Source: Labrys wisconsinensis (GTDB taxonomy: Bacteria > Pseudomonadota > Alphaproteobacteria > Rhizobiales > Labraceae). From it: a stretch of 64,000 nt of DNA. How positions within the stretch are numbered: the stretch's first letter is position 1; each line of letters opens with the position of its first letter. The stretch spans positions 294,507 through 358,506 of the forward strand of contig NZ_JAUSVX010000007.1 in assembly GCF_030814995.1 (NCBI RefSeq). Direction: 5' to 3'. The translations under genes and the position numbers were made by a program. This document shows, in pieces, positions 1 to 64,000 of this stretch. Below the pieces are notes generated by a model that was not told where the DNA came from, did no database searches, and saw only the letters and a list, made by a program, of their open reading frames with translations.

Positions 1-30
1 CCCCTAGACTGGGCCCCGAAGGAGCATGGG

Positions 31-405
31 ATGAGCATTGGCGTCAGTTCGAGCCTGTCGGCCTACGACCAGATGCAGGCGTGGAGCGCCAAGCGGTCCA
101 CGTCCTACGACACGTTCCAGAGCCAGAATTCCACGCTGGTCGCTTCGCTCGGCGGTTCCGCCAGCAGCGCCGACACGCTGAGCGCCATGCTCACCGGCGG
201 CTCGAGCTCCAGCTCCAGCACCTTCATCTCGAACGAGGCCCTGTCCTCCTCGCTCTACGGCAATGTCGCCGACAACCTCACCAGCGAGGAGAACCTGGTG
301 GCGCAGATCGTCTACAAGCGCGTCATGCAGGAACAATCCGCCAAGGCGGCGCAGCAGCAGAGCCAGATCGACGGCCTGATGTCGTCGCTGAAGGCCCTGG
401 CCTGA
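31..405 (+). CDS. Small serine-rich protein, function unknown
   Basis: No family recognised. The 124-residue product has no signal peptide or membrane segment. The first 90 residues are rich in Ser (six in a row at 58-63), while the last 35 look like an amphipathic helix rich in Gln, Lys and Ala. GGAG at 21-24 sits six bases before the ATG and supports the start. The stop is two bases from the stop of the convergent DUF971 gene. Third-position GC matches the neighbours, so I think it is a real gene. What lies upstream is outside the window. Confidence 0.65.
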   Translation: MSIGVSSSLSAYDQMQAWSAKRSTSYDTFQSQNSTLVASLGGSASSADTLSAMLTGGSSSSSSTFISNEALSSSLYGNVADNLTSEENLVAQIVYKRVMQEQSAKAAQQQSQIDGLMSSLKALA

Positions 406-407
406 GC

Positions 408-782
408 TCAGCGCTGGCCGGGCCGCTCGCGCGACAGGCCCTTGGCCTGCAGCTCCGCCAGGTACTCGGCCCAGCGGCGGTCGTGCTGCGTCCCGAGCTC
501 GGCGAGATAGGCCCAGGTGTAGAGCCCGGTATTGTGCATGTCGTCGAAGCCGAGGCGCACGGCGTAGTTGCCGACCGGCTCGACCGAGAGGATCGTCACG
601 TTGAGCTTGCCGCCGACCGTCTTGCGCTCGGCGGCGGTATGGCCCTGGACCTCGGCGCTCGGCGACATCACGCGCAGATATTCCGCCGGCAGCGCATGGC
701 GCGCGCCGTCGTCGAAGGAGACGGTGAGCGTCCGCTTGTCCTGGGACAGGCGCAGCTCGGTCGGCCAGGCGGTTGCGGTCAC
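408..782 (-). CDS. DUF971 domain protein
   Basis: A 124-residue protein made of one DUF971 domain, the fold also found at the N-terminus of gamma-butyrobetaine hydroxylase. Seen: WPTELRLSQDKRTLTVSFDD at the start, then the family pattern LPAEYLRV (32-39), and VGNYAVRLGFDDMHNTGLY with the typical GxYxWxYL ending. Length is normal for the stand-alone family. It diverges from moaA, a neighbourhood I recall for this family in alphaproteobacteria. A role in Fe-S or molybdenum cofactor assembly has been suggested for relatives but cannot be shown here. Confidence 0.88.
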   Translation of the reverse strand: MTATAWPTELRLSQDKRTLTVSFDDGARHALPAEYLRVMSPSAEVQGHTAAERKTVGGKLNVTILSVEPVGNYAVRLGFDDMHNTGLYTWAYLAELGTQHDRRWAEYLAELQAKGLSRERPGQR

Positions 783-917
783 GGGGCTCTTCCTTTTCCG
801 GAACTGATCGCCACTTAGGGAAGGACGCGTCGCTCCGCAAGCGGTCCGGGTCGGCTGTGGGCTTTGACGCCGCCGCGCGGTGCGCTAGGCTGCGAGCGAT
901 TGATCGAGCTTATCGTT

Positions 918-1946
918 ATGCACTTCGACGATTTGGAAACCGCATCTGCCACGCCGATGGTCGACCCGTTCGGGCGGACGGTCGACTATCTCCGCGTGTC
1001 GGTGACGGATCGCTGCGATTTCCGCTGCGTCTACTGCATGGCGGAGGACATGACCTTCCTGCCCAAGCAGGACCTCCTGACCCTCGAGGAGCTCGACCGG
1101 CTCTGCTCGGCCTTCATCGCCAAGGGCGTCAGGAAGCTGCGCCTCACCGGCGGCGAGCCGCTGGTGCGGCGGGACATCATGACGCTGTTCCGCTCGCTGT
1201 CGCGCCATCTCGACACCGGACGCCTCGAGGAGCTGACGCTGACCACCAACGGCTCGCAGCTGGCGCGCTTCGCGGCCGAGCTGCGCGGCTACGGCGTCGA
1301 GCGCGTCAACGTCTCGCTCGACACGCTCGATCCCAAGGCCTTCAAGGCCATCACCCGCTGGGGCGACCTCGGCAAGGTGCTGCAGGGCATCGACGCGGCG
1401 CAGGCCGCCGGCCTCCAGGTGAAGATCAACGCCGTGGCGCTGAAGGGCATGACCGAGGGCGAGGCGGCCGACCTGATCGCCTGGGCGCATGGCCGCGGCA
1501 TGGACCTCACCTTCATCGAGGTGATGCCGCTCGGCGACGTCACCGGCCACCGCGTCGACCAGTACCTGCCGCTCTCGGTGCTGCGGGCCCAGCTGATGGA
1601 CCGCTTCAGCTTCGAGGACATCCCCTATTCCACCGGCGGCCCGGCCCGCTATGTCCGGGTGCGCGAGACCGGCGGCCGGCTCGGCTTCATCACGCCGATG
1701 ACCCATAATTTCTGCGAGAGCTGCAACCGGGTGCGCGTCACCTGCACCGGCACGCTCTACATGTGCCTCGGCCAGGAGGACGCCGCCGACCTCCGGGCGC
1801 CGCTGCGCGCCTCGGAGAGCAATGACGCGCTCCACGCCGCCATCGACCGGGCGATCTCGCGCAAGCCCAAGGGCCACGACTTCGTCATCGACCGCCGCAC
1901 GAAGCAGCCGGCGGTCGGGCGGCACATGAGCGTGACCGGCGGCTGA
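918..1946 (+). CDS. moaA: GTP 3',8-cyclase MoaA
   Basis: Radical-SAM enzyme that starts molybdenum cofactor synthesis by turning GTP into 3',8-cyclo-GTP (with MoaC then giving cyclic pyranopterin monophosphate). The N-terminal CxxxCxxC (C33, C37, C40 in [11 protein letters not shown]) binds the SAM cluster. The C-terminal FCxxC...C motif ([13 protein letters not shown]) binds the GTP-side cluster, and the protein ends in the Gly-Gly tail needed for activity. [13 protein letters not shown] is the family signature. I take ATG 918 ([10 protein letters not shown]) rather than 864, because the extra 18 residues are not family-like. Length 342 is normal. Confidence 0.96.
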
Positions 1947-1975
1947 GCGCCGCGCATGTCTTCCGGCAGCGACAG

Positions 1976-3145
1976 ATGAGCAAGACCTACGACGTCATCG
2001 TGGTCGGTGTCGGCGGCATGGGCGCCGCCGCCTGCCACCAGCTCGCCCGCCGCGGCCAGCGGGTGCTCGGGCTGGAGAAGTTCGCCATCGGCCATGCCAT
2101 GGGCTCCTCGCACGGGCTGACGCGCATCCTGCGTCTCGCCTATTTCGAGGGCTCGGCCTATGTGCCGCTGGTGCAGCGGGCGCGCGACCTGTGGATCGAG
2201 ACGGGCAAGCGCATCGGCGAGCCGCTGTTCTTCGAGACCGGCGCCCTGGAGATCGCCGGCGAGACCAGCGACCATATCGAGCGCTCGCGCCAGTCCTGCC
2301 TCGACCACGGCCTCGCCCACACCCTGCTCGACCGCGACGCCGTCGAGCGGCGCTATCCCGCCTTCCGGCTGCCGAAGGACAGCATCGCCCTGTTCCAGCC
2401 CGAGAGCGGCTTCGTCGCCTCGGAGCGGGCGATCCTCGCCCATGTCGGCCTGGCGCTGGCCGACAGTGCCGAGATCCGCGGCCAGGAGCCGCTGCTGGAC
2501 TGGGAGCCGACCGCCGAGGGCGGCGTGCGGGTGCGCACCGGCCGCGGCACCTACGAGGCGGGGCGCCTCGTGCTCTCCCCCGGCGCCTGGATCGGCAAGA
2601 TCGTGCCGGCGCTGGCGCCGGTGACCAGCGTGGTGCGCCAGTCGCTGGGCTGGTTCGCGCCGCTGCAGCCCGAGCTCCTCGCGATGGACCGCTTCCCGGC
2701 GTTCACCCTGGACGTGGACGAAGGCGGCTTCTACGGCTTCCCGCTCTGGGGCCATCCCGGCTTCAAGCTCGGCTCGCCGCATTGGGGCGGCGACCCCTTC
2801 GATCCGGACACGCCGACGCGCGAGCCGGCGCCGGCCCATGAGGCGGTGCTGCGCCGGTGCCTGGAGCGCTACATCCCGGCGGCCGCGGGCACCACGCTCG
2901 GGCTCAAGGCCTGCCTCTACACCATGACGCCGGACGAGCATTTCATCATCGACACGCTGCCGGATCATCCGCAGGTGATCGTCGCCTCGCCCTGCTCCGG
3001 CCACGGCTACAAGTTCGCCAGCGCCGTCGGCGAGGTGCTGGCCGACCTCGCCACCGCGGGCCGCAGCCGCTTCGACCTTTCGCTGTTCTCCCTCGGCAGG
3101 CTTGCCGAGCGCCGCGAACGGGACGGGTTCGGAAACTCTGCCTGA
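1976..3145 (+). CDS. FAD amine oxidase of the SolA / monomeric sarcosine oxidase family
   Basis: Oxidises a secondary amine such as N-methyltryptophan or sarcosine to an imine with release of H2O2. Seen: an N-terminal Rossmann motif GVGGMGAAACHQL, the family block GSSHGLTRILRLAYFEG, and KACLYTMTPDEHFIID near residue 305, where the Cys is the usual site of covalent 8a-S-cysteinyl FAD. Length 389 matches the family. It follows moaA by 29 bases and may be co-transcribed. The N-methyltryptophan assignment is by pattern only; substrate could be another N-methyl amino acid. Confidence 0.88.
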   Translation: MSKTYDVIVVGVGGMGAAACHQLARRGQRVLGLEKFAIGHAMGSSHGLTRILRLAYFEGSAYVPLVQRARDLWIETGKRIGEPLFFETGALEIAGETSDHIERSRQSCLDHGLAHTLLDRDAVERRYPAFRLPKDSIALFQPESGFVASERAILAHVGLALADSAEIRGQEPLLDWEPTAEGGVRVRTGRGTYEAGRLVLSPGAWIGKIVPALAPVTSVVRQSLGWFAPLQPELLAMDRFPAFTLDVDEGGFYGFPLWGHPGFKLGSPHWGGDPFDPDTPTREPAPAHEAVLRRCLERYIPAAAGTTLGLKACLYTMTPDEHFIIDTLPDHPQVIVASPCSGHGYKFASAVGEVLADLATAGRSRFDLSLFSLGRLAERRERDGFGNSA

Positions 3146-3164
3146 TCTCACGATATCGGCAGAG
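3136..3164 (+). terminator. Hairpin at the end of the SolA-like gene
   Basis: CTCTGCC (3136-3142) and GGCAGAG (3158-3164) are a perfect 7-bp inverted repeat with a 15-base loop that contains the stop codon. The 3' arm is followed by ATTTGC, a poor U-tract, so this is a weak terminator candidate. Confidence 0.35.
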
Positions 3165-3245
3165 ATTTGCAAGCCGGCGCTCGCGGCTTGACCGCAACGG
3201 TCGGTTGACGCTACGCAAGCTGTCCCCGCCGCCTGCGTAGCACCC

Positions 3246-4127
3246 ATGCCCTCCCCCGCTTCCGATCTCCGCGGCATCGCAGCGATGGTGCTGGCCACGG
3301 GCTTCTTCGTCGTCAACGACAGCTTCATGAAGCTCGCGGCCGCCGAGCTGCCGCCCTTCGAGGTGCTGTTCCTGCGCGGGGCCGCCGCGGCGATCTGCTG
3401 CGGCGCGCTGCTGGCGGCCTCGGGCCACTGGCGCGGCCTCGCCGGCGCGCTGAGCCGCGCTTCGCTGCTGCGCGGCGCCATCGAGACGGTCGGCGTGCTG
3501 TGCTACATCGTCGCGCTCGTGCACATGCCGATCGCCGACGTCGTCGCCATCGGCCAGACCGCGCCGCTGATCATGATCGGCCTGGTCTGGCTGGTCTTCC
3601 GCGAACGCATCGGCCCCGCCAAGGCAGCCCTGGTCCTGCTCGGCTTCGCCGGCGCGGTGCTGGTGGCCCAGCCGGGCCCGGGCGGCCTGTCGCTCTACGC
3701 CGTCCTCGCCTTCGGCACCGCGGTGTCGGTGGCGCTGCGCGACCTCGTCGGCAAGCGCGTGCCGGCCCATGTGCCGGCTTTCGTCGTGACCTTCGCCACC
3801 ATCCTGATCGTCATGGTGGTGGCGGGCATCGCCACGACGCTGACGGAGGACTGGGTGATGCCGCATCCGGGTGGCCTCGGCATGCTGATGCTCTCCGGCC
3901 TGTTCGTGACCCTCGGCCATTGCACTATCTTCCTGGCCTATCGGGCCGGCTCGGCCGGCGCGGTGGCGCCGTTCTACTACAGCTTCACCGTCTGGGCGCT
4001 CGCCGCCGGCTTCGCGATCTGGAGGGAAGTGCCGAACACGCCGGCGCTGGCCGGCATCGCCCTGATCCTGGCGAGCGGCCTCGCCATCGTCTTCCTCGAC
4101 CGGCGCCGGACGCGGCAGCGGCCGTGA
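3246..4127 (+). CDS. DMT superfamily (EamA) transporter
   Basis: Inner-membrane protein with about ten hydrophobic helices arranged as two EamA repeats (residues about 8-140 and 150-285), as in drug/metabolite exporters such as RhaT/YdcZ relatives. Seen: starts DLRGIAAMVLATGFFVVNDSFMK, first repeat ends GFAGAVLVAQPG, second ends ALILASGLAIVFLDRRR. Length 293 is standard. The substrate cannot be read from sequence. The ATG has no clear Shine-Dalgarno site. It lies 100 bases after the SolA-like gene, so it could form a separate unit. Confidence 0.88.
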   Translation: MPSPASDLRGIAAMVLATGFFVVNDSFMKLAAAELPPFEVLFLRGAAAAICCGALLAASGHWRGLAGALSRASLLRGAIETVGVLCYIVALVHMPIADVVAIGQTAPLIMIGLVWLVFRERIGPAKAALVLLGFAGAVLVAQPGPGGLSLYAVLAFGTAVSVALRDLVGKRVPAHVPAFVVTFATILIVMVVAGIATTLTEDWVMPHPGGLGMLMLSGLFVTLGHCTIFLAYRAGSAGAVAPFYYSFTVWALAAGFAIWREVPNTPALAGIALILASGLAIVFLDRRRTRQRP

Positions 4128-4184
4128 CCGCGGGGCGATGTCGCGTCGGCGCCCTCGCGTGATAGCCTGCCTGCGGAGGATCGC

Positions 4185-4970
<786 letters not shown>

Positions 4971-4975
4971 GGCCT

Positions 4976-5040
4976 GGAGCAAAGCGCGTTTTCGACGCAT
5001 CTGTGCGAGTCTTGGCAGTCCGCCCACTCGCACGACGCTT
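4976..5040. repeat. Dispersed hairpin repeat, partial copy 1
   Basis: Between two convergent genes. Begins with GGAGCAAAGCGCGTTTTCG, which matches the second half of the copy at 30330-30429, then holds a perfect 8-bp stem GTGCGAGT (5003-5010) / ACTCGCAC (5026-5033). It probably also ends transcription in both directions. Confidence 0.6.
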
Positions 5041-6044
5041 CAGGCCAGCCGCAGCAGGACCTGGTCGCTCAGCACGGCGGACCGCGCCTCGACGATGGCG
5101 AATCCGGCCCGCGCCGCCAGCGGCGCGAAGCCCTCGAGGCCGCGCGGCACCAGCCGGAACCGGCTGCCGGCGACCATGCGCCGCGTGAGGTCGTCGGCGC
5201 GGGTGACGGTGCCGGCGACGAAGGCGGCGCCGCGCAGGGCTTCGAGGTTGGCGACGATGCTGGCATCGTCGCCATATTCGAACAGCGCCCCCTCCGATGA
5301 CGACGCCACCACGGCGCCGGGCGCGATCTCGGCGAGGAGGCGGGCCAGCGGCCGGGCATCGGTCCAGTCATAGGGCTGGTGGCGCAGCGAGACGGCTGTG
5401 CCCGCCAGGGCACCGCCCGGCCGCTGCAGGGCGGCGAGCGCATTGGCGCCGAAATGCGGGCCGGCGCTGTCGGCGTCGAGCACGTGGATGGTGACGGGCC
5501 GCGACATGAGGCCGGGATGGTCGCGGCGCAGCAGGATCAGGGCGTCGAGGCTGTCGATCGCCGGACCGCCGCCGATATCGACGAGGTGCAGCGGCGCGTC
5601 CGGCGCGGCGGCCAGGTCCCGCGCCAGGGCACCCGCCATCATCCCCGCGAGCTGCTGCAGCCGGATGCGGATCGAGGCGACCAGGGGCGCGGCAGCCAGG
5701 CGCCGGTCGATCGGCCGGTCGAAGGGCGGCACCAGATTGGCCTCGCCGAGCTTCATCACATAGGTGGGCAGGCCGCCCAGCACCGGGCTCTGCGGATTGA
5801 CCAGGGCCTGCACCAGGCGGGAGCGCCGGGCCGCGTGGCCGAAGAGCAGGCGCAGGACGAACCGGGGCATGCGCGCCCGCCGGCGCTCCTCGCGGTCGTG
5901 TGCATGCCGCAACGCCTCCACGGCCTCCGGCCCGTCCGGCACGGTGAAGGCGGGATGGCTCACGTCGATGACCGGCAGCATGATCCCGTCCGCGGTCGAT
6001 GCGAGCACGGGGGGCGGCGGGGAGCCGGCGGTGCGCGGAGCCAC
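5040..6044 (-). CDS. Predicted SAM-dependent methyltransferase-like protein, function unknown
   Basis: I do not recognise a named family. The central part has VDIGGGPAIDSLDALILL followed by VTIHVLDADSAG, which resembles methyltransferase motif I and the acidic loop after beta-2. The end has the pattern of a Rossmann methyltransferase (AFVAGTVTRADDL, FRLVPRGLEGF, FAIVEARSAVLSDQVLLRL). The first 110 residues are helical and basic. GTG start with GGGAGGGG 8 bases upstream. 334 residues. It converges on the enoyl-CoA hydratase gene and has no obvious partner. Confidence in a methyltransferase role is low. Confidence 0.6.
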   Translation of the reverse strand: MAPRTAGSPPPPVLASTADGIMLPVIDVSHPAFTVPDGPEAVEALRHAHDREERRRARMPRFVLRLLFGHAARRSRLVQALVNPQSPVLGGLPTYVMKLGEANLVPPFDRPIDRRLAAAPLVASIRIRLQQLAGMMAGALARDLAAAPDAPLHLVDIGGGPAIDSLDALILLRRDHPGLMSRPVTIHVLDADSAGPHFGANALAALQRPGGALAGTAVSLRHQPYDWTDARPLARLLAEIAPGAVVASSSEGALFEYGDDASIVANLEALRGAAFVAGTVTRADDLTRRMVAGSRFRLVPRGLEGFAPLAARAGFAIVEARSAVLSDQVLLRLA

Positions 6045-6142
6045 GTCGTCGCCCCTCCCTGTCCAGCGCCGGAGCGCCGCGATGGCGCTTCATAGCCGAT
6101 GCGGCGAAGCGGCGGTAGCCGGCGAGCGCCCGGCGCGGCCTT

Positions 6143-6889
6143 TCAACGCTCTTGGCCCGCCGGCCGCAGCAGGATCTCGTTGACGCCGACACGCGGCGGC
6201 TGCGAGACGGCGTAGAACACCGCGGCGGCGACGTCCTCGGCTTCGAGGGACTCGACCGCCGCCATGCGCTCCAGCAGCGTCGCCCGCGCCGCGGGATGGG
6301 TGACGTGCTCCTGCAGCTCCGTCACCACCACGCCGGGCTCGACCACGGTGACGCGGATGCGCCGGCCGACGAGCTCGCGCCGCAGCGATTCGGAGAAGGC
6401 CACCACGCCGAACTTGGTGGCGGCATAGCCGGATGCGCCGGGATTGGCGATGCGCCCGGCGAGCGAGGCGATGTTGACGACATGGCCGTGCCCGGACGGC
6501 ATGAGCGGCAGGACCGCCCGGGTCACCTGCATCAGGCCGATCAGGTTGATCTCGACCATGCGCCGCCACTCCGCCGGATCGGCCTCCGCCACCGGCGACA
6601 GCAGCATGACCCCGGCGGCATTGACCAGGATGTCGAGTCGGCCGTGCCGGTCGCGCAGCGTCCCGGCCGCGGCGGCGACATCGGCGTCGTGGGCGACGTC
6701 GAGCGGCAAGGCCGAGGCGGAGCCGCCCTGCCCGGCAATCCCAGCCGCCAGGGCCTCGAGCCGATCGAGGCGACGGGCGGCGAGCACGACATGCGCCCCG
6801 GCAGCGGCGAGGCGCAGCGCCGTCGCCGCGCCGATGCCGGAGGAAGCGCCGGTGACGAGGGCGACGCGGTCCGCGAGCAGTCCGTCCAT
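6143..6889 (-). CDS. Short-chain dehydrogenase/reductase (SDR)
   Basis: Classical NAD(P)-dependent oxidoreductase of 248 residues. Seen: TGASSGIG cofactor motif near the N-terminus, NAAGVM (the NNAG position), and the YxxxK site as YAATK preceded by the catalytic Ser in NIASLAGR. The type resembles the YdfG/NADP serine dehydrogenase-like branch. The ATG at 6889 is preceded by GGGAG and matches the family start. It is divergent from a LysR gene whose putative operator lies between them, so it is probably the LysR target. Substrate unknown. Confidence 0.9.
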   Translation of the reverse strand: MDGLLADRVALVTGASSGIGAATALRLAAAGAHVVLAARRLDRLEALAAGIAGQGGSASALPLDVAHDADVAAAAGTLRDRHGRLDILVNAAGVMLLSPVAEADPAEWRRMVEINLIGLMQVTRAVLPLMPSGHGHVVNIASLAGRIANPGASGYAATKFGVVAFSESLRRELVGRRIRVTVVEPGVVVTELQEHVTHPAARATLLERMAAVESLEAEDVAAAVFYAVSQPPRVGVNEILLRPAGQER

Positions 6890-6957
6890 GGCGTGGGCTC
6901 CCGTTGCTCGGCGGTCGCGACGGCGACCGACCGCAACGGCATAGCGCCGGAGATCGC

Positions 6958-7002
6958 ATCGATCTAATATCGATGAAGCCTCACTTGATATCGGTTCGAT
7001 AT
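6958..7002. promoter_or_regulatory. Two inverted repeats between the SDR and LysR genes
   Basis: ATCGAT-CTAAT-ATCGAT (6958-6974) and ATATCG-GTT-CGATAT (6988-7002). The second overlaps the LysR start codon. The sequence is AT-rich against its surroundings. Position between divergent genes fits LysR binding with autoregulation. Inference from sequence only. Confidence 0.5.
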
Positions 7003-7924
7003 GAACATCGCACGCTACCGGCATGTCCTCGCCGTGGCCGACGCCGGAAGCTTCGGCCGGGCGGCCGCAGCGCTGGGCATGAGCCAGCCGCCGCTGTCGC
7101 AGTCGATCCGGCGCCTGGAACGCGACCTCGGCGTCACCCTGTTCGAGCGCACCACGCAGCACGTGGCGCTCACCCCGGCCGGAGAGGCCTTCCTGCCCGA
7201 GGCACGGGCCGCCGTCGCGGCGGCCGAGCGGGCCGCGGCGCTCGCCCGCGCCGTCGGCACCGCGCCGGCGCCGCTGCGCCTGGGGGTGGTCTCGGTCGCC
7301 TTGTTCGAGGTGCTGCCGGCGCTGCTGCAGGCGGCGGCGCAGGCCTCGATTCCGGTGCGCGCCGTCTATGCCTCGACCAACGACCAGCTCGCCGGCCTCG
7401 CCGACGGCAGCCTCGACATCGGCCTGGTCACGCCGCCCTTCGACGCGCCGGCCCGGCTGCAGGTGACGGTGGTCGCCGACGAGCCGGTCGTGGCGGCGAT
7501 GCCGGTGGGATCAGCGGCGACGCCGGACGGCCCGGTGTCGCTGGAGGCCCTGGGCGAGCGCCTGATCCTGTTCCCGCGCCGGGACGGCCCGGCGCTGCAC
7601 GACGCCATCCTGGCGCTGTTCCGCACCCGGGGACTCGCGCCCCGCACGATCGCCGAGGCGCCGGCCAGCATGCTGGCGACCCTCGCGCTCGTGGCGGCCG
7701 GCGTCGGCGCCTCCCTGGTGCCGGCCGCCGTGGCCCGCAACCTGACGATCGCCGGCGCCGCGTTCCGTCCGCTCGCCGCCGAGGGCGTGCCGACCTGGCC
7801 GGTCGCCCTGGCGCACATGCCGCTGGCGGCACGCAGCCCGGCAGCGCGCCTGCTCGGCGCCTGGCGCGGGGCGGGCACGGGAAGCGCACGCCCGGCAGGC
7901 GCAGGAAGCGCCCGCCGGGACTGA
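7001..7924 (+). CDS. LysR family transcriptional regulator
   Basis: 307 residues. Winged helix-turn-helix at 1-60 ([20 protein letters not shown], then [18 protein letters not shown]) and a periplasmic-binding-fold effector domain from about 87 ([15 protein letters not shown]). The C-terminus is Ala/Arg-rich ([16 protein letters not shown]) beyond the normal domain. Probably controls the divergent SDR gene at 6143-6889. Effector unknown. Confidence 0.92.
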
Positions 7925-7930
7925 CCGATC

Positions 7931-8707
7931 TCAACCGGCCGGGGCGACCAGGGAGAACATCACGCCCTGCGGATCCATGCACTGCACGATCCACTGGCCG
8001 CCGGGCACCTCCATCGGCCCGTTGAGGATCTGGCCGCCGCCCTCGCGCACGCGCTGCGCCGCGGGCTCGATGCTGTCGACGTTGAAATAATACTGCCAGA
8101 ACGGCGCCGGCACCTGCGGCGGCTTGGTCATCATGCCGCCAATGTCCTCGCCGTCCCGCGCGAAGAGCTGGTAGACGCCCATGTCGCCCATATCCATGGC
8201 CCGGCTCTTGGTCCAGCCGAAATGCCGGGCATAGAACTCGAACGCGCTCGCCCCGTCGCCCGCCATCAGCTCGTGCCAGCCGACATGACCGGGCGTGCCG
8301 GGCGCGACCGGCGGCGGCGCCTGCTCCGGATCGGCCGCCTTGAACAGCGCGATCACCGCGCCCTGCGGGTCGCCGACCACGGCGAAGCGGCCGATGCCCG
8401 GAATGTCCGCGGGTCCGTGATGGACGGCGCCGCCTTCGGTCTTGAAGCGCTCGGCCTCCGCATCGACGTCGTCGACCGCGACATAACCGGTCCAGGCCGG
8501 GCGCGCGCCGGCCTGACGGGCCTCCTCGGGCATGGCCATCAGGCCCGCCACCATGGCCTCGCCGGCATGGAGCAGCATGTAGGCCATCCCGGGCATGCCG
8601 GAATCCCGCGCTTCCCAGCCGACGACGCTGCCATAGAAAGCCTCCGCGGCCTTGGCATCGGTGGTCATCAGCTCGTACCAGACGAACTTGCCGTGATAAC
8701 CGGACAT
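7931..8707 (-). CDS. VOC family protein (glyoxalase/bleomycin-resistance fold), two modules
   Basis: 258 residues with two vicinal-oxygen-chelate modules: residues about 8-120 (FVWYELMTTDAKAAEAFYG) and about 135-255 (HVGWHELMAGDGASAFEFYA). This two-module layout, with VWYELMT and WHELMAGD, is common in alphaproteobacterial VOC proteins of unknown role. Metal-type residues (His/Glu at the module starts) are present. ATG 8707 has AGGAGG upstream, so the longer reading frame to 8782 is rejected. It may be an isomerase, dioxygenase or binding protein. Confidence 0.85.
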   Translation of the reverse strand: MSGYHGKFVWYELMTTDAKAAEAFYGSVVGWEARDSGMPGMAYMLLHAGEAMVAGLMAMPEEARQAGARPAWTGYVAVDDVDAEAERFKTEGGAVHHGPADIPGIGRFAVVGDPQGAVIALFKAADPEQAPPPVAPGTPGHVGWHELMAGDGASAFEFYARHFGWTKSRAMDMGDMGVYQLFARDGEDIGGMMTKPPQVPAPFWQYYFNVDSIEPAAQRVREGGGQILNGPMEVPGGQWIVQCMDPQGVMFSLVAPAG

Positions 8708-8899
8708 GGTCGTTCCTCCTGTTGGATGGCCTCGAAGCGGGTCATAGCCACGTGCGGCGATGCCCGGCGGTCCGATCCGCACGGAAAACGCGGACCGGTT
8801 GGCGACGTTCCTGCGGAGCGAGCATAAACCCGCCCGAAGGCGCTCTCATGACGGACGCCGGGCATCGGCGTTTCGGCGCATCCTCGGCCGCGCGCCCCT

Positions 8900-9637
8900 T
8901 TACGACGTGGAGCAGCACGAATGCGCCTTCGGCGCATCTTCATACTCGTCGTGGCGGCGCATCCAGCTCATGCCCTTCGTCTCGTTGCGCCCCTTGGGGG
9001 CGCGGTCGAGGATCATGTAGGTGCCGATCAGCTCCTCGGGGCCGCGGGCATAGCTGGAATAGGTGTGGTACACCGTGCCGGCCTCGTCCTTGATGAAGGC
9101 GCTGAGGCCGGGCAGCTCGTCATGGGCGCGGCTCGGCGGGATCTCGGCGAAATTGTAGGTGACGCTCTCCCCCGCCAGCTCCTGCGGGGTGAAGGAGACG
9201 TGGAAGTCGTGGTTGAAGTCGCTGTCGAAGGCGGACACCCACGGGAAGCGCCAGCCCATGCGGCGCTGATAGGCCTCGATCTTCGGCAGCGGCGCGCGCG
9301 AGACGGCCGTCAGCGTCACGTCGTGATGCTCCAGATGCGGCAGCGCGCCGTCGAGATGGTCGGCCAGGAAGGAGCAGCCCGGGCAGCCCGCGCTCCAGTC
9401 CGGTCCCAGCATGAAGTGATAGACCATCAGCTGGCCGCGGCCGTCGAACAGCTCGGCCAGCGTCCTGCGGCCGGCCGGCGTCTCGAAGGCATAGGCCTTC
9501 TCCACCTTCACCCAGGGCAGGGCGAGGCGCTCGGCATTGAGCCGGTCGCGCTGGCGCGTCGCCTCCTTCTCCCTGGCCAGGAGCGCGCGGCGGGCGACGA
9601 GCCATTCTTCGCGGGATACGACGGGGTGGGGCTGCAT
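8900..9637 (-). CDS. DUF899 family thioredoxin-like protein
   Basis: 245 residues of the DUF899 family, a thioredoxin-fold group. Seen: N-terminal VVSREEWLVARRALLAREKE, then LMVYHFMLGPDWSAGCPGCS, where CPGC is the CxxC site, and a C-terminal YMILDRAPKGRNE. AAGGAGGA lies upstream of ATG 9637. The gene is divergent from a MarR regulator with a perfect 12-bp palindrome between them, so it is probably under MarR control. The biochemical role of the family is not established; a redox function is inferred from CxxC. Confidence 0.88.
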   Translation of the reverse strand: MQPHPVVSREEWLVARRALLAREKEATRQRDRLNAERLALPWVKVEKAYAFETPAGRRTLAELFDGRGQLMVYHFMLGPDWSAGCPGCSFLADHLDGALPHLEHHDVTLTAVSRAPLPKIEAYQRRMGWRFPWVSAFDSDFNHDFHVSFTPQELAGESVTYNFAEIPPSRAHDELPGLSAFIKDEAGTVYHTYSSYARGPEELIGTYMILDRAPKGRNETKGMSWMRRHDEYEDAPKAHSCCSTS

Positions 9638-9683
9638 GCTCTCCTCCTTGCGGCCGGCTTTCAGACGAGCCTTGACATGGAAG

Positions 9684-9695
9684 GTTGATATCAAC
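9684..9695. promoter_or_regulatory. Putative MarR operator
   Basis: GTTGATATCAAC, a perfect 12-bp palindrome 11 bases before the MarR start codon and 46 bases before the DUF899 start. Size and symmetry fit a MarR dimer site, able to control both genes. Confidence 0.6.
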
Positions 9696-9706
9696 ATAAA
9701 TCATCC

Positions 9707-10153
9707 ATGTCAAAGCCCCTCGACATCGCCTTCGCCACGACCATCCTGGTCCGCGATACCTGCCTCTGCCTGCACGTGCAGCGGGCGGCGCGGGCGCTGG
9801 CGCGGCGCTTCGACGAGGCGCTGCGGCCGCTGGGGCTGACCAACGGCCAGTTCTCGCTGCTGATGTCGCTCAATCGCCCGGCGGCGCCGAGCATGGGGTC
9901 GGTGGCCTCCCTGCTCGCCATGGACCGCACCACGCTCACCGCCGCGCTGAAGCCGCTCGAGCGCCGCGGCCTCGTCGCGGTGACATCGGATCCGGCCGAC
10001 CGCCGCAGCCGGCTGCTGACGCTGACCGACGCCGGCCGCACCCTGCTGTCGAGCGCCTTTCCCGTCTGGGAGCGCACCCATGCCGAGGTCGAGCGCCGGC
10101 TGCCCGCCGGCGATCCCCACCGCCTGCGCGCCGATCTCAGGGCGCTGTGCTGA
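9707..10153 (+). CDS. MarR family transcriptional regulator
   Basis: 148 residues, a single MarR winged-helix domain. Seen: GLTNGQFSLLMSL, recognition helix MDRTTLTAALKPLERRGLV, and the wing with DPADRRSRLLTLTDAG, where the Asp-Arg pair is the family signature. It contains a CLCLH segment near residue 19-23, and the cysteines could sense thiol stress; that is a guess. Likely represses the divergent DUF899 gene and itself through the palindrome at 9684. Confidence 0.93.
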   Translation: MSKPLDIAFATTILVRDTCLCLHVQRAARALARRFDEALRPLGLTNGQFSLLMSLNRPAAPSMGSVASLLAMDRTTLTAALKPLERRGLVAVTSDPADRRSRLLTLTDAGRTLLSSAFPVWERTHAEVERRLPAGDPHRLRADLRALC

Positions 10154-10276
10154 GCGGCAGGCCGCAAAAAGGCCGAATCCGTGGCCCATGCTCGAGGATG
10201 AAGCGGGAGGCCTGCCGTTCCCTGCGGACGGGAATCGTCCTATGCCTCAGCGTCCGCGCCAACCCGATCGGAGCCC

Positions 10277-10486
10277 ATGAACAGCCGTTGGATCTTCGCC
10301 GCCCTTCTCATCGCCCTCGCCGGCGCCTCCATCTACGTGTTCAGCAACCCGGACATGTCGAGGCGCTATGCCGAGATGCAGCGCCAGACCATGCTGTCCA
10401 CCGAGACCAAGGACCTGATCATGGGCGGGCTGGTGATCGTCATCGGCGGCTACCTCGCCTGGTTCGCGCTGCGCCGCCGGGACTGA
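10277..10486 (+). CDS. Small two-helix membrane protein
   Basis: 69 residues, no named family. Hydrophobic helix at about 5-22 (IFAALLIALAGASIYVF), a polar segment (RRYAEMQRQTMLSTETKD), and a second helix at about 48-64 (LIMGGLVIVIGGYLAWFAL) ending in basic RRRD. GGAG 6 bases before the ATG supports the start. The stop is 7 bases from the convergent dehydrogenase stop. Probably an inner-membrane protein. Confidence 0.6.
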   Translation: MNSRWIFAALLIALAGASIYVFSNPDMSRRYAEMQRQTMLSTETKDLIMGGLVIVIGGYLAWFALRRRD

Positions 10487-10493
10487 GGCGCGC

Positions 10494-11360
10494 CTATCGG
10501 TCCAGGCGGGCGAGAAGGCTGGACGTGTCCCAGCGCCGGCCGCCCATGGCCTGCACCTCGGCGTAGAACTGGTCGACCAGCGCCGTGACCGGCAGGCGTG
10601 CCCCGCTGTCGCGCGCCGCCGCCAGGCAGATGCCGAGATCCTTGCGCATCCAGTCGACGGCGAAGCCGAAATCGAACTTGCCCTCGTCCATGGTCTTCCA
10701 GCGGTTCTCCATCTGCCAGGACTGGGCCGCCCCCTTGGAGATGACGCTCATCACCCGCTCGAGGTCGAGGCCGGCCTTCCTGGCGAAATGGATGCCCTCG
10801 GCCAGGCCCTGCACCAGGCCGGCGATGCAGATCTGGTTGACCATCTTGGTCAGCTGCCCCGACCCGACCGGGCCCATCAGCTTGCAGGCGCGGGCATAGT
10901 GGGCGATCACCGGCTCGACCTTGGCATAGACGTCCTCGTCGCCGCCGCACATCACGCCGAGCACGCCGTTCTCGGCGCCGGACTGGCCGCCCGAGACCGG
11001 GGCGTCGACGAAGCCGAGGCCGATCTCCCGCGCCCTGGCATGGAGCTCGCGGGCAACCTCGGCCGAGGCGGTGGTGTGGTCGACGAAGACCGCGCCCGGC
11101 TTCATGCCGGCGAAAGCGCCGCCTTCGCCCGTGGTCACCGCGCGCAGGTCGTCGTCGTTGCCGACGCAGGCGAAGACGATGTCCGCATCGGCCGCCGCGG
11201 CCGCCGGCGTCGCCGCCATGGCGCCGCCATGACGCCGCGCCCAGGCCTCGGCCCTGGCGATGGTGCGGTTGTAGACCGTGACGTCATGGCCGCCCCGTTC
11301 CTTGAGGTGACCGGCCATCGGGAAACCCATGACTCCCAGGCCCAGGAAAGCGAGCTTCAT
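10494..11360 (-). CDS. 3-hydroxyisobutyrate dehydrogenase family oxidoreductase
   Basis: NAD(P)-dependent beta-hydroxyacid dehydrogenase, 288 residues. Seen: GLGVMGFPMAGHL dinucleotide motif at the N-terminus, VDAPVSGGQSGAENG substrate loop, and KMVNQI holding the catalytic Lys near residue 170. Family members include tartronate semialdehyde reductase and GLYR; the exact substrate is open. I take ATG 11360, where the family N-terminus MKLAFLGLG begins. It faces the small membrane protein gene tail to tail. Confidence 0.92.
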   Translation of the reverse strand: MKLAFLGLGVMGFPMAGHLKERGGHDVTVYNRTIARAEAWARRHGGAMAATPAAAAADADIVFACVGNDDDLRAVTTGEGGAFAGMKPGAVFVDHTTASAEVARELHARAREIGLGFVDAPVSGGQSGAENGVLGVMCGGDEDVYAKVEPVIAHYARACKLMGPVGSGQLTKMVNQICIAGLVQGLAEGIHFARKAGLDLERVMSVISKGAAQSWQMENRWKTMDEGKFDFGFAVDWMRKDLGICLAAARDSGARLPVTALVDQFYAEVQAMGGRRWDTSSLLARLDR

Positions 11361-11505
11361 CGGTGCGTCTCCATCGGTTGCGGTGGAAAGGTCGGGGCGT
11401 CGGTCGCCGGACGCGGATGGCGCCTCATGCGCCATTCCATCGCGCCGGACAAGCGGCCGGAGGCGGTGCTCATCCCTGCGGGCGGCATCGCGGGGCGGTC
11501 TCCGT

Positions 11506-11754
11506 TCAGGCCCGGCGCCGACGGCCGACGCGCCGGCGCGCCGCCATGGCGTCGTCGAAGGCGGCGCGGGCCGCGGCCAGGCCGGGCTCGGCGACGAAAC
11601 GGTCCGGCAGCCGCGCCATCAGCGCCAGGCGCTCGGGCTCGGTCATGACAACCCAGTCGCCGATCTCCCGTGCCGTGCGGCCGCAGCCGATGCACAGCCC
11701 GCTGGCGGGATCGATGCGGCAGATGGCGAGGCATGGGGTGGAGGTGACCTGCAT
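11506..11754 (-). CDS. DUF1289 Cys-rich protein
   Basis: 82 residues with the DUF1289 motif: PCLAICRIDPASGLCIGCGRT (four Cys, spacing CxxxC...CxxC) followed by EIGDWVVMTEPERLALMARL. The cysteines suggest Fe-S or zinc binding; the function is not established. It lies 16 bases after the cobS stop on the same strand, a linkage I know from other Hyphomicrobiales, and may be co-transcribed with cobS. Confidence 0.87.
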   Translation of the reverse strand: MQVTSTPCLAICRIDPASGLCIGCGRTAREIGDWVVMTEPERLALMARLPDRFVAEPGLAAARAAFDDAMAARRRVGRRRRA

Positions 11755-11769
11755 GGCGCCACTATGCGG

Positions 11770-12561
11770 TCAGGCTCGAGAGAAGGCCAGCGCGACGGCG
11801 AGGAAGGCGAGCTCGGCGAGGCCGGTCGCCGCGCCGCAGACATCGCCGGTCTGGCCGCCGATCTGGCGGTCGGCCAGGCGGGCGACGCCCCAGGCCGTGG
11901 CCAGGGCGGCCGCCGGCGCCAGCACGGCCGGCAGCCAGCCGCAGGCGGGAAGGACGAGCACGACGGCGATGCCCGCGCCGATGCCGGCGCCGACGCGCCA
12001 GGGCCGCGGGGCGAGCATGCCCGCCGCCGCGCCCGCGCCGTCGACGCGGGCCGGCGGCAGCGCCACCAGCGGCCACAGCCCGGCGATGCGCGCCATGGCC
12101 GCGGCGGCGACGAGCGCGGCGGCGGCCCGCCAGGGTCCGTGCCGGGCCAGGAGCTCGCCGAGCAGCGCCACCTTGGCCAGCAGGGCCAGCGAAAGGGCCG
12201 CGGCGCCGTAGCTGCCGAGCCGCGGGTCCTTCATGATCTCCAGCTTGCGGACGATGGTGCCGCCACCGCCGAAGCCGTCGGCGACGTCGGCCAGCGCGTC
12301 CTCGTGCAGGGCGCCGGTGGCGAGGACCAGGGCGGCGACGGCGGCGATCGCCGCCGGCCAGGCGGGGAGCCCGAGCCCGTGCGCCAGCGCCAGCACCAGG
12401 GCTCCGAGGAGGCCGATCAGAGCGCCGGCGGCGGGCGCGGCCGGCGCCAGCACCGTCATGACCGGCGGCGCGTGCGGGTCGATCTCGAAGGGCAGCACCG
12501 GCAGCGGCAGCCGCGACCAGAAGCGCAGCGCCCGGGCGACGGAAGCGGGATAGTCGGACAC
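11770..12561 (-). CDS. cobS: Adenosylcobinamide-GDP ribazoletransferase CobS
   Basis: Inner-membrane enzyme joining adenosylcobinamide-GDP with alpha-ribazole (phosphate) to make adenosylcobalamin (phosphate), called CobV in aerobic-pathway naming. Seen: the family core EDALADVADGFGGGGTIVRK, then LEIMKDPRLGSYGAAALSL at about 84-100, and several hydrophobic helices, with a C-terminal DVCGAATGLAELAFLA. 263 residues, GTG start. It is divergent from cobT, which makes the alpha-ribazole 5'-phosphate, so the pair carries out lower-ligand attachment. Confidence 0.93.
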   Translation of the reverse strand: MSDYPASVARALRFWSRLPLPVLPFEIDPHAPPVMTVLAPAAPAAGALIGLLGALVLALAHGLGLPAWPAAIAAVAALVLATGALHEDALADVADGFGGGGTIVRKLEIMKDPRLGSYGAAALSLALLAKVALLGELLARHGPWRAAAALVAAAAMARIAGLWPLVALPPARVDGAGAAAGMLAPRPWRVGAGIGAGIAVVLVLPACGWLPAVLAPAAALATAWGVARLADRQIGGQTGDVCGAATGLAELAFLAVALAFSRA

Positions 12562-12598
12562 GCGCCCTCGCGGATGTCGTTGCAGCCGCCCCTCCTAA

Positions 12599-12644
12599 GC
12601 AGAATTTCCGAGCTCCGCCCACAGGGCGGTCTCGAAAATTCTGC
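12599..12644. repeat. Long near-perfect palindrome between cobS and cobT
   Basis: Nested stem: GCAGAATTT (12599-12607) with AAATTCTGC (12636-12644), CGAG with CTCG, and CCGCCC-ACA-GGGCGG at the tip (about 12615-12629). It would fold as one 46-base hairpin. It sits between divergent starts, where a terminator is not expected. Confidence 0.55.
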
Positions 12645-12804
12645 AAAATCTCAGAGGCCAAGCAGAGGGGCCTGCATGCGCGGGAATGTCGCCATGGTCG
12701 AAATGACGTCGCGTGACGGGCTTTCGGCCGCCCGCCGCCGCCGCTATAAGCGCGCGCCGCCCTCGTGCCATCCCGGCTCGATCCCGCCCCAGGAGTGGAA
12801 TCCC

Positions 12805-13830
12805 ATGGCTCTCGCCGCCACCGCCCTGCCCTTCGACGACATCCGCGCCCTGATCAAGCTGATGCCCGATCTCAGCACCGAGGCGGTGGAGGCGGTGCGC
12901 CAGCGCGACCGCCAGCTCACCAAGCCGCCGGGCAGCCTGGGACGGCTGGAGGAGGTGGTGGAATGGCTCGCGGCGGTGCAGGGCACCGCCCCGCCCACCG
13001 TGTCGCGGCCGATGGTGGCGGTGTTCGCCGCCAATCACGGCGTGGTGGCCCAGGGCGTCTCGCCCTACCCGCCGGAAGTCACGCGGCAGATGCTGGAGAA
13101 TTTCTCGGCCGGCGGCGCGGCGATCAACCAGATCTGCTCCAGCTTCGACATCGGCCTGAAAGTGTTCGACCTCGCGCTGGACATTCCCACCGGCGACATC
13201 ACCCAGGGGCCGGCCATGGACGAGGCGGCCTGCGCCGCCACCATGGCCTTCGGCATGGAGGCGGTGGCCGGCGGCACCGACCTCCTGGTGCTCGGCGAGA
13301 TGGGCATCGGCAACACCACCATCGCCGCGGCGATCTACCATGCCCTCTACGGCGGCGAGGCCAGGGACTGGGTCGGGCGCGGCACCGGCGTCGACGATGC
13401 CGGCCTCCAGCGCAAGACCGCGGCGGTCGCCGCGGCCGTGGCGCGCCACAAGGCGCATCTCGCCGATCCCCTCGAGGTGCTGCGCCGCCTCGGCGGCCGC
13501 GAGATCGCCGCCATGGCCGGCGCGATCCTCGCCGCTCGCTCGGAGCGGGTGCCGGTCGTGCTCGACGGCTATGTCGTCTGCGCCGCCGCGGCGGTGCTGC
13601 ACGCGCTCGATCCGCGGACGCTCGACCATTGCATCGCCGGCCATCTCTCGGCCGAGGGCGCGCATGGCGAGGTGCTGCGGCGCCTCGGCAAGCAGCCGCT
13701 GCTCGATCTCGGCATGCGGCTCGGCGAAGCCTCCGGCGGCGCGCTGGCGGTCGCCGTGATCAAGGCGGCGCTGGCCTGCCACCGCGGCATGGCGACCTTC
13801 GCCCAGGCCGGCGTGACCGACAAGGCGTGA
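12805..13830 (+). CDS. cobT: Nicotinate-nucleotide--dimethylbenzimidazole phosphoribosyltransferase CobT
   Basis: Makes alpha-ribazole 5'-phosphate from dimethylbenzimidazole and nicotinate mononucleotide for the lower ligand of B12 (CobU in Pseudomonas naming). Seen: KPPGSLGRLEEV (near 30), FAANHGVVAQGVSPYPPEVT, LGEMGIGNTT, and AEGAHGEVLRRLGKQPLLDL near the C-terminus with the catalytic Glu region. AGGAG sits 10 bases before ATG 12805; the open frame extends far upstream but only this start gives the family N-terminus. 341 residues, normal length. Confidence 0.95.
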   Translation: MALAATALPFDDIRALIKLMPDLSTEAVEAVRQRDRQLTKPPGSLGRLEEVVEWLAAVQGTAPPTVSRPMVAVFAANHGVVAQGVSPYPPEVTRQMLENFSAGGAAINQICSSFDIGLKVFDLALDIPTGDITQGPAMDEAACAATMAFGMEAVAGGTDLLVLGEMGIGNTTIAAAIYHALYGGEARDWVGRGTGVDDAGLQRKTAAVAAAVARHKAHLADPLEVLRRLGGREIAAMAGAILAARSERVPVVLDGYVVCAAAAVLHALDPRTLDHCIAGHLSAEGAHGEVLRRLGKQPLLDLGMRLGEASGGALAVAVIKAALACHRGMATFAQAGVTDKA

Positions 13831-13906
13831 TATGGACGGATGGCCTCAATCGGGCCATGATCGCGGCCGATTGAAGGCACGAGACGCTGCTCAGGAAGGG
13901 ATGACC

Positions 13907-14200
13907 ATGGCTCGCCTTGCGACCGCCGCCCTCGGGCTCCTGCCGCTGCTCGCCGCGGCGCCGGCCGGAGCGGGCGACACGGATCCGCGCTGCGCCTCCT
14001 ATGGCGTGGGCTTCATCTATTCGGAATCGAGCGGCTTCTGCGTCAAGATGAGCGGCGACGTCAGCGCCGGCTTCGTCAGCCGATCGAAGGGTGGCCTGCA
14101 CTTCGGCGACGACACCCGGGTCGACGTCGACGCCCGCAAGAACACCGAGCTCGGGCCGCTGCGCCTCTACGTCTCGCCCAGGGCCGGCAATCTCGACTGA
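13907..14200 (+). CDS. Small secreted protein like the N-terminus of rhizobial porins
   Basis: 97 residues. Signal peptide at about 1-22 (ATAALGLLPLLAAAPAGAG). The mature start CASYGVGFIYSESSGFCVKM, then SGDVSAGF, matches the N-terminal strand-loop pattern of Hyphomicrobiales porins (C..YG.GF.Y....C.K..G.V), including both conserved Cys. Those porins are about 350-500 residues; this protein stops after roughly two strands with its own stop codon, so it cannot form a barrel. It may be a remnant or a short periplasmic or outer-membrane protein. ATG 13907 is better spaced from GGAAGG than ATG 13901. Confidence 0.7.
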   Translation: MARLATAALGLLPLLAAAPAGAGDTDPRCASYGVGFIYSESSGFCVKMSGDVSAGFVSRSKGGLHFGDDTRVDVDARKNTELGPLRLYVSPRAGNLD

Positions 14201-14248
14201 GGGGCTGCGGCAGGCGCCCTGCCCTTCGGCGGCGCTCGCCGCGCCCGC

Positions 14249-15178
14249 TCATTCCGGCGCTGAGAACAGCACCTTTCCCCGCCGGTCCGGGGAGGCGTGG
14301 CGGGCCAGGGCAGCCTGCACGTCGCCGAAGGCATATCGCGCCTCGACGGCGGTGCCGAGCATGCCCGTCCGGATGTCCTGGAAGACCTGCGCCATGGCGG
14401 CGTGAAGCTCTGGGCGGCTCACGGCGTGAACCCAGGCCCGAAGCGGGAAGAGCTGCACCCGTCCCTGGTCGGCAGGCAATGGAACGCCGGAGAGCAGCCC
14501 ATAGTGAAGCAGGGTGCCGCCTGCGGCGACGGCGCGGGCCATGGCGTCGCCGTCCGCCCCTCCGACCGCATCGAAGCCGCCCGCCAGCGGCGGCAGGGCC
14601 TGCCCCTGCAGGACGATCTCAGCCGCCGGCTCGTCCTGCAGCAGGGCCCGGGCCCGCGCCGAGCGCACCACGGCAACCGCGCGGGCGCCCGCACGGTGAA
14701 GCAGGCGAAGAAGCATGCGGCCGATCGCCGAGTTGGCGGCATTGACCCCGACCAGCTGATCGGGCTCCGGAGCCAGGCGCTGCAGCATCAGCCGCGCGGT
14801 CAGCGGATTGACATAGGCGGTCGCCGCCTGCTCGTCCGTCAGGTCGTCGGGCACGGGCACGCACCATTCAGCCGGAAGCGCCTTCAGCGTCTGCCACCCT
14901 CCGGCGGCGCCGAGGGGCAGAACCCTCTGCCCGAGGCGGACGCCGGCCGCCGCCGGCCCCATCTCCTCGACGACCCCCACCCCGTCGAACCCCGGCACGA
15001 ACGGCAGCGGCACGCGGTGCCGGTAGGCGCCGCCGACGGTGATCAGGTCCGAGGGATTGATCGGTGACGCCCGCATCCGGACGATGACGTCCTGCGGTGC
15101 CAATGCCGGCGGCGAAGCCACCTCGCACTGCAGAACCTCCTGGGGCGGACCGAACCGGCGGGCGACGACGCGTTGCAT
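14249..15178 (-). CDS. Zinc-independent MDR family oxidoreductase (quinone reductase / enoyl reductase type)
   Basis: 309 residues, medium-chain dehydrogenase/reductase fold. Seen: GroES-like N-terminus with VIVRMRASPINPSDL, PFVPGFDGVGVVEEMG, then the nucleotide-binding part VGVNAANSAIGRMLLRLLHRAGA in which NSAIG replaces the common GxGGVG, and a C-terminal GKVLFSAPE. No structural-zinc cysteines, which points to the quinone oxidoreductase / mitochondrial 2-enoyl thioester reductase branch. The ATG at 15178 gives the natural N-terminus. Substrate unknown. Confidence 0.87.
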   Translation of the reverse strand: MQRVVARRFGPPQEVLQCEVASPPALAPQDVIVRMRASPINPSDLITVGGAYRHRVPLPFVPGFDGVGVVEEMGPAAAGVRLGQRVLPLGAAGGWQTLKALPAEWCVPVPDDLTDEQAATAYVNPLTARLMLQRLAPEPDQLVGVNAANSAIGRMLLRLLHRAGARAVAVVRSARARALLQDEPAAEIVLQGQALPPLAGGFDAVGGADGDAMARAVAAGGTLLHYGLLSGVPLPADQGRVQLFPLRAWVHAVSRPELHAAMAQVFQDIRTGMLGTAVEARYAFGDVQAALARHASPDRRGKVLFSAPE

Positions 15179-15258
15179 GATGAATGCTCTACAGCCGACG
15201 GCCGGCAGAGCCCAGAGGGGTGGCGCAGTCCTCGCCCGTGCCGGACGGGCTCTGGGGC

Positions 15259-16800
<1,542 letters not shown>

Positions 16801-16879
16801 GGCGCCCGTGGGGCGCCGCAGGGTTTGCAGAGTGGGCAGGAAACGTTAACGATCCGCTGAGAATCCCGGGCGAAGCTGA

Positions 16880-17395
16880 ATGAAACTGCGGCGTTTTCTG
16901 GACATGGTCGCCGCCTATGCGCTGGTCGTCCTGTTGATCGTCATCGCCATCAAGCTGACCCGCGGCACGGCGCCGGTGTTCGAGGGCCGGGCCTATGTCA
17001 TCGACGGCGACACGCTGGCGCTCGGCAGCGAGCGGCTGCGCCTTGTCGGCATCGACGCGCCCGAGCTCGGCCAGAGCTGCGAGGCCGGCGGCATCGCCGT
17101 TCCCTGCGGCCGGCGGGCGCGCGAGGCGCTGCGCGCCCTGGTGACGGCAGGCGTGCGCTGCGAGGGCCATGGGCGCGACGTCTATCACCGCGTCCTGGCG
17201 ACCTGCACGGCGGGCGCCGGCGATCTCGGCGCCCGCATGGTCGCCGACGGCCAGGCGGTGGCGGATGGCTGCTGCTGGGCCGAGGAAGCGGCGGCGCGGC
17301 GCGCCCGCCGCGGCATCTGGGCCGGCGCCTTCGAGCGGCCGGCGGCGTGGCGCCGGGCTCGCCGCATGCACGAAAGCGTTGCACAAGAGCCCTAA
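16880..17395 (+). CDS. Membrane-anchored thermonuclease (SNase) family protein
   Basis: 171 residues. One N-terminal hydrophobic helix (about 9-27) acts as signal anchor. The nuclease domain follows: YVIDGDTLAL and RLRLVGIDAPELGQSC hold the metal-binding Asp and the first Arg of the family; CGRRAREALRALV and a C-terminal ARRARRGIWAG complete the pattern. Probably cleaves nucleic acid outside the membrane. Extra Cys residues (C60, C68 and the DGCCW pair) suggest disulphides. Orientation is divergent from the sensor kinase. Confidence 0.88.
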   Translation: MKLRRFLDMVAAYALVVLLIVIAIKLTRGTAPVFEGRAYVIDGDTLALGSERLRLVGIDAPELGQSCEAGGIAVPCGRRAREALRALVTAGVRCEGHGRDVYHRVLATCTAGAGDLGARMVADGQAVADGCCWAEEAAARRARRGIWAGAFERPAAWRRARRMHESVAQEP

Positions 17396-17700
17396 GCCCC
17401 CGGCTCCTTGGCCTGCGGCGGCCGCTTCGCGATGTATCACTTTGCACAGCGCGGTCGACCGTGGCATGCAATCGTGGAGGTGAGCACGCGACGGGGCAGC
17501 CGCGGCCGGGAGAGTTGGGTGGGTCCGATCCATACCGATTGGAGGCCGCGCGAGCGGCTTTGGGGCAGTTTTTGGGTCAGGAGGCAGGCATGGACGGCGG
17601 CACGGCCGCGGCCGCGCACGCCCGGCCGGCAGCTTGCCGGCGCGCCGCACGTCCAGTCGACGCCCGGCGGCGCACGCACGTCCAGCCGGAGCCGCGGACC
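17396..17700. other. Intergenic region before the MBL-fold gene
   Basis: No separate gene seen. The main item is a strong AGGAGG (17581-17586) five bases before ATG 17590, in frame with the MBL-fold gene. Using it would add a 37-residue Ala/Arg-rich extension that does not look like an MBL domain or a clear signal peptide. No terminator found. Confidence 0.4.
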
Positions 17701-18444
17701 ATGCGCGTGACCATCCTGGGTTGTGGCGATGCCTTCGGCTCCGGCGGCCGGTTCCAGGCGGCGACGCTGATCGAGGCCGGCGGGGCCGCCTGCCTTCTCG
17801 ACTGCGGCGCCTCGACCATGTCCGCCATCAACACCTACGGCGTCGATCCCGACCGCATCGACCTCATCGCGCTCACCCATCTCCACGGCGATCATTTCGG
17901 CGGCGTGCCCTTCTTCCTGCTCGACGCGCAATGGCTCCGGGCACGACGGCGGCCCTTGGTCATCGCCGGACCGCCGGGCACGGGCGAACGGCTGCGCTCG
18001 GCCAACGAGGTGCTGTTCAACGGATCGGCCAACCGGTCGGATTGGGGCTTCTCCTGGCGGGTGGAGGAAATCGAGCCTGGGGCGAGCCACAGCCTCTGCG
18101 GCTTCGACATCCGCACCGTCGAGGTGGTCCATCCCTGCGGCGCCCCGCCGACCGCCGTGCGGATCGAGGCGGACGGCAAGGCCTTCGTCCATTCCGGCGA
18201 CACCGAATGGACCGACGCGCTGCCGGCGATCGCCCGCGGCACGGACCTGTTCTTCCTGGAGTGCTTCGCCTACCGGCCGACCCCGACCCATCTCGACTAC
18301 ACGACGATCCTGGCCAGGCGCGACGCGTTCGATGCGGCAGCGATCGTGCTCACCCATCTCGGGCCGGAGATGCTGAAGCGCCTCGACGCGGTCGACCGGG
18401 CTCTGTTCGACGTGGCTGAGGACGGCCGGGTGTTCGAGCTCTGA
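17701..18444 (+). CDS. MBL-fold metallo-hydrolase (RNase Z/PhnP-like)
   Basis: 247 residues. Seen: MRVTILGCGDAFGSGGRFQ, the RNase Z/arylsulfatase/PhnP type N-terminus; LDCG; the metal motif THLHGDHFGGVPFF (HxHxDH); VHSGDTEW with the bridging Asp; and a late His in LTHLG. It lacks the long exosite of RNase Z. Relatives hydrolyse phosphodiesters, including PhnP, but this gene is 16 kb from the phn genes, so no phosphonate link is claimed. Start could instead be ATG 17590 (see the preceding entry). Confidence 0.88.
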   Translation: MRVTILGCGDAFGSGGRFQAATLIEAGGAACLLDCGASTMSAINTYGVDPDRIDLIALTHLHGDHFGGVPFFLLDAQWLRARRRPLVIAGPPGTGERLRSANEVLFNGSANRSDWGFSWRVEEIEPGASHSLCGFDIRTVEVVHPCGAPPTAVRIEADGKAFVHSGDTEWTDALPAIARGTDLFFLECFAYRPTPTHLDYTTILARRDAFDAAAIVLTHLGPEMLKRLDAVDRALFDVAEDGRVFEL

Positions 18445-18850
18445 GTCGCCGGGACGAAGCTCGGGCAGGAGCACCCGATCGTCAGAGGTCTCGAAGGCGA
18501 ACCGCCTGATCGGCCCGTCGAGGGCGAGGCGCCCGGGAATGCCGGCAAGCCTCAGTCCAGCGAGGGTCGTGGCCCGATGACCGTGTGCCACGTAGCCGCC
18601 CGCCCCTCGCGCGGCGCCTCATCGCGCCCGTCGACACCCGGGTTTCTTCGCTGAAGGCAAGACGATTGGCGGCGGCCCCCTGGTCGGATTGGTGCGCATC
18701 CGGCGGATCTGCAGATAGGGCTTGCAATCGCGCGGCATTATCGACTTGCATGCGCACAACATCATAAACTTGTAGACGTACGACGGAGAAGCTGGGGCCG
18801 GCATGGCCACGCCGCCATGACCGGAGCGAATCCAGCCGGCGCGCGACGGC
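18445..18850. other. Gap between convergent MBL-fold and SDR genes
   Basis: No supported gene. On the minus strand, 18591-18445 reads as a coherent-looking peptide (ATTLAGLRLAGIPGRLALDG, then FETSDDRVLLPELRPGDSEL) that runs on without a stop into the antisense of the MBL-fold gene. It could be the degraded C-terminus of an unknown gene. The right part (18690-18790) is less GC-rich and has no clear hairpin. Confidence 0.3.
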
Positions 18851-19600
18851 CTACCAGCCGCCGTCGATCGCCAGGTTCTGGCCGCTGATCATGTCGGAGG
18901 CCGGCGAGACCAGGAACAGCACGAGGTCGGCGACGTGCCGCGGCTCGATGCGGGCCTTGAGCGACTGATTCTCCAGGATCCAGTCGTTGTATTGCTGGAG
19001 GCGATCGCCGAACACGCGCGCCTCCGCCTCGGAGACGACGGCGCCGGGCGACACCGCATTGACGCGGATGCCGTGCGGACCGAGCTCGCGGGCCAGCGAC
19101 TTGGTCAGGCCCAGCATGGCGCCCTTGGAGGCGACATAGGGGACATAGCCCTCCCAGCGCCCGTTCAGCGTCACGGAGCAGAAATTGACGATCTTGCCAT
19201 AGCCCCTGGCCTTCATGCCCGGCGCCACGGCCTGCGCCAGGGCGAAGGCGGCGGCGGCGTTGACGCGCAGCTGGTCCTCGTACTCCTCGATCGAGAACTC
19301 TTCGAACGGCCGGTTGATGATCAGGGCGGCATTGTTGATCAGCACGTCGATGCCGCCGGTCTCCTCGGCGAGCGCCGCGACCGCCTGTTTGGCGGCGGCG
19401 GGATGGTTGAGGTCCTGGCCGAGATAGCGCGCCGCCGGGCCGAGCCCCGCCAGCATGGCGTCGGCGCCGGCATGGCCGGGACGGTCGAGCAGGATCAGCG
19501 CCGCGCCTGCCGCGACCAGGGCCTCGGCCTGCACCCGGCCGAGGGAGCCGAGCGCGCCGGTCAGGAGCACCGTCCTTCCGGCAAGATCGATCATGGCCAT
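18851..19600 (-). CDS. SDR family oxidoreductase of the sugar-acid operon
   Basis: 249 residues, classical SDR. Seen: TGALGSLG cofactor site (Gly pattern TGxxxxxG), NNAALI, YVASK as the active Tyr/Lys (Y at about 156) with an upstream Ser in NFCSVTLNG, and a C-terminal GQNLAIDGGW. Last gene of the operon 24329-18851. It starts 1 base after the ATPase stop; ATG 19594 is an alternative better spaced from GAG. Given the enolase-superfamily dehydratase upstream, it probably oxidises or reduces a sugar acid or keto-acid. Confidence 0.9.
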   Translation of the reverse strand: MAMIDLAGRTVLLTGALGSLGRVQAEALVAAGAALILLDRPGHAGADAMLAGLGPAARYLGQDLNHPAAAKQAVAALAEETGGIDVLINNAALIINRPFEEFSIEEYEDQLRVNAAAAFALAQAVAPGMKARGYGKIVNFCSVTLNGRWEGYVPYVASKGAMLGLTKSLARELGPHGIRVNAVSPGAVVSEAEARVFGDRLQQYNDWILENQSLKARIEPRHVADLVLFLVSPASDMISGQNLAIDGGW

Positions 19601-19601
19601 C

Positions 19602-20330
<729 letters not shown>

Positions 20331-20331
20331 G

Positions 20332-21381
20332 TCAGCCCTCCAGCTTGATGCGCCGCGCCGTCCGCCGCAGCCAGGCGTTGGCGACCACGGCGAGGATGGT
20401 GAGCAGGCCGATGGCGAACTTGAACCAGTTGGCGTCGACCTGGCTCAGCACCAGGCCGTTGTCGATGATGCGGATCAGGAGCGCCCCGACGATCGCCCCG
20501 AAGACGGTGCCGATGCCGCCGGTCAGCGCCGCCCCGCCGATGACGGCAGCCGCCACGGCCTGCAGCTCCAACCCCTCGCCGATCGAGGGCAGCGGCGAGC
20601 CGAGCCGCAGCACCTGGATCAGCCCGGCCAGGCCCGCCAGCATCGAGCAGAGCATGAAGCAGGCGATCTTGACCCGGCGCACCGGGATGCCCATCGACGC
20701 GGCCGCGTCGACGAAGCCGCCGGTCGCCTTGACCCAATTGCCGAAATTGGTGAGCGACAGCAGCGCCGCGACCAACGCCGCCAGGCCGGCGAACCAGACG
20801 AAGGACATGCGGAAGAGATCGTTCGGTCCGATGAACTGCGTGAACACCCAGGCGGGGATGTCGTCGGGGAGCAGCGGCGGAAAGCCGCCGGAGATCACCA
20901 CGGTGAGCGAGCGGGCGATGAACAGCATGCCGAGCGTGGTGATGAAGCTCGGGATGGCGAAGCGCACCGTCACCGCGCCGTTGACGAAGCCGATCAGGGC
21001 GCAGACGGCGAGGCCGGCCGCGACCGCCGGCCAGAACGGCACGCCGTCGCCCAGGAGGATCGCCACCGACATCGGCATCAGCGCGAAGACCGAGCCGACG
21101 GAGAGGTCGAACTCGCCGCAGATCATCAGCAGCGTCACGCCGACGGCGACCAGGCCGACCTCGGGCAGGATGCCGAGGATGCCGCGGACATTGTCCGCGG
21201 ACAGGAAGACGCCGTCGGAGCGCCATTGGAAGACGGCCGCGAGGATGACCAGCAGCGCCACCCCGGCGAATTCCGGCTTCTCCAGATAGATCTTCAGGAG
21301 CCGCTTCATCGGCCGGGCGCCCGCGCCTTGGTCAGGGAGGGGATGGGAGAGACGCTGCCTCTCCCGCGTGGCCTCGCTCAT
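20332..21381 (-). CDS. Sugar ABC transporter permease (CUT2/RbsC type)
   Basis: 349 residues, about nine to ten membrane helices. Seen: MICGEFDLSVGSVFALMPMS, the GxxDLSVG family motif, and the cytoplasmic coupling part ASMGIPVRRVKIACFMLCSM, then AAAVIGGAALTGGIGTVFGA. The ATG overlaps the stop of the binding-protein gene (ATGA), indicating translational coupling; ATG 21309 would give a shorter N-terminus. Forms the channel of the importer in this operon. Confidence 0.93.
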   Translation of the reverse strand: MSEATRERQRLSHPLPDQGAGARPMKRLLKIYLEKPEFAGVALLVILAAVFQWRSDGVFLSADNVRGILGILPEVGLVAVGVTLLMICGEFDLSVGSVFALMPMSVAILLGDGVPFWPAVAAGLAVCALIGFVNGAVTVRFAIPSFITTLGMLFIARSLTVVISGGFPPLLPDDIPAWVFTQFIGPNDLFRMSFVWFAGLAALVAALLSLTNFGNWVKATGGFVDAAASMGIPVRRVKIACFMLCSMLAGLAGLIQVLRLGSPLPSIGEGLELQAVAAAVIGGAALTGGIGTVFGAIVGALLIRIIDNGLVLSQVDANWFKFAIGLLTILAVVANAWLRRTARRIKLEG

Positions 21382-22352
21382 CGCAGGCCCTGCTTCGACA
21401 GCGCCATGATCGTGTCGACCTGGTCGGGCGTGACGATGCCCTGCCCGGTGTCGATGTCGGCGGGCGCCAGGCCGGCGGTCTTGGCGAGATAGGCCTCCAT
21501 GACCGGCATGAAGCCCTGCATGTAGGGCTGCTGGTCGACCTGCACCTGCACGTAGCCCGCCTTCATCTGCTGCAGCACCTCGGGCACCAGGTCGAAGCCG
21601 CCGAGTAGCACCTTGCCCGGCGGCACGCCGCGGTCCTTGAGCACGCGGGCGACGGCGGCATGCCAGTAGCCGGTGTCGAAATAGGCGGTCGTGTCGGGAT
21701 GGGCATTGAGATAGGCGCCGACGCGGTCGGCGGTGATGGCGAGGTCCGTGCCGGAATCGATGCGCTCGATCGAGACCTCGCGGCCGGGATTGGCCTTCTT
21801 GAACTCCTCCATGAACTTGATCACGCCGGCGCCGCGCTGCTCCGACCAGTTCTGGCCGGGCGCGGAGATGCCGACCAGCACCTTGATCGGGCCGTCCTTG
21901 GGGAAATTGCGCGCCTGCGCCTTGGCGAGCGAATAGCCGGCGGGGATGAAGCCCTGGCCGATGAAGGCCTGGCGGGCATTGCCGGCCGCGCCCTCGGTGT
22001 CGTCGACATTGGCGGCGATGACGATGATGCCGGCCTTGCGGGCGTCGGCGATGATCTGGTCGAAGGCCTTGTTGTCGACGATGGTGGTGATGAGCGCATC
22101 GGGCTTGCGGGCCAGCGCCGCCTGCATGTTGGCCGCCTGCTGCTCGACCGAGCCCTCGGTCTGCGTGAAGATCATCTGGCAATTGGCCTGGACCTTGCCG
22201 CACGCATCCTCGAAGCCCTTCTTGACGCTCTGCCAGAACGTGTTCGAGGCCGAGGAGTGGATGGTGAAGGCGATGGTGAGGGGCGCCGCCTCGGCCGCGC
22301 CGCAGCCGATCAGCAGGGCGAGAAGACTCGCCCCGAGCACTGAATTCCGCAT
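21378..22352 (-). CDS. Periplasmic sugar-binding protein (Peripla_BP_4)
   Basis: 324 residues. Signal peptide with cleavage about AEA-A (SVLGASLLALLIGCGAAEA). The mature part starts LTIAFTIHSSASNTFWQSVK, the ribose/galactose-binding fold, with EQQAANMQAALARKPDALIT and a closing GQGIVTPDQVD. Captures the substrate for the CUT2 importer. The dehydratase and SDR in the same operon suggest a sugar acid or aldose-derived ligand rather than a plain hexose, but the ligand cannot be read. Confidence 0.92.
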   Translation of the reverse strand: MRNSVLGASLLALLIGCGAAEAAPLTIAFTIHSSASNTFWQSVKKGFEDACGKVQANCQMIFTQTEGSVEQQAANMQAALARKPDALITTIVDNKAFDQIIADARKAGIIVIAANVDDTEGAAGNARQAFIGQGFIPAGYSLAKAQARNFPKDGPIKVLVGISAPGQNWSEQRGAGVIKFMEEFKKANPGREVSIERIDSGTDLAITADRVGAYLNAHPDTTAYFDTGYWHAAVARVLKDRGVPPGKVLLGGFDLVPEVLQQMKAGYVQVQVDQQPYMQGFMPVMEAYLAKTAGLAPADIDTGQGIVTPDQVDTIMALSKQGLR

Positions 22353-22405
22353 GTCCTTGTTCCTCCCTTGGACGTTGTTCTTGCGGTGTGTTCGCGGCCG
22401 CCCCG

Positions 22406-23599
22406 TCAGTCTCCCCTGGAGGTGCGGACCGTCGCCGTGAATCGCTTGGTGATGTCAGGCGCGAGCTCCAGCCCGAGCCCGGGGCCCGGCGGGACGGTGA
22501 TCTCACCGTCCACCACCGGGGGCACCGCGGTGACGAGATCGCGGTACCAGGTGCGGTAATAGGCGCGCACGCTCTCCTGGATCAGGGCGTTCGGCGCGTT
22601 GAGCGAGAGATGGGTCGAGGCGCACAGCACCACCGGCCCGGTGCAGTCGTGCGGGGCGACCGGCAGGTGCCAGGCCTCCGCCATGGCGGCGATCTTGCGG
22701 GCCTCGGACAGGCCGCCGCACCAGGCGATATCGAGCATCACCACCCCGGCCGCGCCGGTCTCGAGCAGGTCGCGGAAGGCCCAGCGGCTGCCGAGCGTCT
22801 CCGAGGCGCAGATCGGCGCCGGCGAGACCGCGGCATAGCGCGCGAGGTCGCCGAGCGAATCCATCCGGATCGGATCCTCGTGCCAGAAGGTGCGGAGCGG
22901 CGTCAGGGCCTTGGCGATCTCGATCGCCGGCAGCAGCTGCCAGAGCGAGTGGAACTCGACCATGATGTCGATCCGGTCGCCGACCGCGGCGCGGATCTTC
23001 TCGAAGGGCACCAGCGCCGCCTTCAGCTCCGCCGCCGGGATCGACCAGCCGTCGGATTTTTCGGCGGCAAGGTCGAAGGGCCAGATCTTCATCGCCGTGA
23101 TGCCCTCGGCGAGGAGATCCTCAGCCAGCTCGTCGGCGCGGTGGAGGAAGGCGTCGAGGTCGTCGAGCTCCTTGCCGCCGAGGCCCCAGTTGGCGCTGCT
23201 CTGGCCCCTGGCCTCGCGCATGTAGGCGGTGCCGGCGCAGGTGTTGTAGGTGCGGATCTTGCGGCGCGAGAAGCCGCCGAGCAATTGGGCGATCGGCTGG
23301 CCGGTCGCCCGGCCGAACAGGTCCCACAGGGCGATGTCGAAGGCGGAATTGCCGCGGGCCTCGACGCCGGTCGAGCGGAAGCCGAGATAGCCGGTCACGT
23401 CGCGGGCGAGCCGGTCGATGGCGAGCGGATCCCGGCCGATGACCTTGGGGGCGAGCACCTCGTGCACATAGGCTTCCACCGTGGCCGGCATGAAGAAGGT
23501 CTCGCCGAGCCCGGTCAGGCCCTCGTCCGTGTGCACCTTCAGCCAGAGGAGATTGGCGAACTCCTGGAGGCGGATGGTCTCGAGGGCGGTGATCTTCAT
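22406..23599 (-). CDS. Enolase-superfamily dehydratase (mandelate racemase group)
   Basis: 397 residues, capping domain plus TIM barrel. Seen: KVHTDEGLTGLGETFF, ITAMKIWPFD (the KxW position), MVEFHSLW, HEDPI and ASETLGSR for the three metal ligands, and PVAPHDCTGP, whose His is the general base. The HDC and KIWPFD pattern fits sugar-acid dehydratases of the MR subgroup, for example galactonate or related dehydratases. Such enzymes turn aldonates into 2-keto-3-deoxy acids. Sits between the FadR regulator (10-base gap) and the binding protein. Confidence 0.9.
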   Translation of the reverse strand: MKITALETIRLQEFANLLWLKVHTDEGLTGLGETFFMPATVEAYVHEVLAPKVIGRDPLAIDRLARDVTGYLGFRSTGVEARGNSAFDIALWDLFGRATGQPIAQLLGGFSRRKIRTYNTCAGTAYMREARGQSSANWGLGGKELDDLDAFLHRADELAEDLLAEGITAMKIWPFDLAAEKSDGWSIPAAELKAALVPFEKIRAAVGDRIDIMVEFHSLWQLLPAIEIAKALTPLRTFWHEDPIRMDSLGDLARYAAVSPAPICASETLGSRWAFRDLLETGAAGVVMLDIAWCGGLSEARKIAAMAEAWHLPVAPHDCTGPVVLCASTHLSLNAPNALIQESVRAYYRTWYRDLVTAVPPVVDGEITVPPGPGLGLELAPDITKRFTATVRTSRGD

Positions 23600-23609
23600 G
23601 GCCGGCCCG

Positions 23610-24329
23610 TCAATTGATGCCGGCGGCGAGGAGTGCCTTGACCGAGAGGTCGAAATGCTCGGCCATCAGGGCCTGCGCCGCCTCGTGGTCGCGCGCGGTG
23701 ATCGCCCGAGCGATCGCCTCGTGGCACTCGACGCTGGCCATGCGCTGCCCGTCGCTGGTCCGGCTCTTCCAGCCGATGCCCCAGGTCTGGCGGGTGACGA
23801 CGTGGAAGGAGCCGACGATCAGGTTCAGCATCGGGTTGCGCGAGGCGCGCCCGATCGCCTCGTGGAAGGCGATGTCGTGCTCCATCACCGCCTCCGCCTC
23901 GAAGAAATCCCGCCGCATCCCCGCCGCCAGCGCCGCGATCTCGGCCGCCTCGCGGTCGGAGCGTCGCATGGCCGCCAGCGTCACGGTCCGAAGCTCGATG
24001 GTCCGACGGGTGTCGTAGATCTGCTGGATGGTGATCTGGTCGGTATGGACGGCATGGTCGAGCATGCTGGCCAGCACGCTCGGGTCGATCTTCGAGACGC
24101 GGGCGCGGCGGCCGTTGCCGATGTCGATCAGCCGCAGGGCGACCATGGAGCGGAAGGCCTCGCGCACCACGGCGCGCGACACGCCGATCTGCAGCGCCAG
24201 GGCGCTCTCGCTCGGCAGCACGTCGCCGGGGGCGAGGCCGTTGGAGCGGATATGGTCCTTGACCGCGGCGATCACCCGGTCGACCAGGCCGACCTCCGGC
24301 GCCTCCGTCTCGAGCGGGCCTGCGACCAC
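23610..24329 (-). CDS. GntR regulator, FadR/FCD subfamily
   Basis: 239 residues. Winged helix with LPSESALALQIGVSRAVVRE and AFRSMVALRLIDIGNG, then an all-helical FCD ligand domain with the metal residues of the family (D...H...H: EHDIAFHEAI and VECHEAIARAITARDHEAA). First gene of the operon. A palindrome 10 bases upstream (24342-24352) is a probable operator, so it likely represses itself and the sugar-acid genes until the ligand is present. Confidence 0.92.
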   Translation of the reverse strand: MVAGPLETEAPEVGLVDRVIAAVKDHIRSNGLAPGDVLPSESALALQIGVSRAVVREAFRSMVALRLIDIGNGRRARVSKIDPSVLASMLDHAVHTDQITIQQIYDTRRTIELRTVTLAAMRRSDREAAEIAALAAGMRRDFFEAEAVMEHDIAFHEAIGRASRNPMLNLIVGSFHVVTRQTWGIGWKSRTSDGQRMASVECHEAIARAITARDHEAAQALMAEHFDLSVKALLAAGIN

Positions 24330-24338
24330 CGTCCCTCC

Positions 24339-24377
24339 AAGCTGTCTTACAGGTTCTTATCGCAGGTAGAACAGCTT
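24339..24377 (-). promoter_or_regulatory. Putative operator of the FadR-type regulator
   Basis: CTGT-CTT-ACAG (24342-24352) is a perfect short palindrome. It lies inside a wider inverted repeat AAGCTGT (24339-24345) / ACAGCTT (24371-24377). Immediately upstream of the GntR start at 24329. Typical size for a FadR-family site. Confidence 0.5.
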
Positions 24378-24414
24378 TTCCGGATCAGTTTGTCAATCCT
24401 CCCGCGGCGGGTGC

Positions 24415-25413
24415 TCAGGCCGCCTCGAGGCGGCGCTCGGCGCGGCGCACGTGCTCGGCCGCCTCGCGCAGCACGCCGGTGCCGGCGCCGGGCTTGACCG
24501 ACTCGGTGGCGAGGTGGCGGCGGTAGAGCCGCGCGCCCGGCCGGCCGGGGAACAGGCCGATCATATGGCGCGTGATGGCGCTCAGCCTGACGCCTTCGGC
24601 CAGCCGCGCCTCGACATAGGGCAGCATGCGCTCGATCGCCTCGAAGCCGTCGGCGACCGGCGCCGGCTCGCCGTGCAGCTCCGGGTCGACGGCCAGCAGG
24701 ATCTCGGGGTTCTGGTAGGCCTCGCGGCCGATCATCACCCCGTCGAGCCGGGCGAGGTGCTCGCGCCACTCGGCAACGGACCTGATACCGCCGTTGATCG
24801 CCACCGGCAGGTCGGGATGGGCGGCCTTGAGCCGGTAGACGCGGTCATGGTCGAGCGGCGGGATGTCGCGGTTCTCGCGCGGGCTGAGCCCCTTGAGCCA
24901 GGCCTTGCGCGCATGGACGGTGAGGCCGTCGACGCCGGCCGCGTGCACCGCGGCGACCAGGGCGTCGAGGGCAGCCTCCGGGTCCTGCTCGTCGACGCCG
25001 ATGCGGCACTTGACCGTGACGGGAATATGCACTGCCGCCTTCATCGCGGCCACGCCCTCCCCGACCAGGGCCGGCTCCTGCATCAGGCAGGCGCCGAAGC
25101 GGCCCTCCTGCACCCGGTCGGACGGGCAGCCGACATTGAGGTTGACCTCATCATAGCCGAGCTCCTCGCAGATGCGCGCCGCCCGCGCGAGGTCGGCCGG
25201 ATTGGAGCCGCCGAGCTGAACCGCCACCGGATGCTCCTCCGGCGAGAAACCGAGCAGGCGCGTGCGGTCGCCGTGCAGCACCGCGCCCGTCGTCACCATC
25301 TCGCTATAGAGCCGAGCCCGGCGCGACAGGATGCGGTGGAAGACGCGGCAATGCCGGTCCGTCCAATCCATCATGGGGGCAACGGCCAATCTAAACCCTT
25401 GATATTGTTCCAT
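24415..25413 (-). CDS. dusA: tRNA-dihydrouridine(20/20a) synthase DusA
   Basis: FMN enzyme reducing U20/U20a of tRNA. Seen: VAPMMDWTDRHCR at the start, NVGCPSDRVQEGRFGACLM with the catalytic Cys in GACLM, HARKAWLKGLSPRENR (a DusA signature) and INGGIRSV. I take ATG 25413 with AAGGGA upstream. 332 residues. The C-terminus has a helix rich in Arg/Glu for tRNA. A decayed integrase gene begins about 115 bases upstream in the opposite direction; dusA 5' ends are known island insertion sites. The gene itself is intact. Confidence 0.94.
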   Translation of the reverse strand: MEQYQGFRLAVAPMMDWTDRHCRVFHRILSRRARLYSEMVTTGAVLHGDRTRLLGFSPEEHPVAVQLGGSNPADLARAARICEELGYDEVNLNVGCPSDRVQEGRFGACLMQEPALVGEGVAAMKAAVHIPVTVKCRIGVDEQDPEAALDALVAAVHAAGVDGLTVHARKAWLKGLSPRENRDIPPLDHDRVYRLKAAHPDLPVAINGGIRSVAEWREHLARLDGVMIGREAYQNPEILLAVDPELHGEPAPVADGFEAIERMLPYVEARLAEGVRLSAITRHMIGLFPGRPGARLYRRHLATESVKPGAGTGVLREAAEHVRRAERRLEAA

Positions 25414-25431
25414 TTTTCCCTTACATATCAA

Positions 25432-25524
25432 TGCACACGGGACGTTTTCGTGTGCACTTTTGCCCGCCACGACACGCTGTGTTTCGCCACGTTTCGACGT
25501 TCCATTGCACCCGTTTTGCACCCG
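25432..25524. promoter_or_regulatory. Inverted and direct repeats between dusA and the integrase remnant
   Basis: TGCACACG (25432-25439) / CGTGTGCA (25449-25456) is a perfect 8-bp inverted repeat. TTGCACCCG occurs twice in direct order at 25505-25513 and 25516-25524, just before the integrase start. Either may be recombinase arm or core sites or a dusA promoter element; sequence alone does not decide. Confidence 0.35.
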
Positions 25525-25529
25525 AAAAA

Positions 25530-25940
25530 ATGGCCTCGATCCGTAAGCAGAAGTTTGGCAATTGGCGAGTTCAGGTTCGCCGCAAAGGCCGTTCGGTGAG
25601 CGAGACCTTCCTGCGCCGCGACGACGCACGGCGCTGGGCCGTGGAGGCCGAGTGCCAGGTCGGCCGCGGCGAGACGCCGCCCCCTCCCGGATCGCGCGCC
25701 TCACGACGTTCGGTGAACTCGTCGACCTTCATATCGCGGACATGCGCGAGGTCGGCAAGGCCCCTCTCCGCTCGAAGGCCGCGACGCTCGAGCACCTGAA
25801 GCGCGAACTCGGAGCGTGTAACCTGACCTCGCTCGATCGGGAGCGCCTCATTCGGTTCGGTCGTGACCGCGCGGCGCAAGGCTCAGGTCCCGTGACGCTC
25901 GGCATCGACATCGGCGCCGTCAAGCTCGTCGTCTCATGGG
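25530..25940 (+). pseudogene. Broken tyrosine recombinase (integrase), N-terminal part only
   Basis: ATG 25530 starts ASIRKQKFGNWRVQVRRKGR, then SVSETFLRRDDARRWAVEAE, the arm-binding domain of phage-type integrases. Near 25680, in a C-rich stretch, the frame shifts: the match goes on in the next frame as RIARLTTFGELVDLHIADMR and LGIDIGAVKLVVSW, the core-binding SAM-like domain. After about 25940 the similarity stops and the catalytic domain (RHRY) is absent. So there is one frameshift and a 3' deletion. Position and direction, head to head with dusA, fit the dusA-targeting integrase group. Confidence 0.75.
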
Positions 25941-26016
25941 AGGAGCACCGGCCGGGATGCGCGCCCGGAAGGGGCAATGTCGATGTCTGGTCTCGCTGGA
26001 TTGGTCCAGCCTCGGT

Positions 26017-26385
26017 TCATGCCGGCCGTCCGGCCGTCACCGAAAGCTCGACGAGCGTTCCGGGTGAGAGCGCTGCCCCGATGCAAGCGCGCTGCGGCCA
26101 AAAACGCGAGTCATCGCCGACCCAGTCGCGCCATGCCGCCTCGAACACATCCTTGTCGCCGATGTTGGAGAGATAGACCGTCACCGACAGAAGAAATCGT
26201 TTGTCCGTGCCGAGATCATTCAACACGCGATCGATCTTCGCAAAGCAGCGCCTGGCCTGACCATCCAGATTCAAAGATTTGTCGTCGGATGTCGCGACAG
26301 CGCATGCGAGCCCGCCGAAGGCGGATCCCGAGCTCCGACCGGGGGCGACGCCAGGCGACCTCAGGACCGGCCATTCCGACGACAT
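26017..26385 (-). CDS. RidA family protein (YjgF/UK114)
   Basis: 122 residues. Seen: CFAKIDRVLNDLGTDKRFLL, VTVYLSNIGDKDVFEAAWRDW, and RACIGAALSPGTLVELSVTA, which holds the RidA Arg-Ala-Cys segment that binds the carboxylate of enamines. ATG 26385 has GGAGGAGG eight bases upstream. RidA proteins hydrolyse reactive enamine/imine products of PLP or flavin enzymes. Last gene of a putative operon with the TauD-type enzyme and the peptide-type importer; the gap from the ATPase is 157 bases. Partner enzyme unknown. Confidence 0.85.
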   Translation of the reverse strand: MSSEWPVLRSPGVAPGRSSGSAFGGLACAVATSDDKSLNLDGQARRCFAKIDRVLNDLGTDKRFLLSVTVYLSNIGDKDVFEAAWRDWVGDDSRFWPQRACIGAALSPGTLVELSVTAGRPA

Positions 26386-26542
26386 GACATGCCTCCTCCG
26401 CAAGGCGCCATGCTTTCGATCAGCGGCGCCACCTCGCCGAGCGCAGCCTGGCTCCGGCTGCGTTTGTACGCCGGCCGGCCTCGTCAGTCCAACGGACCAG
26501 CCCGCGATTGCCGTCCTGCCGACGCCTCCGTTCGCTCTGATG

Positions 26543-28453
26543 CTAGGCTTCCACCGGCTCGGAATGGCCTCGGGACAGAGTACTGACGGCGGCCAGAAGG
26601 GTCCGCGTGTAGGGATGGGCAGGCCGCCGGAACAGATAGTCCGCCTCGGCGATCTCCACGACGCGGCCTTTGCGCAGCACGGCGACGACGTGCGCAAAGG
26701 CCCGGACGACCGCGAGATCGTGCGACACGAAGACATAGGCGACGTTTCTCTCCCTCTGCACGTCGACCAGGAGCTCGAGAATGGCGGCCTGGACCGAGAC
26801 GTCGAGGGCTGACGTCACCTCGTCCAGCAGGATGATATCCGGCTCGGCGGCCAGAGCCCGCGCGATGGCGACCCGCTGCTTCTCGCCGCCCGACAATGTC
26901 GAGGGGAGCCGGTTGAGATAGCCGCGGTCCAGCCGCACGCGATCGAGAAGCTCCGCCGCTCGATGTCGCGCTCGTGGCCCCTCGAGCCCGAAATAGAGGC
27001 GCAGCGGCGCGCCGAGGATATGCTCGACGGTGTGGCGGGGGTTGAGCGAGCTCTCCGGATCCTGAAACACGATCTGAATCCGCCGCAGCGTATCGCGAGA
27101 GCGCCTGGCCACGGACACCGTCAGGTCGATGCCGTCGTCGAAGCCAATCGTGCCGGCCAGCGGGGTGTGAAGGCCGGCGAGGACACGCAGCAGCGTCGAC
27201 TTGCCCGATCCGGACTCGCCGATGACCCCGAGCGTCTCGCCGCGGCGCAGCGAGAACGTCACGTCGTCGAGCCCGGGGATGGTCTCATCCGGCAGGCGGG
27301 GTCGATGGGCGTTGCCTCTCGTGAGCGTGAAACGCCGCGAACCATAGGAAGCGGCAAGGCCCTGCACGGCCAGGAGCTGGTGACCGACCGGCATCGGCAC
27401 CGGCTTCCGCACGCCGCGATCGGCCGAGGACAACCAGCCCTGCGTCAAGGGGGTGTGACATCTGACGAGGCTTCGCCCGATCGCGACGACGTTCGGCGGC
27501 GTCGACCGGCATGGCAGGGATGCGGAGGGACACCGGGGCGCAAAAGCGCATCCCAGGAACGTCGCTTCGGGCGCGGGACGTTGACCCGGCATCGCGGGGC
27601 GCAATGCGGCGTCGTCGAGACGTGGCAGGGACGCGAGCAACCCGGCCGAATAGGGGTGCCGGGGATGACGCAACAGCCGGGACGTCGGACCATCCTCGAC
27701 GATCTGCCCTGCGTAGAGCACGGCGACGCGGTCGCACAGGCGCTCGACGGCGCCGAAATCGTGGCTGACGAGCACGACCGTCATCCCTGCCTTCTCGACC
27801 AGGCCGGCGAGCATGGCGAGGAGGCCGGTCCGCGTGGTGGCGTCGAGGCCCGTCGTGGGTTCGTCGAGCAACAGGACCCTGGGCTCGCCGGCAAGCGCGA
27901 GCGCGACGGCGCAACGCTGCTGCTGGCCGCCGGACAATTGATGCGGATAGCTCTCGGCGATGCGCCGGATCTCGTCGCCGAGCTGCACCTGCGCGAGAAG
28001 GTCGAAGCACCGCTCGCGCCGCTCGCTCCGCGGCAGGCCGGCATGCAGGGCGAGCGCCTCCTCGATCTGCCGGCCCACCCGCATGGTCGGGGTCAGGGCG
28101 AGCCCGGCATTCTGCGGCACCAGACCGATCGCGCCGCCGCGCAGCATGCGGGCCTGCTGCGGCGTCAGAGCGAACATGTCCTGCCCCTCGACCAAGACGC
28201 GTCCGGCCACGCGGCGCAGGTTGCGCCTGAGATGGCCCATGAGGGCGAACAGGAGCGAGCTCTTGCCGGAGCCCGACTCCCCGACAATGCCGACACGTTC
28301 GCCCGAAGAGACGGCAAGATGGACGTCGCCGAGGATCGGCCTGGCGTTCCCGCCCGCCGGGTGCGGATCGACGCCGATCGTCAATCCCTCGATGCGGATG
28401 AGAGAGGGCTGCGGCGCCGACATCGGCAGAAGCTTGAGCGAGGCCGAAGTCAT
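26543..28453 (-). CDS. Peptide-type ABC transporter, two fused ATP-binding domains
   Basis: 636 residues joining a DppD-like and a DppF-like domain. Domain 1: Walker [12 protein letters not shown] (about 50), signature [15 protein letters not shown], Walker [13 protein letters not shown]. It ends with the oligopeptide C-terminal segment [14 protein letters not shown], a Cys cluster typical of the family. Domain 2: [41 protein letters not shown]. The start at 28453 or 28423 is not settled. Powers the importer of the next three genes. I considered PhnK/PhnL identity and rejected it because of the Cys segment and transport partners. Confidence 0.93.
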
Positions 28454-28469
28454 GATCTTGCGGTGGCTC

Positions 28470-29315
28470 TCACAGTGACGTCGCAGTGCGGGCGGCATGG
28501 TCGGCGCTCATGGCATGGCCGAGAGCCCCTCCGAGAAAATTGACGCCGAGAATGAGGGAGGTCAGGGCCAGGCAGGGCGCCAGCGCCGCCCAGGGCGCCA
28601 CGCCCAGCACGGTGCGCGCGTCGGCAATCATCGAGCCCCAGTCGGGCGTCGGCGGCGACACGCCCAGGCCGAGGAAGGACAGCGAACTGAAGGTGATGAG
28701 CATCCACGACCAGCGCATCGCCCCATCGACGAGCAGGACGCCGGCGAGATTGGGCAGGACTTCCCGGACGACGAGACCGAACCAGCCCTCCCCGCGGGCT
28801 CTCGCAGCCCAGACGAAATCGCGCGAGGCGATCTCTCGGGCCGATGCGCGCGCGACGCGCGCGACGGAAAGTCCATGGAGCACACCGAACGTGAGCACCA
28901 GGGTCGCCAGGCCGCCACCGAACACGCCGACGACGAGCAGGAGGAACAGAAGCTTGGGAACGGCGAGGAGCGCATCGACCGCGTGCATCGCCAGATCGTC
29001 CCAGAAGCCTCCCGCCACGCCCGCCGAGATGCCGATGGTGGCCCCCAGACCAAGGGCCAGCAAGGCTGCCGCAGCCGTCGTCGCAATGGCGATGCGCCCG
29101 CCCGCCAAAGTGCGCGACAGGACATCGCGGCCGAGCTGGTCGGTGCCGAACCAATGGTCCCAGGAGGGCCCGAGCAGGATCTGATCGGCGCTCATATGCA
29201 AGGGATCCGCCGGCACCCAGGCCGTCGCGACCGCGGCGACGAGCAGGTGGAGTGCGACGACGATCAGGCCTGCCATGCCGGCCTGGCCCAGAACCATGGG
29301 CGCACCGGGCCTCAT
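28470..29315 (-). CDS. Peptide-type ABC transporter permease (DppC-like)
   Basis: 281 residues with five to six membrane helices. Seen: [20 protein letters not shown] near the N-terminus, a hallmark of DppC/OppC, and the cytoplasmic EAA-type loop [19 protein letters not shown] followed by [18 protein letters not shown], then [18 protein letters not shown]. The ATG overlaps the stop of the DppB-like gene by four bases, so translation is probably coupled. Confidence 0.93.
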
Positions 29316-30295
29316 GACGAGGATACGCCTGCCGCGGGACGCAGCTTCGGGATCAGGACCATGACGAAAAGGTCGGCGCAGAGGTTGATCCCGATATAGG
29401 TGGCCGCAAAGACGAGGGTGACGGCCTGCAGCAGCGGGATGTCCCGATCGTAGACCGCCTGCACCATCAGCGTGCCGAGGCCGGGATAATTCGCCACCTG
29501 CTCGACGAGGACGACGCCGCCGAGGAGCCAGGCCATGGTCAGGGCCACGACGCCGACCGTCGCGGCCGAGGCGCTCGGCAGAACGTGCCGAAGCGCCAGG
29601 CGAAGCGGCGGCACGCCGCGAAGCCGCGCCATCTCGATGTAACCGCTGTCGAGCACCTCGATCACCGCGGCCCGCGAGATGCGCAGGATGTGGGCGGTGA
29701 TGACGACCACCAGCGCCGTCGCGGGCAAGGCGGCCGATGACAGGAGATGGCTGATCGGAGCCGTCGGCGGCGCGGTCGTGACGGCTGGAAGCCACTTCAA
29801 TTTCAGCGCGAAGACCAGCACGAGAAGCGCCATGGTGACGAATTCCGGCACGGCCATCAGGCCGACGCTCATGCCGGAGATCGCAAGATCGGCGGCGCGA
29901 TCACGATGGAGCGCAGCGAAAACACCAAGGCCCAGGGCGAGCGGGATCGCGACGATGGCCGCCATTCCGGCCAGGAGGACGGTGTTGCGGATGCGCGGCG
30001 GAAGGATTTCGGTGACGGGCCGCTGCAGCTTGAAGGAGACGCCGAGATTGCCGTGGGCGAGATCCGTCACCCACTTCGCGTAGCGGACGTAGGCCGGCTG
30101 GTCCAGCCCGAGATCCTGGCGGCAGCTGGCCAGGACATCCGGCTCGATGAACTCGCCGAGATAGGCCGTGCAGGCATCTCCCGGCAGGATCTCGGTCACC
30201 CCCATCACGACGATCGTCACCGTGAGCAAGGCCGACGCGGCGAGCCCGAGCCGGCGGGCGGCGAAGATCAGCACCGGCAGGCTCCAACGGCCCAT
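29312..30295 (-). CDS. Peptide-type ABC transporter permease (DppB-like)
   Basis: 327 residues from ATG 30295. Seen: AARRLGLAASALLTVTIVVM, then DLGLDQPAYVRYAKWVTDLA and GNLGVSF, ending with VALTMAWLLGGVVLVEQVAN and YPGLGTLMVQAVYDRD, the DppB/OppB pattern. Longer readings from 30343 or 30367 would start inside the dispersed repeat at 30330-30429, so I prefer 30295 although its ribosome site (GGGA) is weak. Channel subunit together with 28470-29315. Confidence 0.9.
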   Translation of the reverse strand: MGRWSLPVLIFAARRLGLAASALLTVTIVVMGVTEILPGDACTAYLGEFIEPDVLASCRQDLGLDQPAYVRYAKWVTDLAHGNLGVSFKLQRPVTEILPPRIRNTVLLAGMAAIVAIPLALGLGVFAALHRDRAADLAISGMSVGLMAVPEFVTMALLVLVFALKLKWLPAVTTAPPTAPISHLLSSAALPATALVVVITAHILRISRAAVIEVLDSGYIEMARLRGVPPLRLALRHVLPSASAATVGVVALTMAWLLGGVVLVEQVANYPGLGTLMVQAVYDRDIPLLQAVTLVFAATYIGINLCADLFVMVLIPKLRPAAGVSSS

Positions 30296-30329
30296 GGCAG
30301 GTTTCCCGACGGACAACGCACGCCCTAAC

Positions 30330-30429
30330 GCGTTTTGCGACATGGCGGCCCCGCCAAGGATCGCCAAGACGCGTCGAAGGAAAAAGCTGGAGCAAAGCAG
30401 CGCTTTCGCCCGAACGCGCTTTGCTCCGG
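30330..30429. repeat. Dispersed hairpin repeat, full copy 2
   Basis: 100 bases, between the binding protein and permease genes. The second half has a perfect 10-bp stem GGAGCAAAGC (30389-30398) / GCTTTGCTCC (30418-30427). Aligned without gaps to the reverse complement of 58914-59013, about three quarters of bases agree (by eye). In this place it could reduce read-through from the highly expressed binding protein into the permeases. Confidence 0.7.
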
Positions 30430-30454
30430 CAGGCTGTTCCGGTCCATGACAGCC

Positions 30455-31963
30455 TCAGTTCGCAACGGAGACGTCCTGCCAGCGGATGGAGAAGTCCTGC
30501 ACCGGCGCAAGGCCGGTCACACGGTTGCTCATCACCCGCAGGCGATTGATGTGGAACGGAATGAGCGTGCCCCCGTCGTCGAAGAGAATATCCTGCGCCT
30601 CGCCATAGAGGGCCTTGCGCTTCGCCGGATCGAGCTCCTGGCGGGCAGCCGTCAGGACGTCGTCGAACCGGGCATTGGCGAAAGCCGACTCGTTCCAGGG
30701 TCCGCCCGTCCGGTAGGCCTCGTTGAGGATCTGGTCCGCTGGGCGTTGCGACCAACGGACCATGACGAATTCCCGCTTCAGCCAGACCGTCGAAAAATAG
30801 CTGTCCGAGGGCACGAGCCGGATCGCGATGCGCACGTTGGCGGCAGCGGCCTGCTGCTGATAGACCTCCGCCAATCGCGGAAAGACCTCGTCGACGCCGG
30901 ACGTGTACAGCGTCAGATCGAGCCCGTTCGGAAAGCCCGCCGCCGCGAGCAGCCGCTTGGCCTCGGCAGGGTCGGGCGGGCATGTGCGTACGGTGCTGTA
31001 GGGGTCGCCGGACCACGCCGGCGTGTCGCACGAGACCTCGCCGCCGCCCTCGCCCAGCACGAGGCGGACCATCGTGCTGCGATCGGCCAGGATGCGCAGA
31101 GCCTTGCGGACCCGGGCATCGGCGAAGGGCGGCACGTTGGTGCGCATGGCGATGCCGCGCCAGTCGCCCGTCTGCACCGGCTGCACGACGAAGCCGTCGC
31201 TTTCCTCGAAGAGCGCGCGCTGCTGCTGGTTGATCGACAGCACGAGGTCCAGCTGCCCGGCGAGCAGGGCCTGCACGCGGGCCTGCTGATCGGGCATGTT
31301 GATGATCTCGACGCGGTCGATCTTCGGCCTTCCTTCCCAATAGCCGTCGAAGGCTTCGAGAACCGTGGTGCCAAGCGTGTCGAGCTTCACCAGCTTGAAG
31401 GGCCCGGTGCCGATGCCGGAGGCGTTGGCGACGTCGGTGTTGCCGCTGTCGTGCGCGGCCGACAGGATCCGGACGCGGTAGTCCATCAGGAGAAGCGGAA
31501 AATCGGCGTACGGCGTCTTCAGGTGGATGCCGACCGTATAGGGGTCGACGGCCTTGACCGTATCGATCAGCGACAGGACCGACCGCAGCGGGCTCTTCAG
31601 CTTGTCGCTGTTGATCCGGGTAAGCGTATAGACCACGTCGGCCGCGCCGAAATCGCTGCCGTCGTGGAACTTGACGCCCCGGCGGAGCGTGAAGGTCCAG
31701 TCCCGCGCGTCTGCGGAGGAAGACCAGGCAACCGCGAGATCCGGAGCGGGCCGGCCATCCTCTCCCGCGCGCACCAGCTGGCTGTAGATCATCTGGTTGG
31801 CGATGTAGAAGCGCACCGGCGAAATCGGATCGAGCGAGTCCGCCCCGCGAAAGCTGCCCTCATTGGCGAGCCGGAGCGTGCCGGCGGTCGCCCCGTTCAG
31901 GAGGCAGAGGCCGATCATCGCCCCCGCAAGGAGCCTGACCATGATCGAGATGCGTCTGCGCAT
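30455..31963 (-). CDS. Periplasmic solute-binding protein, family 5 (DppA/OppA type)
   Basis: 502 residues. Signal peptide at about 1-27 (MVRLLAGAMIGLCLLNGATA). Mature part: ANEGSFRGADSLDPISPVRF, then NQMIYSQLVRAGEDGRPAPD, the family signature WTFTLRRGVKFHDGSDFGAADVVYTL, and a C-terminal LRVMSNRVTGLAPVQDFSI. Family members bind peptides, nickel, opines or other small molecules; the ligand is not readable. Gene order TauD-like, binding protein, two permeases, ATPase and RidA suggests the ligand is a substrate of the dioxygenase. Confidence 0.92.
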   Translation of the reverse strand: MRRRISIMVRLLAGAMIGLCLLNGATAGTLRLANEGSFRGADSLDPISPVRFYIANQMIYSQLVRAGEDGRPAPDLAVAWSSSADARDWTFTLRRGVKFHDGSDFGAADVVYTLTRINSDKLKSPLRSVLSLIDTVKAVDPYTVGIHLKTPYADFPLLLMDYRVRILSAAHDSGNTDVANASGIGTGPFKLVKLDTLGTTVLEAFDGYWEGRPKIDRVEIINMPDQQARVQALLAGQLDLVLSINQQQRALFEESDGFVVQPVQTGDWRGIAMRTNVPPFADARVRKALRILADRSTMVRLVLGEGGGEVSCDTPAWSGDPYSTVRTCPPDPAEAKRLLAAAGFPNGLDLTLYTSGVDEVFPRLAEVYQQQAAAANVRIAIRLVPSDSYFSTVWLKREFVMVRWSQRPADQILNEAYRTGGPWNESAFANARFDDVLTAARQELDPAKRKALYGEAQDILFDDGGTLIPFHINRLRVMSNRVTGLAPVQDFSIRWQDVSVAN

Positions 31964-32018
31964 GGGAGAGTTTCCGCGCTGAGTGGTGTGTCGCGACGAT
32001 ATCCGTCCGACCGGCGCC

Positions 32019-32966
32019 CTAGACGAGCAAGGGCGTCAACAGATGCTGCTCCGCGGACGCTCGCTCGACCGTGCCCCCGTCGCCGTCCCCGCAGGCGGCC
32101 AGGAGCGGCGTGCCCGTCGTCGCGACGTGCCACATGACGCGCTCCTCGGTGCTCTCCCACCCTTCGCGCCCGTGCAACGTCGCCAGATTGTCCCAGATGA
32201 CGAGGTCGTTCTCCGCCATCCCCGCGCCCCACCAGCAGGTCTGCGTCAGCACGAAGTCCCAGAGCCTGTCCATGATCTCGCGGCTCTCGGCGAGATCCAT
32301 GCCGACGATAAGGGTGTCGCGACGACGGGGCAGATAGAGCAACGGCTTTCCTGTCGAAGGGTGCCGGCACACGAGCGGGTGGCGTGTCCCCTCGCGGAGC
32401 TTGTCCATGCCGATCGAGCCGCGGCGCAGGAACAGGGCGATCTCGTTCGGATTGTTGTGGACGGAATGGATCGCGCTCAGCGGCGTGATCGTCGCCTTCA
32501 GATCTTCGGGCATGCGCCGGAAGACCTCGACCATGTGCAGCCACATCGTCCGGGGCGGATTGGCCGGCGCCTTGCGCCCGAAGAAGAACGTCTTGGCCGG
32601 CGGCGCGGGCTGCGTGCAGCCGTCGCTGTGCCAGATCTGCTGCGACGAGTTGTTGACGTCGCCGAGCGGGCGTCCATCGGCGGCATAGGCGTTGGAGATG
32701 ACCTTGATCAGCGGATGCTCCTCGACATGGAGGGCATCGACGTTCTCGGCCCGCTTGAGATTGACCAGGGTGCCGAAATGACGGGCGAAGGCCACGAAGC
32801 GCTCGGGATCGACGGGCTGGTCGCGAAACCGCAGCACCAGATGACGGTCGAGCGCCGCGCTCACCTGCGCAAAAAGGTCCGGATCGTCGCGATCGACGAT
32901 CTCTGCAAAGGAGAGGCCACTCACATCAGCGCCGAGGTGGGCGGAAGCCGGACGCACCGAGATCAT
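32019..32966 (-). CDS. TauD/TfdA-family 2-oxoglutarate dioxygenase
   Basis: 315 residues. Seen: PASAHLGADVSGLSF at the N-terminus, HSDGC near residue 120 as the HxD pair for Fe(II), a helical lid region, then WDNLATLHGREGW with the distal His and a following Arg (TEERVMWHV) for 2-oxoglutarate. ATG 32966 has GGGAG upstream and gives the usual family start; GTG/ATG further out adds residues not typical. Likely hydroxylates an imported compound. Relatives act on taurine, alkylsulfates, 2,4-D, carnitine precursors and some phosphonates, so a phosphonate substrate near phn genes is possible but unproved. Confidence 0.87.
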   Translation of the reverse strand: MISVRPASAHLGADVSGLSFAEIVDRDDPDLFAQVSAALDRHLVLRFRDQPVDPERFVAFARHFGTLVNLKRAENVDALHVEEHPLIKVISNAYAADGRPLGDVNNSSQQIWHSDGCTQPAPPAKTFFFGRKAPANPPRTMWLHMVEVFRRMPEDLKATITPLSAIHSVHNNPNEIALFLRRGSIGMDKLREGTRHPLVCRHPSTGKPLLYLPRRRDTLIVGMDLAESREIMDRLWDFVLTQTCWWGAGMAENDLVIWDNLATLHGREGWESTEERVMWHVATTGTPLLAACGDGDGGTVERASAEQHLLTPLLV

Positions 32967-33354
32967 TCCATCGCTCCCATGCGTGGGTCCGCCGGCGGAT
33001 CGCAAGACGGCGGACGCTGCTCATGTCAATGCAGGGCGCCGATCGTGGCGGCGGCACTTCGTGTGTTATAAATTTAATATATTGCTTTTTCACGTTGGTT
33101 GGTGACGTGTGGACGACAGGAGTGTGAAGTTGCTTGGACCACTCGGCAATTGGTCTCGCGTTATACTGAGCCGACTAAATACATCGCCGACAGCCACCTT
33201 CGTCGACGACGTTTCGGGTCGGGTTCGACTTTCCCGGCCCCTCGCCGCTTTATTGCGAACGCTGGGCAGCAATGGAATAATCCGGGCGCAGAGATCGTCC
33301 GGCCCGCAACTCGGGTCGTAGACCTTGCCGTGCGGCCCGAAAGGAGCGCAGCCG
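32967..33354. promoter_or_regulatory. Divergent promoter region between the dioxygenase operon and phnF
   Basis: About 390 bases. An AT-rich stretch at 33064-33088 (TTATAAATTTAATATATTGC) stands out from the GC-rich surroundings. It is followed by the inverted repeat CACGT (33089-33093) / ACGTG (33103-33107). Both could serve the two divergent units, with PhnF as a candidate binder. No convincing gene is present; a 70-codon frame at 33109-33321 has no family resemblance. Confidence 0.4.
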
Positions 33355-34089
33355 ATGACGCAAAACGACGCGCACTTTCCCTGGCGCCGCGTTTACAGCA
33401 CTCTCCAGACGCGCATCGTCCGTGGCGTGATGGCCCAGGGGCAGCAATTGCCGGCCGAAAACGACCTGGCCGATGAATTTCAGGTCCATCGCAACACGGT
33501 GCGGCGCGCCATCGAACGGCTGCGCGAGCAGGGCCTGATTCGCGTTCAGCACGGTGTCGGAAGCTTCGTTCGCGAACAAACCATCGTGCATTCGCTCGGG
33601 CCGCAGACGAAGCTGAGCGCCACGCTGCGGCGGATCAACCGGGTGGAGACCCGCCGGGTTCTGGACAGTGGACGCGTGCGCGCCGGCAGCGAAATCGGCC
33701 TGGCGCTGGGCGTGCCGGCCACCCGGTTCGTCCATCGGATCCGCATGCTGAACCTGATCGACGATCATGCGGCCATTCTGTCGAACATCTATTTCCCCTT
33801 GCCTCGCCTGGACGGCATCGGGGTGGCCCTGGAAGAGACCGGCTCGATCACGGAAGCGTTGCGCCGTTGCGGCGTGCCGAAGTTCACCCGGCGGGAGAGC
33901 CGCCTGTCGGCGGCGATGCTCTCGCAGCCCGATGCGGCCTTGCTGGAGCAGCCGCGCTCCGTGCCGGTTCTGTCCGTGCGGAATGTCAATGTCGATGAGG
34001 AAGGCCGGCCGGTTCAGTTCTCCCACTCTCTCGCGTCGTCCCGCTGGGTGGAGTTCGTCGTGCAGTTCGACGGCGTGCCCACCGGCTGA
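33355..34089 (+). CDS. phnF: GntR/HutC-type regulator PhnF
   Basis: 244 residues. Winged helix at about 10-75 (LPAENDLADEFQVHRNTVRR, AIERLREQGLIRVQHGVGSF) and a C-terminal UTRA effector domain (ATRFVHRIRMLNLIDDHAAI, SRWVEFVVQFDGVP). AGGAG is 8 bases before ATG 33355; a longer frame to 33325 lacks support. Location between the dioxygenase operon and phnGHIJM and the UTRA fold match PhnF, the phosphonate or phosphate-linked repressor. It faces phnM tail to tail, separated by a strong hairpin. Confidence 0.85.
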   Translation: MTQNDAHFPWRRVYSTLQTRIVRGVMAQGQQLPAENDLADEFQVHRNTVRRAIERLREQGLIRVQHGVGSFVREQTIVHSLGPQTKLSATLRRINRVETRRVLDSGRVRAGSEIGLALGVPATRFVHRIRMLNLIDDHAAILSNIYFPLPRLDGIGVALEETGSITEALRRCGVPKFTRRESRLSAAMLSQPDAALLEQPRSVPVLSVRNVNVDEEGRPVQFSHSLASSRWVEFVVQFDGVPTG

Positions 34090-34136
34090 AGCGTTTTGCG
34101 ATCGGGTGGACTCGCCGGGACCCGCAAAACGCTTCA
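34087..34136. terminator. Bidirectional hairpin between phnF and phnM (repeat copy 3)
   Basis: TGAAGCGTTTTGCG (34087-34100) and CGCAAAACGCTTCA (34123-34136) form a perfect 14-bp stem with a 22-base loop. Both ends include the stop codons: TGA of phnF and TGA of phnM. The sequence matches the first half of the dispersed repeat. It can act for both strands. Confidence 0.75.
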
Positions 34137-35312
34137 GGCGACGCGCCGCCCCTCGCGCCAGACGCCTTTGACCACCGGCACCGCGTCGATCCGCGCCAGG
34201 CGCACCATATCCGCCCGAAAGCCTGGTGCGAGGACGCCGCGATCCTCGAGCCCGAAGATGCGTGCCGGCGCCGCGGAAATCATGGCGACCGCCCGAGGCA
34301 GCGACGGTCCTCCCGGGCGATCGGCAAGCATGAAGACCGCATGCACCAGGCTGGCCGGCACGTAGTCCGAGCAGAGGATCGCCACCATGTCGCGCATCGC
34401 CAGGTCCGCGACCGAGACATTGCCGAAATGCGAGCCGCCGTTGACGATGTTCGGCGCGCCGGCGATGATCGTCAGGCCCGCCGCATGGGCCGCCGACGCG
34501 GCCTCCTGCGTGATCGGAAATTCCGAGATCGTCATGCCGAGCTCGACGGCTTCGTCGATATGCGCGGACCGCAGGTCGTCATGGCTGGCGATGGTCACGC
34601 CGCGATCCCGAGCGCGCTCGACGAGCCAGCGACGACGCTGCGCGCAGAGCGGCGGATCGTTCGCCAGGCTCGCCTGCAGCCGGCGCTCCAGGTCCTCGTC
34701 GCCGATGGGGCCTCGGTCCCGCAGCAGCTTGCGATAGCGGTCGGGACCGTTTCGCTCGGCGCTGTCGTCGAGAATCGTCAGGAAGCGCAGCGTCGGATCG
34801 TCGATATGGGCGGCGAGCCCTGCTTCGAGATCGGGATCGCCGAGATCGCAGCGCAGATGCAAGAGATGGTCGACGCGCAGGAGCCCGGCGGCGCGCGCCG
34901 TCCGCACTCCTTCGACCATGCCCGGCAGGAGGATCTTGCGATGGGGCTTGCCCATGGCGCCGAGGCAGAGCGAGTTGAACACGGTCGTGATGCCGGCGGC
35001 CGCGATGATGGCATCATGGGCCAGGACAGCGGATACCGGCGGCCAGAACACGCCTGCCCTCGGCATGGCGTGCTTTTCCAGATGATCCGTGTGGACATCG
35101 ACAAAGCCCGGCAGCAGAAAATCGCCGTGGCAGTCGATGGCCGACGGCAGGGCGCTCCCGCCCCGCTCGATGGCAGCGATGCGCGTGCCTTCCACGCACA
35201 GCCGCCCCTCGATCACCTCCGATGCGGTCACGATGCGCGCATTGGTGAAGACCTGTGGGGCCAGGCCGGATTCACTGCCCACCTGGGGAGCATCTCGCCA
35301 CATTCTCGTCAC
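34134..35312 (-). CDS. phnM: RPnTP diphosphatase PhnM
   Basis: Alpha-D-ribose 1-methylphosphonate 5-triphosphate diphosphatase of the amidohydrolase superfamily; removes pyrophosphate before the C-P lyase step. Seen: LLPGFVDVHTDHLEKHAMPR with the HxD metal motif, FNSLCLGAMGKPHRK, IASHDDL, ISEFPITQEAASAAHAAGL, GAPNIVNGGSHFGNVS, and LCSDYVPASLVHAVF. 392 residues is a little longer than usual. Its start overlaps the phnJ stop (ATGA). Confidence 0.95.
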   Translation of the reverse strand: MTRMWRDAPQVGSESGLAPQVFTNARIVTASEVIEGRLCVEGTRIAAIERGGSALPSAIDCHGDFLLPGFVDVHTDHLEKHAMPRAGVFWPPVSAVLAHDAIIAAAGITTVFNSLCLGAMGKPHRKILLPGMVEGVRTARAAGLLRVDHLLHLRCDLGDPDLEAGLAAHIDDPTLRFLTILDDSAERNGPDRYRKLLRDRGPIGDEDLERRLQASLANDPPLCAQRRRWLVERARDRGVTIASHDDLRSAHIDEAVELGMTISEFPITQEAASAAHAAGLTIIAGAPNIVNGGSHFGNVSVADLAMRDMVAILCSDYVPASLVHAVFMLADRPGGPSLPRAVAMISAAPARIFGLEDRGVLAPGFRADMVRLARIDAVPVVKGVWREGRRVA

Positions 35313-36247
35313 TCCTTCAGCATGTCGGCAGGTTCCGGCAGGCTCGGCTCGAGGCCGCCGCCGGCCTGGCGCCTCGCGCGTCCGGCCGCCGCCTCGATCC
35401 GTGTTGCGCAGGTATCGGTGTCGGAACAGACGTAGCGGCGGACGCCGCCATCATCGACGGCCAGCTCATCGAGATAGGTGTCGGCGGATCCGCAGGCGGA
35501 GCATCGCGCCGGCCAATGCTGCACGGCGAAGGGATGGTCGTCGAAATCGAGGCTCCGCACGCTGGTATAGGGCGGGATGGCGTAGAGTCGGCGCTCGCGA
35601 CCGGCCCCGAACAGCGCCAGGGCCGGGCTGCGATGGAGCTTGGGATTGTCGAACTTCGGAATCGGCGAGGGCGAGACGATATAGCGGTCATGGACCTGGA
35701 CGGGATAGTCGTAGGCGATGGCGATGCTTCCAAAGCGTGCGATGTTCTCGTAGAGGAGCACCGACATCAGGCCGTAGTCGCCGAGGCCATGGATCAGGCG
35801 CGTGTCGCGTTCGCGCGGCACCAGGCGGCGGAACGGATCGGGTTGCGGCACCTGGAGCACCAGGATCTGATTGTCGCGAAGCGGCACCTCGGGAATGCGA
35901 TGCCGGGTCTGGATGATCGTGGCCAGGCTGGCGCGCGGCGTCGTCTGGACGCCGGCGACCTTCTGGAAGAAGGACCGGATGGTGATGGCATTGGTGGCAT
36001 CGTCGGCGCCCTGGTCGATGACCTTGAGCACGTCGCCCGGCATGATCAGGCTCGCCGTGACCTGGATGCCGCCGGTCCCCCATCCGGGCGGCACCGGCAT
36101 TTCCCGGCTCGAAAACGGCGTCTGATAGCCGGGGATCGCCACCGCCTTCAGGATGGCGCGGCGAATCGACCGCTTCGTCTGGGCATCGAGATAGGCGAAG
36201 CCATGTCCCGGACTCGCGTTGAGATCGCCGAAGGGATCGGTCGTCAC
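35309..36247 (-). CDS. phnJ: Alpha-D-ribose 1-methylphosphonate 5-phosphate C-P lyase PhnJ
   Basis: Radical-SAM enzyme that breaks the carbon-phosphorus bond, releasing the alkane and ribose cyclic phosphate. Seen: FAYLDAQTKRSIRRAILKAV at the N-terminus, MPVPPGWGTGGIQVTASLI, and near the C-terminus the cluster cysteines in CSACG and CSDTDTC (CxxC...Cx5C). Catalytic Gly region as in the family (YGLMSVLLYENIARFGSIA). 312 residues. Overlaps both phnI and phnM, so the five genes are tightly coupled. Confidence 0.96.
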   Translation of the reverse strand: MTTDPFGDLNASPGHGFAYLDAQTKRSIRRAILKAVAIPGYQTPFSSREMPVPPGWGTGGIQVTASLIMPGDVLKVIDQGADDATNAITIRSFFQKVAGVQTTPRASLATIIQTRHRIPEVPLRDNQILVLQVPQPDPFRRLVPRERDTRLIHGLGDYGLMSVLLYENIARFGSIAIAYDYPVQVHDRYIVSPSPIPKFDNPKLHRSPALALFGAGRERRLYAIPPYTSVRSLDFDDHPFAVQHWPARCSACGSADTYLDELAVDDGGVRRYVCSDTDTCATRIEAAAGRARRQAGGGLEPSLPEPADMLKE

Positions 36248-37347
36248 GAGACAGGCTCCGTGGTTTCGGGCGCCGCGCGGCGCGCCGCAAAGTCCGATCG
36301 CAGCTTGCGCATGAGCTGGAGCTCCGCCTGGAAGTCGACATAGTGCGGCAGCTTCAGGTGCTGGATCAGCCCCGAGGCATCGACGTTGTCGGAATGCGCC
36401 ATGACGAACTCCTCATCCTGCACGGGATGATTGGCGTCCTCCCCGAACTCGGCCGCGCGCAAGGTGCGGTCGACGATGGCCATGGCGATCGCCTTGCGCT
36501 CGGACTGGCCGAAGGCGAGGCCGTAGCCGCGCGTGAACTGCGGCGGCCGCGCTTCGTCGCCCGGGAAGGGGTCCAGCATCTGGCACTCCGTCGCCGCGAT
36601 CTCGCCGATCGCGACGGTGATCCCGAGCTCCGGGATCACCATGTCCACCAGCACGTCGCCGAAGCGGATTTCGGTGATGAATGGATGGGTGCGGCCATAT
36701 CCGCGCAGGCTCGAATAGGCGAGCCCGACGAGGAAGCCTTCGTCGGCGCGCGCCAGATTCTGCAGGCGCTCGCCGCGGGACGCCGGAAAGCTCACCGGCT
36801 CGCGCGTGAGGTCCCGGGGCGCCGCCTCGTCGGTGCCGACCGGCTCCATCTCCGCGATCTCGCGTTCGGGGCAGTCCCGCCGCTCGAGCGCCCCGTCCCG
36901 GCGCAGGAGGCCATCACCCTCCGGAGCGGCCGGGGGCGCCTCGCCGAGAAGATCGAAGTCGATGAGCCGGTGGGTATAGTCGTAGGTCGGTCCGAGAATC
37001 TGGCCGCCCGGCACGTCCTTGTGCGTCGTCGAGATGCGGCGGCGGATGGTCATCCCGGCCGGGTCGACCGGCAGGCTCGCGCCGAAGCGTTCGAGCGTGG
37101 TGCGCGAGGCCCTGAGCAGAAAGATCGCCTCGGCGAGATCGCCTTGCGCCTGCTTGACCGAGAGCGCGGCCAGCGTGCGGTCGTAGAGAGCACCTTCCGC
37201 CATGACCCGGTCGACGGCCAGCCCCAGCTGCTCCTGGATCTGAGCGACCGTGATTTCGGCCAGGCTCGGATCGCCGCGGCGCTTGGCGGCCAGAAGATCG
37301 TGGGACGCTGCGATGGCGGCCTCGCCGCCGCGAATGGTCGAATACAT
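36244..37347 (-). CDS. phnI: C-P lyase core subunit PhnI
   Basis: With PhnG and PhnH it makes ribose-1-phosphonate triphosphate by exchanging the adenine of MgATP for a phosphonate. Seen: N-terminal RGGEAAIAASHDLLAAKRRG, SLRGYGRTHPFITEIRFGDV, VAIGEIAATECQML, FTRGYGLAFGQSERKAIAMA and HSDNVDASGLIQHLKLPHYV. 367 residues, normal length. Overlaps phnJ by four bases (ATGA), and starts 4 bases from the phnH stop. Confidence 0.96.
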   Translation of the reverse strand: MYSTIRGGEAAIAASHDLLAAKRRGDPSLAEITVAQIQEQLGLAVDRVMAEGALYDRTLAALSVKQAQGDLAEAIFLLRASRTTLERFGASLPVDPAGMTIRRRISTTHKDVPGGQILGPTYDYTHRLIDFDLLGEAPPAAPEGDGLLRRDGALERRDCPEREIAEMEPVGTDEAAPRDLTREPVSFPASRGERLQNLARADEGFLVGLAYSSLRGYGRTHPFITEIRFGDVLVDMVIPELGITVAIGEIAATECQMLDPFPGDEARPPQFTRGYGLAFGQSERKAIAMAIVDRTLRAAEFGEDANHPVQDEEFVMAHSDNVDASGLIQHLKLPHYVDFQAELQLMRKLRSDFAARRAAPETTEPVS

Positions 37348-37350
37348 CGC

Positions 37351-37953
37351 TCAGCTCCGCCGTGTCGTTCGTGGCAGGCCGACCACGCAGGCCCCGTCCG
37401 TGACGAGGATATCGACACCGAGCGGAAAGCTGCGGCTGTTGCGATCCCATGCCGGCCAGAACCACGCCGGCAGGCCCTCGGGCGACAGCGTGGTGCTGGT
37501 CTTGATTCCGGGGCCGAGCAGGCGGACCGGCGATCCGCCGACGAGGCTCGCGACGCACAGGACCAGCGTCGCCGAGCGGTCCGGGTCGTTCGGCTCCCCG
37601 GGCCGGAAGGCTTCCAGCGGCGGCATCGCGTCGACGCCGCCGATGAGCGCGAAGGAGGCCGCGCCGGGCTCCTCGGCGAGGGGCGCCGCGCACGCCAACT
37701 CCAGGTAGCGCCGGACCGCGGCGACACGAAAGACGGCGTCCAGCCAGACGGGCGTGTCGAAATCGAGCAGGCAATGCGCAATGGCCGCCACGGCGGGCGG
37801 CAGCGGACATGCCGGCTCCGCGCGTCCGGCCAGCGCGACGATCTCGCCGGGCCGGCTGAGCGCGCGCAGCAAGCCGCGAAACGCCTGGGCGTCGGCATGG
37901 ACCGTGCCGGGCGCGGGTCGCGGCGCCAGGCTGGGCGGCGATGCGATGTTCAT
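37351..37953 (-). CDS. phnH: C-P lyase subunit PhnH
   Basis: 200 residues. Seen: AQAFRGLLRALSRPGEIVAL, then LLDFDTPVWLD, SFALIGGVD, a segment GSPVRLLGPGIKTSTTL (the PhnH core R..GPGI) and SFPLGVDILVTDGACVVGLP. Structural dimer partner of PhnG/I/J in the C-P lyase core complex. Start ATG 37953 shares one base with the phnG stop (TGATG), typical coupling. The open frame extends upstream but is the antisense or shifted reading of phnG there. Confidence 0.94.
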   Translation of the reverse strand: MNIASPPSLAPRPAPGTVHADAQAFRGLLRALSRPGEIVALAGRAEPACPLPPAVAAIAHCLLDFDTPVWLDAVFRVAAVRRYLELACAAPLAEEPGAASFALIGGVDAMPPLEAFRPGEPNDPDRSATLVLCVASLVGGSPVRLLGPGIKTSTTLSPEGLPAWFWPAWDRNSRSFPLGVDILVTDGACVVGLPRTTRRS

Positions 37954-38387
37954 CACGACTCCTCGCGCACCTGCATGAAGAACTCGACCTTGGTCGCATC
38001 GGCCGCCGCGGCCGTCCGCTCCCGCCGCCGCCGGATCCGGTCCTGAAGGTCGGCGAGGACCGTGATGGCGCGGGCGTGGGCCTCGCCCGTGGTCTGCAGG
38101 ACGGCATCGAGCATGGCCGCGATCGCGGCATGGCGTCTGTCGCGGCCGGCCACGTAGGCCAGCCCGACAACGCCCCCCTCGATCGCCAGCGAACATCGCG
38201 TGACCGTCATTTCCCCAAGACCGAACAGGGCGCCGCCGCGGTTGGCCCGCCCGCGCACCATCACCGCGCCGGTCTCGGGAGACCGGATCCAGGAAAAGGA
38301 CGGCACGGGCGCGAACTCGGCCCAGTGGCGATCGAGATCGTCCGGTCGGGACAGCGCAAGAATTGTCATCCATTCGCTGCGGGTCAT
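37953..38387 (-). CDS. phnG: C-P lyase subunit PhnG
   Basis: 144 residues from ATG 38387 (MTRSEWMTILALSRPDDL), which fits the family start R..W...LA. Seen: VMVRGRANRGGALFGLGEMT, the core GR....G..F..GE pattern, and LAYVAGRDRRHAAIAAMLDA, ending with KVEFFMQVREES. An ATG at 38408 would add seven residues and has a badly placed ribosome site. First gene of phnG-H-I-J-M; phnK, phnL and phnN are missing from the window. Confidence 0.92.
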   Translation of the reverse strand: MTRSEWMTILALSRPDDLDRHWAEFAPVPSFSWIRSPETGAVMVRGRANRGGALFGLGEMTVTRCSLAIEGGVVGLAYVAGRDRRHAAIAAMLDAVLQTTGEAHARAITVLADLQDRIRRRRERTAAAADATKVEFFMQVREES

Positions 38388-38809
38388 CACAATGGCGACG
38401 CTCGACATCCTTGGGCCGCAGAGCACAGTTCTTTGGAAGATATCCGGCTTCGCAACAGGCGTATGAAGGCTCTTGGATCAATATTGCTGTTGTCCAACCT
38501 GTTTCGTCGGCCGAGCGGGACTTCCCCCGCATTCGGAAGCGGCACGACGGCCGGGCTCGAAGCCTCGGCGAACTCAGGCGGGCGTTGCCATCCATCGAGA
38601 ACGGATAGAATTTCACCCCATTCGAACGGCTCAATATCCATTGTCGGTGAAAATATCTTTGCAACTCGCAACGTCATGATGTAGTATAAACAGATACTGA
38701 AAGCTTTTATAAGTTAAACACTATTCAATATGCCAATTATGCCCACAGATATTCGATGCGACTACCTATATAAATCGCTCGAAAGCGCCAGCGCGCGAGG
38801 AGATCATCC
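38388..38809. promoter_or_regulatory. Divergent promoter region between phnG and the FAD oxidase
   Basis: About 420 bases, no gene supported. At 38452-38469, read on the minus strand, is CCTTCAT-N4-CTGTTGC, a weak match to the PhoB box (9 of 14 conserved bases) about 65 bases before phnG. The part at 38680-38780 is unusually AT-rich (AAAGCTTTTATAAGTTAAAC and CTATATAAATCG) and may hold the promoter of the oxidase gene, which has GAGGAG before its GTG start. Confidence 0.35.
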
Positions 38810-39889
38810 GTGGATATTGCTATCGTCGGAGCAGGAGTGGTCGGGTCCTCGATGGCCTTTCACCTGGCTCGGGCCGGGGCGAGCGTCACGGTCTATGAGG
38901 CGACGCGCCCGGGTGCCGGCGCCTCGGGGTGCAGCTTCGCCTGCATCAATGCCTTGGCAAAGCGGCCGCGCTTCTATTTCGAGGAGCACCGCGATGCGCG
39001 CCGATATCTGCAGGAACTGCTCCGGGACCTCGACGCAAGTCATCTCCTGCATCTCGGGGGCACGGTGCGATGGGCGGCGGGCGCCGGCGAGCAGGCGCAG
39101 CTGGAAGGCCTGGCGGGCGAGGTGGCGAACTGGGGCGAGACTGTTCAATGGTTGAGCGCCCGGGCGTTCGCGCAAGTCGAGCCGGACCTCGCCATCCCCG
39201 CGACGGCCGACGTCCTGCTTCTGCCGGACGAGGGTTGGCTCGATCTGCTGCGGTTCTCGGCGCTGCTGCTGAGGGCGGCGGCGAATGCCGGCGCCGATGT
39301 CCGGTGGCCGGATCCGGTCGTCGCCCTGGAGCCGAGGGGCGGGCAGATCCACGTCACCTCTTCGATGGAGTCCCGCGCCTTCGACTGCGCGGTCCTTGCC
39401 GGTGGACCATGGATGTCGGATCTGTCCGTCCTGGGCGTCAGGGCCGTGCCGGTCACGGTCGAGCCGGGGTTGCTGATCACGACCTCCCCGCTCGCCGTCG
39501 ACCTCCGGCATGTCGTCTATGCCGGCGCGATCCATGTTCGCTCCGACGGGAGCGGCCGGCTGATGGCGGGCTCGGCCGCGATCGGCATCGACGACGCGCC
39601 AGCGCTGATGTCCGGCCTGGGCGAGATTGTTCCGATCTGTCGGAGGCTTGCGCCCGAGTCGGTCCGCATCGGCCTGCGCGCGGTGCCACGCGATGGGCTG
39701 CCGATTGTCGGCCATCTGCCCGACGAGCCCCGCATCTACGTCGCGTCCATGCACAGCGGTGCCAATCTCGCCGCCCATGTGACGCGCTTCGCGGCAGCCG
39801 AGATCCTGCAGCAGCAGGCGAGCGGGGCTCTCCAGCACTACCGGCCGGAGCGGTTCGCGGCTGACCCCGGCCTCGTCGCCGGGAATTGA
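38810..39889 (+). CDS. FAD-dependent amine/amino-acid oxidase (DAO family)
   Basis: 359 residues, GTG start with GAGGAG. Seen: N-terminal IAIVGAGVVGSSMAFHLARA (GxGxxG) and VYEATRPGAGASGCSFACIN, the glycine oxidase / DadA layout, and C-terminal VRIGLRAVPRDGLPIVGHLP followed by HSGANLAAHVTRFAA. Probably oxidises an amine or N-alkylated amino compound in the cytoplasm. It lies between the C-P lyase and PEP-mutase operons; related flavin oxidases act on glycine, glyphosate or N-alkyl aminoethylphosphonate, so an aminophosphonate substrate is an inference from context only. Confidence 0.85.
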   Translation: MDIAIVGAGVVGSSMAFHLARAGASVTVYEATRPGAGASGCSFACINALAKRPRFYFEEHRDARRYLQELLRDLDASHLLHLGGTVRWAAGAGEQAQLEGLAGEVANWGETVQWLSARAFAQVEPDLAIPATADVLLLPDEGWLDLLRFSALLLRAAANAGADVRWPDPVVALEPRGGQIHVTSSMESRAFDCAVLAGGPWMSDLSVLGVRAVPVTVEPGLLITTSPLAVDLRHVVYAGAIHVRSDGSGRLMAGSAAIGIDDAPALMSGLGEIVPICRRLAPESVRIGLRAVPRDGLPIVGHLPDEPRIYVASMHSGANLAAHVTRFAAAEILQQQASGALQHYRPERFAADPGLVAGN

Positions 39890-39921
39890 ACCGGGGCAAG
39901 GACCCCGATGGCGGTTGAACA

Positions 39922-40908
39922 TCAGCATTTGCCGCGATCGGCCTCGATGCCGACGCGACGCAGGCTGCCGGCCATGGCCGTGCCTCGACCCTGCCGGGCA
40001 TCCGCGCGCTTGCCGAGGTGGGGGATCACGCTGCCGGCGACGACCACTGAAATGCCCGCAGCTTCCACCGGTCCCGGAGCGCGGCCCGAGACGGCAACCG
40101 CGACGATCGCGCCAAGGCCGGGCCCCACGGCTGCGTAGAGCGACACCCACGCCACGTCGATCCGCGAGAGCGCGAAGCTATAGGCGAGGTAGCTCGCTGC
40201 CGACGACACGAAGATCAGAAAAGCGAACGACGGCCAAAGGCCTGGGAGCGCGGGGAGGCCCGAGACATCGCCGACGAGTACCAGGCCAAGGCCGGTGAGC
40301 AAGGCCCCGCCGGTCACCTGCAGGGATGCCGCCCGATGCCACGGCAGCACGACCGTGTTCAGGTGACGGCTGATCGCAGGCCCGACGGCAGCGCACGCGA
40401 TGGCGGCTAGAACAAGGGCGAATCCGGCGGCCTGGTTGGCACCGACCGGATTGCGCTGGACTGCGAGGAGGACGAGCCCGGCAAAACTGACGGCGAGGCC
40501 GTATTTCAGGGTGCTTGGCGGCCTCTCGCCCAGCAGGATCACGCCGACGAAGGCGGTTGCGGGAGGCTGCAAGGCCCATAGCAGGACCAAGGTCACACTG
40601 TCGAGCCGGGCCGCGCCCGCCACGTTCAACAGGAGAACCACGCCGGGCTGCAGCAGGCCCAGGCCAAGGCCTTTGGCCAGGGCGCCGGGTGCAATGCTTC
40701 CTTCTTTCCACAACATGAAGCTGATCAGCCAAAGCACGATGGCGCTACAGCCGAGCTGAACGCTCAGAATGTGCAGGACGGAGATAGACTCCGTAAGGCT
40801 CTTTTGAACGAGGAAGCCAATCGGAGCGATACCAAAGGAGAACATGGCGGCAAAATGGCCGCTGGAAGCCGCCCATCCCGGCGATCGCAGCTCGAGGTGT
40901 CTTTCCAT
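39922..40908 (-). CDS. DMT superfamily (EamA) transporter, last gene of the PEP-mutase operon
   Basis: 328 residues, about ten membrane helices in two EamA repeats (about 20-150, 165-300). Seen: FGIAPIGFLVQKSLTESISV, LWALQPPATAFVGVILLGER and PSTLKYGLAVSFAGLVLLAV for repeat 1, and LAYSFALSRIDVAWVSLYAA and GPGLGAIVAVAVSGRAPG for repeat 2. The C-terminal 30 residues are polar and basic. Starts 72 bases after the methyltransferase stop with only a weak ribosome site. Position at the operon end suggests export of the product or an intermediate. Confidence 0.87.
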   Translation of the reverse strand: MERHLELRSPGWAASSGHFAAMFSFGIAPIGFLVQKSLTESISVLHILSVQLGCSAIVLWLISFMLWKEGSIAPGALAKGLGLGLLQPGVVLLLNVAGAARLDSVTLVLLWALQPPATAFVGVILLGERPPSTLKYGLAVSFAGLVLLAVQRNPVGANQAAGFALVLAAIACAAVGPAISRHLNTVVLPWHRAASLQVTGGALLTGLGLVLVGDVSGLPALPGLWPSFAFLIFVSSAASYLAYSFALSRIDVAWVSLYAAVGPGLGAIVAVAVSGRAPGPVEAAGISVVVAGSVIPHLGKRADARQGRGTAMAGSLRRVGIEADRGKC

Positions 40909-40980
40909 CGTTCAACAACTCGGGTATCGCAGGTGACGTCTTCGTGGCACGACGTAGAAGACGGCGACTGCATGGGCTCT

Positions 40981-41769
40981 CTAGAGAGGAATGAGCGTAA
41001 CCGTTACGGTCGCTTCGGATTCCAAGACGGTATCGCGTCGACCGGCATAGTGTTCATCGGCCCAGAGCTCCATTCCCCGCATCATGCGCTCGTAGACATC
41101 ATCGGGGATGTCCCAGCAGATGCTGACGATTCGCTCACGGAACATGCTCAGGAGCTCTTCGATTGTCGCTTGCACCGGCCAGCGCGCAAGGATGATGGTC
41201 GTCGTGGATGCGCGCGGCACGCCGAGATGGGCCAGAACGCCCTCGAGCCCCCCGGAAAAGCCCCGATGCAGGCGGCCGGCCCCGTATTCCAAGGCGAGCA
41301 GTTGCCATTCGATGTCGAAGGCGCGCCGCAGGATCGTGGTCGTCTCGGATTCGAAGATGTAGAGACCACCGGGTTTGACGACACGACAGATTTCGTTCAG
41401 GACGCCTCGCCAATCCGGTACGCAATGCAGCATGCCCGCGGTTATGGCCACATCATGCGAGGCATCCGGCAGGGGAAGCGCCGTGCCGTCAGCCTCGATC
41501 AGGTCCATCCGGGCGGCTGTTCCGTCGAGTTTGCGCCGCAACTGCGACAACATGCGCGGCGAAATATCGATGCCGGTGTAGGGATAGCCGCGCTTTGCGA
41601 TCGGCAGCGCAAAGCGGCCGGTGCCGATTCCCGGTTCGATGAAGCGGGCGCCCGGAGGAACACCCGCCGCGGCGAGAATCCCGCTGGCGATCGTCTCGTC
41701 GACACCGATGGGGAATCCGCGTGTCGCATCATATCGCTCCGCGATCACGTCGAAGGAAACACCGCTCAT
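40981..41769 (-). CDS. SAM-dependent methyltransferase (second of two)
   Basis: 262 residues, class I methyltransferase. Seen: FIEPGIGTGRFALPIAKRGY (motif I) and YTGIDISPRMLSQLRRKL, LIEADGTALPLPDASHDVAI, and VLNEICRVVKPGGLYIFES. The C-terminal half is a helical cap (WPVQATIEELLSMFRERIVS). ATG 41769 is preceded by GGAGG. Not closely like the neighbouring methyltransferase, so they should act on different substrates or steps. In this operon N- or O-methylation of a phosphonate intermediate is a reasonable guess. Confidence 0.87.
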   Translation of the reverse strand: MSGVSFDVIAERYDATRGFPIGVDETIASGILAAAGVPPGARFIEPGIGTGRFALPIAKRGYPYTGIDISPRMLSQLRRKLDGTAARMDLIEADGTALPLPDASHDVAITAGMLHCVPDWRGVLNEICRVVKPGGLYIFESETTTILRRAFDIEWQLLALEYGAGRLHRGFSGGLEGVLAHLGVPRASTTTIILARWPVQATIEELLSMFRERIVSICWDIPDDVYERMMRGMELWADEHYAGRRDTVLESEATVTVTLIPL

Positions 41770-41875
41770 GACTGGCACGCCTCCGCAATCGGTCTGACAA
41801 CGCCGCCGCATGGATGGTGTCGTCGGCTCGGAGGGGCCGATGCCGATCGGCGCCGGCCCACGACGGCCGGCACGC

Positions 41876-42712
41876 TCACCCCTTGCTGGCGAAGATCGCC
41901 TCCGTCTGATAGGGCAGCGAGATATGTCCCGACGCATCGCGATAGCGATCGAAGAGCGCGAGAGCCTCGTTCACCAATCCATCGTGCCCGTCCGACTTGA
42001 TCGCCTTCTGGACGACGGTCGACGAGAGCACCAGCCCGCGCATGGCATTCCGGTCGAAGGACTCACGCCATAGCCAGGATTTTCGAGCGACATCGGTGAA
42101 TTCCGGCCGCTGCAGGAGCTCGTCTTCGAGCTCGACCTCTTCATAGGTTCCGCGACTGTTCGGGCGACGGTCGCGCTCATAGTCCGCCACGCGGCTTTCG
42201 AGGAGAGCGAGATAGGCCGGCAGGAAATCGCTTTCCGCGTAGCGGAACTTGTTGTGGACGAGGGCGAGCAGGCCTTTCGGCTGCAGCACGCGCGCGACCT
42301 CGCGATAGAAGGGCGGCCGGTCGAACCGCGGTGCGGCGCCGGCCGCGCAGACAACCTGGATCGACCCGTCCTCGAAGGGCAGGTCCTCCGCAAGGCCGTC
42401 GACATAGCGGATGGAGCGCTCACCACCCCCGCCGAGCTCGACGGCCCGCCGCCGCATGTCGGCATTCGGCTCGAGCCCGACCACCTGCATGGACGGCGCC
42501 AGACGCTCCGCGAGAAGGCGCGTGAACAGCCCTGTGCCGCAGCCGATGTCGACGGCCACGTCCGCCGTGGACGTGCCGGCCGGGCGGCGCCGGTTGATCT
42601 CCGCGACCGCCTCCGCCGAATAGGCGGGACGATGGTCGTAGAACTCGGCTATCCCGTCAAACTCGGTCCACTGATTGACGTCGCTGCGGGTGCTGATGGT
42701 CGTCGCGAGCAT
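41876..42712 (-). CDS. SAM-dependent methyltransferase (first of two)
   Basis: 278 residues. Starts FDGIAEFYDHRPAYSAEAVA, then motif I VAVDIGCGTGLFTRLLAERL, GLEPNADMRRRAVELG, DGLAEDLPFEDGSIQVV, and REVARVLQPKGLLALVHNKF. The pattern is that of the methyltransferase 11 group that includes trans-aconitate-type enzymes. GGAGG precedes the ATG. Gap of 63 bases to the aminotransferase upstream and 106 to the next methyltransferase. Substrate unknown. Confidence 0.88.
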   Translation of the reverse strand: MLATTISTRSDVNQWTEFDGIAEFYDHRPAYSAEAVAEINRRRPAGTSTADVAVDIGCGTGLFTRLLAERLAPSMQVVGLEPNADMRRRAVELGGGGERSIRYVDGLAEDLPFEDGSIQVVCAAGAAPRFDRPPFYREVARVLQPKGLLALVHNKFRYAESDFLPAYLALLESRVADYERDRRPNSRGTYEEVELEDELLQRPEFTDVARKSWLWRESFDRNAMRGLVLSSTVVQKAIKSDGHDGLVNEALALFDRYRDASGHISLPYQTEAIFASKG

Positions 42713-42775
42713 TGGAGACCTCCGTCACATGAGATGGCCGGGCTGGGCCGACCGGGATCGCCCGTTCTTCGCCGG

Positions 42776-43921
42776 TCAAGTCGACGATACGGCGAGGACG
42801 TCGTGGTGATGGCCGTGGGGAAGAAGCGCGGCGACGCGCCTCAGCGCCTCGTCGAGCTCCGCACGGTCGCTCTGCTTGCCGATGGTCAGCCGGACGGCGG
42901 GGACCTCATGCGCGCTTTCGGTCGCGAAGGACCGGCTGCCCTGCACGATGACGCCCGCCTGTTCCAGCGCATGGACGAATTCGACCGAGGATCCGCGGCC
43001 GGCCGGGACGGCGAGCCAGACATGCAGGGCTTCGGGCTTCGTCATGTGCGGAAAGCCGGCCAGAGCCGCGGCGACGATGCGCTGGCGCGCCGCGGTCTCG
43101 TCCCGGATGTCGTTCAGGACCCGCTGCGCCGCACCGCTGCGGATCCATCTGGCCGCAACCGCCGCCTGAAGCGGCGCCGGGAACCAGGTCGACATCAGCC
43201 GGAGCGGCTGCACGATCTTCTCGGCCAGCCGCGCGCTGGGGGCGAGCACGTAGCTGATCCGCAGGCCGGTCGCGACGCATTTGGCCAGTCCCGCCGCATA
43301 ATAGGCGACATCCGGCGCCAGGGCCGCGATCGGCGGCGGCGCCTCGCGGGGCAGCAGGCCGTAGACGTCGTCTTCGACGATCGGGACACCGTGCCGACGC
43401 GCCACTGCGGCAAGCTCCAGCCGCCGCACCTGCCCCATGATGGCCGTGGTCGGATTCTGCAGGGTCGGCATCACGAACAGGGCGCTGGGGCGCTCCTTCC
43501 GGCAGATGCTGTCGAAATCGTCCGGAAGCGCCCCCTCGCCGTCCATGGCGACCGTTGTGGTCCGCATGCCGAGCAGCCGCGCATAGGCGTGGATGCCGTG
43601 ATAGGTCAGCCGCTCCGTCACCAGCAGGCCGTCCCGCCCGACGAGCCCGGCAAAGAGCAGGAACAGCGCGTTCTGCGTGCCATTGGTCACGATGACCCGG
43701 TTCGGGTCCGGCACCTCGCGCAACCGCATCGCCAGCCAGGCGGCGCCCGCGGTGCGATCGCTCTCGAAGCCGGCGAAGCGATGGTGCCGAAGCAGGCTAT
43801 CCGCTTCATCGTCCGCCTCGATCTCACGCAACGTGTCTTTGAGAAGATCCCCGAGATAGGGCGGCATCGGCGGCGTCGTGCGCGTGAGATCGATGACCTT
43901 GGTGATCTGGCTTCCGTCCAT
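42776..43921 (-). CDS. PLP-dependent aminotransferase related to the MocR C-terminal domain
   Basis: 381 residues, fold type I. Seen: TTPPMPPYLGDLLKDTLREI at the N-terminus, RVIVTNGTQNALFLLF, PTLQNPTTAIMG, VEDDVYGLL (D184/D185, Y187), and the Schiff-base Lys K214 in AAGLAKCVATGLRISYVLAP. This is the MocR/2-aminoadipate aminotransferase branch, but the GntR DNA-binding domain is absent, so it is an enzyme. TGGAGG precedes ATG 43921. In the operon it may transaminate a phosphono-oxo acid or aldehyde. Confidence 0.88.
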   Translation of the reverse strand: MDGSQITKVIDLTRTTPPMPPYLGDLLKDTLREIEADDEADSLLRHHRFAGFESDRTAGAAWLAMRLREVPDPNRVIVTNGTQNALFLLFAGLVGRDGLLVTERLTYHGIHAYARLLGMRTTTVAMDGEGALPDDFDSICRKERPSALFVMPTLQNPTTAIMGQVRRLELAAVARRHGVPIVEDDVYGLLPREAPPPIAALAPDVAYYAAGLAKCVATGLRISYVLAPSARLAEKIVQPLRLMSTWFPAPLQAAVAARWIRSGAAQRVLNDIRDETAARQRIVAAALAGFPHMTKPEALHVWLAVPAGRGSSVEFVHALEQAGVIVQGSRSFATESAHEVPAVRLTIGKQSDRAELDEALRRVAALLPHGHHHDVLAVSST

Positions 43922-43971
43922 GCTTGCCTCCAACTGTTCAGGGCCGCCACGGCGCGCCTTCGTGCGGCGCG

Positions 43972-44862
43972 TCACTGGCAGGCGGACCGCCCGCCATCGA
44001 CGTTGAGGATCTGTCCGGTCACGAAGCCGGCAGCCGGCGAGCCAAGGAACAGGACCGCCGCAGCCACGTCGGCCGGTTGCGCCAGACGCCCGAGCGGGAT
44101 CGGCGTGACGGCCCGCTGCAGCCAGGACGGGTCAGCGGCGAGGCTGCGGTTCTTGTTGGTCAGGACCGGACCGGGCGCGACGCCGTTGACGGTGATGCCG
44201 TAAGGGGCGAGCTCGGCGGCATGCTGCCTGACGAGCAGCGCCAGGCCGCCCTTGGCGCAGCAGAAGGCGGAATAGCCGCGCCCGCTGAGGCCGAGCATCG
44301 CCCGCAGAGACAGGAGATGGATGTGCCTGCCGCCCTGCGCCGCCGCCACCTGCCGGGCGGCGACGGCCTGCGCCAGGAACATCGCCGCCTTGAGATTGAC
44401 CTGATAAACCTGATCAAAGGCCTCCTCGGTGACCTCGAGCAGAGGCTGCTCTCGCTGCACGCCGAGACAGTTGACGAGCAGATCGATGCTCCCATGCTCG
44501 CGCACGGTTTCGTCGACGACGGCGCGGAAGCTCTCTGGGCGCCGCGCCTCGAGCACGATACCGGAAGCCGACGTCCCGGCCTGGCGGGCGAGACCGCCGG
44601 CGACCTTCATGGTCCGGGCGGCATCGTGGCCGGCGATCGCCACGGCAGCGCCATTCGCCGCCAGCGCCGAGGCGACGGCTCGCCCGATCTCCCCGTAGCC
44701 GCCCGCCACCAGCGCCACCTTGCCGGCGAGATCGAAGAGCGCCATGCGATCGAGGCCCCGCGTCAGGTCGGCGGCAAGATCCTCCCCGTCCGGACAGGTC
44801 GCCGCAACGCTCGCCGGCGCCTCGAACCGCGCCTGCGTCCCGGTCGGCGTTCCCGCGCTCAT
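43972..44862 (-). CDS. SDR family oxidoreductase of the PEP-mutase operon
   Basis: 296 residues. A 45-residue N-terminal extension (SAGTPTGTQARFEAPASVAA and on) precedes a normal SDR core: VALVAGGYGEIGRAVASALA, NCLGVQ in place of NNAG, active Ser in LLSLRAMLG, YSAFCCAKGG with Tyr and Lys, and GQILNVDGG. ATG 44862 overlaps the stop of the SelA-like gene (ATGA), which favours this start over ATG 44745. It may reduce a phosphono-aldehyde or oxo acid. The N-terminal extension and NCLG are unusual. Confidence 0.87.
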   Translation of the reverse strand: MSAGTPTGTQARFEAPASVAATCPDGEDLAADLTRGLDRMALFDLAGKVALVAGGYGEIGRAVASALAANGAAVAIAGHDAARTMKVAGGLARQAGTSASGIVLEARRPESFRAVVDETVREHGSIDLLVNCLGVQREQPLLEVTEEAFDQVYQVNLKAAMFLAQAVAARQVAAAQGGRHIHLLSLRAMLGLSGRGYSAFCCAKGGLALLVRQHAAELAPYGITVNGVAPGPVLTNKNRSLAADPSWLQRAVTPIPLGRLAQPADVAAAVLFLGSPAAGFVTGQILNVDGGRSACQ

Positions 44863-46415
44863 GCCATCCGCACCGCTCGCCATCGCGCCTCTCCGAATTG
44901 ACCGATGAAGACCGGCCCCCTGTGCTCGTCGGCCGCAGCTCCAAGACGGACCGTGCCGTGCAGCGCGCCGTCGGGCGCCGCCATGCCCTCGAAGCTGTAG
45001 TAGTGGGACATCGGCACGTGCCGGTGCACGGCCGTGAACGAGACCCGGCGGCCTGCGACATGGCCCGACACCGAGCCGGTCGAACCGGCCGCAACCTGCT
45101 CGCCACCCAACCGGTCGCCGTGCTGGGCAAGGCGCAGCCGATCGCCACGATCCCGGTGGAGGAAGGCGATCGACAGCTGCCATTCGCCGGTCAGGTCGGT
45201 TTCAGCGGCCGGCGCCTCGGCGACGGCGCGGCGACGGCCCCCCTCGCCCAAGGCGCGCGCCAGCATTCGCGCGACCAGCAGAACCTCGTCGTCCCCATGC
45301 AGATTGAAGGCATCGAGAACGACGAAGTCCTCACCGGCCCAGAAATCATGGATCAGGACCCGCGGCGAGGATGCCAGCAGAGCCCGGCGAAGATCCTCGC
45401 CGGTCCGCGACGAGGCCGCGCGGGTCCAGGACACGCGCAGCCGCGGGACCGAGACCGAGGCCCCCGCCGGGATCAGGGTGGTGGCGATGCCCGGCGCGCC
45501 CGCCAGCGCGTCGGCGAGCAGGGTCAGGCGACGGGTGCAGAGCGCTTCTTCGTGCGCGCCGGCCGCGCCGGCCATGTCTCCCAACCGAAACCAGCGTTCG
45601 ACGGCGGCGATCGCCCCGACGATCTCCTCCTTGCCGACCTTCATCGGGCGGCCGAAGGCCTGATGGGGGGCCCCGTTGAGCCAGGCCGCCCGACAGAGCG
45701 GCCCTGACCCGAGCAGGAGCCCGGTCGATTGCGGCCCGCGCAGATATTTCCCGCAGGAATAGGCGACGAGGCTGGCGCCCCGGCTGAGCCATCTGTCGGG
45801 GCGATCCGGCCGCAGGCCGGCCGCGTCGACCAGGATAGGCACGTTCGCCTTGCGGGCGAGCGGGACGATGTCGTGCAGCGGCAGCAGCGTCTGCGGCCCT
45901 GACCGTCCCAGCACGCAGATCATGACGACCTTGTCGTCGATCACGGCGGCGAGCTCGGCCACGCTGGCGACGGCGACGATTTCGGCGCCGGCCATCCGGA
46001 TGGCGCCGTCATAGTCGAAACGCTGGTCCGCCGGAATGACGACCCGGTTCGGCGCGCCCTGGACGTGCGGCAGGCGCAGCATCAGCGCGGGGTCGTTCCC
46101 GGCGATGCAGGCGGCGGTCGCGAGCGCCAGCGCCGCGGCCGAGCCCGCGGTCACGATGCCCCATTCCGCCCCGGTCAGCTCGGCGACCCGCCGGCCCGCG
46201 CCCTCGGCGAGCTCGTCGAGATCGACGAACGCGTCGGCCGCCGCCGCCATCGCCGCGAGGACGTCCGGCGCGGGACTGCTGCCGCCATGGTTGGTCCGCA
46301 CGCCGGCGCAATTGATCACCGGCTCGACGCCGAGCGCCCGATAGATCCAGCCGGGCCGGCGATCCGCCGGCGCGGGCCGCCCGGCCGGTCGAGCCCGAGG
46401 GACGAGGATATCCAT
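44859..46415 (-). CDS. SelA-like PLP enzyme fused to a C-terminal beta-rich domain
   Basis: 518 residues. Domain 1 (about 20-395) has the SelA/DgaE-like PLP fold: LGVEPVINCAGVRTNHGGSS, LAEGAGRRVAELTGAEWGIV, TAGSAAALALATAACIAGND, ILVDAAG (D197), and K223 in YSCGKYLRGPQSTGLL. Domain 2 (about 410-518) starts DLTGEWQLSIAFLHRDRGDR and ends GPVFIGQFGEARWRAVRMA, with repeated G-x-V/W strands like a lipocalin-type barrel. ATG 46415 shares a base with the preceding stop. Activity is not known; relatives are ammonia-lyases and selenocysteine synthase-like enzymes. Confidence 0.85.
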   Translation of the reverse strand: MDILVPRARPAGRPAPADRRPGWIYRALGVEPVINCAGVRTNHGGSSPAPDVLAAMAAAADAFVDLDELAEGAGRRVAELTGAEWGIVTAGSAAALALATAACIAGNDPALMLRLPHVQGAPNRVVIPADQRFDYDGAIRMAGAEIVAVASVAELAAVIDDKVVMICVLGRSGPQTLLPLHDIVPLARKANVPILVDAAGLRPDRPDRWLSRGASLVAYSCGKYLRGPQSTGLLLGSGPLCRAAWLNGAPHQAFGRPMKVGKEEIVGAIAAVERWFRLGDMAGAAGAHEEALCTRRLTLLADALAGAPGIATTLIPAGASVSVPRLRVSWTRAASSRTGEDLRRALLASSPRVLIHDFWAGEDFVVLDAFNLHGDDEVLLVARMLARALGEGGRRRAVAEAPAAETDLTGEWQLSIAFLHRDRGDRLRLAQHGDRLGGEQVAAGSTGSVSGHVAGRRVSFTAVHRHVPMSHYYSFEGMAAPDGALHGTVRLGAAADEHRGPVFIGQFGEARWRAVRMA

Positions 46416-47023
46416 CACGCCCATCCCTGGATGGCGAGGGCACCCGAGGCCAGCACGCTGAAGACCGTCACGACGCCGTACATCGCTCCGCTCAGCGCCG
46501 GCACGCGGATCGACGACACATGCAGGATCGCCAGCGCCAGGAAGACGAGGCTCAGGACGGGTGGGAACAGATCGGCCGGCAGCCAGCCGCGCACGAGGAA
46601 CAGGACGGCGAGGACGGGGACGTCGTAGGACAGGGGCACGCCGGTGAAGCGGCCGTCGCTCGACAGGCCGAAATTGCTGAAGTAGCTGAGCCGCAGAGCC
46701 CCTGCGAGCACGAGCGCCGCGCCGGCGATCGAGGCGAGGAGCCCTTGCCGGCCCTCCTGCATGACGACGATCGCCGGAAAGATCGCGCCGTAGAGAAGAT
46801 CCGCCAGGCCGTCCAGGCTCTTGCCGATCCGGGCGGTATCCGCCGCGCGGTTTCGCGTCCGCACGGCGACGACACCGTCGAGATGGTCGCAAAGCATCGC
46901 CCACAGGACCGTCGCCACGGCGAGCTCCAGGTGCCCGGACAGGGCGAAATGCAGGCCGAGCGCCGAGAACAGCAAGCCCGCCGCCGTGATGGCATTGGCT
47001 GGATCGGCGAGATAGCGGACCAT
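46415..47023 (-). CDS. CDP-alcohol phosphatidyltransferase family protein
   Basis: 202 residues, about six membrane helices. Moves a phospho (or phosphono) group from a CDP/CMP-linked donor to an alcohol. The active-site motif is present as D46xxDG50xxA53 and G67xxxD71xxxD75 (CDHLDGVVAV ... GKSLDGLADLLYG), but the segment between A53 and G67 is four residues longer than the standard spacing, and the usual Arg after Ala is Val54. GKSLDGLAD resembles PssA. GGGGAGGAG precedes the ATG. Coupled with the nucleotidyltransferase next door it would attach a phosphonate head group. Confidence 0.87.
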   Translation of the reverse strand: MVRYLADPANAITAAGLLFSALGLHFALSGHLELAVATVLWAMLCDHLDGVVAVRTRNRAADTARIGKSLDGLADLLYGAIFPAIVVMQEGRQGLLASIAGAALVLAGALRLSYFSNFGLSSDGRFTGVPLSYDVPVLAVLFLVRGWLPADLFPPVLSLVFLALAILHVSSIRVPALSGAMYGVVTVFSVLASGALAIQGWA

Positions 47024-47060
47024 TGTCTCCTCCCCCGTCGCAAGGACGTGTCACCGCGCC

Positions 47061-47840
47061 TCAAGTCGGCAGCAGCGTGCCCGACAGGAACATGGCTTCG
47101 GCGGAGCGCAGATCCTCCACGCTGTCGACCTCGTACCACTTCAAGTCGCCGCAATTCACGGCTGCGAGGGCCAGGCTGCCGCCGCCGACGAGGCCCGCAA
47201 GCACCTCTTCGACATAGGCCCTGGTCGCGCCCGCGGCGACCAGTCCGCCGAGGGCCGGGACGAGAAGCTCGCGCAGCGTGGCGCCGGTGAACCGGAACAG
47301 ATTGATGGTCTTGAACAGCTCTTCCCGCGCGAACTGCCCGCCGGTCTGTTTCAGGCGAAAGCCTTCGACATATCCCGTCGGCGACAGCGTCACGGCAGTC
47401 CCCTCCATCGCAGCGGTGAACGGCGCAACCGCGGCGACGTCGCCGGTCGGACAGGCTGCGAGGCGCTGCAGGAGGTCAGGCGCGAAGAACACGTCGCCTT
47501 CGAGCAACACGGCGTCCCCGGCGGCGGACAGCGCCTCGCGGGCGAGCCAGAGAGAATAGGCGCTGCCCGTATGCTCGAAGACCGAGGATTCGACATAGGC
47601 GACGTCCATGCCGCGGAAGCGGTGACCGCAAGACGCCCGGATGGCGTCCTTGCGGTACCCGACGACGATCGTCGTTTTCTTCACGCCCGCCTCCGCGAGA
47701 GCGCCGAGGGCATTGTGCAGGATCGGCACCCCCCCGACGGCCACGAGCGGCTTGGGGCAGTGGTTCGTCAGCGGGCGCAGGCGCGAGCCCAGCCCAGCGG
47801 CGAGAATGACTGCCTGTGTCGGCAGGCGCGGTATGGACAT
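47061..47840 (-). CDS. Sugar-nucleotidyltransferase family protein, PntC-like cytidylyltransferase domain
   Basis: 259 residues. Seen: AVILAAGLGSRLRPLTNHCP and KPLVAVGGVPILHNAL (nucleotide loop and Lys), GVKKTTIVVGYRKDAI, YVESSVFEHTGSAYSLWLAR, LLEGDVFF (the metal Asp), and MEGTAVTLSPTG. The SYSLWLAR-type segment and the EGDVFF motif match the N-terminal domain of 2-aminoethylphosphonate cytidylyltransferase PntC and LicC-type choline-P enzymes. It has no fused AEP transaminase domain. AAGGAG precedes the ATG. Predicted to make a CMP-phosphonate for the next gene. Confidence 0.88.
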   Translation of the reverse strand: MSIPRLPTQAVILAAGLGSRLRPLTNHCPKPLVAVGGVPILHNALGALAEAGVKKTTIVVGYRKDAIRASCGHRFRGMDVAYVESSVFEHTGSAYSLWLAREALSAAGDAVLLEGDVFFAPDLLQRLAACPTGDVAAVAPFTAAMEGTAVTLSPTGYVEGFRLKQTGGQFAREELFKTINLFRFTGATLRELLVPALGGLVAAGATRAYVEEVLAGLVGGGSLALAAVNCGDLKWYEVDSVEDLRSAEAMFLSGTLLPT

Positions 47841-47858
47841 GGCCGGCTCCTTCGGCGA

Positions 47859-49073
47859 TCACGCAACCGCCCGTTGTGGGCGGGCCAGGGCGTTGAGCGT
47901 TGTGACGAGGCGCGTGAGGCCGCGCTCCAGAAGGTCGGGAAGGACGCCATAGGTCAGACGCAGACCCGCCGCGTCGCCGAACGCACTGCCCGAAACCGTG
48001 GCGACGCCGGCCTCGGCGAGCAGCAGCCGGGCAACGTCGTCGGCATCCGCGACCCCGCCGTCGCGCGGCCGCGCCGCGAGAAGGTCGGAAAGATCGAGAT
48101 AGAAATAAAAGCCGCCCTGGGCCGCAACGACGGGCACCTGGACGAGTTCGGACAGGATGGCCAGACCACGCGCGCGCTGGCCGCTCAGCCGCTCCCGAAG
48201 GTCATGGGCAAAGGCATCCGGCTCGTCCTGCAGCAGGTGCGCCAGGACGGCATGCTGCGCGATCACGTTCGGATTCGAGGTGGTATGGCTCTGCACCGCC
48301 TTGACGGCCGCGATGACGTCCTTGGGCCCGGCCACGTAGCCGAGCCGCCAGCCGGTCAACGCCAGGGACTTGGAGAAGGAATTGACGATCAGCGTGCGAT
48401 GCCGCAGCTGCGGTGCCGTCCTGACGAAATTGTGGTGCTCGAGCGGCGGGTGCACGAAGCTGCCGTAGCACTCGTCGAAGATCACCCAGAGATCGTGCAG
48501 CGCAGCGAGCTCGGCGATGTCGCGGAGCAACGCCTCGCCGAACACCGCGCCGACCGGATTGCTGGGCGTGTTGACGACGATGGCGCGCGTCGCCGGCGTC
48601 ACCGCTTCCGCAAGCTTTTCGATGCTGGGCACGTAGCCGCTGGCGCGGGTTCCGACAAGGACGGGCCGTGCGCCGACGAGCCGCACCTGGGCGGGAAAGG
48701 TCGCCCAATAGGGAGCCGGGATGATCACCTCGTCGCCGGGATCGAGGAGGGCCAGCGCGATATTGAACAGGGCCTGCTTTGCGCCGGCGGTCACCGCGAC
48801 TTCATCGGCAATCCAGGCGTGGCCCGTCTCGCCGGAGAGGCGTCTCGCGATGACCGCGCGCAACGGCTCGATGCCGACGGTTTCGGTGTAGCGGTTCTCG
48901 CCACGCTCCAGGGCGGCGAGCGCCCCCGCGACGACCGCGTGAGGCGGCGCGGACGCCACTTCACCGGCCGAAAGATCGACGATCTCCTTGCCCGTCGTCG
49001 CGAATGCCTTGGCGGCGGCCCGCGCGCCTGCCGTTCCCGATGTCGCGACCAAAGTCATGCGCTGCGCTAACAT
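47859..49073 (-). CDS. Class I aminotransferase, aspartate-aminotransferase type
   Basis: 404 residues. Seen: VDLSAGEVASAPPHAVVAGA, RYTETVGIEPLRAVIARRLS, VAVTAGAKQALFNIAL, NTPSNPVGAVF, FDECYGSFV (D200, Y203) and K235 in VNSFSKSLALTGWRLGYVAG. The group (class I gamma, as in rhizobial and Thermus enzymes) uses aspartate, glutamate or prephenate-type substrates. The gene follows pepM by 64 bases. Phosphonopyruvate is an oxaloacetate analogue, and aspartate aminotransferases can form phosphonoalanine from it, so this is the likely second step. GAGAAG precedes ATG 49073. Confidence 0.9.
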   Translation of the reverse strand: MLAQRMTLVATSGTAGARAAAKAFATTGKEIVDLSAGEVASAPPHAVVAGALAALERGENRYTETVGIEPLRAVIARRLSGETGHAWIADEVAVTAGAKQALFNIALALLDPGDEVIIPAPYWATFPAQVRLVGARPVLVGTRASGYVPSIEKLAEAVTPATRAIVVNTPSNPVGAVFGEALLRDIAELAALHDLWVIFDECYGSFVHPPLEHHNFVRTAPQLRHRTLIVNSFSKSLALTGWRLGYVAGPKDVIAAVKAVQSHTTSNPNVIAQHAVLAHLLQDEPDAFAHDLRERLSGQRARGLAILSELVQVPVVAAQGGFYFYLDLSDLLAARPRDGGVADADDVARLLLAEAGVATVSGSAFGDAAGLRLTYGVLPDLLERGLTRLVTTLNALARPQRAVA

Positions 49074-49137
49074 GGGCGCTTCTCTCACCTTCGAATGTTG
49101 GGTGGATTTCAGGACTTGCGGCGCCGTCCTGCCGGCG

Positions 49138-50067
49138 TCACGCACCGCCGAGGCCTGACGAGAGGTAGCGCTTCTCGGCGGCTGCGAGCTCGTCATAGCG
49201 CAGAAGGCCGAAGACCTCGTCGAGGCTGGCGATGTCGCCCTCGATACCGGCGATGCCCTCCTCGGACAGGATCCGTCCGCAGACCTGACGCATGGCCGCA
49301 ACGGCCGCACGCATGGCGTGATTGGCCCAGATGACCGTCGAGATCCCGGCGGTCCGATAGACCGAAACCGGCGTCCGGTAATATTTGGTTGGAACGATGA
49401 TCAATGGCAGCCGGTTCTGCCACAGTTGCGCGAAGGCCAGGATCTCATCGGCCGTGCTCAACCGTGAGTGGATCAGGATGGCGTCGGCCCCCGACTCGGC
49501 ATAGGCATGCGCCCGTTTCAGCGCCTCCTCCTGACCATGGCCGGCAATCAGGGCCTCGACGCGCGCCACCAGAACGAAGTCGCTGTCGCCGACCGTATCC
49601 TTCACCGCACGCAGACGCCCGCAGAACTCCCCGATCTCGGCCAGGGGATGATGGTCGCCGACGAAGGAATTCATCTTCGGAAACCATTTATCTTCCAAAC
49701 AGATCCCTGCTGCGCCCCGCTGGCACATCTTGGCAGCGACGAGCCGGGCGTTGTTGAAGTTGCCGAACCCGGAATCCCCGTCGACGAGGATCGGCACCTG
49801 CACCGTCTCGGCCATGCGCTCGACCGCGTCGACCATTTCGCTCCAGGATGCCTCGTTGGCATCGCGATAGCCGAGGCTCGATGCGATCGACAAGCCGGAG
49901 GCCCACAGGCCCCGAAAACCACAGCGCTCGGCTATCGTAGCGGAAAGCGCGTCATGAGCTTCCATCAGAAATGACAGCTCGTCGGACAAGACAAGCTTGC
50001 GAAGGCTCGAGGCCCTGTCGGTTCGGGCTCGAGCGTCGACGCCGGTGGGAAACCCTGGAGCGTACAT
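49138..50067 (-). CDS. pepM: Phosphoenolpyruvate phosphomutase
   Basis: 309 residues. Rearranges PEP to phosphonopyruvate, the entry reaction of phosphonate biosynthesis. The decisive motif EDK-x5-NS is present (E125 D126 K127 ... N133 S134 in LEDKWFPKMNSF), which separates mutase from isocitrate-lyase relatives. Other family blocks: MEAHDALSATIAERCGFRGL, WASGLSIASSLGYRDANEAS, VDGDSGFGNFNNARL (D96, D98), VARVEALIAGHG and IVPTKYYRTPVSV. First gene of the ten-gene operon ending at 39922. Nearest regulators are the two GntR genes to its right. Confidence 0.96.
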   Translation of the reverse strand: MYAPGFPTGVDARARTDRASSLRKLVLSDELSFLMEAHDALSATIAERCGFRGLWASGLSIASSLGYRDANEASWSEMVDAVERMAETVQVPILVDGDSGFGNFNNARLVAAKMCQRGAAGICLEDKWFPKMNSFVGDHHPLAEIGEFCGRLRAVKDTVGDSDFVLVARVEALIAGHGQEEALKRAHAYAESGADAILIHSRLSTADEILAFAQLWQNRLPLIIVPTKYYRTPVSVYRTAGISTVIWANHAMRAAVAAMRQVCGRILSEEGIAGIEGDIASLDEVFGLLRYDELAAAEKRYLSSGLGGA

Positions 50068-50397
50068 GGTCGTCTCCCCGTCATATTTCCCGTCATCTGC
50101 CCGTCACATTTCAAGACTCTAGGCTTGACATTGTAAGCTGGCAATGGAAGTTTGCGATGTCACATATGATATATCACTTTGTAATCTGACGCGGTTCTCA
50201 AGTGCGTTTCGAGGCGCCGTCGCTCAAATGGTCGGCGCATCGTACAGTGTAGGGGGACGGTCACGCGGTCGCCTCGGCGCGAGATTCCGGGCACCTTCTC
50301 AGTTTGAGTCACGGGGCTGGCGATCGACCGGAGTCCTAGTCGCATTGCGCTTCGTCGGGAGCGCGAATGGACGCCGGAAGCTGCGGAGCACAAGGCC
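50068..50397. promoter_or_regulatory. Divergent promoter region of the pepM operon and a GntR gene
   Basis: 330 bases with an AT-rich core. TTGACA at 50125-50130 points right. TGATATATCA (50167-50176) is a perfect 10-bp palindrome, 100 bases from the pepM start; the core GATATATC recurs at 51903 and 52003. No full promoter pair could be fixed. No gene is supported here. Confidence 0.45.
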
Positions 50398-51081
50398 GTG
50401 GACAATCATCTTCTGCGTGATCCTGGCAAGAGCGATCATGTCTACAGTGCGCTCAAGCGGCTCGTGACGAACGGTCGGTTCCGACCTGGCGAAAAGCTCG
50501 GCATTCGGAAGCTTGCGGATGATCTGGGCGTCAGCACGACGCCGGTTCGGGAAGGTTTGATCAGGCTTGCCTTGGAGGAATTCATCCTTACGTTTCCAAG
50601 CGAAGGATTTTTCACCAAGCCGTTTGATGTCGAAGAGGCCAAGGCCGATCTTGAGCTGGTGTTCATGATCGAGAAATACGGTATCGAAGCAAACATTGCT
50701 CATTTTACGCTTGATGGCCTTCGCAATCCTTTGAATGAAATTTCAGGCGATCCCGGCAACGACATCTCGAAACTGGTTCTCTTTCTCGAGCAGCTGACGA
50801 GGCGTTTGAGCGGCCTTTCCGGCAATGAAAAGGCTACGCGCGTTGCCGACCGAACCAACGAGAGGCTCCACTACATCAGGCTCGTCGAACTGGAGCGCCC
50901 CGCCAATAGGCATGAGATTCTTACTTCCACGGGACAACTGATCGAGCAGCTGCTGAAGCGATGCAGCGATGAAGCGGTAGCGTTGCTTCATCATGCGCTG
51001 GAGCGGCAGGTGCGTTGCCTGCCGGAGATCGTGAACGAGGCGAACGGCCGGGCTCTCAAGGCATCGCCGCAGGTGGCCTAG
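50398..51081 (+). CDS. GntR regulator (FCD-like), divergent from pepM
   Basis: 227 residues, GTG start with GGAG upstream. Winged helix at about 14-75 (VYSALKRLVTNGRFRPGEKL, GIRKLADDLGVSTTPVREGL) and a helical C-terminal part with RVADRTNERLHYIRLVELER, which fits the FCD domain although the metal His residues are few. Codon usage is clearly less GC-rich than in the pepM operon, suggesting a separate origin. A likely controller of pepM through the palindrome at 50167. Ligand unknown. Confidence 0.87.
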   Translation: MDNHLLRDPGKSDHVYSALKRLVTNGRFRPGEKLGIRKLADDLGVSTTPVREGLIRLALEEFILTFPSEGFFTKPFDVEEAKADLELVFMIEKYGIEANIAHFTLDGLRNPLNEISGDPGNDISKLVLFLEQLTRRLSGLSGNEKATRVADRTNERLHYIRLVELERPANRHEILTSTGQLIEQLLKRCSDEAVALLHHALERQVRCLPEIVNEANGRALKASPQVA

Positions 51082-51202
51082 ATGCCTTGCGACCGGCTCG
51101 GCATTGGCCGAAGATCGACATTCCGAGGGCGCAAAATGAAGGTCAGCCGGGAGATATGGCGGTTGCGGCCGATTTCGGACGCCGCTCGCCATTTGGTGCG
51201 AT

Positions 51203-51934
51203 CTAGTTCGGCGAATACTGCGATGCTCGCGTTGCGTCCTGAGGAGGCGCCCGCATCCCGTCGAGGACCGCCGAGAGGCTGTCGAAGCCCGCCTGCACAT
51301 CGGCCTCGATAGCACGGCGAAGCGCGCGCGGATCACGGTTCCGCATCGCTCTGAGCGCGGCGTCGTGATTGCGGACACCGGTCCGGGTCCGATCAAATTC
51401 CGGATAGAGCATGTTCAACGACGGACCGATCTGAACCCACAAGACCTCCACGATGCGGAAGGTCACAGGCATGTCCGCAAGCCTATAGATCCGAAAATGA
51501 AAGGTACTGTTGTGCTCCAGCACACCCCGATAGTCGGCCCGGTCCATGGCCGCGACAAGCTCTCCCTGCACCTTCTCGAGATAGGCGAGATCCGCGGTGG
51601 AGGCGTGCGCGATGGCAGCCTCGGCGAGCAATCCTTCCAGAATGAACCGGAGTCGGTAGATCTCGGAGGTCTGCTTGATGCCGAGAATGGGCACATAGTA
51701 GGATCGGTTCAATCCGGCAAGGAGAGCGCCTTCGGAGGCAAGTCGACTCAAAGCCTCGCGCGCGGGCGTGAAGCTTACGGCGAGAGCGGCCGCCAGTGGT
51801 CGGATGGTAATTTTCTGACCTGGCGCAAATCCACCACTTAACAATTTCTGTTGAATTTGAAGATAACATTGCTCCGTCAGCGTTGTCGCTCGCGTGACTG
51901 CGGATATATCTGATAAAAGGCTCTTTGACTTCAC
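51203..51934 (-). CDS. GntR regulator (FCD), divergent from the polyamine-type importer
   Basis: 243 residues with a GTG start. Seen: LQIQQKLLSGGFAPGQKITI, AALAVSFTPAREALSRLASE (recognition helix), then YRLRFILEGLLAEAAIAHAS and EHNSTFHFRIYRLADMPVT (FCD metal-ligand region with H..FH) and RNHDAALRAMRNRDPRALRR. Typical FCD protein. It converges on the other GntR gene and diverges from the ABC operon 52039-56055, which it probably regulates via the GATATATC motifs at 51903 and 52003. Confidence 0.9.
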   Translation of the reverse strand: MKSKSLLSDISAVTRATTLTEQCYLQIQQKLLSGGFAPGQKITIRPLAAALAVSFTPAREALSRLASEGALLAGLNRSYYVPILGIKQTSEIYRLRFILEGLLAEAAIAHASTADLAYLEKVQGELVAAMDRADYRGVLEHNSTFHFRIYRLADMPVTFRIVEVLWVQIGPSLNMLYPEFDRTRTGVRNHDAALRAMRNRDPRALRRAIEADVQAGFDSLSAVLDGMRAPPQDATRASQYSPN

Positions 51935-52010
51935 GAGAGCGCCTTGTGCTTATTGTTCTCGACGACCGGGAGCCGCACTGAGAACTTTAGACAAAAACGA
52001 ACGATATATC
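51903..52010. promoter_or_regulatory. Two GATATATC motifs between the GntR gene and the ABC operon
   Basis: GATATATC at 51903-51910 (inside the 5' end of the GntR gene) and 52003-52010, 36 bases before the ATPase start. Same palindromic core as the site at 50168-50175 near pepM. Suggests one GntR protein, or two similar ones, bind all three. Confidence 0.45.
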
Positions 52011-52038
52011 AAGTATCACCGCATGAAGGGAGTTGCCC

Positions 52039-53130
52039 GTGGCCGCAATCGGGCTGATCGATCTGAGCAAGGACTTTGGGGCAGCGCTTGCGCTCGATCG
52101 GATGACGCTGAGGATCCGCGAGGGCGAACTCGTAACAATCCTCGGGCCGAGCGGATCCGGCAAGACGACGGTCCTATCGCTCATCGCCGGCTTGATCGAT
52201 CCCAGCAATGGGTCGATTTTCCTAGGTGATCGCGATGTTACCCGATTGCCCCCGGCGCGGCGAAATATCGGCTTCGTCTTCCAGAACTATGCGCTCTTTC
52301 CCCATCTGTCCGTCTTCGACAATATCGCCTTTCCCCTGAGCATCCGGAAAAGGCCGAGCAGAGACATCCAAGACCGCGTCCGGGACATGCTTGCCCTCGT
52401 GCGCCTGGACGGCTTCGAGGAGCGCCGCCCCGATCAGCTCTCCGGCGGCCAACAGCAACGGGTGGCCCTGGCTCGCGCGCTCGCGTTCGAGCCGGACGTG
52501 CTCCTCCTGGACGAGCCGATGGGCGCGCTCGACCGCGGCCTGCGGACCGAGCTCCAGGCGGAGCTGCGCGACCTGCAACGAAGGCTCGGCGTCACGACCG
52601 TCCTGGTGACGCACGATCAGGAGGAGGCGCTGTCGCTGTCGGACCGCGTTGCCGTGCTGGCGCTGGGGCAGCTTCAGCAGATCGCAACGCCGGAGGAAAT
52701 CTATCGGCGACCCCGCAATGCGTTCGTGGCCGGCCTGCTGGGGGCTGCCAACATCCTTGAGGGACGCATGGAAACCGGGGCCGATGGCCGGCGCGGCCTG
52801 CGCGCCCCGACGGGAGAGCTTCTCAGGGTCGACGCGCCCTTCGAGGCCCAGGAGGGCAGCCGCCTCCAATGCCTGATCCGTCCGGAAGGACTGCGGGTCG
52901 CCTTACGCGACGACTCCGAGGGCGCGCTCAGGGCCGTCGTCAGCGACGCCGTCTTTCTCGGCCAGGCGGCGCGATATCACCTGACCACGGAAGCAGGCCG
53001 ATCCCTGGTTGCATCCAGCGCCCCTGCAGGCCCTTCCCTCCTTCGCCGCGGTGATGCCGTCATGGTAAGCTGGGATGAGGCCGACATATGGGTCTTTCCC
53101 GAGAGCGACGGCGCACCAGGCCCGCGATGA
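52039..53130 (+). CDS. Polyamine/2-aminoethylphosphonate-type ABC transporter ATP-binding protein
   Basis: 363 residues from GTG 52039, which is 6-7 bases after GGGAG; the TTG at 52033 directly touches that site and is unlikely. ABC domain: [76 protein letters not shown]-terminal TOBE-type domain (about 285-355). The family comprises PotA, PhnT, FbpC and relatives. Heads a four-gene importer. Confidence 0.92.
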   Translation: MAAIGLIDLSKDFGAALALDRMTLRIREGELVTILGPSGSGKTTVLSLIAGLIDPSNGSIFLGDRDVTRLPPARRNIGFVFQNYALFPHLSVFDNIAFPLSIRKRPSRDIQDRVRDMLALVRLDGFEERRPDQLSGGQQQRVALARALAFEPDVLLLDEPMGALDRGLRTELQAELRDLQRRLGVTTVLVTHDQEEALSLSDRVAVLALGQLQQIATPEEIYRRPRNAFVAGLLGAANILEGRMETGADGRRGLRAPTGELLRVDAPFEAQEGSRLQCLIRPEGLRVALRDDSEGALRAVVSDAVFLGQAARYHLTTEAGRSLVASSAPAGPSLLRRGDAVMVSWDEADIWVFPESDGAPGPR

Positions 53131-53145
53131 CGATGGGGAGTGACG

Positions 53146-54177
53146 GTGAGATTTTCTCACGCTCGAAGGATATGCCTGGGCTCCCTGCTGTCCGCGGCGA
53201 TGACGCTGCCGACGCTGGCCGGGCCGGTGACGGAAATCCGCATCCTCGCGGGTGGCGGCCCATCCGGCCGGGCGGTCGAGCAGGCCTATATCAAGCCGTT
53301 CACGGCCAAGAACGGCGTCAAGGTCGTCCGCGAGACCCTGACCGCGCCGCCTCTCGGGGCGCTTCGCGCCATCGTGGCATCGGGGCACAGCGACGCGGTC
53401 CTTCTCGAGGTCGGAGGCCCCGGGGTCGCGGCGGCCAAACGGCTCGGGCTCATCGAGCCGCTGGATTGGGCCGCGATCGATCCCGCCCCGCTGTATCCCG
53501 AAGCCAGGGATACCCATGCCCTTGGCTATCAGTATTTTTCCGTCGCAGCCGTGTGGCGGGCGGATGCCAAGCCCATTGCGACATGGCGCGATTTCTGGGA
53601 TGTCGCTGCGTTTCCGGGGCGGCGCTCCCTGCCCGACAATCCGTATTATGCCCTTCCCATCGCGCTGCTCGCCGACGGCGTGCCGCCGGAGCAGCTCTAC
53701 CCCCTCGATCTGGATCGCGCCTTTCGCAGCCTGCAGCGGCTCGAAGAGAATGTTGCCGTCTGGTGGTCAACGGGGCAGCAGCCGGTGCAGCTCCTGCTCG
53801 ACAACGAGGTCCAGTATGCGGCGGCCTATTCGGGCCGCGCGGTGCGCGATCCGCGGTTGCGCTATACCTTCAACCAGGGGCTCCTGGCCGTGAGCTATTT
53901 CGTGGTTCCCAAAGGGGCGCCGCCCGAGCACAAATCGGCCGCATGGAAGCTGCTTCACGAAATGACGCTGCCCCAGAACCAGGCGGTTGCCGCCGGCATC
54001 GTCTCGTACACGGGCAGCAGCACCGACCTCGATTCCCTCCTGCCGGCTGACCGGCTCGCGGAATTCCCCACGGCCCGCGAGAATCGGCAGAAGCAAATAC
54101 CGGCCAACGACCAATATTGGTCCGACCATTCCGACATGGTCGAGCAGAGATGGCAGGAATTCAAGCTGGGGCTCTAG
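53146..54177 (+). CDS. Periplasmic binding protein of the polyamine/aminoethylphosphonate type
   Basis: 343 residues from GTG 53146 (six bases after GGGGAG). Signal peptide about 1-26 (RRICLGSLLSAAMTLPTLAG). Mature part TEIRILAGGGPSGRAVEQAY, then DAVLLEVGGPGVAAAKRLGL, YFSVAAVWRADAKPIATWRD and FNQGLLAVSYFVVPKGAP, the PotD/PhnS/IdiA-like fold. Residues that would tell polyamine from aminophosphonate cannot be judged by eye. Ligand unknown. Confidence 0.88.
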   Translation: MRFSHARRICLGSLLSAAMTLPTLAGPVTEIRILAGGGPSGRAVEQAYIKPFTAKNGVKVVRETLTAPPLGALRAIVASGHSDAVLLEVGGPGVAAAKRLGLIEPLDWAAIDPAPLYPEARDTHALGYQYFSVAAVWRADAKPIATWRDFWDVAAFPGRRSLPDNPYYALPIALLADGVPPEQLYPLDLDRAFRSLQRLEENVAVWWSTGQQPVQLLLDNEVQYAAAYSGRAVRDPRLRYTFNQGLLAVSYFVVPKGAPPEHKSAAWKLLHEMTLPQNQAVAAGIVSYTGSSTDLDSLLPADRLAEFPTARENRQKQIPANDQYWSDHSDMVEQRWQEFKLGL

Positions 54178-54280
54178 AGTATGATCGCTTCAAGTTGAAT
54201 CGATCACACTCTCTATCTCTTTGTTTTTACGCATTGTCTTAACGCGAACCGAGTGCTGGTTCGCTGAAAAATGCTCTGGC
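54176..54280. repeat. Palindromic intergenic element of Hyphomicrobiales type
   Basis: AGAGTATGATCG (54176-54187) pairs with CGATCACACTCT (54201-54212), 11 of 12 bases. It is followed by CTATCTCTTTGTTTTTACGC, then AACGCGAACC and AAAATGCTCT. From memory this whole arrangement resembles an extragenic repeat common in rhizobial and related genomes. It sits inside the importer operon. Confidence 0.65.
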
Positions 54281-54317
54281 ACGCTCGGAATCAGATCCAC
54301 ACCGTACGAGGGCAGAT

Positions 54318-55172
54318 GTGGCTGGAAGCATGCACGGCTGGCTCGACAAACGCCGATCGATCCGCTCGCTCGGCTATGTCCTGCCGTTGCTCATCCTGAT
54401 GCTCTTCGCATTCGACCTGCCCATGCTCGGAGTCCTTGCTTTCAGCCTCTCGCCGCCGGATGTCACGCTTGCCGCGTATCGCGAAATTCTCGAAACGCCA
54501 AGCTACCTCAGGATCATCGGTCGAACGGTCGGAATCGCGGCCCTGACAACCCTCATCTGCGTCGCCGTCGCCTATCCCGTCGCCTACTGGATGAGGGGGC
54601 TCTCCGCGCGCGGGCGTCTGCTGGCGGTCGCGCTCATCGTCACGCCGTTCTGGGTCAGCGTCCTCGTGCGCACCTACGCCCTGATCGTCCTGCTCGGTTC
54701 GGCCGGGATCGTCAATTCGATCCTGCTCTATGCCGGACTCGCCAGCAAGCCGATCCCGTTCCTCTACAACACGGTCGGCGTCACGATCGGCACGGTCAAT
54801 GCGCTGCTGCCGCTCGCGATCCTGCCTCTCTTCGCCGCCATGGCGAGGGTTGACGAGCGGCTGCTGCAAGCCGCAGCCACCCTGGGCGCTGACGAAGCCA
54901 CCATCTTCCGGCGCGTGCTGTTGCCGCTGACCTTTCCGGCCTTGGCCACGGCATCCATCCTGGTCTTTTCGATGACCCTCGGATTTTACGTCACGCCGGC
55001 CATTCTCGGGGGCGGGCGCGTGCCGATGATCGTCAGCCTGCTCGATCTGTTCATCAATCGCCTGCCGCGCTGGGAGCTGGCTTGCGCCCTGTCGATCGGC
55101 CTCATGGGCATTGCCGTCGGCGGGTATTGCCTGAGCCTGGGCATCGGACGCCCCCAGAGGGAGATCCGCTGA
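54318..55172 (+). CDS. ABC transporter permease (PotB/PhnU type)
   Basis: 284 residues, six membrane helices. GTG 54318 has GAGGG 6 bases upstream; ATG 54330 is an alternative. Seen: LRIIGRTVGIAALTTLICVA, VAYPVAYWMRG, and the cytoplasmic EAA loop LLQAAATLGADEATIFRRVL (E..A..LGA....F..V.LP). Pairs with the next permease. Separated from the binding-protein gene by the repeat at 54176-54280. Confidence 0.92.
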   Translation: MAGSMHGWLDKRRSIRSLGYVLPLLILMLFAFDLPMLGVLAFSLSPPDVTLAAYREILETPSYLRIIGRTVGIAALTTLICVAVAYPVAYWMRGLSARGRLLAVALIVTPFWVSVLVRTYALIVLLGSAGIVNSILLYAGLASKPIPFLYNTVGVTIGTVNALLPLAILPLFAAMARVDERLLQAAATLGADEATIFRRVLLPLTFPALATASILVFSMTLGFYVTPAILGGGRVPMIVSLLDLFINRLPRWELACALSIGLMGIAVGGYCLSLGIGRPQREIR

Positions 55173-55173
55173 C

Positions 55174-56055
55174 ATGGCTGGGCGACAGGGGGCGGAAGGG
55201 CATGCCCGGGCGACGAGCGCCGCCTGGCATCGTCCGCGGGCCACCCGGCTGGTGAGCCGCGGTCTCGCCGTCCTCTTTGCGCTTGTCGTGGCCTTCCTCT
55301 GCGGGCCTGCGGCCATCGTCGTGTCGATGTCGTTCTCGAGCGCGAGCTCCCTGCAATTTCCCCCGCCCGGCCTGTCGCTGCGCTGGTATGCGGCGTTCCT
55401 GACCGATCCCGGATGGCTGGCGGCGGTTCGAACCTCGTTTGCCGTCGCCTTCGTCGCAAGTGTCGGCGCGCTGATCGTGGGAAGCCTGGGCGCCTACGGC
55501 CTGGTCCGCGGCAGTTTCCGCGGCCGCTCGACAATGGCGTTCAATGCCATCGCCCCTCTCATGGTGCCCCATATCGTTCTGGCGATTGCGCTCTACATCC
55601 TGTTCGCGCGCACCGGCCTGCTCGGCACTCTGACGGGCTTGATGATCGCGCACACCGTGCTTGCCGTTCCTTACGTCGTGCTCGTCATGACGGCGGCGCT
55701 GCGTGCCTTCGACGTGCGGCTGGAGCAGGCAGCCTATACCCTGGGCGCGTCGTGGAGGGTGTTCGTCTGGCGGATCCTGCTGCCCAATCTTTTGCCGAGC
55801 TTGGCGATCGCCTGGATTTTCGCCTTCGCGACGAGCTTCGACGAAGTCACCGTCACGGTCTTTCTCGCGGGGCCTTACGAGACGGTGCCCAAGCGCATGT
55901 TCAGCGAGCTGATGGTCGAGGTCGATCCAATCATCACGGTCGTCGCGTCGCTGACCATCGCCTTGAGCCTGATCGGCATCGCCGCGATGGCTCCCGTGGC
56001 GCGCCGCCTCGGCATGCTGCCGCTCGGCCACGCCCTTTCACGCCCGTCAAATTGA
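55174..56055 (+). CDS. ABC transporter permease (PotC/PhnV type)
   Basis: 293 residues, six membrane helices after a polar N-terminus of about 28. Seen: GPAAIVVSMSFSSASSLQFP, LSLRWYAAFL (a PotC hallmark), MVPHIVLAIALYILFARTGL, and EAA loop LEQAAYTLGASWRVFVWRIL, then FATSFDEVTVTVFLAGPYET. Starts one base after the stop of the previous permease. Its end overlaps the stop of the convergent SDR gene by 9 bases. Confidence 0.93.
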   Translation: MAGRQGAEGHARATSAAWHRPRATRLVSRGLAVLFALVVAFLCGPAAIVVSMSFSSASSLQFPPPGLSLRWYAAFLTDPGWLAAVRTSFAVAFVASVGALIVGSLGAYGLVRGSFRGRSTMAFNAIAPLMVPHIVLAIALYILFARTGLLGTLTGLMIAHTVLAVPYVVLVMTAALRAFDVRLEQAAYTLGASWRVFVWRILLPNLLPSLAIAWIFAFATSFDEVTVTVFLAGPYETVPKRMFSELMVEVDPIITVVASLTIALSLIGIAAMAPVARRLGMLPLGHALSRPSN

Positions 56056-56781
56056 TGCCGCCCCGAGGCTGAGCCCGCCGCAGACATACAGGTTCTGGCC
56101 GGTGATGAACCCGGCATCGGCCTGGAGGAAGAACGCGACGGCGGCGGCTACATCTTCGGGACGACCCATGCGGCCGACGGGGATCGAGCGCGTCAGATGC
56201 TGGACGGCGGGGTCGTCGGCTTTGCTGTTCTGGCGAAACATCTCCGTCTCGATAGGCCCTGGACTGACTGCGTTGAGCGTGATGCCGTCGGGTGCCAGCT
56301 CGAGAGCCAGGCTCCGGCTCAAGCCGATGACGCCAGCCTTGGTCATGCCGTAGAGCGTGCGATGGGTCTTGCCGAGCGCTGCGCGGCTGCCGAGATTGAC
56401 GATGCGGCCATGACGACGTTGCCGCATCTGCGGCGTGACGGCCTGGATGCATTGCAGCACGGCCCGGACGTTGAGCTCGATGAGGCGGCGAAGGTCGGGC
56501 CACGAGAGATCGTCGATGCCCGACACGGAGACCGCGGCAGCGTTGTTGACGAGATTGTCGATGCGATGCCGCTGCGTCACTTCAGCGAGCACGCGTTCGG
56601 TTGCGACTTCGTCGCTGAGATCCACGGCGTACCACATGCCGGGGCAGCCTCGCGCTCGACTGCGGGAGAGATGGATGACCTCATGGCCATCGGCCACGAG
56701 CCGTTCCGCAATGGCGAGCCCGATGCCGCGGCTCGCGCCGGTGATGAGCGTCACCGGAGGCTGGTCAGAGGAAGAGAGCAT
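56047..56781 (-). CDS. SDR family oxidoreductase of the oxoamine-synthase group
   Basis: 244 residues. Seen: TLITGASRGIGLAIAERLVA, NNAAAVSV, Ser in NLGSRAALG, YGMTKAG as Tyr/Lys site, VSPGPIETEMFRQN, and GQNLYVCGGLSLG. The type resembles 3-oxoacyl-ACP reductase/FabG. ATG 56781 is the family start; the gap to the acetyltransferase is 11 bases. With an alpha-oxoamine synthase in the same group, reduction of an aminoketone to an amino alcohol is plausible, but not shown. Confidence 0.88.
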   Translation of the reverse strand: MLSSSDQPPVTLITGASRGIGLAIAERLVADGHEVIHLSRSRARGCPGMWYAVDLSDEVATERVLAEVTQRHRIDNLVNNAAAVSVSGIDDLSWPDLRRLIELNVRAVLQCIQAVTPQMRQRRHGRIVNLGSRAALGKTHRTLYGMTKAGVIGLSRSLALELAPDGITLNAVSPGPIETEMFRQNSKADDPAVQHLTRSIPVGRMGRPEDVAAAVAFFLQADAGFITGQNLYVCGGLSLGAASI

Positions 56782-56792
56782 CGGCGCCAGCC

Positions 56793-57461
56793 TCACTCCA
56801 CGGCGGTCGTCGGATCGTCGCCGCGCGGCAAACGCGCGGCCCGCATCGCGCGCAAGCGGCCGATGCAAGCCTGAACGTCGTCGAACGGAAGATCATTGAT
56901 CTCGCGCAACGGGAGTTCCCACCATCGCACGTCGAGCAGGTCCCGAATGATGTCGTCCGGAAAGCGGAACCGGATGATGCGGCTGGGAACGCCGGCCACG
57001 ACGGCATAGGCGGGAACATCCTGGATCACCACCGCCCCCGCCGCGATCACCGCTCCGTCGCCGACGCGGATGCCGGCGCGGATCACGGACTGCGCTCCGA
57101 CCCACACATCGCTGCCGATATGGGTGTCCGGGAGGAAATTCCAGGGACGGCGCCTGGCGCCCCAATAGTCCGGATGGCTCGGAAAATGGCCCGCCGACAC
57201 CGTGAAGGCATGGGTGGTGAGCCAATCCAGCGGGTGATGACCGACGCCGACATCGGCATTGCGTCCGAAGGCGGAGTAGCGGCCGATGGTGACGTTGCCG
57301 TGGATGCAGACGCTCGCGTTCAAGGCGCAGAAACCACCGATCTTCACGTTCGAATGGATTTCGACGAAGTTGTGGATGCGTATGGGGTGCTCGATGACAA
57401 CCTGGTCCCGTATTTCCGCCGTCGGAGCAATGAGCGAGAAGCGCTTTTGATCGTCATCCAT
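56793..57461 (-). CDS. Hexapeptide-repeat acetyltransferase (CAT/Vat-like)
   Basis: 222 residues, left-handed beta-helix. Many hexapeptide turns: [80 protein letters not shown], followed by [20 protein letters not shown]. The [12 protein letters not shown] loop after the first coils carries the catalytic-His region of the xenobiotic acetyltransferase group. AGGAAAAG precedes ATG 57461, which overlaps the MFS stop by 8 bases. It probably acetylates an amine or hydroxyl; if the product is antimicrobial it may be self-protection. Confidence 0.88.
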
Positions 57462-58821
57462 GGCTCTTTTCCTGTGGCTGGGCGGCGCGCGGGGCAGGCC
57501 CGGTCCACGGCCTCCACGCCAGGCCTTGCGGCGCCGCGACCGTGCCGAGCAACGCGACCGCGGCAATCACAAGGGTAGCCTGGACGCCGAGAGACTGCGC
57601 CAGCCTGCCCCACCCGGCGCTGCCGATCGTCATGCCGGAGGCGAACATGAAAATGAACGCGGCAACAGCTCGTCCACGCTCCTGGAACGGGACACTCTCG
57701 CGTGCGGCAATGCTGAGCGTGGTCATTCCCGCGAGCCAACAGCCGCCTGTCGCGACGGCGCAGGCGCAAGCCATCCAAAGCTCGACGGAGAACCCGAGCA
57801 AGACCATGGACACGCCGAAGCCGAACCCACTCAAGGCGAGAAGTCCTTTGGGAGGCGTCACCGCCCGCAGCGACGGGAGGACGAGCGTGGCCATGATCGC
57901 GCCAAGGCCAAGCGCCGTTGCGAGCCCCCCGAAGACCTCGACCCCCAAGGAGGGGCGCTGGCTTGCGATCGCCGGCAGCAACGCCCAGAGGGCGCTGGCG
58001 CACGAGGTGAAGAGGAAGCACGTGGCGGCGTTGGCCCGCAAAGGGTGAACCGCCGTTGCGGTTCGAATCGCCGCGTGGACGGCTGCGGTGAAGCTTTCAG
58101 GCCGATGCGCGGGTGGATGTGGCCAACGTCTGGCCAGGAGCAGCAACAGCGCCGCAGCAATCAGGCCCGCACTCGCCGCAAATGCCACGGGGACACCCGC
58201 TGCGAGGATCACGAAACTTGCGGTCGCCGGTCCGATCAGCCTGGACAGATTGAAGGCCGCGGCGCCGAGGGTGACCGCCGCCGGAAGCAATGCTGGCGGC
58301 ACCAGATCGGGTGCCGCCACCTGCCAGAACACGGATGCCATTGCCGAACCAATCCCCATGATGAGGATGGGGAAAAGGAGCACAGGCGGCGATATTGGGC
58401 GCACGGCGGACGAGATCGCCAGCACGACGACCACAATGAACAAGCCGATATGAATTGCAATGAGCAGAGGGCGTCGGTGATACCTGTCGGCCAGGAAGCC
58501 GCTCGGCAAGGCGAGGAGCAGCATCGGGAAATATCCGGCCGCCTGAGTGAGGGCGATGAGATCCACCCTGTCGGTGATCGTCGCCATCAACCATGCCGCC
58601 GCAAAGCCCGACATGAGGACGCTGGTATAGGAGGCGAGCGCAGCGAGCCACGCCGAGCGGAAGGACGGCAGGCGGAGGGGCGACCATGGCGAGGCCGATG
58701 GGAGCCGATTCGAGGCTTCGCTGACCTCTGACCCGGTGAAGGACGTGGCGCCTCGGCTGCACCGCCACGACGGCCATCGAAGGCGCCGATACGATTGGAT
58801 GGCGTGCCCGTGACGTCTCAT
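57454..58821 (-). CDS. MFS exporter (EntS/MFS_3-like)
   Basis: About 420 residues in the domain, twelve membrane helices. Seen: [20 protein letters not shown] (typical MFS_3 start), [37 protein letters not shown] (loop 2-3 motif GxLaDRxxRR), [20 protein letters not shown], and [20 protein letters not shown]. The first 48 residues from ATG 58821 are Arg-rich and not family-like, so the true start may be an alternative codon near 58690-58740. Family members export siderophores and antibiotics. Confidence 0.87.
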
Positions 58822-58913
58822 GGTCGTCGTCAACTTCGCTGCGGGGGGCAGGATCGGCGGCTGGGAAGCCGCCGGCACGATTCGGGGGACCGCCGATCAC
58901 GAAGGAACTTTTC

Positions 58914-59013
58914 CCGAAAGCAAGGCGCGTTCGGGCGAAAAGCCGCTTTGCTCTCACTCCTTGTTTCGACACGTCCTTGCGATCCCTGGCGAGTCCGCCA
59001 GATCGCAAAGCAC
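58914..59013. repeat. Dispersed hairpin repeat, full copy 4 (inverted)
   Basis: 100 bases, reverse complement of the type at 30330-30429 with about three quarters identity (by eye, no gaps). The motif GAACGCGCCTTGCTTTCGG is at its left end and GCTTTGCGATCTGGCGGAC at the right, on the minus strand. It follows the oxoamine-synthase stop, so it may act as a terminator between that gene and the MFS gene. Confidence 0.7.
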
Positions 59014-59014
59014 T

Positions 59015-60370
59015 CTAAGCGCCCCATTCCTCGGTGTCGGCATAGGAGAGACGGTCAGCGAGGCTTGCGGGCACATCGCCCACATATCGATTTGGCGAGA
59101 TGGCGTCGGATCGCGTCGCCGATGTCGGCAGCGCGCTGTCGTGGCCGGGCACCACGTCCTCGATGGCCTGGCAGAGCTCCTCGATCTCGGCATGGCTGTG
59201 TGCTGCGGTGAGACATACGCGAATTCCCGCCTTGCCGCGCGCCACTGTCGGAAAGAATGTCGCAGAGGTGTAGAAGCCTCGATCGAGGAGGCGCCTGGCG
59301 GCCCGGATCGCGGCATCCTCTTCGCCGATCGAAAGCATCCGAATCGGGAGTGGGGTCCGGCGCTGCCGGGTCTCGATGCGATCGTCGAAGCAAGAGACGC
59401 GTGCCGCCAGATCAGACTGCAATCTGGACAATTCGCCGCTGTCATGGAGCGCGGCGGAGGCAAGACCGGCGCCGACAGCCGCCAGATTGGGGGCAGCCGA
59501 AAATACATAGGGCTGCGCATGGCTCCGGAAGAGCTTCTCCTGCTCGGCGGTTCCCATCATGAGTATCCCCCCGGATGCTCCGAAGCCTTTGCCGAGCGAA
59601 GCCGCTATGATCGTCCGACTCCCGATTTCGTCCGGGAAGTGCGAGCGTGCATACCCCTCCCCCTTGTCGCCAAACAGGGAAATTCCGTGCGCATCGTCGA
59701 TGTAGAGGAACAACCCGTATCGCTGCTGCAGGTCGATCAGCGCAGGGATCGGGGCGCTGCCACCCATCGAGTAGACTCCATCCGCGACATAGGCGACCTG
59801 CTTCCGCGTCCGGCACAGCTCTTCCAAGGCTTGCACGTCGTTGTGTGCGATCGTGACGATCTCGGTCTCCTGCGCCACCACCGCTTTGTGATGCGCGAGG
59901 GAGGCGTGACATAGACGGTCAAAGGCCACGAGCGGCTTCTCGCCACCGGTCAGCGCGCCGGAGGCGATCAGCGGCAGCGCTCCCATATTGGCCACCATCA
60001 CGGTCGAGAAGGCGATGACGCGCGCCCGAAACATTGCCGATAGTCTTGCCTCGAGATCGCCGAGCAAGCCGAAGTTCAGTCGCGTGCGGGCGCAGGACCA
60101 GTGCACCGAACCATAGTCGCGAATTGCCGCTATGGCGCCCGCAACGATCGCGGGATGATTGTCGAGCCCGAGGTAGGAGCAGCGTACGAAATCGACAATG
60201 GAGCGCGAACGCAACGACCCGATGGGTTCAAATCGCCGACCGACGACCGGACGACCGTAAAGGCCCATGATTTGTTGCTCATAGGCCGCATCAAAGAACC
60301 CGCGGGTATATTCAATTACAAACGCCATATTTCCAAGTCCACGGCGATTGCTGAGATCAATGCTTGGCAT
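59015..60370 (-). CDS. Alpha-oxoamine synthase family PLP enzyme
   Basis: 451 residues. Fold type I, like KBL, serine palmitoyltransferase, BioF and CqsA. Seen: FVRCSYLGLDNHPAIVAGAI, GSVHWSCARTRLNFGLLGDL, YIDDAHGIS (D225/D226, H228), and K261 in SLGKGFGASGGILMM. The family condenses an amino acid with an acyl-CoA to an aminoketone. The usual HxxLE is replaced by LGDLE, and the C-terminal 45 residues are extra. ATG 60370 has GAGG 8 bases upstream. Which acyl and amino substrates cannot be said. The AT-rich upstream region is unlike the gene. Confidence 0.88.
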   Translation of the reverse strand: MPSIDLSNRRGLGNMAFVIEYTRGFFDAAYEQQIMGLYGRPVVGRRFEPIGSLRSRSIVDFVRCSYLGLDNHPAIVAGAIAAIRDYGSVHWSCARTRLNFGLLGDLEARLSAMFRARVIAFSTVMVANMGALPLIASGALTGGEKPLVAFDRLCHASLAHHKAVVAQETEIVTIAHNDVQALEELCRTRKQVAYVADGVYSMGGSAPIPALIDLQQRYGLFLYIDDAHGISLFGDKGEGYARSHFPDEIGSRTIIAASLGKGFGASGGILMMGTAEQEKLFRSHAQPYVFSAAPNLAAVGAGLASAALHDSGELSRLQSDLAARVSCFDDRIETRQRRTPLPIRMLSIGEEDAAIRAARRLLDRGFYTSATFFPTVARGKAGIRVCLTAAHSHAEIEELCQAIEDVVPGHDSALPTSATRSDAISPNRYVGDVPASLADRLSYADTEEWGA

Positions 60371-61136
60371 TGTTCTTACCTCATTGAGTATTACACGGAA
60401 TAAAAGCTCATTTCTGAGATACATTCGCAATATACAATACTATAATCTGTATATATTAGATCTATCAATATAGTAACTCCCGAACCATGACCAATATTTG
60501 ACAATCTAGACTCTATAAATGATTGGATTTATGAAATTTCACAGACATGTATCACGGTGTTACAGGTCTACGCTCGCAAAAAGTTTGCCGACAAAATGCA
60601 ATCTGGCGCGAATATATTGAGCATACTGGTGTTAAGCCGCGAGAAAATTGCCGCCCGGCAGAGAGGTAACTCAGCGGGCCGGCTCTCGAGCGGCAGGCGC
60701 GCATCCGTCTTTGCGCTTGTGAAAGCCCGCCAGATGCCACGAACGTCTGACGCCTCTGCGCGGGCAGCCTCACGTGACCAAAGCCGCGCGCGACTGTTGT
60801 CGACGCGGGAACGAGCCGCGTCCCCCGGGGTCAGCGTGGCCTGTCCGGTCGGTGACGTCGGCATTGCCAGGAGCTGCCGCCCCTGCGCCTACCCCGGGAG
60901 GTGGGCTCGATGACCATAATGAGTCCGATGCGCGATATTCTCCCCGCAGCCCTTTTGCGAAAAGGGCTCCTCGAACCGCATGTGTGGTGAGGGTTCACTG
61001 CGGGTAGGGCCGGAGCGATCCGGCACCCTGCCGGGCTCACGTCTGGAATGCATGTCAGGGACCGATGGACCTTGGGCCGCCGCGCCTGACCCTTGAGGTT
61101 CATGATCTTCTCAATGGACGGCAGAAGGAAAAACGT
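60371..61136. other. AT-rich gap with a cluster of hairpins
   Basis: 766 bases without a supported gene. 60371-60600 is markedly AT-rich and probably holds the promoter of the oxoamine-synthase gene. 60600-60900 has several short frames with no family likeness. At 60949-61034 three to four adjacent stem-loops are seen (separate entry). The ribosome site AAGGA for the next gene is at about 61125. Confidence 0.5.
60949..61034 (+). other. Candidate structured RNA element
   Basis: Perfect stems: GCCCTTTT-GCG-AAAAGGGC (60949-60967); CCGCA (60976-60980) with TGCGG (60999-61003) enclosing GTGA/TCAC (60987-60990, 60995-60998); GCCGGA-GCGA-TCCGGC with a GNRA loop (61009-61024), or alternatively CCGGCA-CCC-TGCCGG (61020-61034). 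It ends about 100 bases before the start of the dehydrogenase gene. It could be a leader RNA, or the end of a lost group II intron. Confidence 0.35.
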
Positions 61137-63698
61137 ATGTCAGCGTTCCCCCAAAAGGCGAAGGTTGTCATCATCGGTCTGGGCGGAATCGTCGGTGCAT
61201 CGATCGCCCACCATCTCGTCGAGCGCGGCTGGGACGATATCGTCGGCATCGACAAGTCTGGCGTCCCGACCGATATCGGCTCGACGGCGCACGCCTCGGA
61301 CTTCTGCTACACGACGAGTCACGACTATCTTTCGGTCTGGACGACGCAGTATTCCATCGATTTTTACGAGAAGATGGGTCACTACGCCCGCATCGGTGGC
61401 CTCGAAGTCGCACGTACCGGTGACAACGTCTGGATGGAGGAGATCAAGCGCAAGCTTTCCTCCGCCAAAGCCTTCGGGACCCGGGCGCATTACGTTTCGC
61501 CGACCGAGATCAAGCGGATGTTTCCGCTGATCGAGGAGGAGCAGGTCATGGGCGGCCTGTTCGATCCGGATGCGGGCCTCGTCATTCCGCGCTCGCAGAC
61601 GGTTGCCGGCAAGCTGGTCGATGCCGCCGAAAAGTCCGGCAAGCTGAAGGTGTTCGGCAACACGCCGGCGACGTCCCTGCTCGTCGAGAACGGCCGCATC
61701 AAGGGCGTCGTCACGCATCGCGGCACGATCATGGCGGACCATGTCATCGTCTGCGCCGGCATCTGGGGCCGCCTGATCGCCGAGATGGTCGGTGAGGACC
61801 TGCCGGTCATGCCGGTCGACCATCCGCTCACCTTCTTCGGCCCGTTCAACGCGTTCGAGGGGACGGGCAAGGAGATCGGCTTCCCGTTGCTGCGCGACCA
61901 GGGCAACTCCGCCTATATGCGCGATACCGGCGATCCGAAGACGACAGAGGGCGGCCAGATCGAGTGGGGCTATTACGAGACCGCCAACCCGCGCCTCTGC
62001 CATCCCCGCGACATTCTCGAAAAGCACGAGGCGCGCCTGTCACCCTCGCAGCGCGACCTCGCCATCGAGCAGATCCTCGAGCCGCTGGAAAGGGCTGTGG
62101 AGCTCACGCCGATACTCGGCGAACTCGGCTACAACGAAGGCCATTCCTTCAACGGCCTCCTGCAGGTTTCCGCCGCCGGCGGTCCCTCCTGCGGCGAAAG
62201 CCAGAAGGTGCGCGGCCTGTGGTACTGCGTCGCAATCTGGGTGAAGGACGGTCCCGGCTACGGCAAGCTGATCGCAGACTGGATCACGGACGGCCGCACC
62301 GCGATCGACCACAACTCGATCGATTATTCCCGCTTCTACCCCCACCAGCTGGAAGAAAAGTTCATCGAAGGACGGACTTACGAGGCCGCCCAGAAGATCT
62401 ACTTCCCGGCCGTGCACACCCGCGAACCCTATGCCACCGGGCGCAACGTCAAGCGCTCGCCATTCTACCAGCGCGAAGTCGAGCTCGGCGGGTATTTCAT
62501 GGAGCTGGGCGGTTGGGAGCGTGCGCACGGCTATGCGGCCAATGAACACCTTCTGGAAAAGTTCGGCGACCGCGTTCCAGTCCGCGAGAACGAGTGGGAC
62601 AACCGCCATTTCTGGCGCGTCTCCAATGCCGAGCATCTCGCATTGAGCGAAGACTGCGGCATCATCAACCTCTCGCACTTCCACATGGTGGATATCGAGG
62701 GGCCGGATCATGTCGAGCTGATGGAATGGCTCTGCGCGGCCAAGATCGGCGGCGAGGGCAATATCGGCAAGGGCATCTACACCCATTTCCTCGACGACGA
62801 AGGCATGGTGCGCGCCGACTTCACGGTCTTCCGCCTGGCTGACCGCTGCCGCCTCGTGAACGGCGCCGACGCCGGCCCGCGCGACTTCCACTCTATGAAG
62901 CGCGTTGCGCAGGACCGTGGCCTCGACGTCACCATCACCGATGTTTCGGAAAAATTCATCACCATCGGTATCTGGGGTCCGAACGCCCGCGCGACGTTGA
63001 AGAAGGTGGTTGCCGATCCGTCCGGCCTCGACCCGGAAAACTTCCCCTTCGCCGCGATCAAGCAGATCGAGGTCGGCGGCAAGCCGGTTGTCGCCTTTCG
63101 CATCTCCTATGTCGGTGAGCAGGGGTGGGAGCTGCATATGAAGTACGAGGATGGCCTTGCCGTCTGGGATGCGCTGCGTTCCACGGGCGTCATGGCCGTC
63201 GGCGTCGAGACCTATGCCAACTCGCGCCGCATGGAGAAGAGCCTGCGGCTGCAGAACGCCGACCTTCTCACCCAGTACAACCTCATCGAAGCCGACCTCG
63301 CCCGTCCGAAGGTCAAGGACGTCGACTTCCGCGGCAAAGCCAAGCACCTGGACTACAAGGCGCGCGACCATCAGCCCGCCATGCTCTGCACGCTCGTGAT
63401 GACCGAGAACACCGACAAGACCGGCGTGAAGCGCTACCCGCTCGGCAACCTTCCGGTCATGGATCCGGAAACCGGGGACGTGCTGGTCGACGAGCTCGGC
63501 CGCCGTTCCTACACCACCTCCATCGCGTTCGGCCCGACCATCGGCAAGAACATTGCGCTGGCCTATCTGCCGCACGCCTACTGCCAAGAAGGCCGCAAGC
63601 TCGTCATCGAATATTTTGCCGAGACCTATCCGGTCGAGGTGGCGGGCGTCGGCTATAAGCCGCTGTATGATCCGCACAACCTGAAGCCAAAGAGCTAG
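61137..63698 (+). CDS. Dimethylglycine/sarcosine dehydrogenase-like protein with GcvT domains
   Basis: 853 residues. Domain 1 (about 1-400): FAD oxidoreductase of the DAO fold, KVVIIGLGGIVGASIAHHLV with an unusual GLGGIVG, and a mid-domain FNGLLQVSAAGGPSCGE. Domain 2 (about 400-850): GcvT/aminomethyltransferase part binding tetrahydrofolate (WRVSNAEHLALSEDCGIINL, SYVGEQGWELHM, GVETYANSRRMEKSLRLQNA). Demethylates an N-methyl amine and passes the one-carbon unit to folate. Codon use (more A/T at third positions, many AAG/AAC/TCC) differs from the rest of the window, and IS fragments follow, so transfer is likely. Confidence 0.92.
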   Translation: MSAFPQKAKVVIIGLGGIVGASIAHHLVERGWDDIVGIDKSGVPTDIGSTAHASDFCYTTSHDYLSVWTTQYSIDFYEKMGHYARIGGLEVARTGDNVWMEEIKRKLSSAKAFGTRAHYVSPTEIKRMFPLIEEEQVMGGLFDPDAGLVIPRSQTVAGKLVDAAEKSGKLKVFGNTPATSLLVENGRIKGVVTHRGTIMADHVIVCAGIWGRLIAEMVGEDLPVMPVDHPLTFFGPFNAFEGTGKEIGFPLLRDQGNSAYMRDTGDPKTTEGGQIEWGYYETANPRLCHPRDILEKHEARLSPSQRDLAIEQILEPLERAVELTPILGELGYNEGHSFNGLLQVSAAGGPSCGESQKVRGLWYCVAIWVKDGPGYGKLIADWITDGRTAIDHNSIDYSRFYPHQLEEKFIEGRTYEAAQKIYFPAVHTREPYATGRNVKRSPFYQREVELGGYFMELGGWERAHGYAANEHLLEKFGDRVPVRENEWDNRHFWRVSNAEHLALSEDCGIINLSHFHMVDIEGPDHVELMEWLCAAKIGGEGNIGKGIYTHFLDDEGMVRADFTVFRLADRCRLVNGADAGPRDFHSMKRVAQDRGLDVTITDVSEKFITIGIWGPNARATLKKVVADPSGLDPENFPFAAIKQIEVGGKPVVAFRISYVGEQGWELHMKYEDGLAVWDALRSTGVMAVGVETYANSRRMEKSLRLQNADLLTQYNLIEADLARPKVKDVDFRGKAKHLDYKARDHQPAMLCTLVMTENTDKTGVKRYPLGNLPVMDPETGDVLVDELGRRSYTTSIAFGPTIGKNIALAYLPHAYCQEGRKLVIEYFAETYPVEVAGVGYKPLYDPHNLKPKS

Positions 63699-63732
63699 AC
63701 AAGTGTCCGCGCCTTGTCGCCCGCTCTGAAGC

Positions 63733-63792
63733 AAGGCCGAGATTGAACGGGCCCATGACGCGAACTTCTGTGTCTACGGCACCCGCAAAGTC
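63733..63792 (+). mobile_element. IS3-family transposase OrfB fragment
   Basis: Twenty codons read KAEIERAHDANFCVYGTRKV, the start of the conserved IS3-family (IS2/IS51 group) OrfB segment where the full gene has ENF.VYG.RKVW. A stop lies two codons upstream (63727) and the match ends at the IS5 gene side. A remnant only. Confidence 0.6.
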
Positions 63793-63810
63793 GCCTGTGA
63801 AGAATCCCGA

Positions 63811-64000
63811 TTACGCCGTGCGTGGCCGGAGGGGTGGCGTTCCGGCGGGTGCGATCGCAGCCAGGACGAGAGCGCACCAAAGCCACCTCAGCCAGTTGAG
63901 GATGGGGCTGAAGTTATAGCCGACTGCGGCGAGGACGGCGTTGTTGGCATCGCCAGCGGCTCCCACCAGGAAGTTGCGTCCCATGCGATGGTCGCTCTTG
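63811..64000 (-). mobile_element. IS5-family transposase, C-terminal part, runs off the window
   Basis: 62 codons before a TAA stop (63813-63811). Seen: DHRMGRNFL and AGDANNAVLAAVGYNF, then LNWLRWLW, the C-terminal signature of IS5/IS1182-like DDE transposases (RMxRNxL..GDxxNAVLAAAGYNF). The rest of the gene lies right of the window, so whether it is intact is unknown. It sits against the IS3 fragment. Confidence 0.8.

What the first reader, a model, noticed from the sequence alone, without database searches (positions are those of the whole stretch)
39922..50067. Ten-gene PEP-mutase operon predicted to make a CMP-activated phosphonate, probably a phosphonolipid, without phosphonopyruvate decarboxylase
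pepM carries the diagnostic EDK-x5-NS motif. It is followed on the same strand, with gaps of -4 to 106 bases, by an aspartate-type aminotransferase, a PntC-like nucleotidyltransferase, a CDP-alcohol phosphotransferase, a SelA-like PLP enzyme, an SDR, a MocR-like aminotransferase, two methyltransferases and an exporter. PEP mutase equilibrium favours PEP, so a driving step is required. The usual one, a TPP-dependent decarboxylase, is missing from the window, while an oxaloacetate-type aminotransferase sits next to pepM. I infer phosphonopyruvate to phosphonoalanine, then CMP activation and transfer to an alcohol. The combination with a SelA-like enzyme and two methyltransferases is not one I know.
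Basis: partly seen in the sequence, partly recalled or inferred. Interest (0 to 1): 0.93.

Follow-up and report, generated by a model that had tools for sequence, protein, structure and literature searches.

The report
Paired phosphonate maker and recycler genes
A bacterial operon is predicted to build and export a small carbon-phosphorus compound by an amino-acid route, and it sits beside genes of the known machinery that breaks such compounds for phosphate, a pairing that recurs on plasmids of root-nodule bacteria and would amount to an opine-like private phosphorus supply.

The parts
49138..50067 (-). pepM, phosphoenolpyruvate mutase, EDKWFPKMNS
   Evidence: TIGR02320 344.6 bits over cut-off 319.55; best solved relative PEP mutase 1m1b, E 2.7e-94
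47859..49073 (-). aspartate-type aminotransferase, predicted phosphonopyruvate transaminase
   Evidence: PF00155; nearest solved chains are aspartate aminotransferases; own-genome paralogues at E up to 1e-30 are at most 37% identical
47061..47840 (-). PntC/LicC-like cytidylyltransferase
46415..47023 (-). CDP-alcohol phosphotransferase, 202 aa, signature DxxDGxxA(x13)GxxxDxxxD
   Evidence: PF01066 31.8 bits, cut-off 22; these signature residues invariant in 23 of 23 aligned rows
44859..46418 (-). DgaE/SelA-like PLP enzyme with an extra C-terminal stretch
   Evidence: NF047797 144.4 bits, below its cut-off of 600; solved relatives 8t7j, 7lc0
43972..44862 (-). SDR oxidoreductase (start at 44862 or 44745)
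   Evidence: PF13561
42776..43975 (-). MocR-like fold-type I aminotransferase without HTH (start at 43975 or 43921)
   Evidence: PF00155; NF052286 334.8 bits, under its cut-off of 480, over the aminotransferase part only
41876..42712 (-). SAM methyltransferase 1
   Evidence: PF08241
40981..41769 (-). SAM methyltransferase 2 (start at 41769 or upstream)
   Evidence: PF08241
39922..40908 (-). EamA-family exporter
   Evidence: PF00892 58.3 bits
38810..39889 (+). FAD-dependent oxidoreductase (DAO); in four relatives it follows the SDR in the biosynthetic operon
   Evidence: PF01266 158 bits; L032, L045, L056, L061
37953..38426 (-). phnG, C-P lyase subunit
   Evidence: PF06754 145.3 bits
37351..37953 (-). 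phnH
   Evidence: TIGR03292 172.7 bits over cut-off 91.5
36244..37347 (-). phnI
   Evidence: PF05861 472.7 bits
35309..36247 (-). phnJ, C-P bond cleaving subunit
   Evidence: PF06007 434.9 bits; one of five copies in the genome
34134..35312 (-). phnM
   Evidence: NF011984 423.5 bits over cut-off 260
33325..34089 (+). phnF, GntR-type regulator of C-P lyase genes
   Evidence: TIGR02325 180.6 bits over cut-off 156.8
32019..33005 (-). TauD-family dioxygenase between importer and phnF
   Evidence: PF02668 157.7 bits
30455..31963 (-). family 5 substrate-binding protein of a peptide/opine-type importer
   Evidence: PF00496 266.6 bits; solved relatives YliB 134.6, AgaA 131.5, AccA 79.9 bits
28470..30367 (-). 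two permeases of the importer (one at 29312-30367; the second within ORF 28470-29795, start not settled)
   Evidence: PF00528 for the first; the second only by my reading of the ORF
26543..28498 (-). double ATPase of the importer
   Evidence: two ABC_tran stretches plus oligo_HPY
50398..51081 (+). GntR regulator divergent from pepM
   Evidence: PF00392; relatives next to pepM in six loci

Best explanation
The operon is predicted to turn PEP into phosphonopyruvate (PepM), likely pull it forward as phosphonoalanine (aspartate-type aminotransferase), activate that with CMP (PntC-like enzyme) and join it to a soluble alcohol (CDP-alcohol phosphotransferase), and it likely works together with the adjacent C-P lyase genes and peptide-type importer as a make-and-retrieve system for a private phosphonate. 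The SelA-like enzyme, SDR, second aminotransferase, FAD oxidoreductase and two methyltransferases would tailor the phosphonate or its alcohol partner (order unknown, inferred); the EamA protein would export it; the family 5 importer would bring it back; PhnGHIJ and PhnM, with PhnK supplied by another copy in the genome, would release phosphate. Shown by sequence: enzyme families, absence of Ppd over cut-off, conserved gene order, recurrent C-P lyase neighbourhood. Inferred: every substrate, the flow of steps, and retrieval of the same compound.
For: PEP mutase over cut-off. No Ppd over cut-off in the genome; of the 28 genomes behind the 29 aminotransferase-type loci, 24 have none either. Aminotransferase in 29 and Ppd in 10 of 60 loci, never both. 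PepM-driven transamination is proven chemistry for PnaA (PMC11867202, section 7 read). PntC is the best structural match of the cytidylyltransferase model. phnJ on the same contig within 21 kb of pepM in 8 of 48 genomes; 0.39 expected for 22 kb either side, Poisson P about 1e-8. The neighbouring phnJ genes fall in several groups of a tree. The pairing also occurs on plasmids of R. gallicum (9-13 kb from nifHDKE), S. mexicanum and S. chiapasense (about 10 kb from nodD2), S. fredii and S. meliloti M270. For R. gallicum and R. leguminosarum Vaf10 the importer's binding protein is AccA-like (304.8 and 307.4 bits against 130.8 and 113.1 for the next kind). On the plasmids of R. gallicum, S. meliloti M270 and S. 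fredii a phosphatase-superfamily gene lies between importer and phnF (PF01663 phosphodiesterase for the two scanned), which suits a phosphonate ester. Rhizobium sp. 007 adds an octopine-dehydrogenase-family gene; another cluster lies on a Ti plasmid.
Against: No product, expression or enzyme activity is known. The window's binding protein is only 28-35% identical, over 183-418 residues, to those of five sister plasmids, and is closer to YliB and AgaA than to AccA. The two phosphodiesterases used as queries have no homologue in the window. The window's C-P lyase set lacks phnK and phnL. The genome has five phnJ copies, so one near pepM is less surprising here than elsewhere. In 40 of the 48 genomes no phnJ was seen within 21 kb of pepM, partly because contigs end. 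The distance limit was set after seeing the data, and the genomes are related. In four genomes with the aminotransferase-type locus a Ppd over cut-off lies on another contig (G075, G077, G082, G101). 21 of 60 loci show neither aminotransferase nor Ppd. No regulatory word shared by the pepM and phnG upstream regions was found.
Confidence: 0.5

Rival explanations
1. Phosphonolipid or surface decoration: CMP-phosphonoalanine is transferred to diacylglycerol or a glycan; the C-P lyase is ordinary phosphorus scavenging that lies nearby by chance.
For: The CDP-alcohol enzyme scores best against phosphatidylserine and archaetidylserine synthases (56 and 55 bits, both under cut-off), and its spacing equals that of Legionella phosphatidylcholine synthases (DGX2ARX8PX3GX3DX3D, passage of PMC7867332). 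Rice et al. write that most bacterial phosphonate capacity tailors cell surfaces (PMC6697681, abstract and first part of the text read).
Against: EamA exporter and several tailoring enzymes in the operon; repeated C-P lyase neighbourhood; AccA-type importers in sister clusters. A passage of PMC4634129 links six-helix members of the family to soluble acceptors; the window protein has only 202 residues, but I did not settle its helix number.
Confidence: 0.25
2. Secreted antimetabolite: the operon makes a diffusible phosphonate antibiotic or herbicide-like compound, and the C-P lyase serves self-protection or plain scavenging.
For: Many tailoring genes and an exporter; known PepM clusters make bioactive compounds (abstract of PMC11867202); tailoring genes vary from strain to strain.
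Against: None of the window genes scanned looks like a resistance gene or spare target, though the other window genes were not scanned; an importer beside a producer would bring a poison back in; some sister clusters carry complete C-P lyase operons.
Confidence: 0.18
3. The C-P lyase genes take part in making the product rather than in breaking it.
For: The abstract of Li and Horsman 2022, as I recall it, mentions apparent biosynthetic use of a C-P lyase operon; that paper is not held.
Against: Some linked sets are complete and carry phnF and phnM and an importer, as catabolic operons do; in several cases they face the opposite way (L084, L101, L102).
Confidence: 0.05
4. Phosphonopyruvate is decarboxylated by the split sulfopyruvate-decarboxylase-like pair on contig C5, and the aminotransferases act later, as in aminoethylphosphonate pathways.
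For: The pair scores 67.6 and 116.5 bits against the Ppd model.
Against: It scores higher against sulfopyruvate decarboxylase alpha and beta (112.4, 141.4), all under cut-off; it lies on another contig next to an aldehyde dehydrogenase-like gene and an SDR; weak Ppd hits also ring in 13 of 14 control genomes.
Confidence: 0.04

Closest known systems
Phosphonoalamide cluster (PnaD PEP mutase with PnaA phosphonopyruvate transaminase, Streptomyces)
   Same: PEP mutase driven by an aspartate-family aminotransferase instead of a decarboxylase (PMC11867202)
   Different: pna uses ATP-grasp ligases to make peptides; here a cytidylyltransferase and a CDP-alcohol phosphotransferase follow. The PnaA sequence was not at hand for comparison
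Phosphonyl tailoring (pnt) clusters with PntC, Treponema denticola
   Same: cytidylyltransferase of the same fold, best structural match
   Different: the characterised pnt clusters make aminoethylphosphonate with Ppd and a transaminase, fused to PntC in T. denticola (PMC6697681, passages); here Ppd is absent and the enzyme stands alone
Agrocinopine uptake and use (AccA, AccF) of Agrobacterium
   Same: in sister plasmids the binding protein is AccA-like and a phosphodiesterase follows; AccA and AccF roles from the abstract of PMC7356202
   Different: agrocinopines are phosphodiesters produced by infected plants; here the bacterium carries the synthesis genes and the product would be a phosphonate
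Rhizopine system (mos/moc) of rhizobia (recalled)
   Same: synthesis and use genes carried together, often on symbiosis plasmids
   Different: rhizopines are aminocyclitols used for carbon and nitrogen; no sequence kinship was tested

Membership tests
PEP mutase (TIGR02320) | family score over curated cut-off and EDKxxxxxNS motif | tested here: met
   344.6 over 319.55 bits; EDKWFPKMNS
PnaA-type phosphonopyruvate transaminase | aspartate aminotransferase family member encoded next to pepM in place of Ppd | tested here: met
   GAKQ-type and N[TS]PxNP motifs in 30 of 30 extracted relatives, GWRxG and DExY in 28 of 30 (roles of these residues recalled)
PnaA-type phosphonopyruvate transaminase | converts phosphonopyruvate and aspartate to phosphonoalanine and oxaloacetate | not testable with these tools
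   needs an enzyme assay
PntC phosphonate cytidylyltransferase | PntC/LicC fold with conserved nucleotide and Mg residues | tested here: met
PntC phosphonate cytidylyltransferase | transfers CMP to a phosphonate | not testable with these tools
   needs an enzyme assay
CDP-alcohol phosphotransferase | Pfam PF01066 over gathering score | tested here: met
   31.8 over 22 bits
CDP-alcohol phosphotransferase | eight signature residues DxxDGxxAR..GxxxDxxxD | tested here: inconclusive
   seven are invariant in 23 of 23 rows; the Arg of AR varies (V in the window) and the gap is longer than in the classical motif
Phosphonopyruvate decarboxylase route | Ppd gene over cut-off in the genome | tested here: not met
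   0 of 1 genome (own) over cut-off
C-P lyase operon | phnG, phnH, phnI, phnJ present | tested here: met
C-P lyase operon | phnK and phnL in the same operon | tested here: not met
   no PhnL hit and only 27-34% hits of PhnK to other ATPases in the window; phnK and phnL are in the copies on C8, C14 and C15
Opine or rhizopine system | synthesis and use genes on the same replicon | tested here: met
   window, if the C-P lyase is the use set; plasmids
Opine or rhizopine system | importer matched to the product | tested here: inconclusive
   importer of a fitting family adjacent, ligand unknown
Opine or rhizopine system | made inside plant tissue | not tested
   no expression data for the window; its host and habitat are unknown

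The most novel reading that the evidence does not exclude
These clusters are phosphonate opines: plasmid-borne, strain-variable cassettes by which rhizobia and their relatives turn PEP and scarce phosphorus into a phosphonoalanine ester that only kin with the matching importer and C-P lyase can reclaim, the first known private currency of phosphorus in the nodule and root zone.
Probability: 0.3. Interest if true: 0.93.

Novelty: new variant of a known kind. Interest (0 to 1): 0.74.

Why it matters
A published survey found that under 1% of genomes both make and eat phosphonates and wrote of a general mutual exclusivity, the exceptions being mostly non-marine (PMC8931226, section 6 read). Here 45 of 47 related pepM genomes carry phnJ, and in 8 of 48 (the window's own included) the two sets are neighbours. 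If the pair works on one compound, it explains why a cell would pay for a carbon-phosphorus bond: to hold phosphorus in a form few others can use. That is directly testable in lab strains of nodule bacteria. It would also join two known enzyme types, a PnaA-like transaminase and a PntC-like cytidylyltransferase, into one route; I saw no described product of such a route in the papers I looked at.

Tried and rejected
Ppd elsewhere in the genome: best hits are a split sulfopyruvate-decarboxylase-like pair on C5, under every cut-off; rejected as the partner enzyme. The second PepM-family gene on C13 is a phosphonopyruvate hydrolase (410 over 374.4 bits), not a second mutase; three weaker PepM-family hits were not studied. 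Pho-box search: 2 hits with 2.46 expected; spaced repeats before pepM are not conserved (5 of 58 upstream regions, reached in 15 of 200 shuffle rounds). No 10-base word is shared by the pepM and phnG upstream regions, and neither holds a palindrome by my rule. 'One C-P lyase travelled with pepM' is not a general account: in the phnJ tree (34 rows) the neighbours fall in five groups (S. mexicanum, S. chiapasense and S. meliloti 4H41 together; Methylosinus with another genome's unlinked copy; the window with the own C3 copy; Sinorhizobium 6-70 with PL25a and own C15, weakly supported; the Bradyrhizobium and M. escarrei copies with own C14). The backbone between most of these is unresolved, and the tool warns that the window and C3 rows are long branches that may meet falsely. 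Plasmid origin of the window contig: no RepC in the genome, so not supported. My script patterns for the PLP lysine (7 of 30) and Arg386 (25 of 30) of the aminotransferase, and for the C-terminal Asp of the cytidylyltransferase (21 of 40), were written too narrowly and are not used. My hydropathy count of membrane helices over-counts by overlap and is not used.

Print: what I saw of most papers is listings. One search listed 4 papers with 'phosphonate' and 'rhizopine', none on this subject by title; one search found 0 with 'phosphoenolpyruvate mutase' and 'symbiotic plasmid'; others (7 listed; 12 of 14 listed; 12 of 550 listed) showed none by title. Li and Horsman 2022 is not held and may list such clusters among its phosphonoalanine group (abstract recalled), so I do not claim that the clusters are unreported.

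Rows dropped before counts: whole-genome phnJ and Ppd counts used 50 of the 60 loci (47 genomes); left out were L062, L063, L064, L066, L067, L068, L070, L071, L073, L074. The plasmid phnJ listing showed 60 of 198 records, so co-location on plasmids is a lower bound. The Ppd count of whole genomes used E up to 1e-50, so pieces are missed.
Full report
WHAT IS THERE. Family scans agree with its naming. pepM scores 344.6 bits against the curated PEP mutase model (cut-off 319.55), carries EDKWFPKMNS and aligns nearly end to end with a solved PEP mutase, 1m1b. The genome is 8.93 Mb in 55 contigs and unnamed. At E up to 1e-40 pepM is in none of the four other same-genus genomes searched and in 1 of 55 genomes of the same order, so the cluster is probably acquired (inference).

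NO DECARBOXYLASE. The Ppd model (TIGR03297) finds nothing over its cut-off in the genome; weak matches ring in 13 of 14 control genomes as well. The best match is split over two adjacent genes on contig C5 that score higher as sulfopyruvate decarboxylase alpha and beta, again under cut-off. A second PepM-family gene on C13 is a phosphonopyruvate hydrolase over its cut-off. As positive control, the Ppd gene near pepM in locus L017 scores 333.7 bits (cut-off 312.5).

THE CORE IS CONSERVED. A scan of genome contigs (84,980 species) gave 60 pepM loci, mostly Bradyrhizobium, Mesorhizobium, Rhizobium and Sinorhizobium. By tblastn with identity limits, 29 of 60 carry this aminotransferase, 38 the cytidylyltransferase, 28 the CDP-alcohol enzyme, 11 the SelA-like gene, 10 Ppd; aminotransferase and Ppd never share a locus, and 21 of 60 show neither, 12 of these being stretches under 19.5 kb. 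The order pepM-aminotransferase-cytidylyltransferase-CDP-alcohol enzyme on one strand is found in 22 of 60. Of the 28 genomes behind the 29 aminotransferase loci, four hold a Ppd over cut-off on another contig (G075, G077, G082, G101) and 24 hold none. Behind the core the tailoring genes vary. SelA-like plus SDR recur in L032, L045, L050, L056 and L061, and the FAD oxidoreductase follows in four of these. Steroidobacter gossypii (L056; a gammaproteobacterium, recalled) has nearly the whole set: pepM 74%, aminotransferase 58%, cytidylyltransferase 53%, CDP-alcohol enzyme 52%, SelA-like 51%, SDR 55%, oxidoreductase 35%, MocR-like 37%, methyltransferase 40%.

WHAT LIES NEXT DOOR. Directly beyond the exporter are an FAD oxidoreductase, phnG, phnH, phnI, phnJ, phnM, phnF, a TauD dioxygenase and an importer of the peptide/opine family. 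phnK and phnL are missing here; they occur in the copies on C8, C14 and C15. The genome has five phnJ genes; 47 related genomes have 0 to 3 each.

IS THE PAIRING CHANCE? For 48 genomes (47 reached through 50 of the 60 loci, plus the window's own) I compared phnJ and pepM places. phnJ lies on the same contig within 21 kb in eight: G000, G061, G070, G078, G091, G093, G101, G103 (contigs matched to those by length). Expected from copy number and genome size for 22 kb either side: 0.39; Poisson P about 1e-8. Caveats: the limit was set after looking, genomes are related, contig ends hide cases. In a tree of 34 phnJ rows the neighbouring genes fall in five groups, one of them set apart with full support and one (Methylosinus) grouped with an unlinked copy of another genome; the backbone is mostly unresolved and some rows are long-branched. 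So the pairing probably arose more than once. In Sinorhizobium sp. 6-70 and S. meliloti 4H41 the neighbouring copy lies outside the well supported 17-row group that holds their other copy.

PLASMIDS. pepM relatives at 60% identity or more lie on 56 PLSDB plasmids. phnJ neighbours seen: S. mexicanum 8 kb, S. chiapasense 10 kb, R. gallicum and S. meliloti M270 15 kb, S. fredii 21 kb, M. japonicum pMLa 39 kb, Mesorhizobium AR02 43 kb (60 of 198 phnJ records seen, so at least 7 of 56). R. gallicum's cluster is 9-13 kb from nifHDKE, those of S. mexicanum and S. chiapasense about 10 kb from nodD2. The importer's binding protein is AccA-like: for R. gallicum 304.8 bits to the agrocinopine-binding protein and 130.8 to the next kind, for R. 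leguminosarum Vaf10 307.4 and 113.1. Of the seven plasmids whose binding protein is at least 82% identical to that of R. gallicum, five carry pepM of this kind; two (S. chiapasense NZ_CP133150, Microvirga NZ_CP069355) are not among the 56, though the first is probably from the same strain as the S. chiapasense pepM plasmid. A type I phosphodiesterase stands between importer and phnF in R. gallicum and S. meliloti M270. Rhizobium sp. 007 adds an octopine-dehydrogenase-family gene (PF02317 77.6 bits). The Ti plasmid pTi_CFBP1905 carries a pepM-aminotransferase-cytidylyltransferase cluster followed by a family 5 importer, NikA-like rather than AccA-like.

READING. I commit to a make-and-retrieve, opine-like system: the operon makes and exports a phosphonate ester, and the neighbouring set takes it back for phosphorus. 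The maker half is well grounded; the retrieval half rests on repeated neighbourhood and on transporter and phosphodiesterase families in relatives, less on the window itself, whose binding protein is a distant member. The claim that makers rarely eat phosphonates comes from PMC8931226 (section 6 read). Bean bacteroids are reported as phosphate-limited, with putative phosphonate-use genes induced (PMC6421345, passage seen), which makes such a supply plausible in nodules; whether the window's bacterium meets plants is unknown.

VERDICT. Observation confirmed. Interpretation partly supported: phosphonoalanine and CMP activation likely, phosphonolipid not supported. Novelty: each enzyme type is known; the joined route and above all its pairing with C-P lyase and opine-type importers make a new variant.

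Noticed in passing
G000 contigs C3, C7, C8, C14, C15: Five phnJ genes in one genome, against 0 to 3 in 47 related genomes; two of the five sets (C3 and the window's) show no phnK or phnL in the stretches fetched.
   Followed up: partly
L032, L033, L035-L037, L040-L045, L047, L053, L055, L057, L059, L065, L069-L071, L073, L074, L076: pepM of 23 loci, all Bradyrhizobium, reads EDSCFPKxNS or close instead of EDKxFPKxNS; motif-filtered surveys such as that of PMC6697681 would miss them. Some copies (L069, L070, L073, L074) look broken.
   Followed up: no
L040 19494-20369, L075 15189-16052, L031 near 20039: A phosphonopyruvate-hydrolase-like gene (EDKTFPKVTS in L040 and L075) lies near pepM in three loci, which would fit use of phosphonoalanine.
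   Followed up: no
L133 20214-24074 and the same genes in L082: The Ti and pAt plasmid clusters carry a ParB-domain protein, an ornithine-cyclodeaminase relative, an alanine-racemase relative and a cysteine-synthase relative in a row, which recalls the SbnI/SbnB/SbnA set for 2,3-diaminopropionate (names recalled).
   Followed up: no
L110 17767-21871, L108 18543, L112 10742, L134 14236: Asparagine-synthase-like genes lie near the CDP-alcohol enzyme in several rhizobial clusters, suggesting amide variants of the product.
   Followed up: no
window 52033-63698: On the far side of pepM: an ABC transporter with a family 8 binding protein, an MFS transporter, another aminotransferase and a DAO-GcvT fusion of the dimethylglycine dehydrogenase kind, perhaps N-demethylating.
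   Followed up: no
window 50078-50106: Three CCGTCA words at 12- and 11-base spacing just before pepM resemble a Pho box, but hits are at chance level and not conserved.
   Followed up: yes
L032-L041 and other Bradyrhizobium loci: Many Bradyrhizobium pepM loci share upstream neighbours (clusters c6, c7, c9), by my reading a cytochrome c peroxidase-like gene, a LuxR-type regulator and an outer-membrane protein.
   Followed up: no
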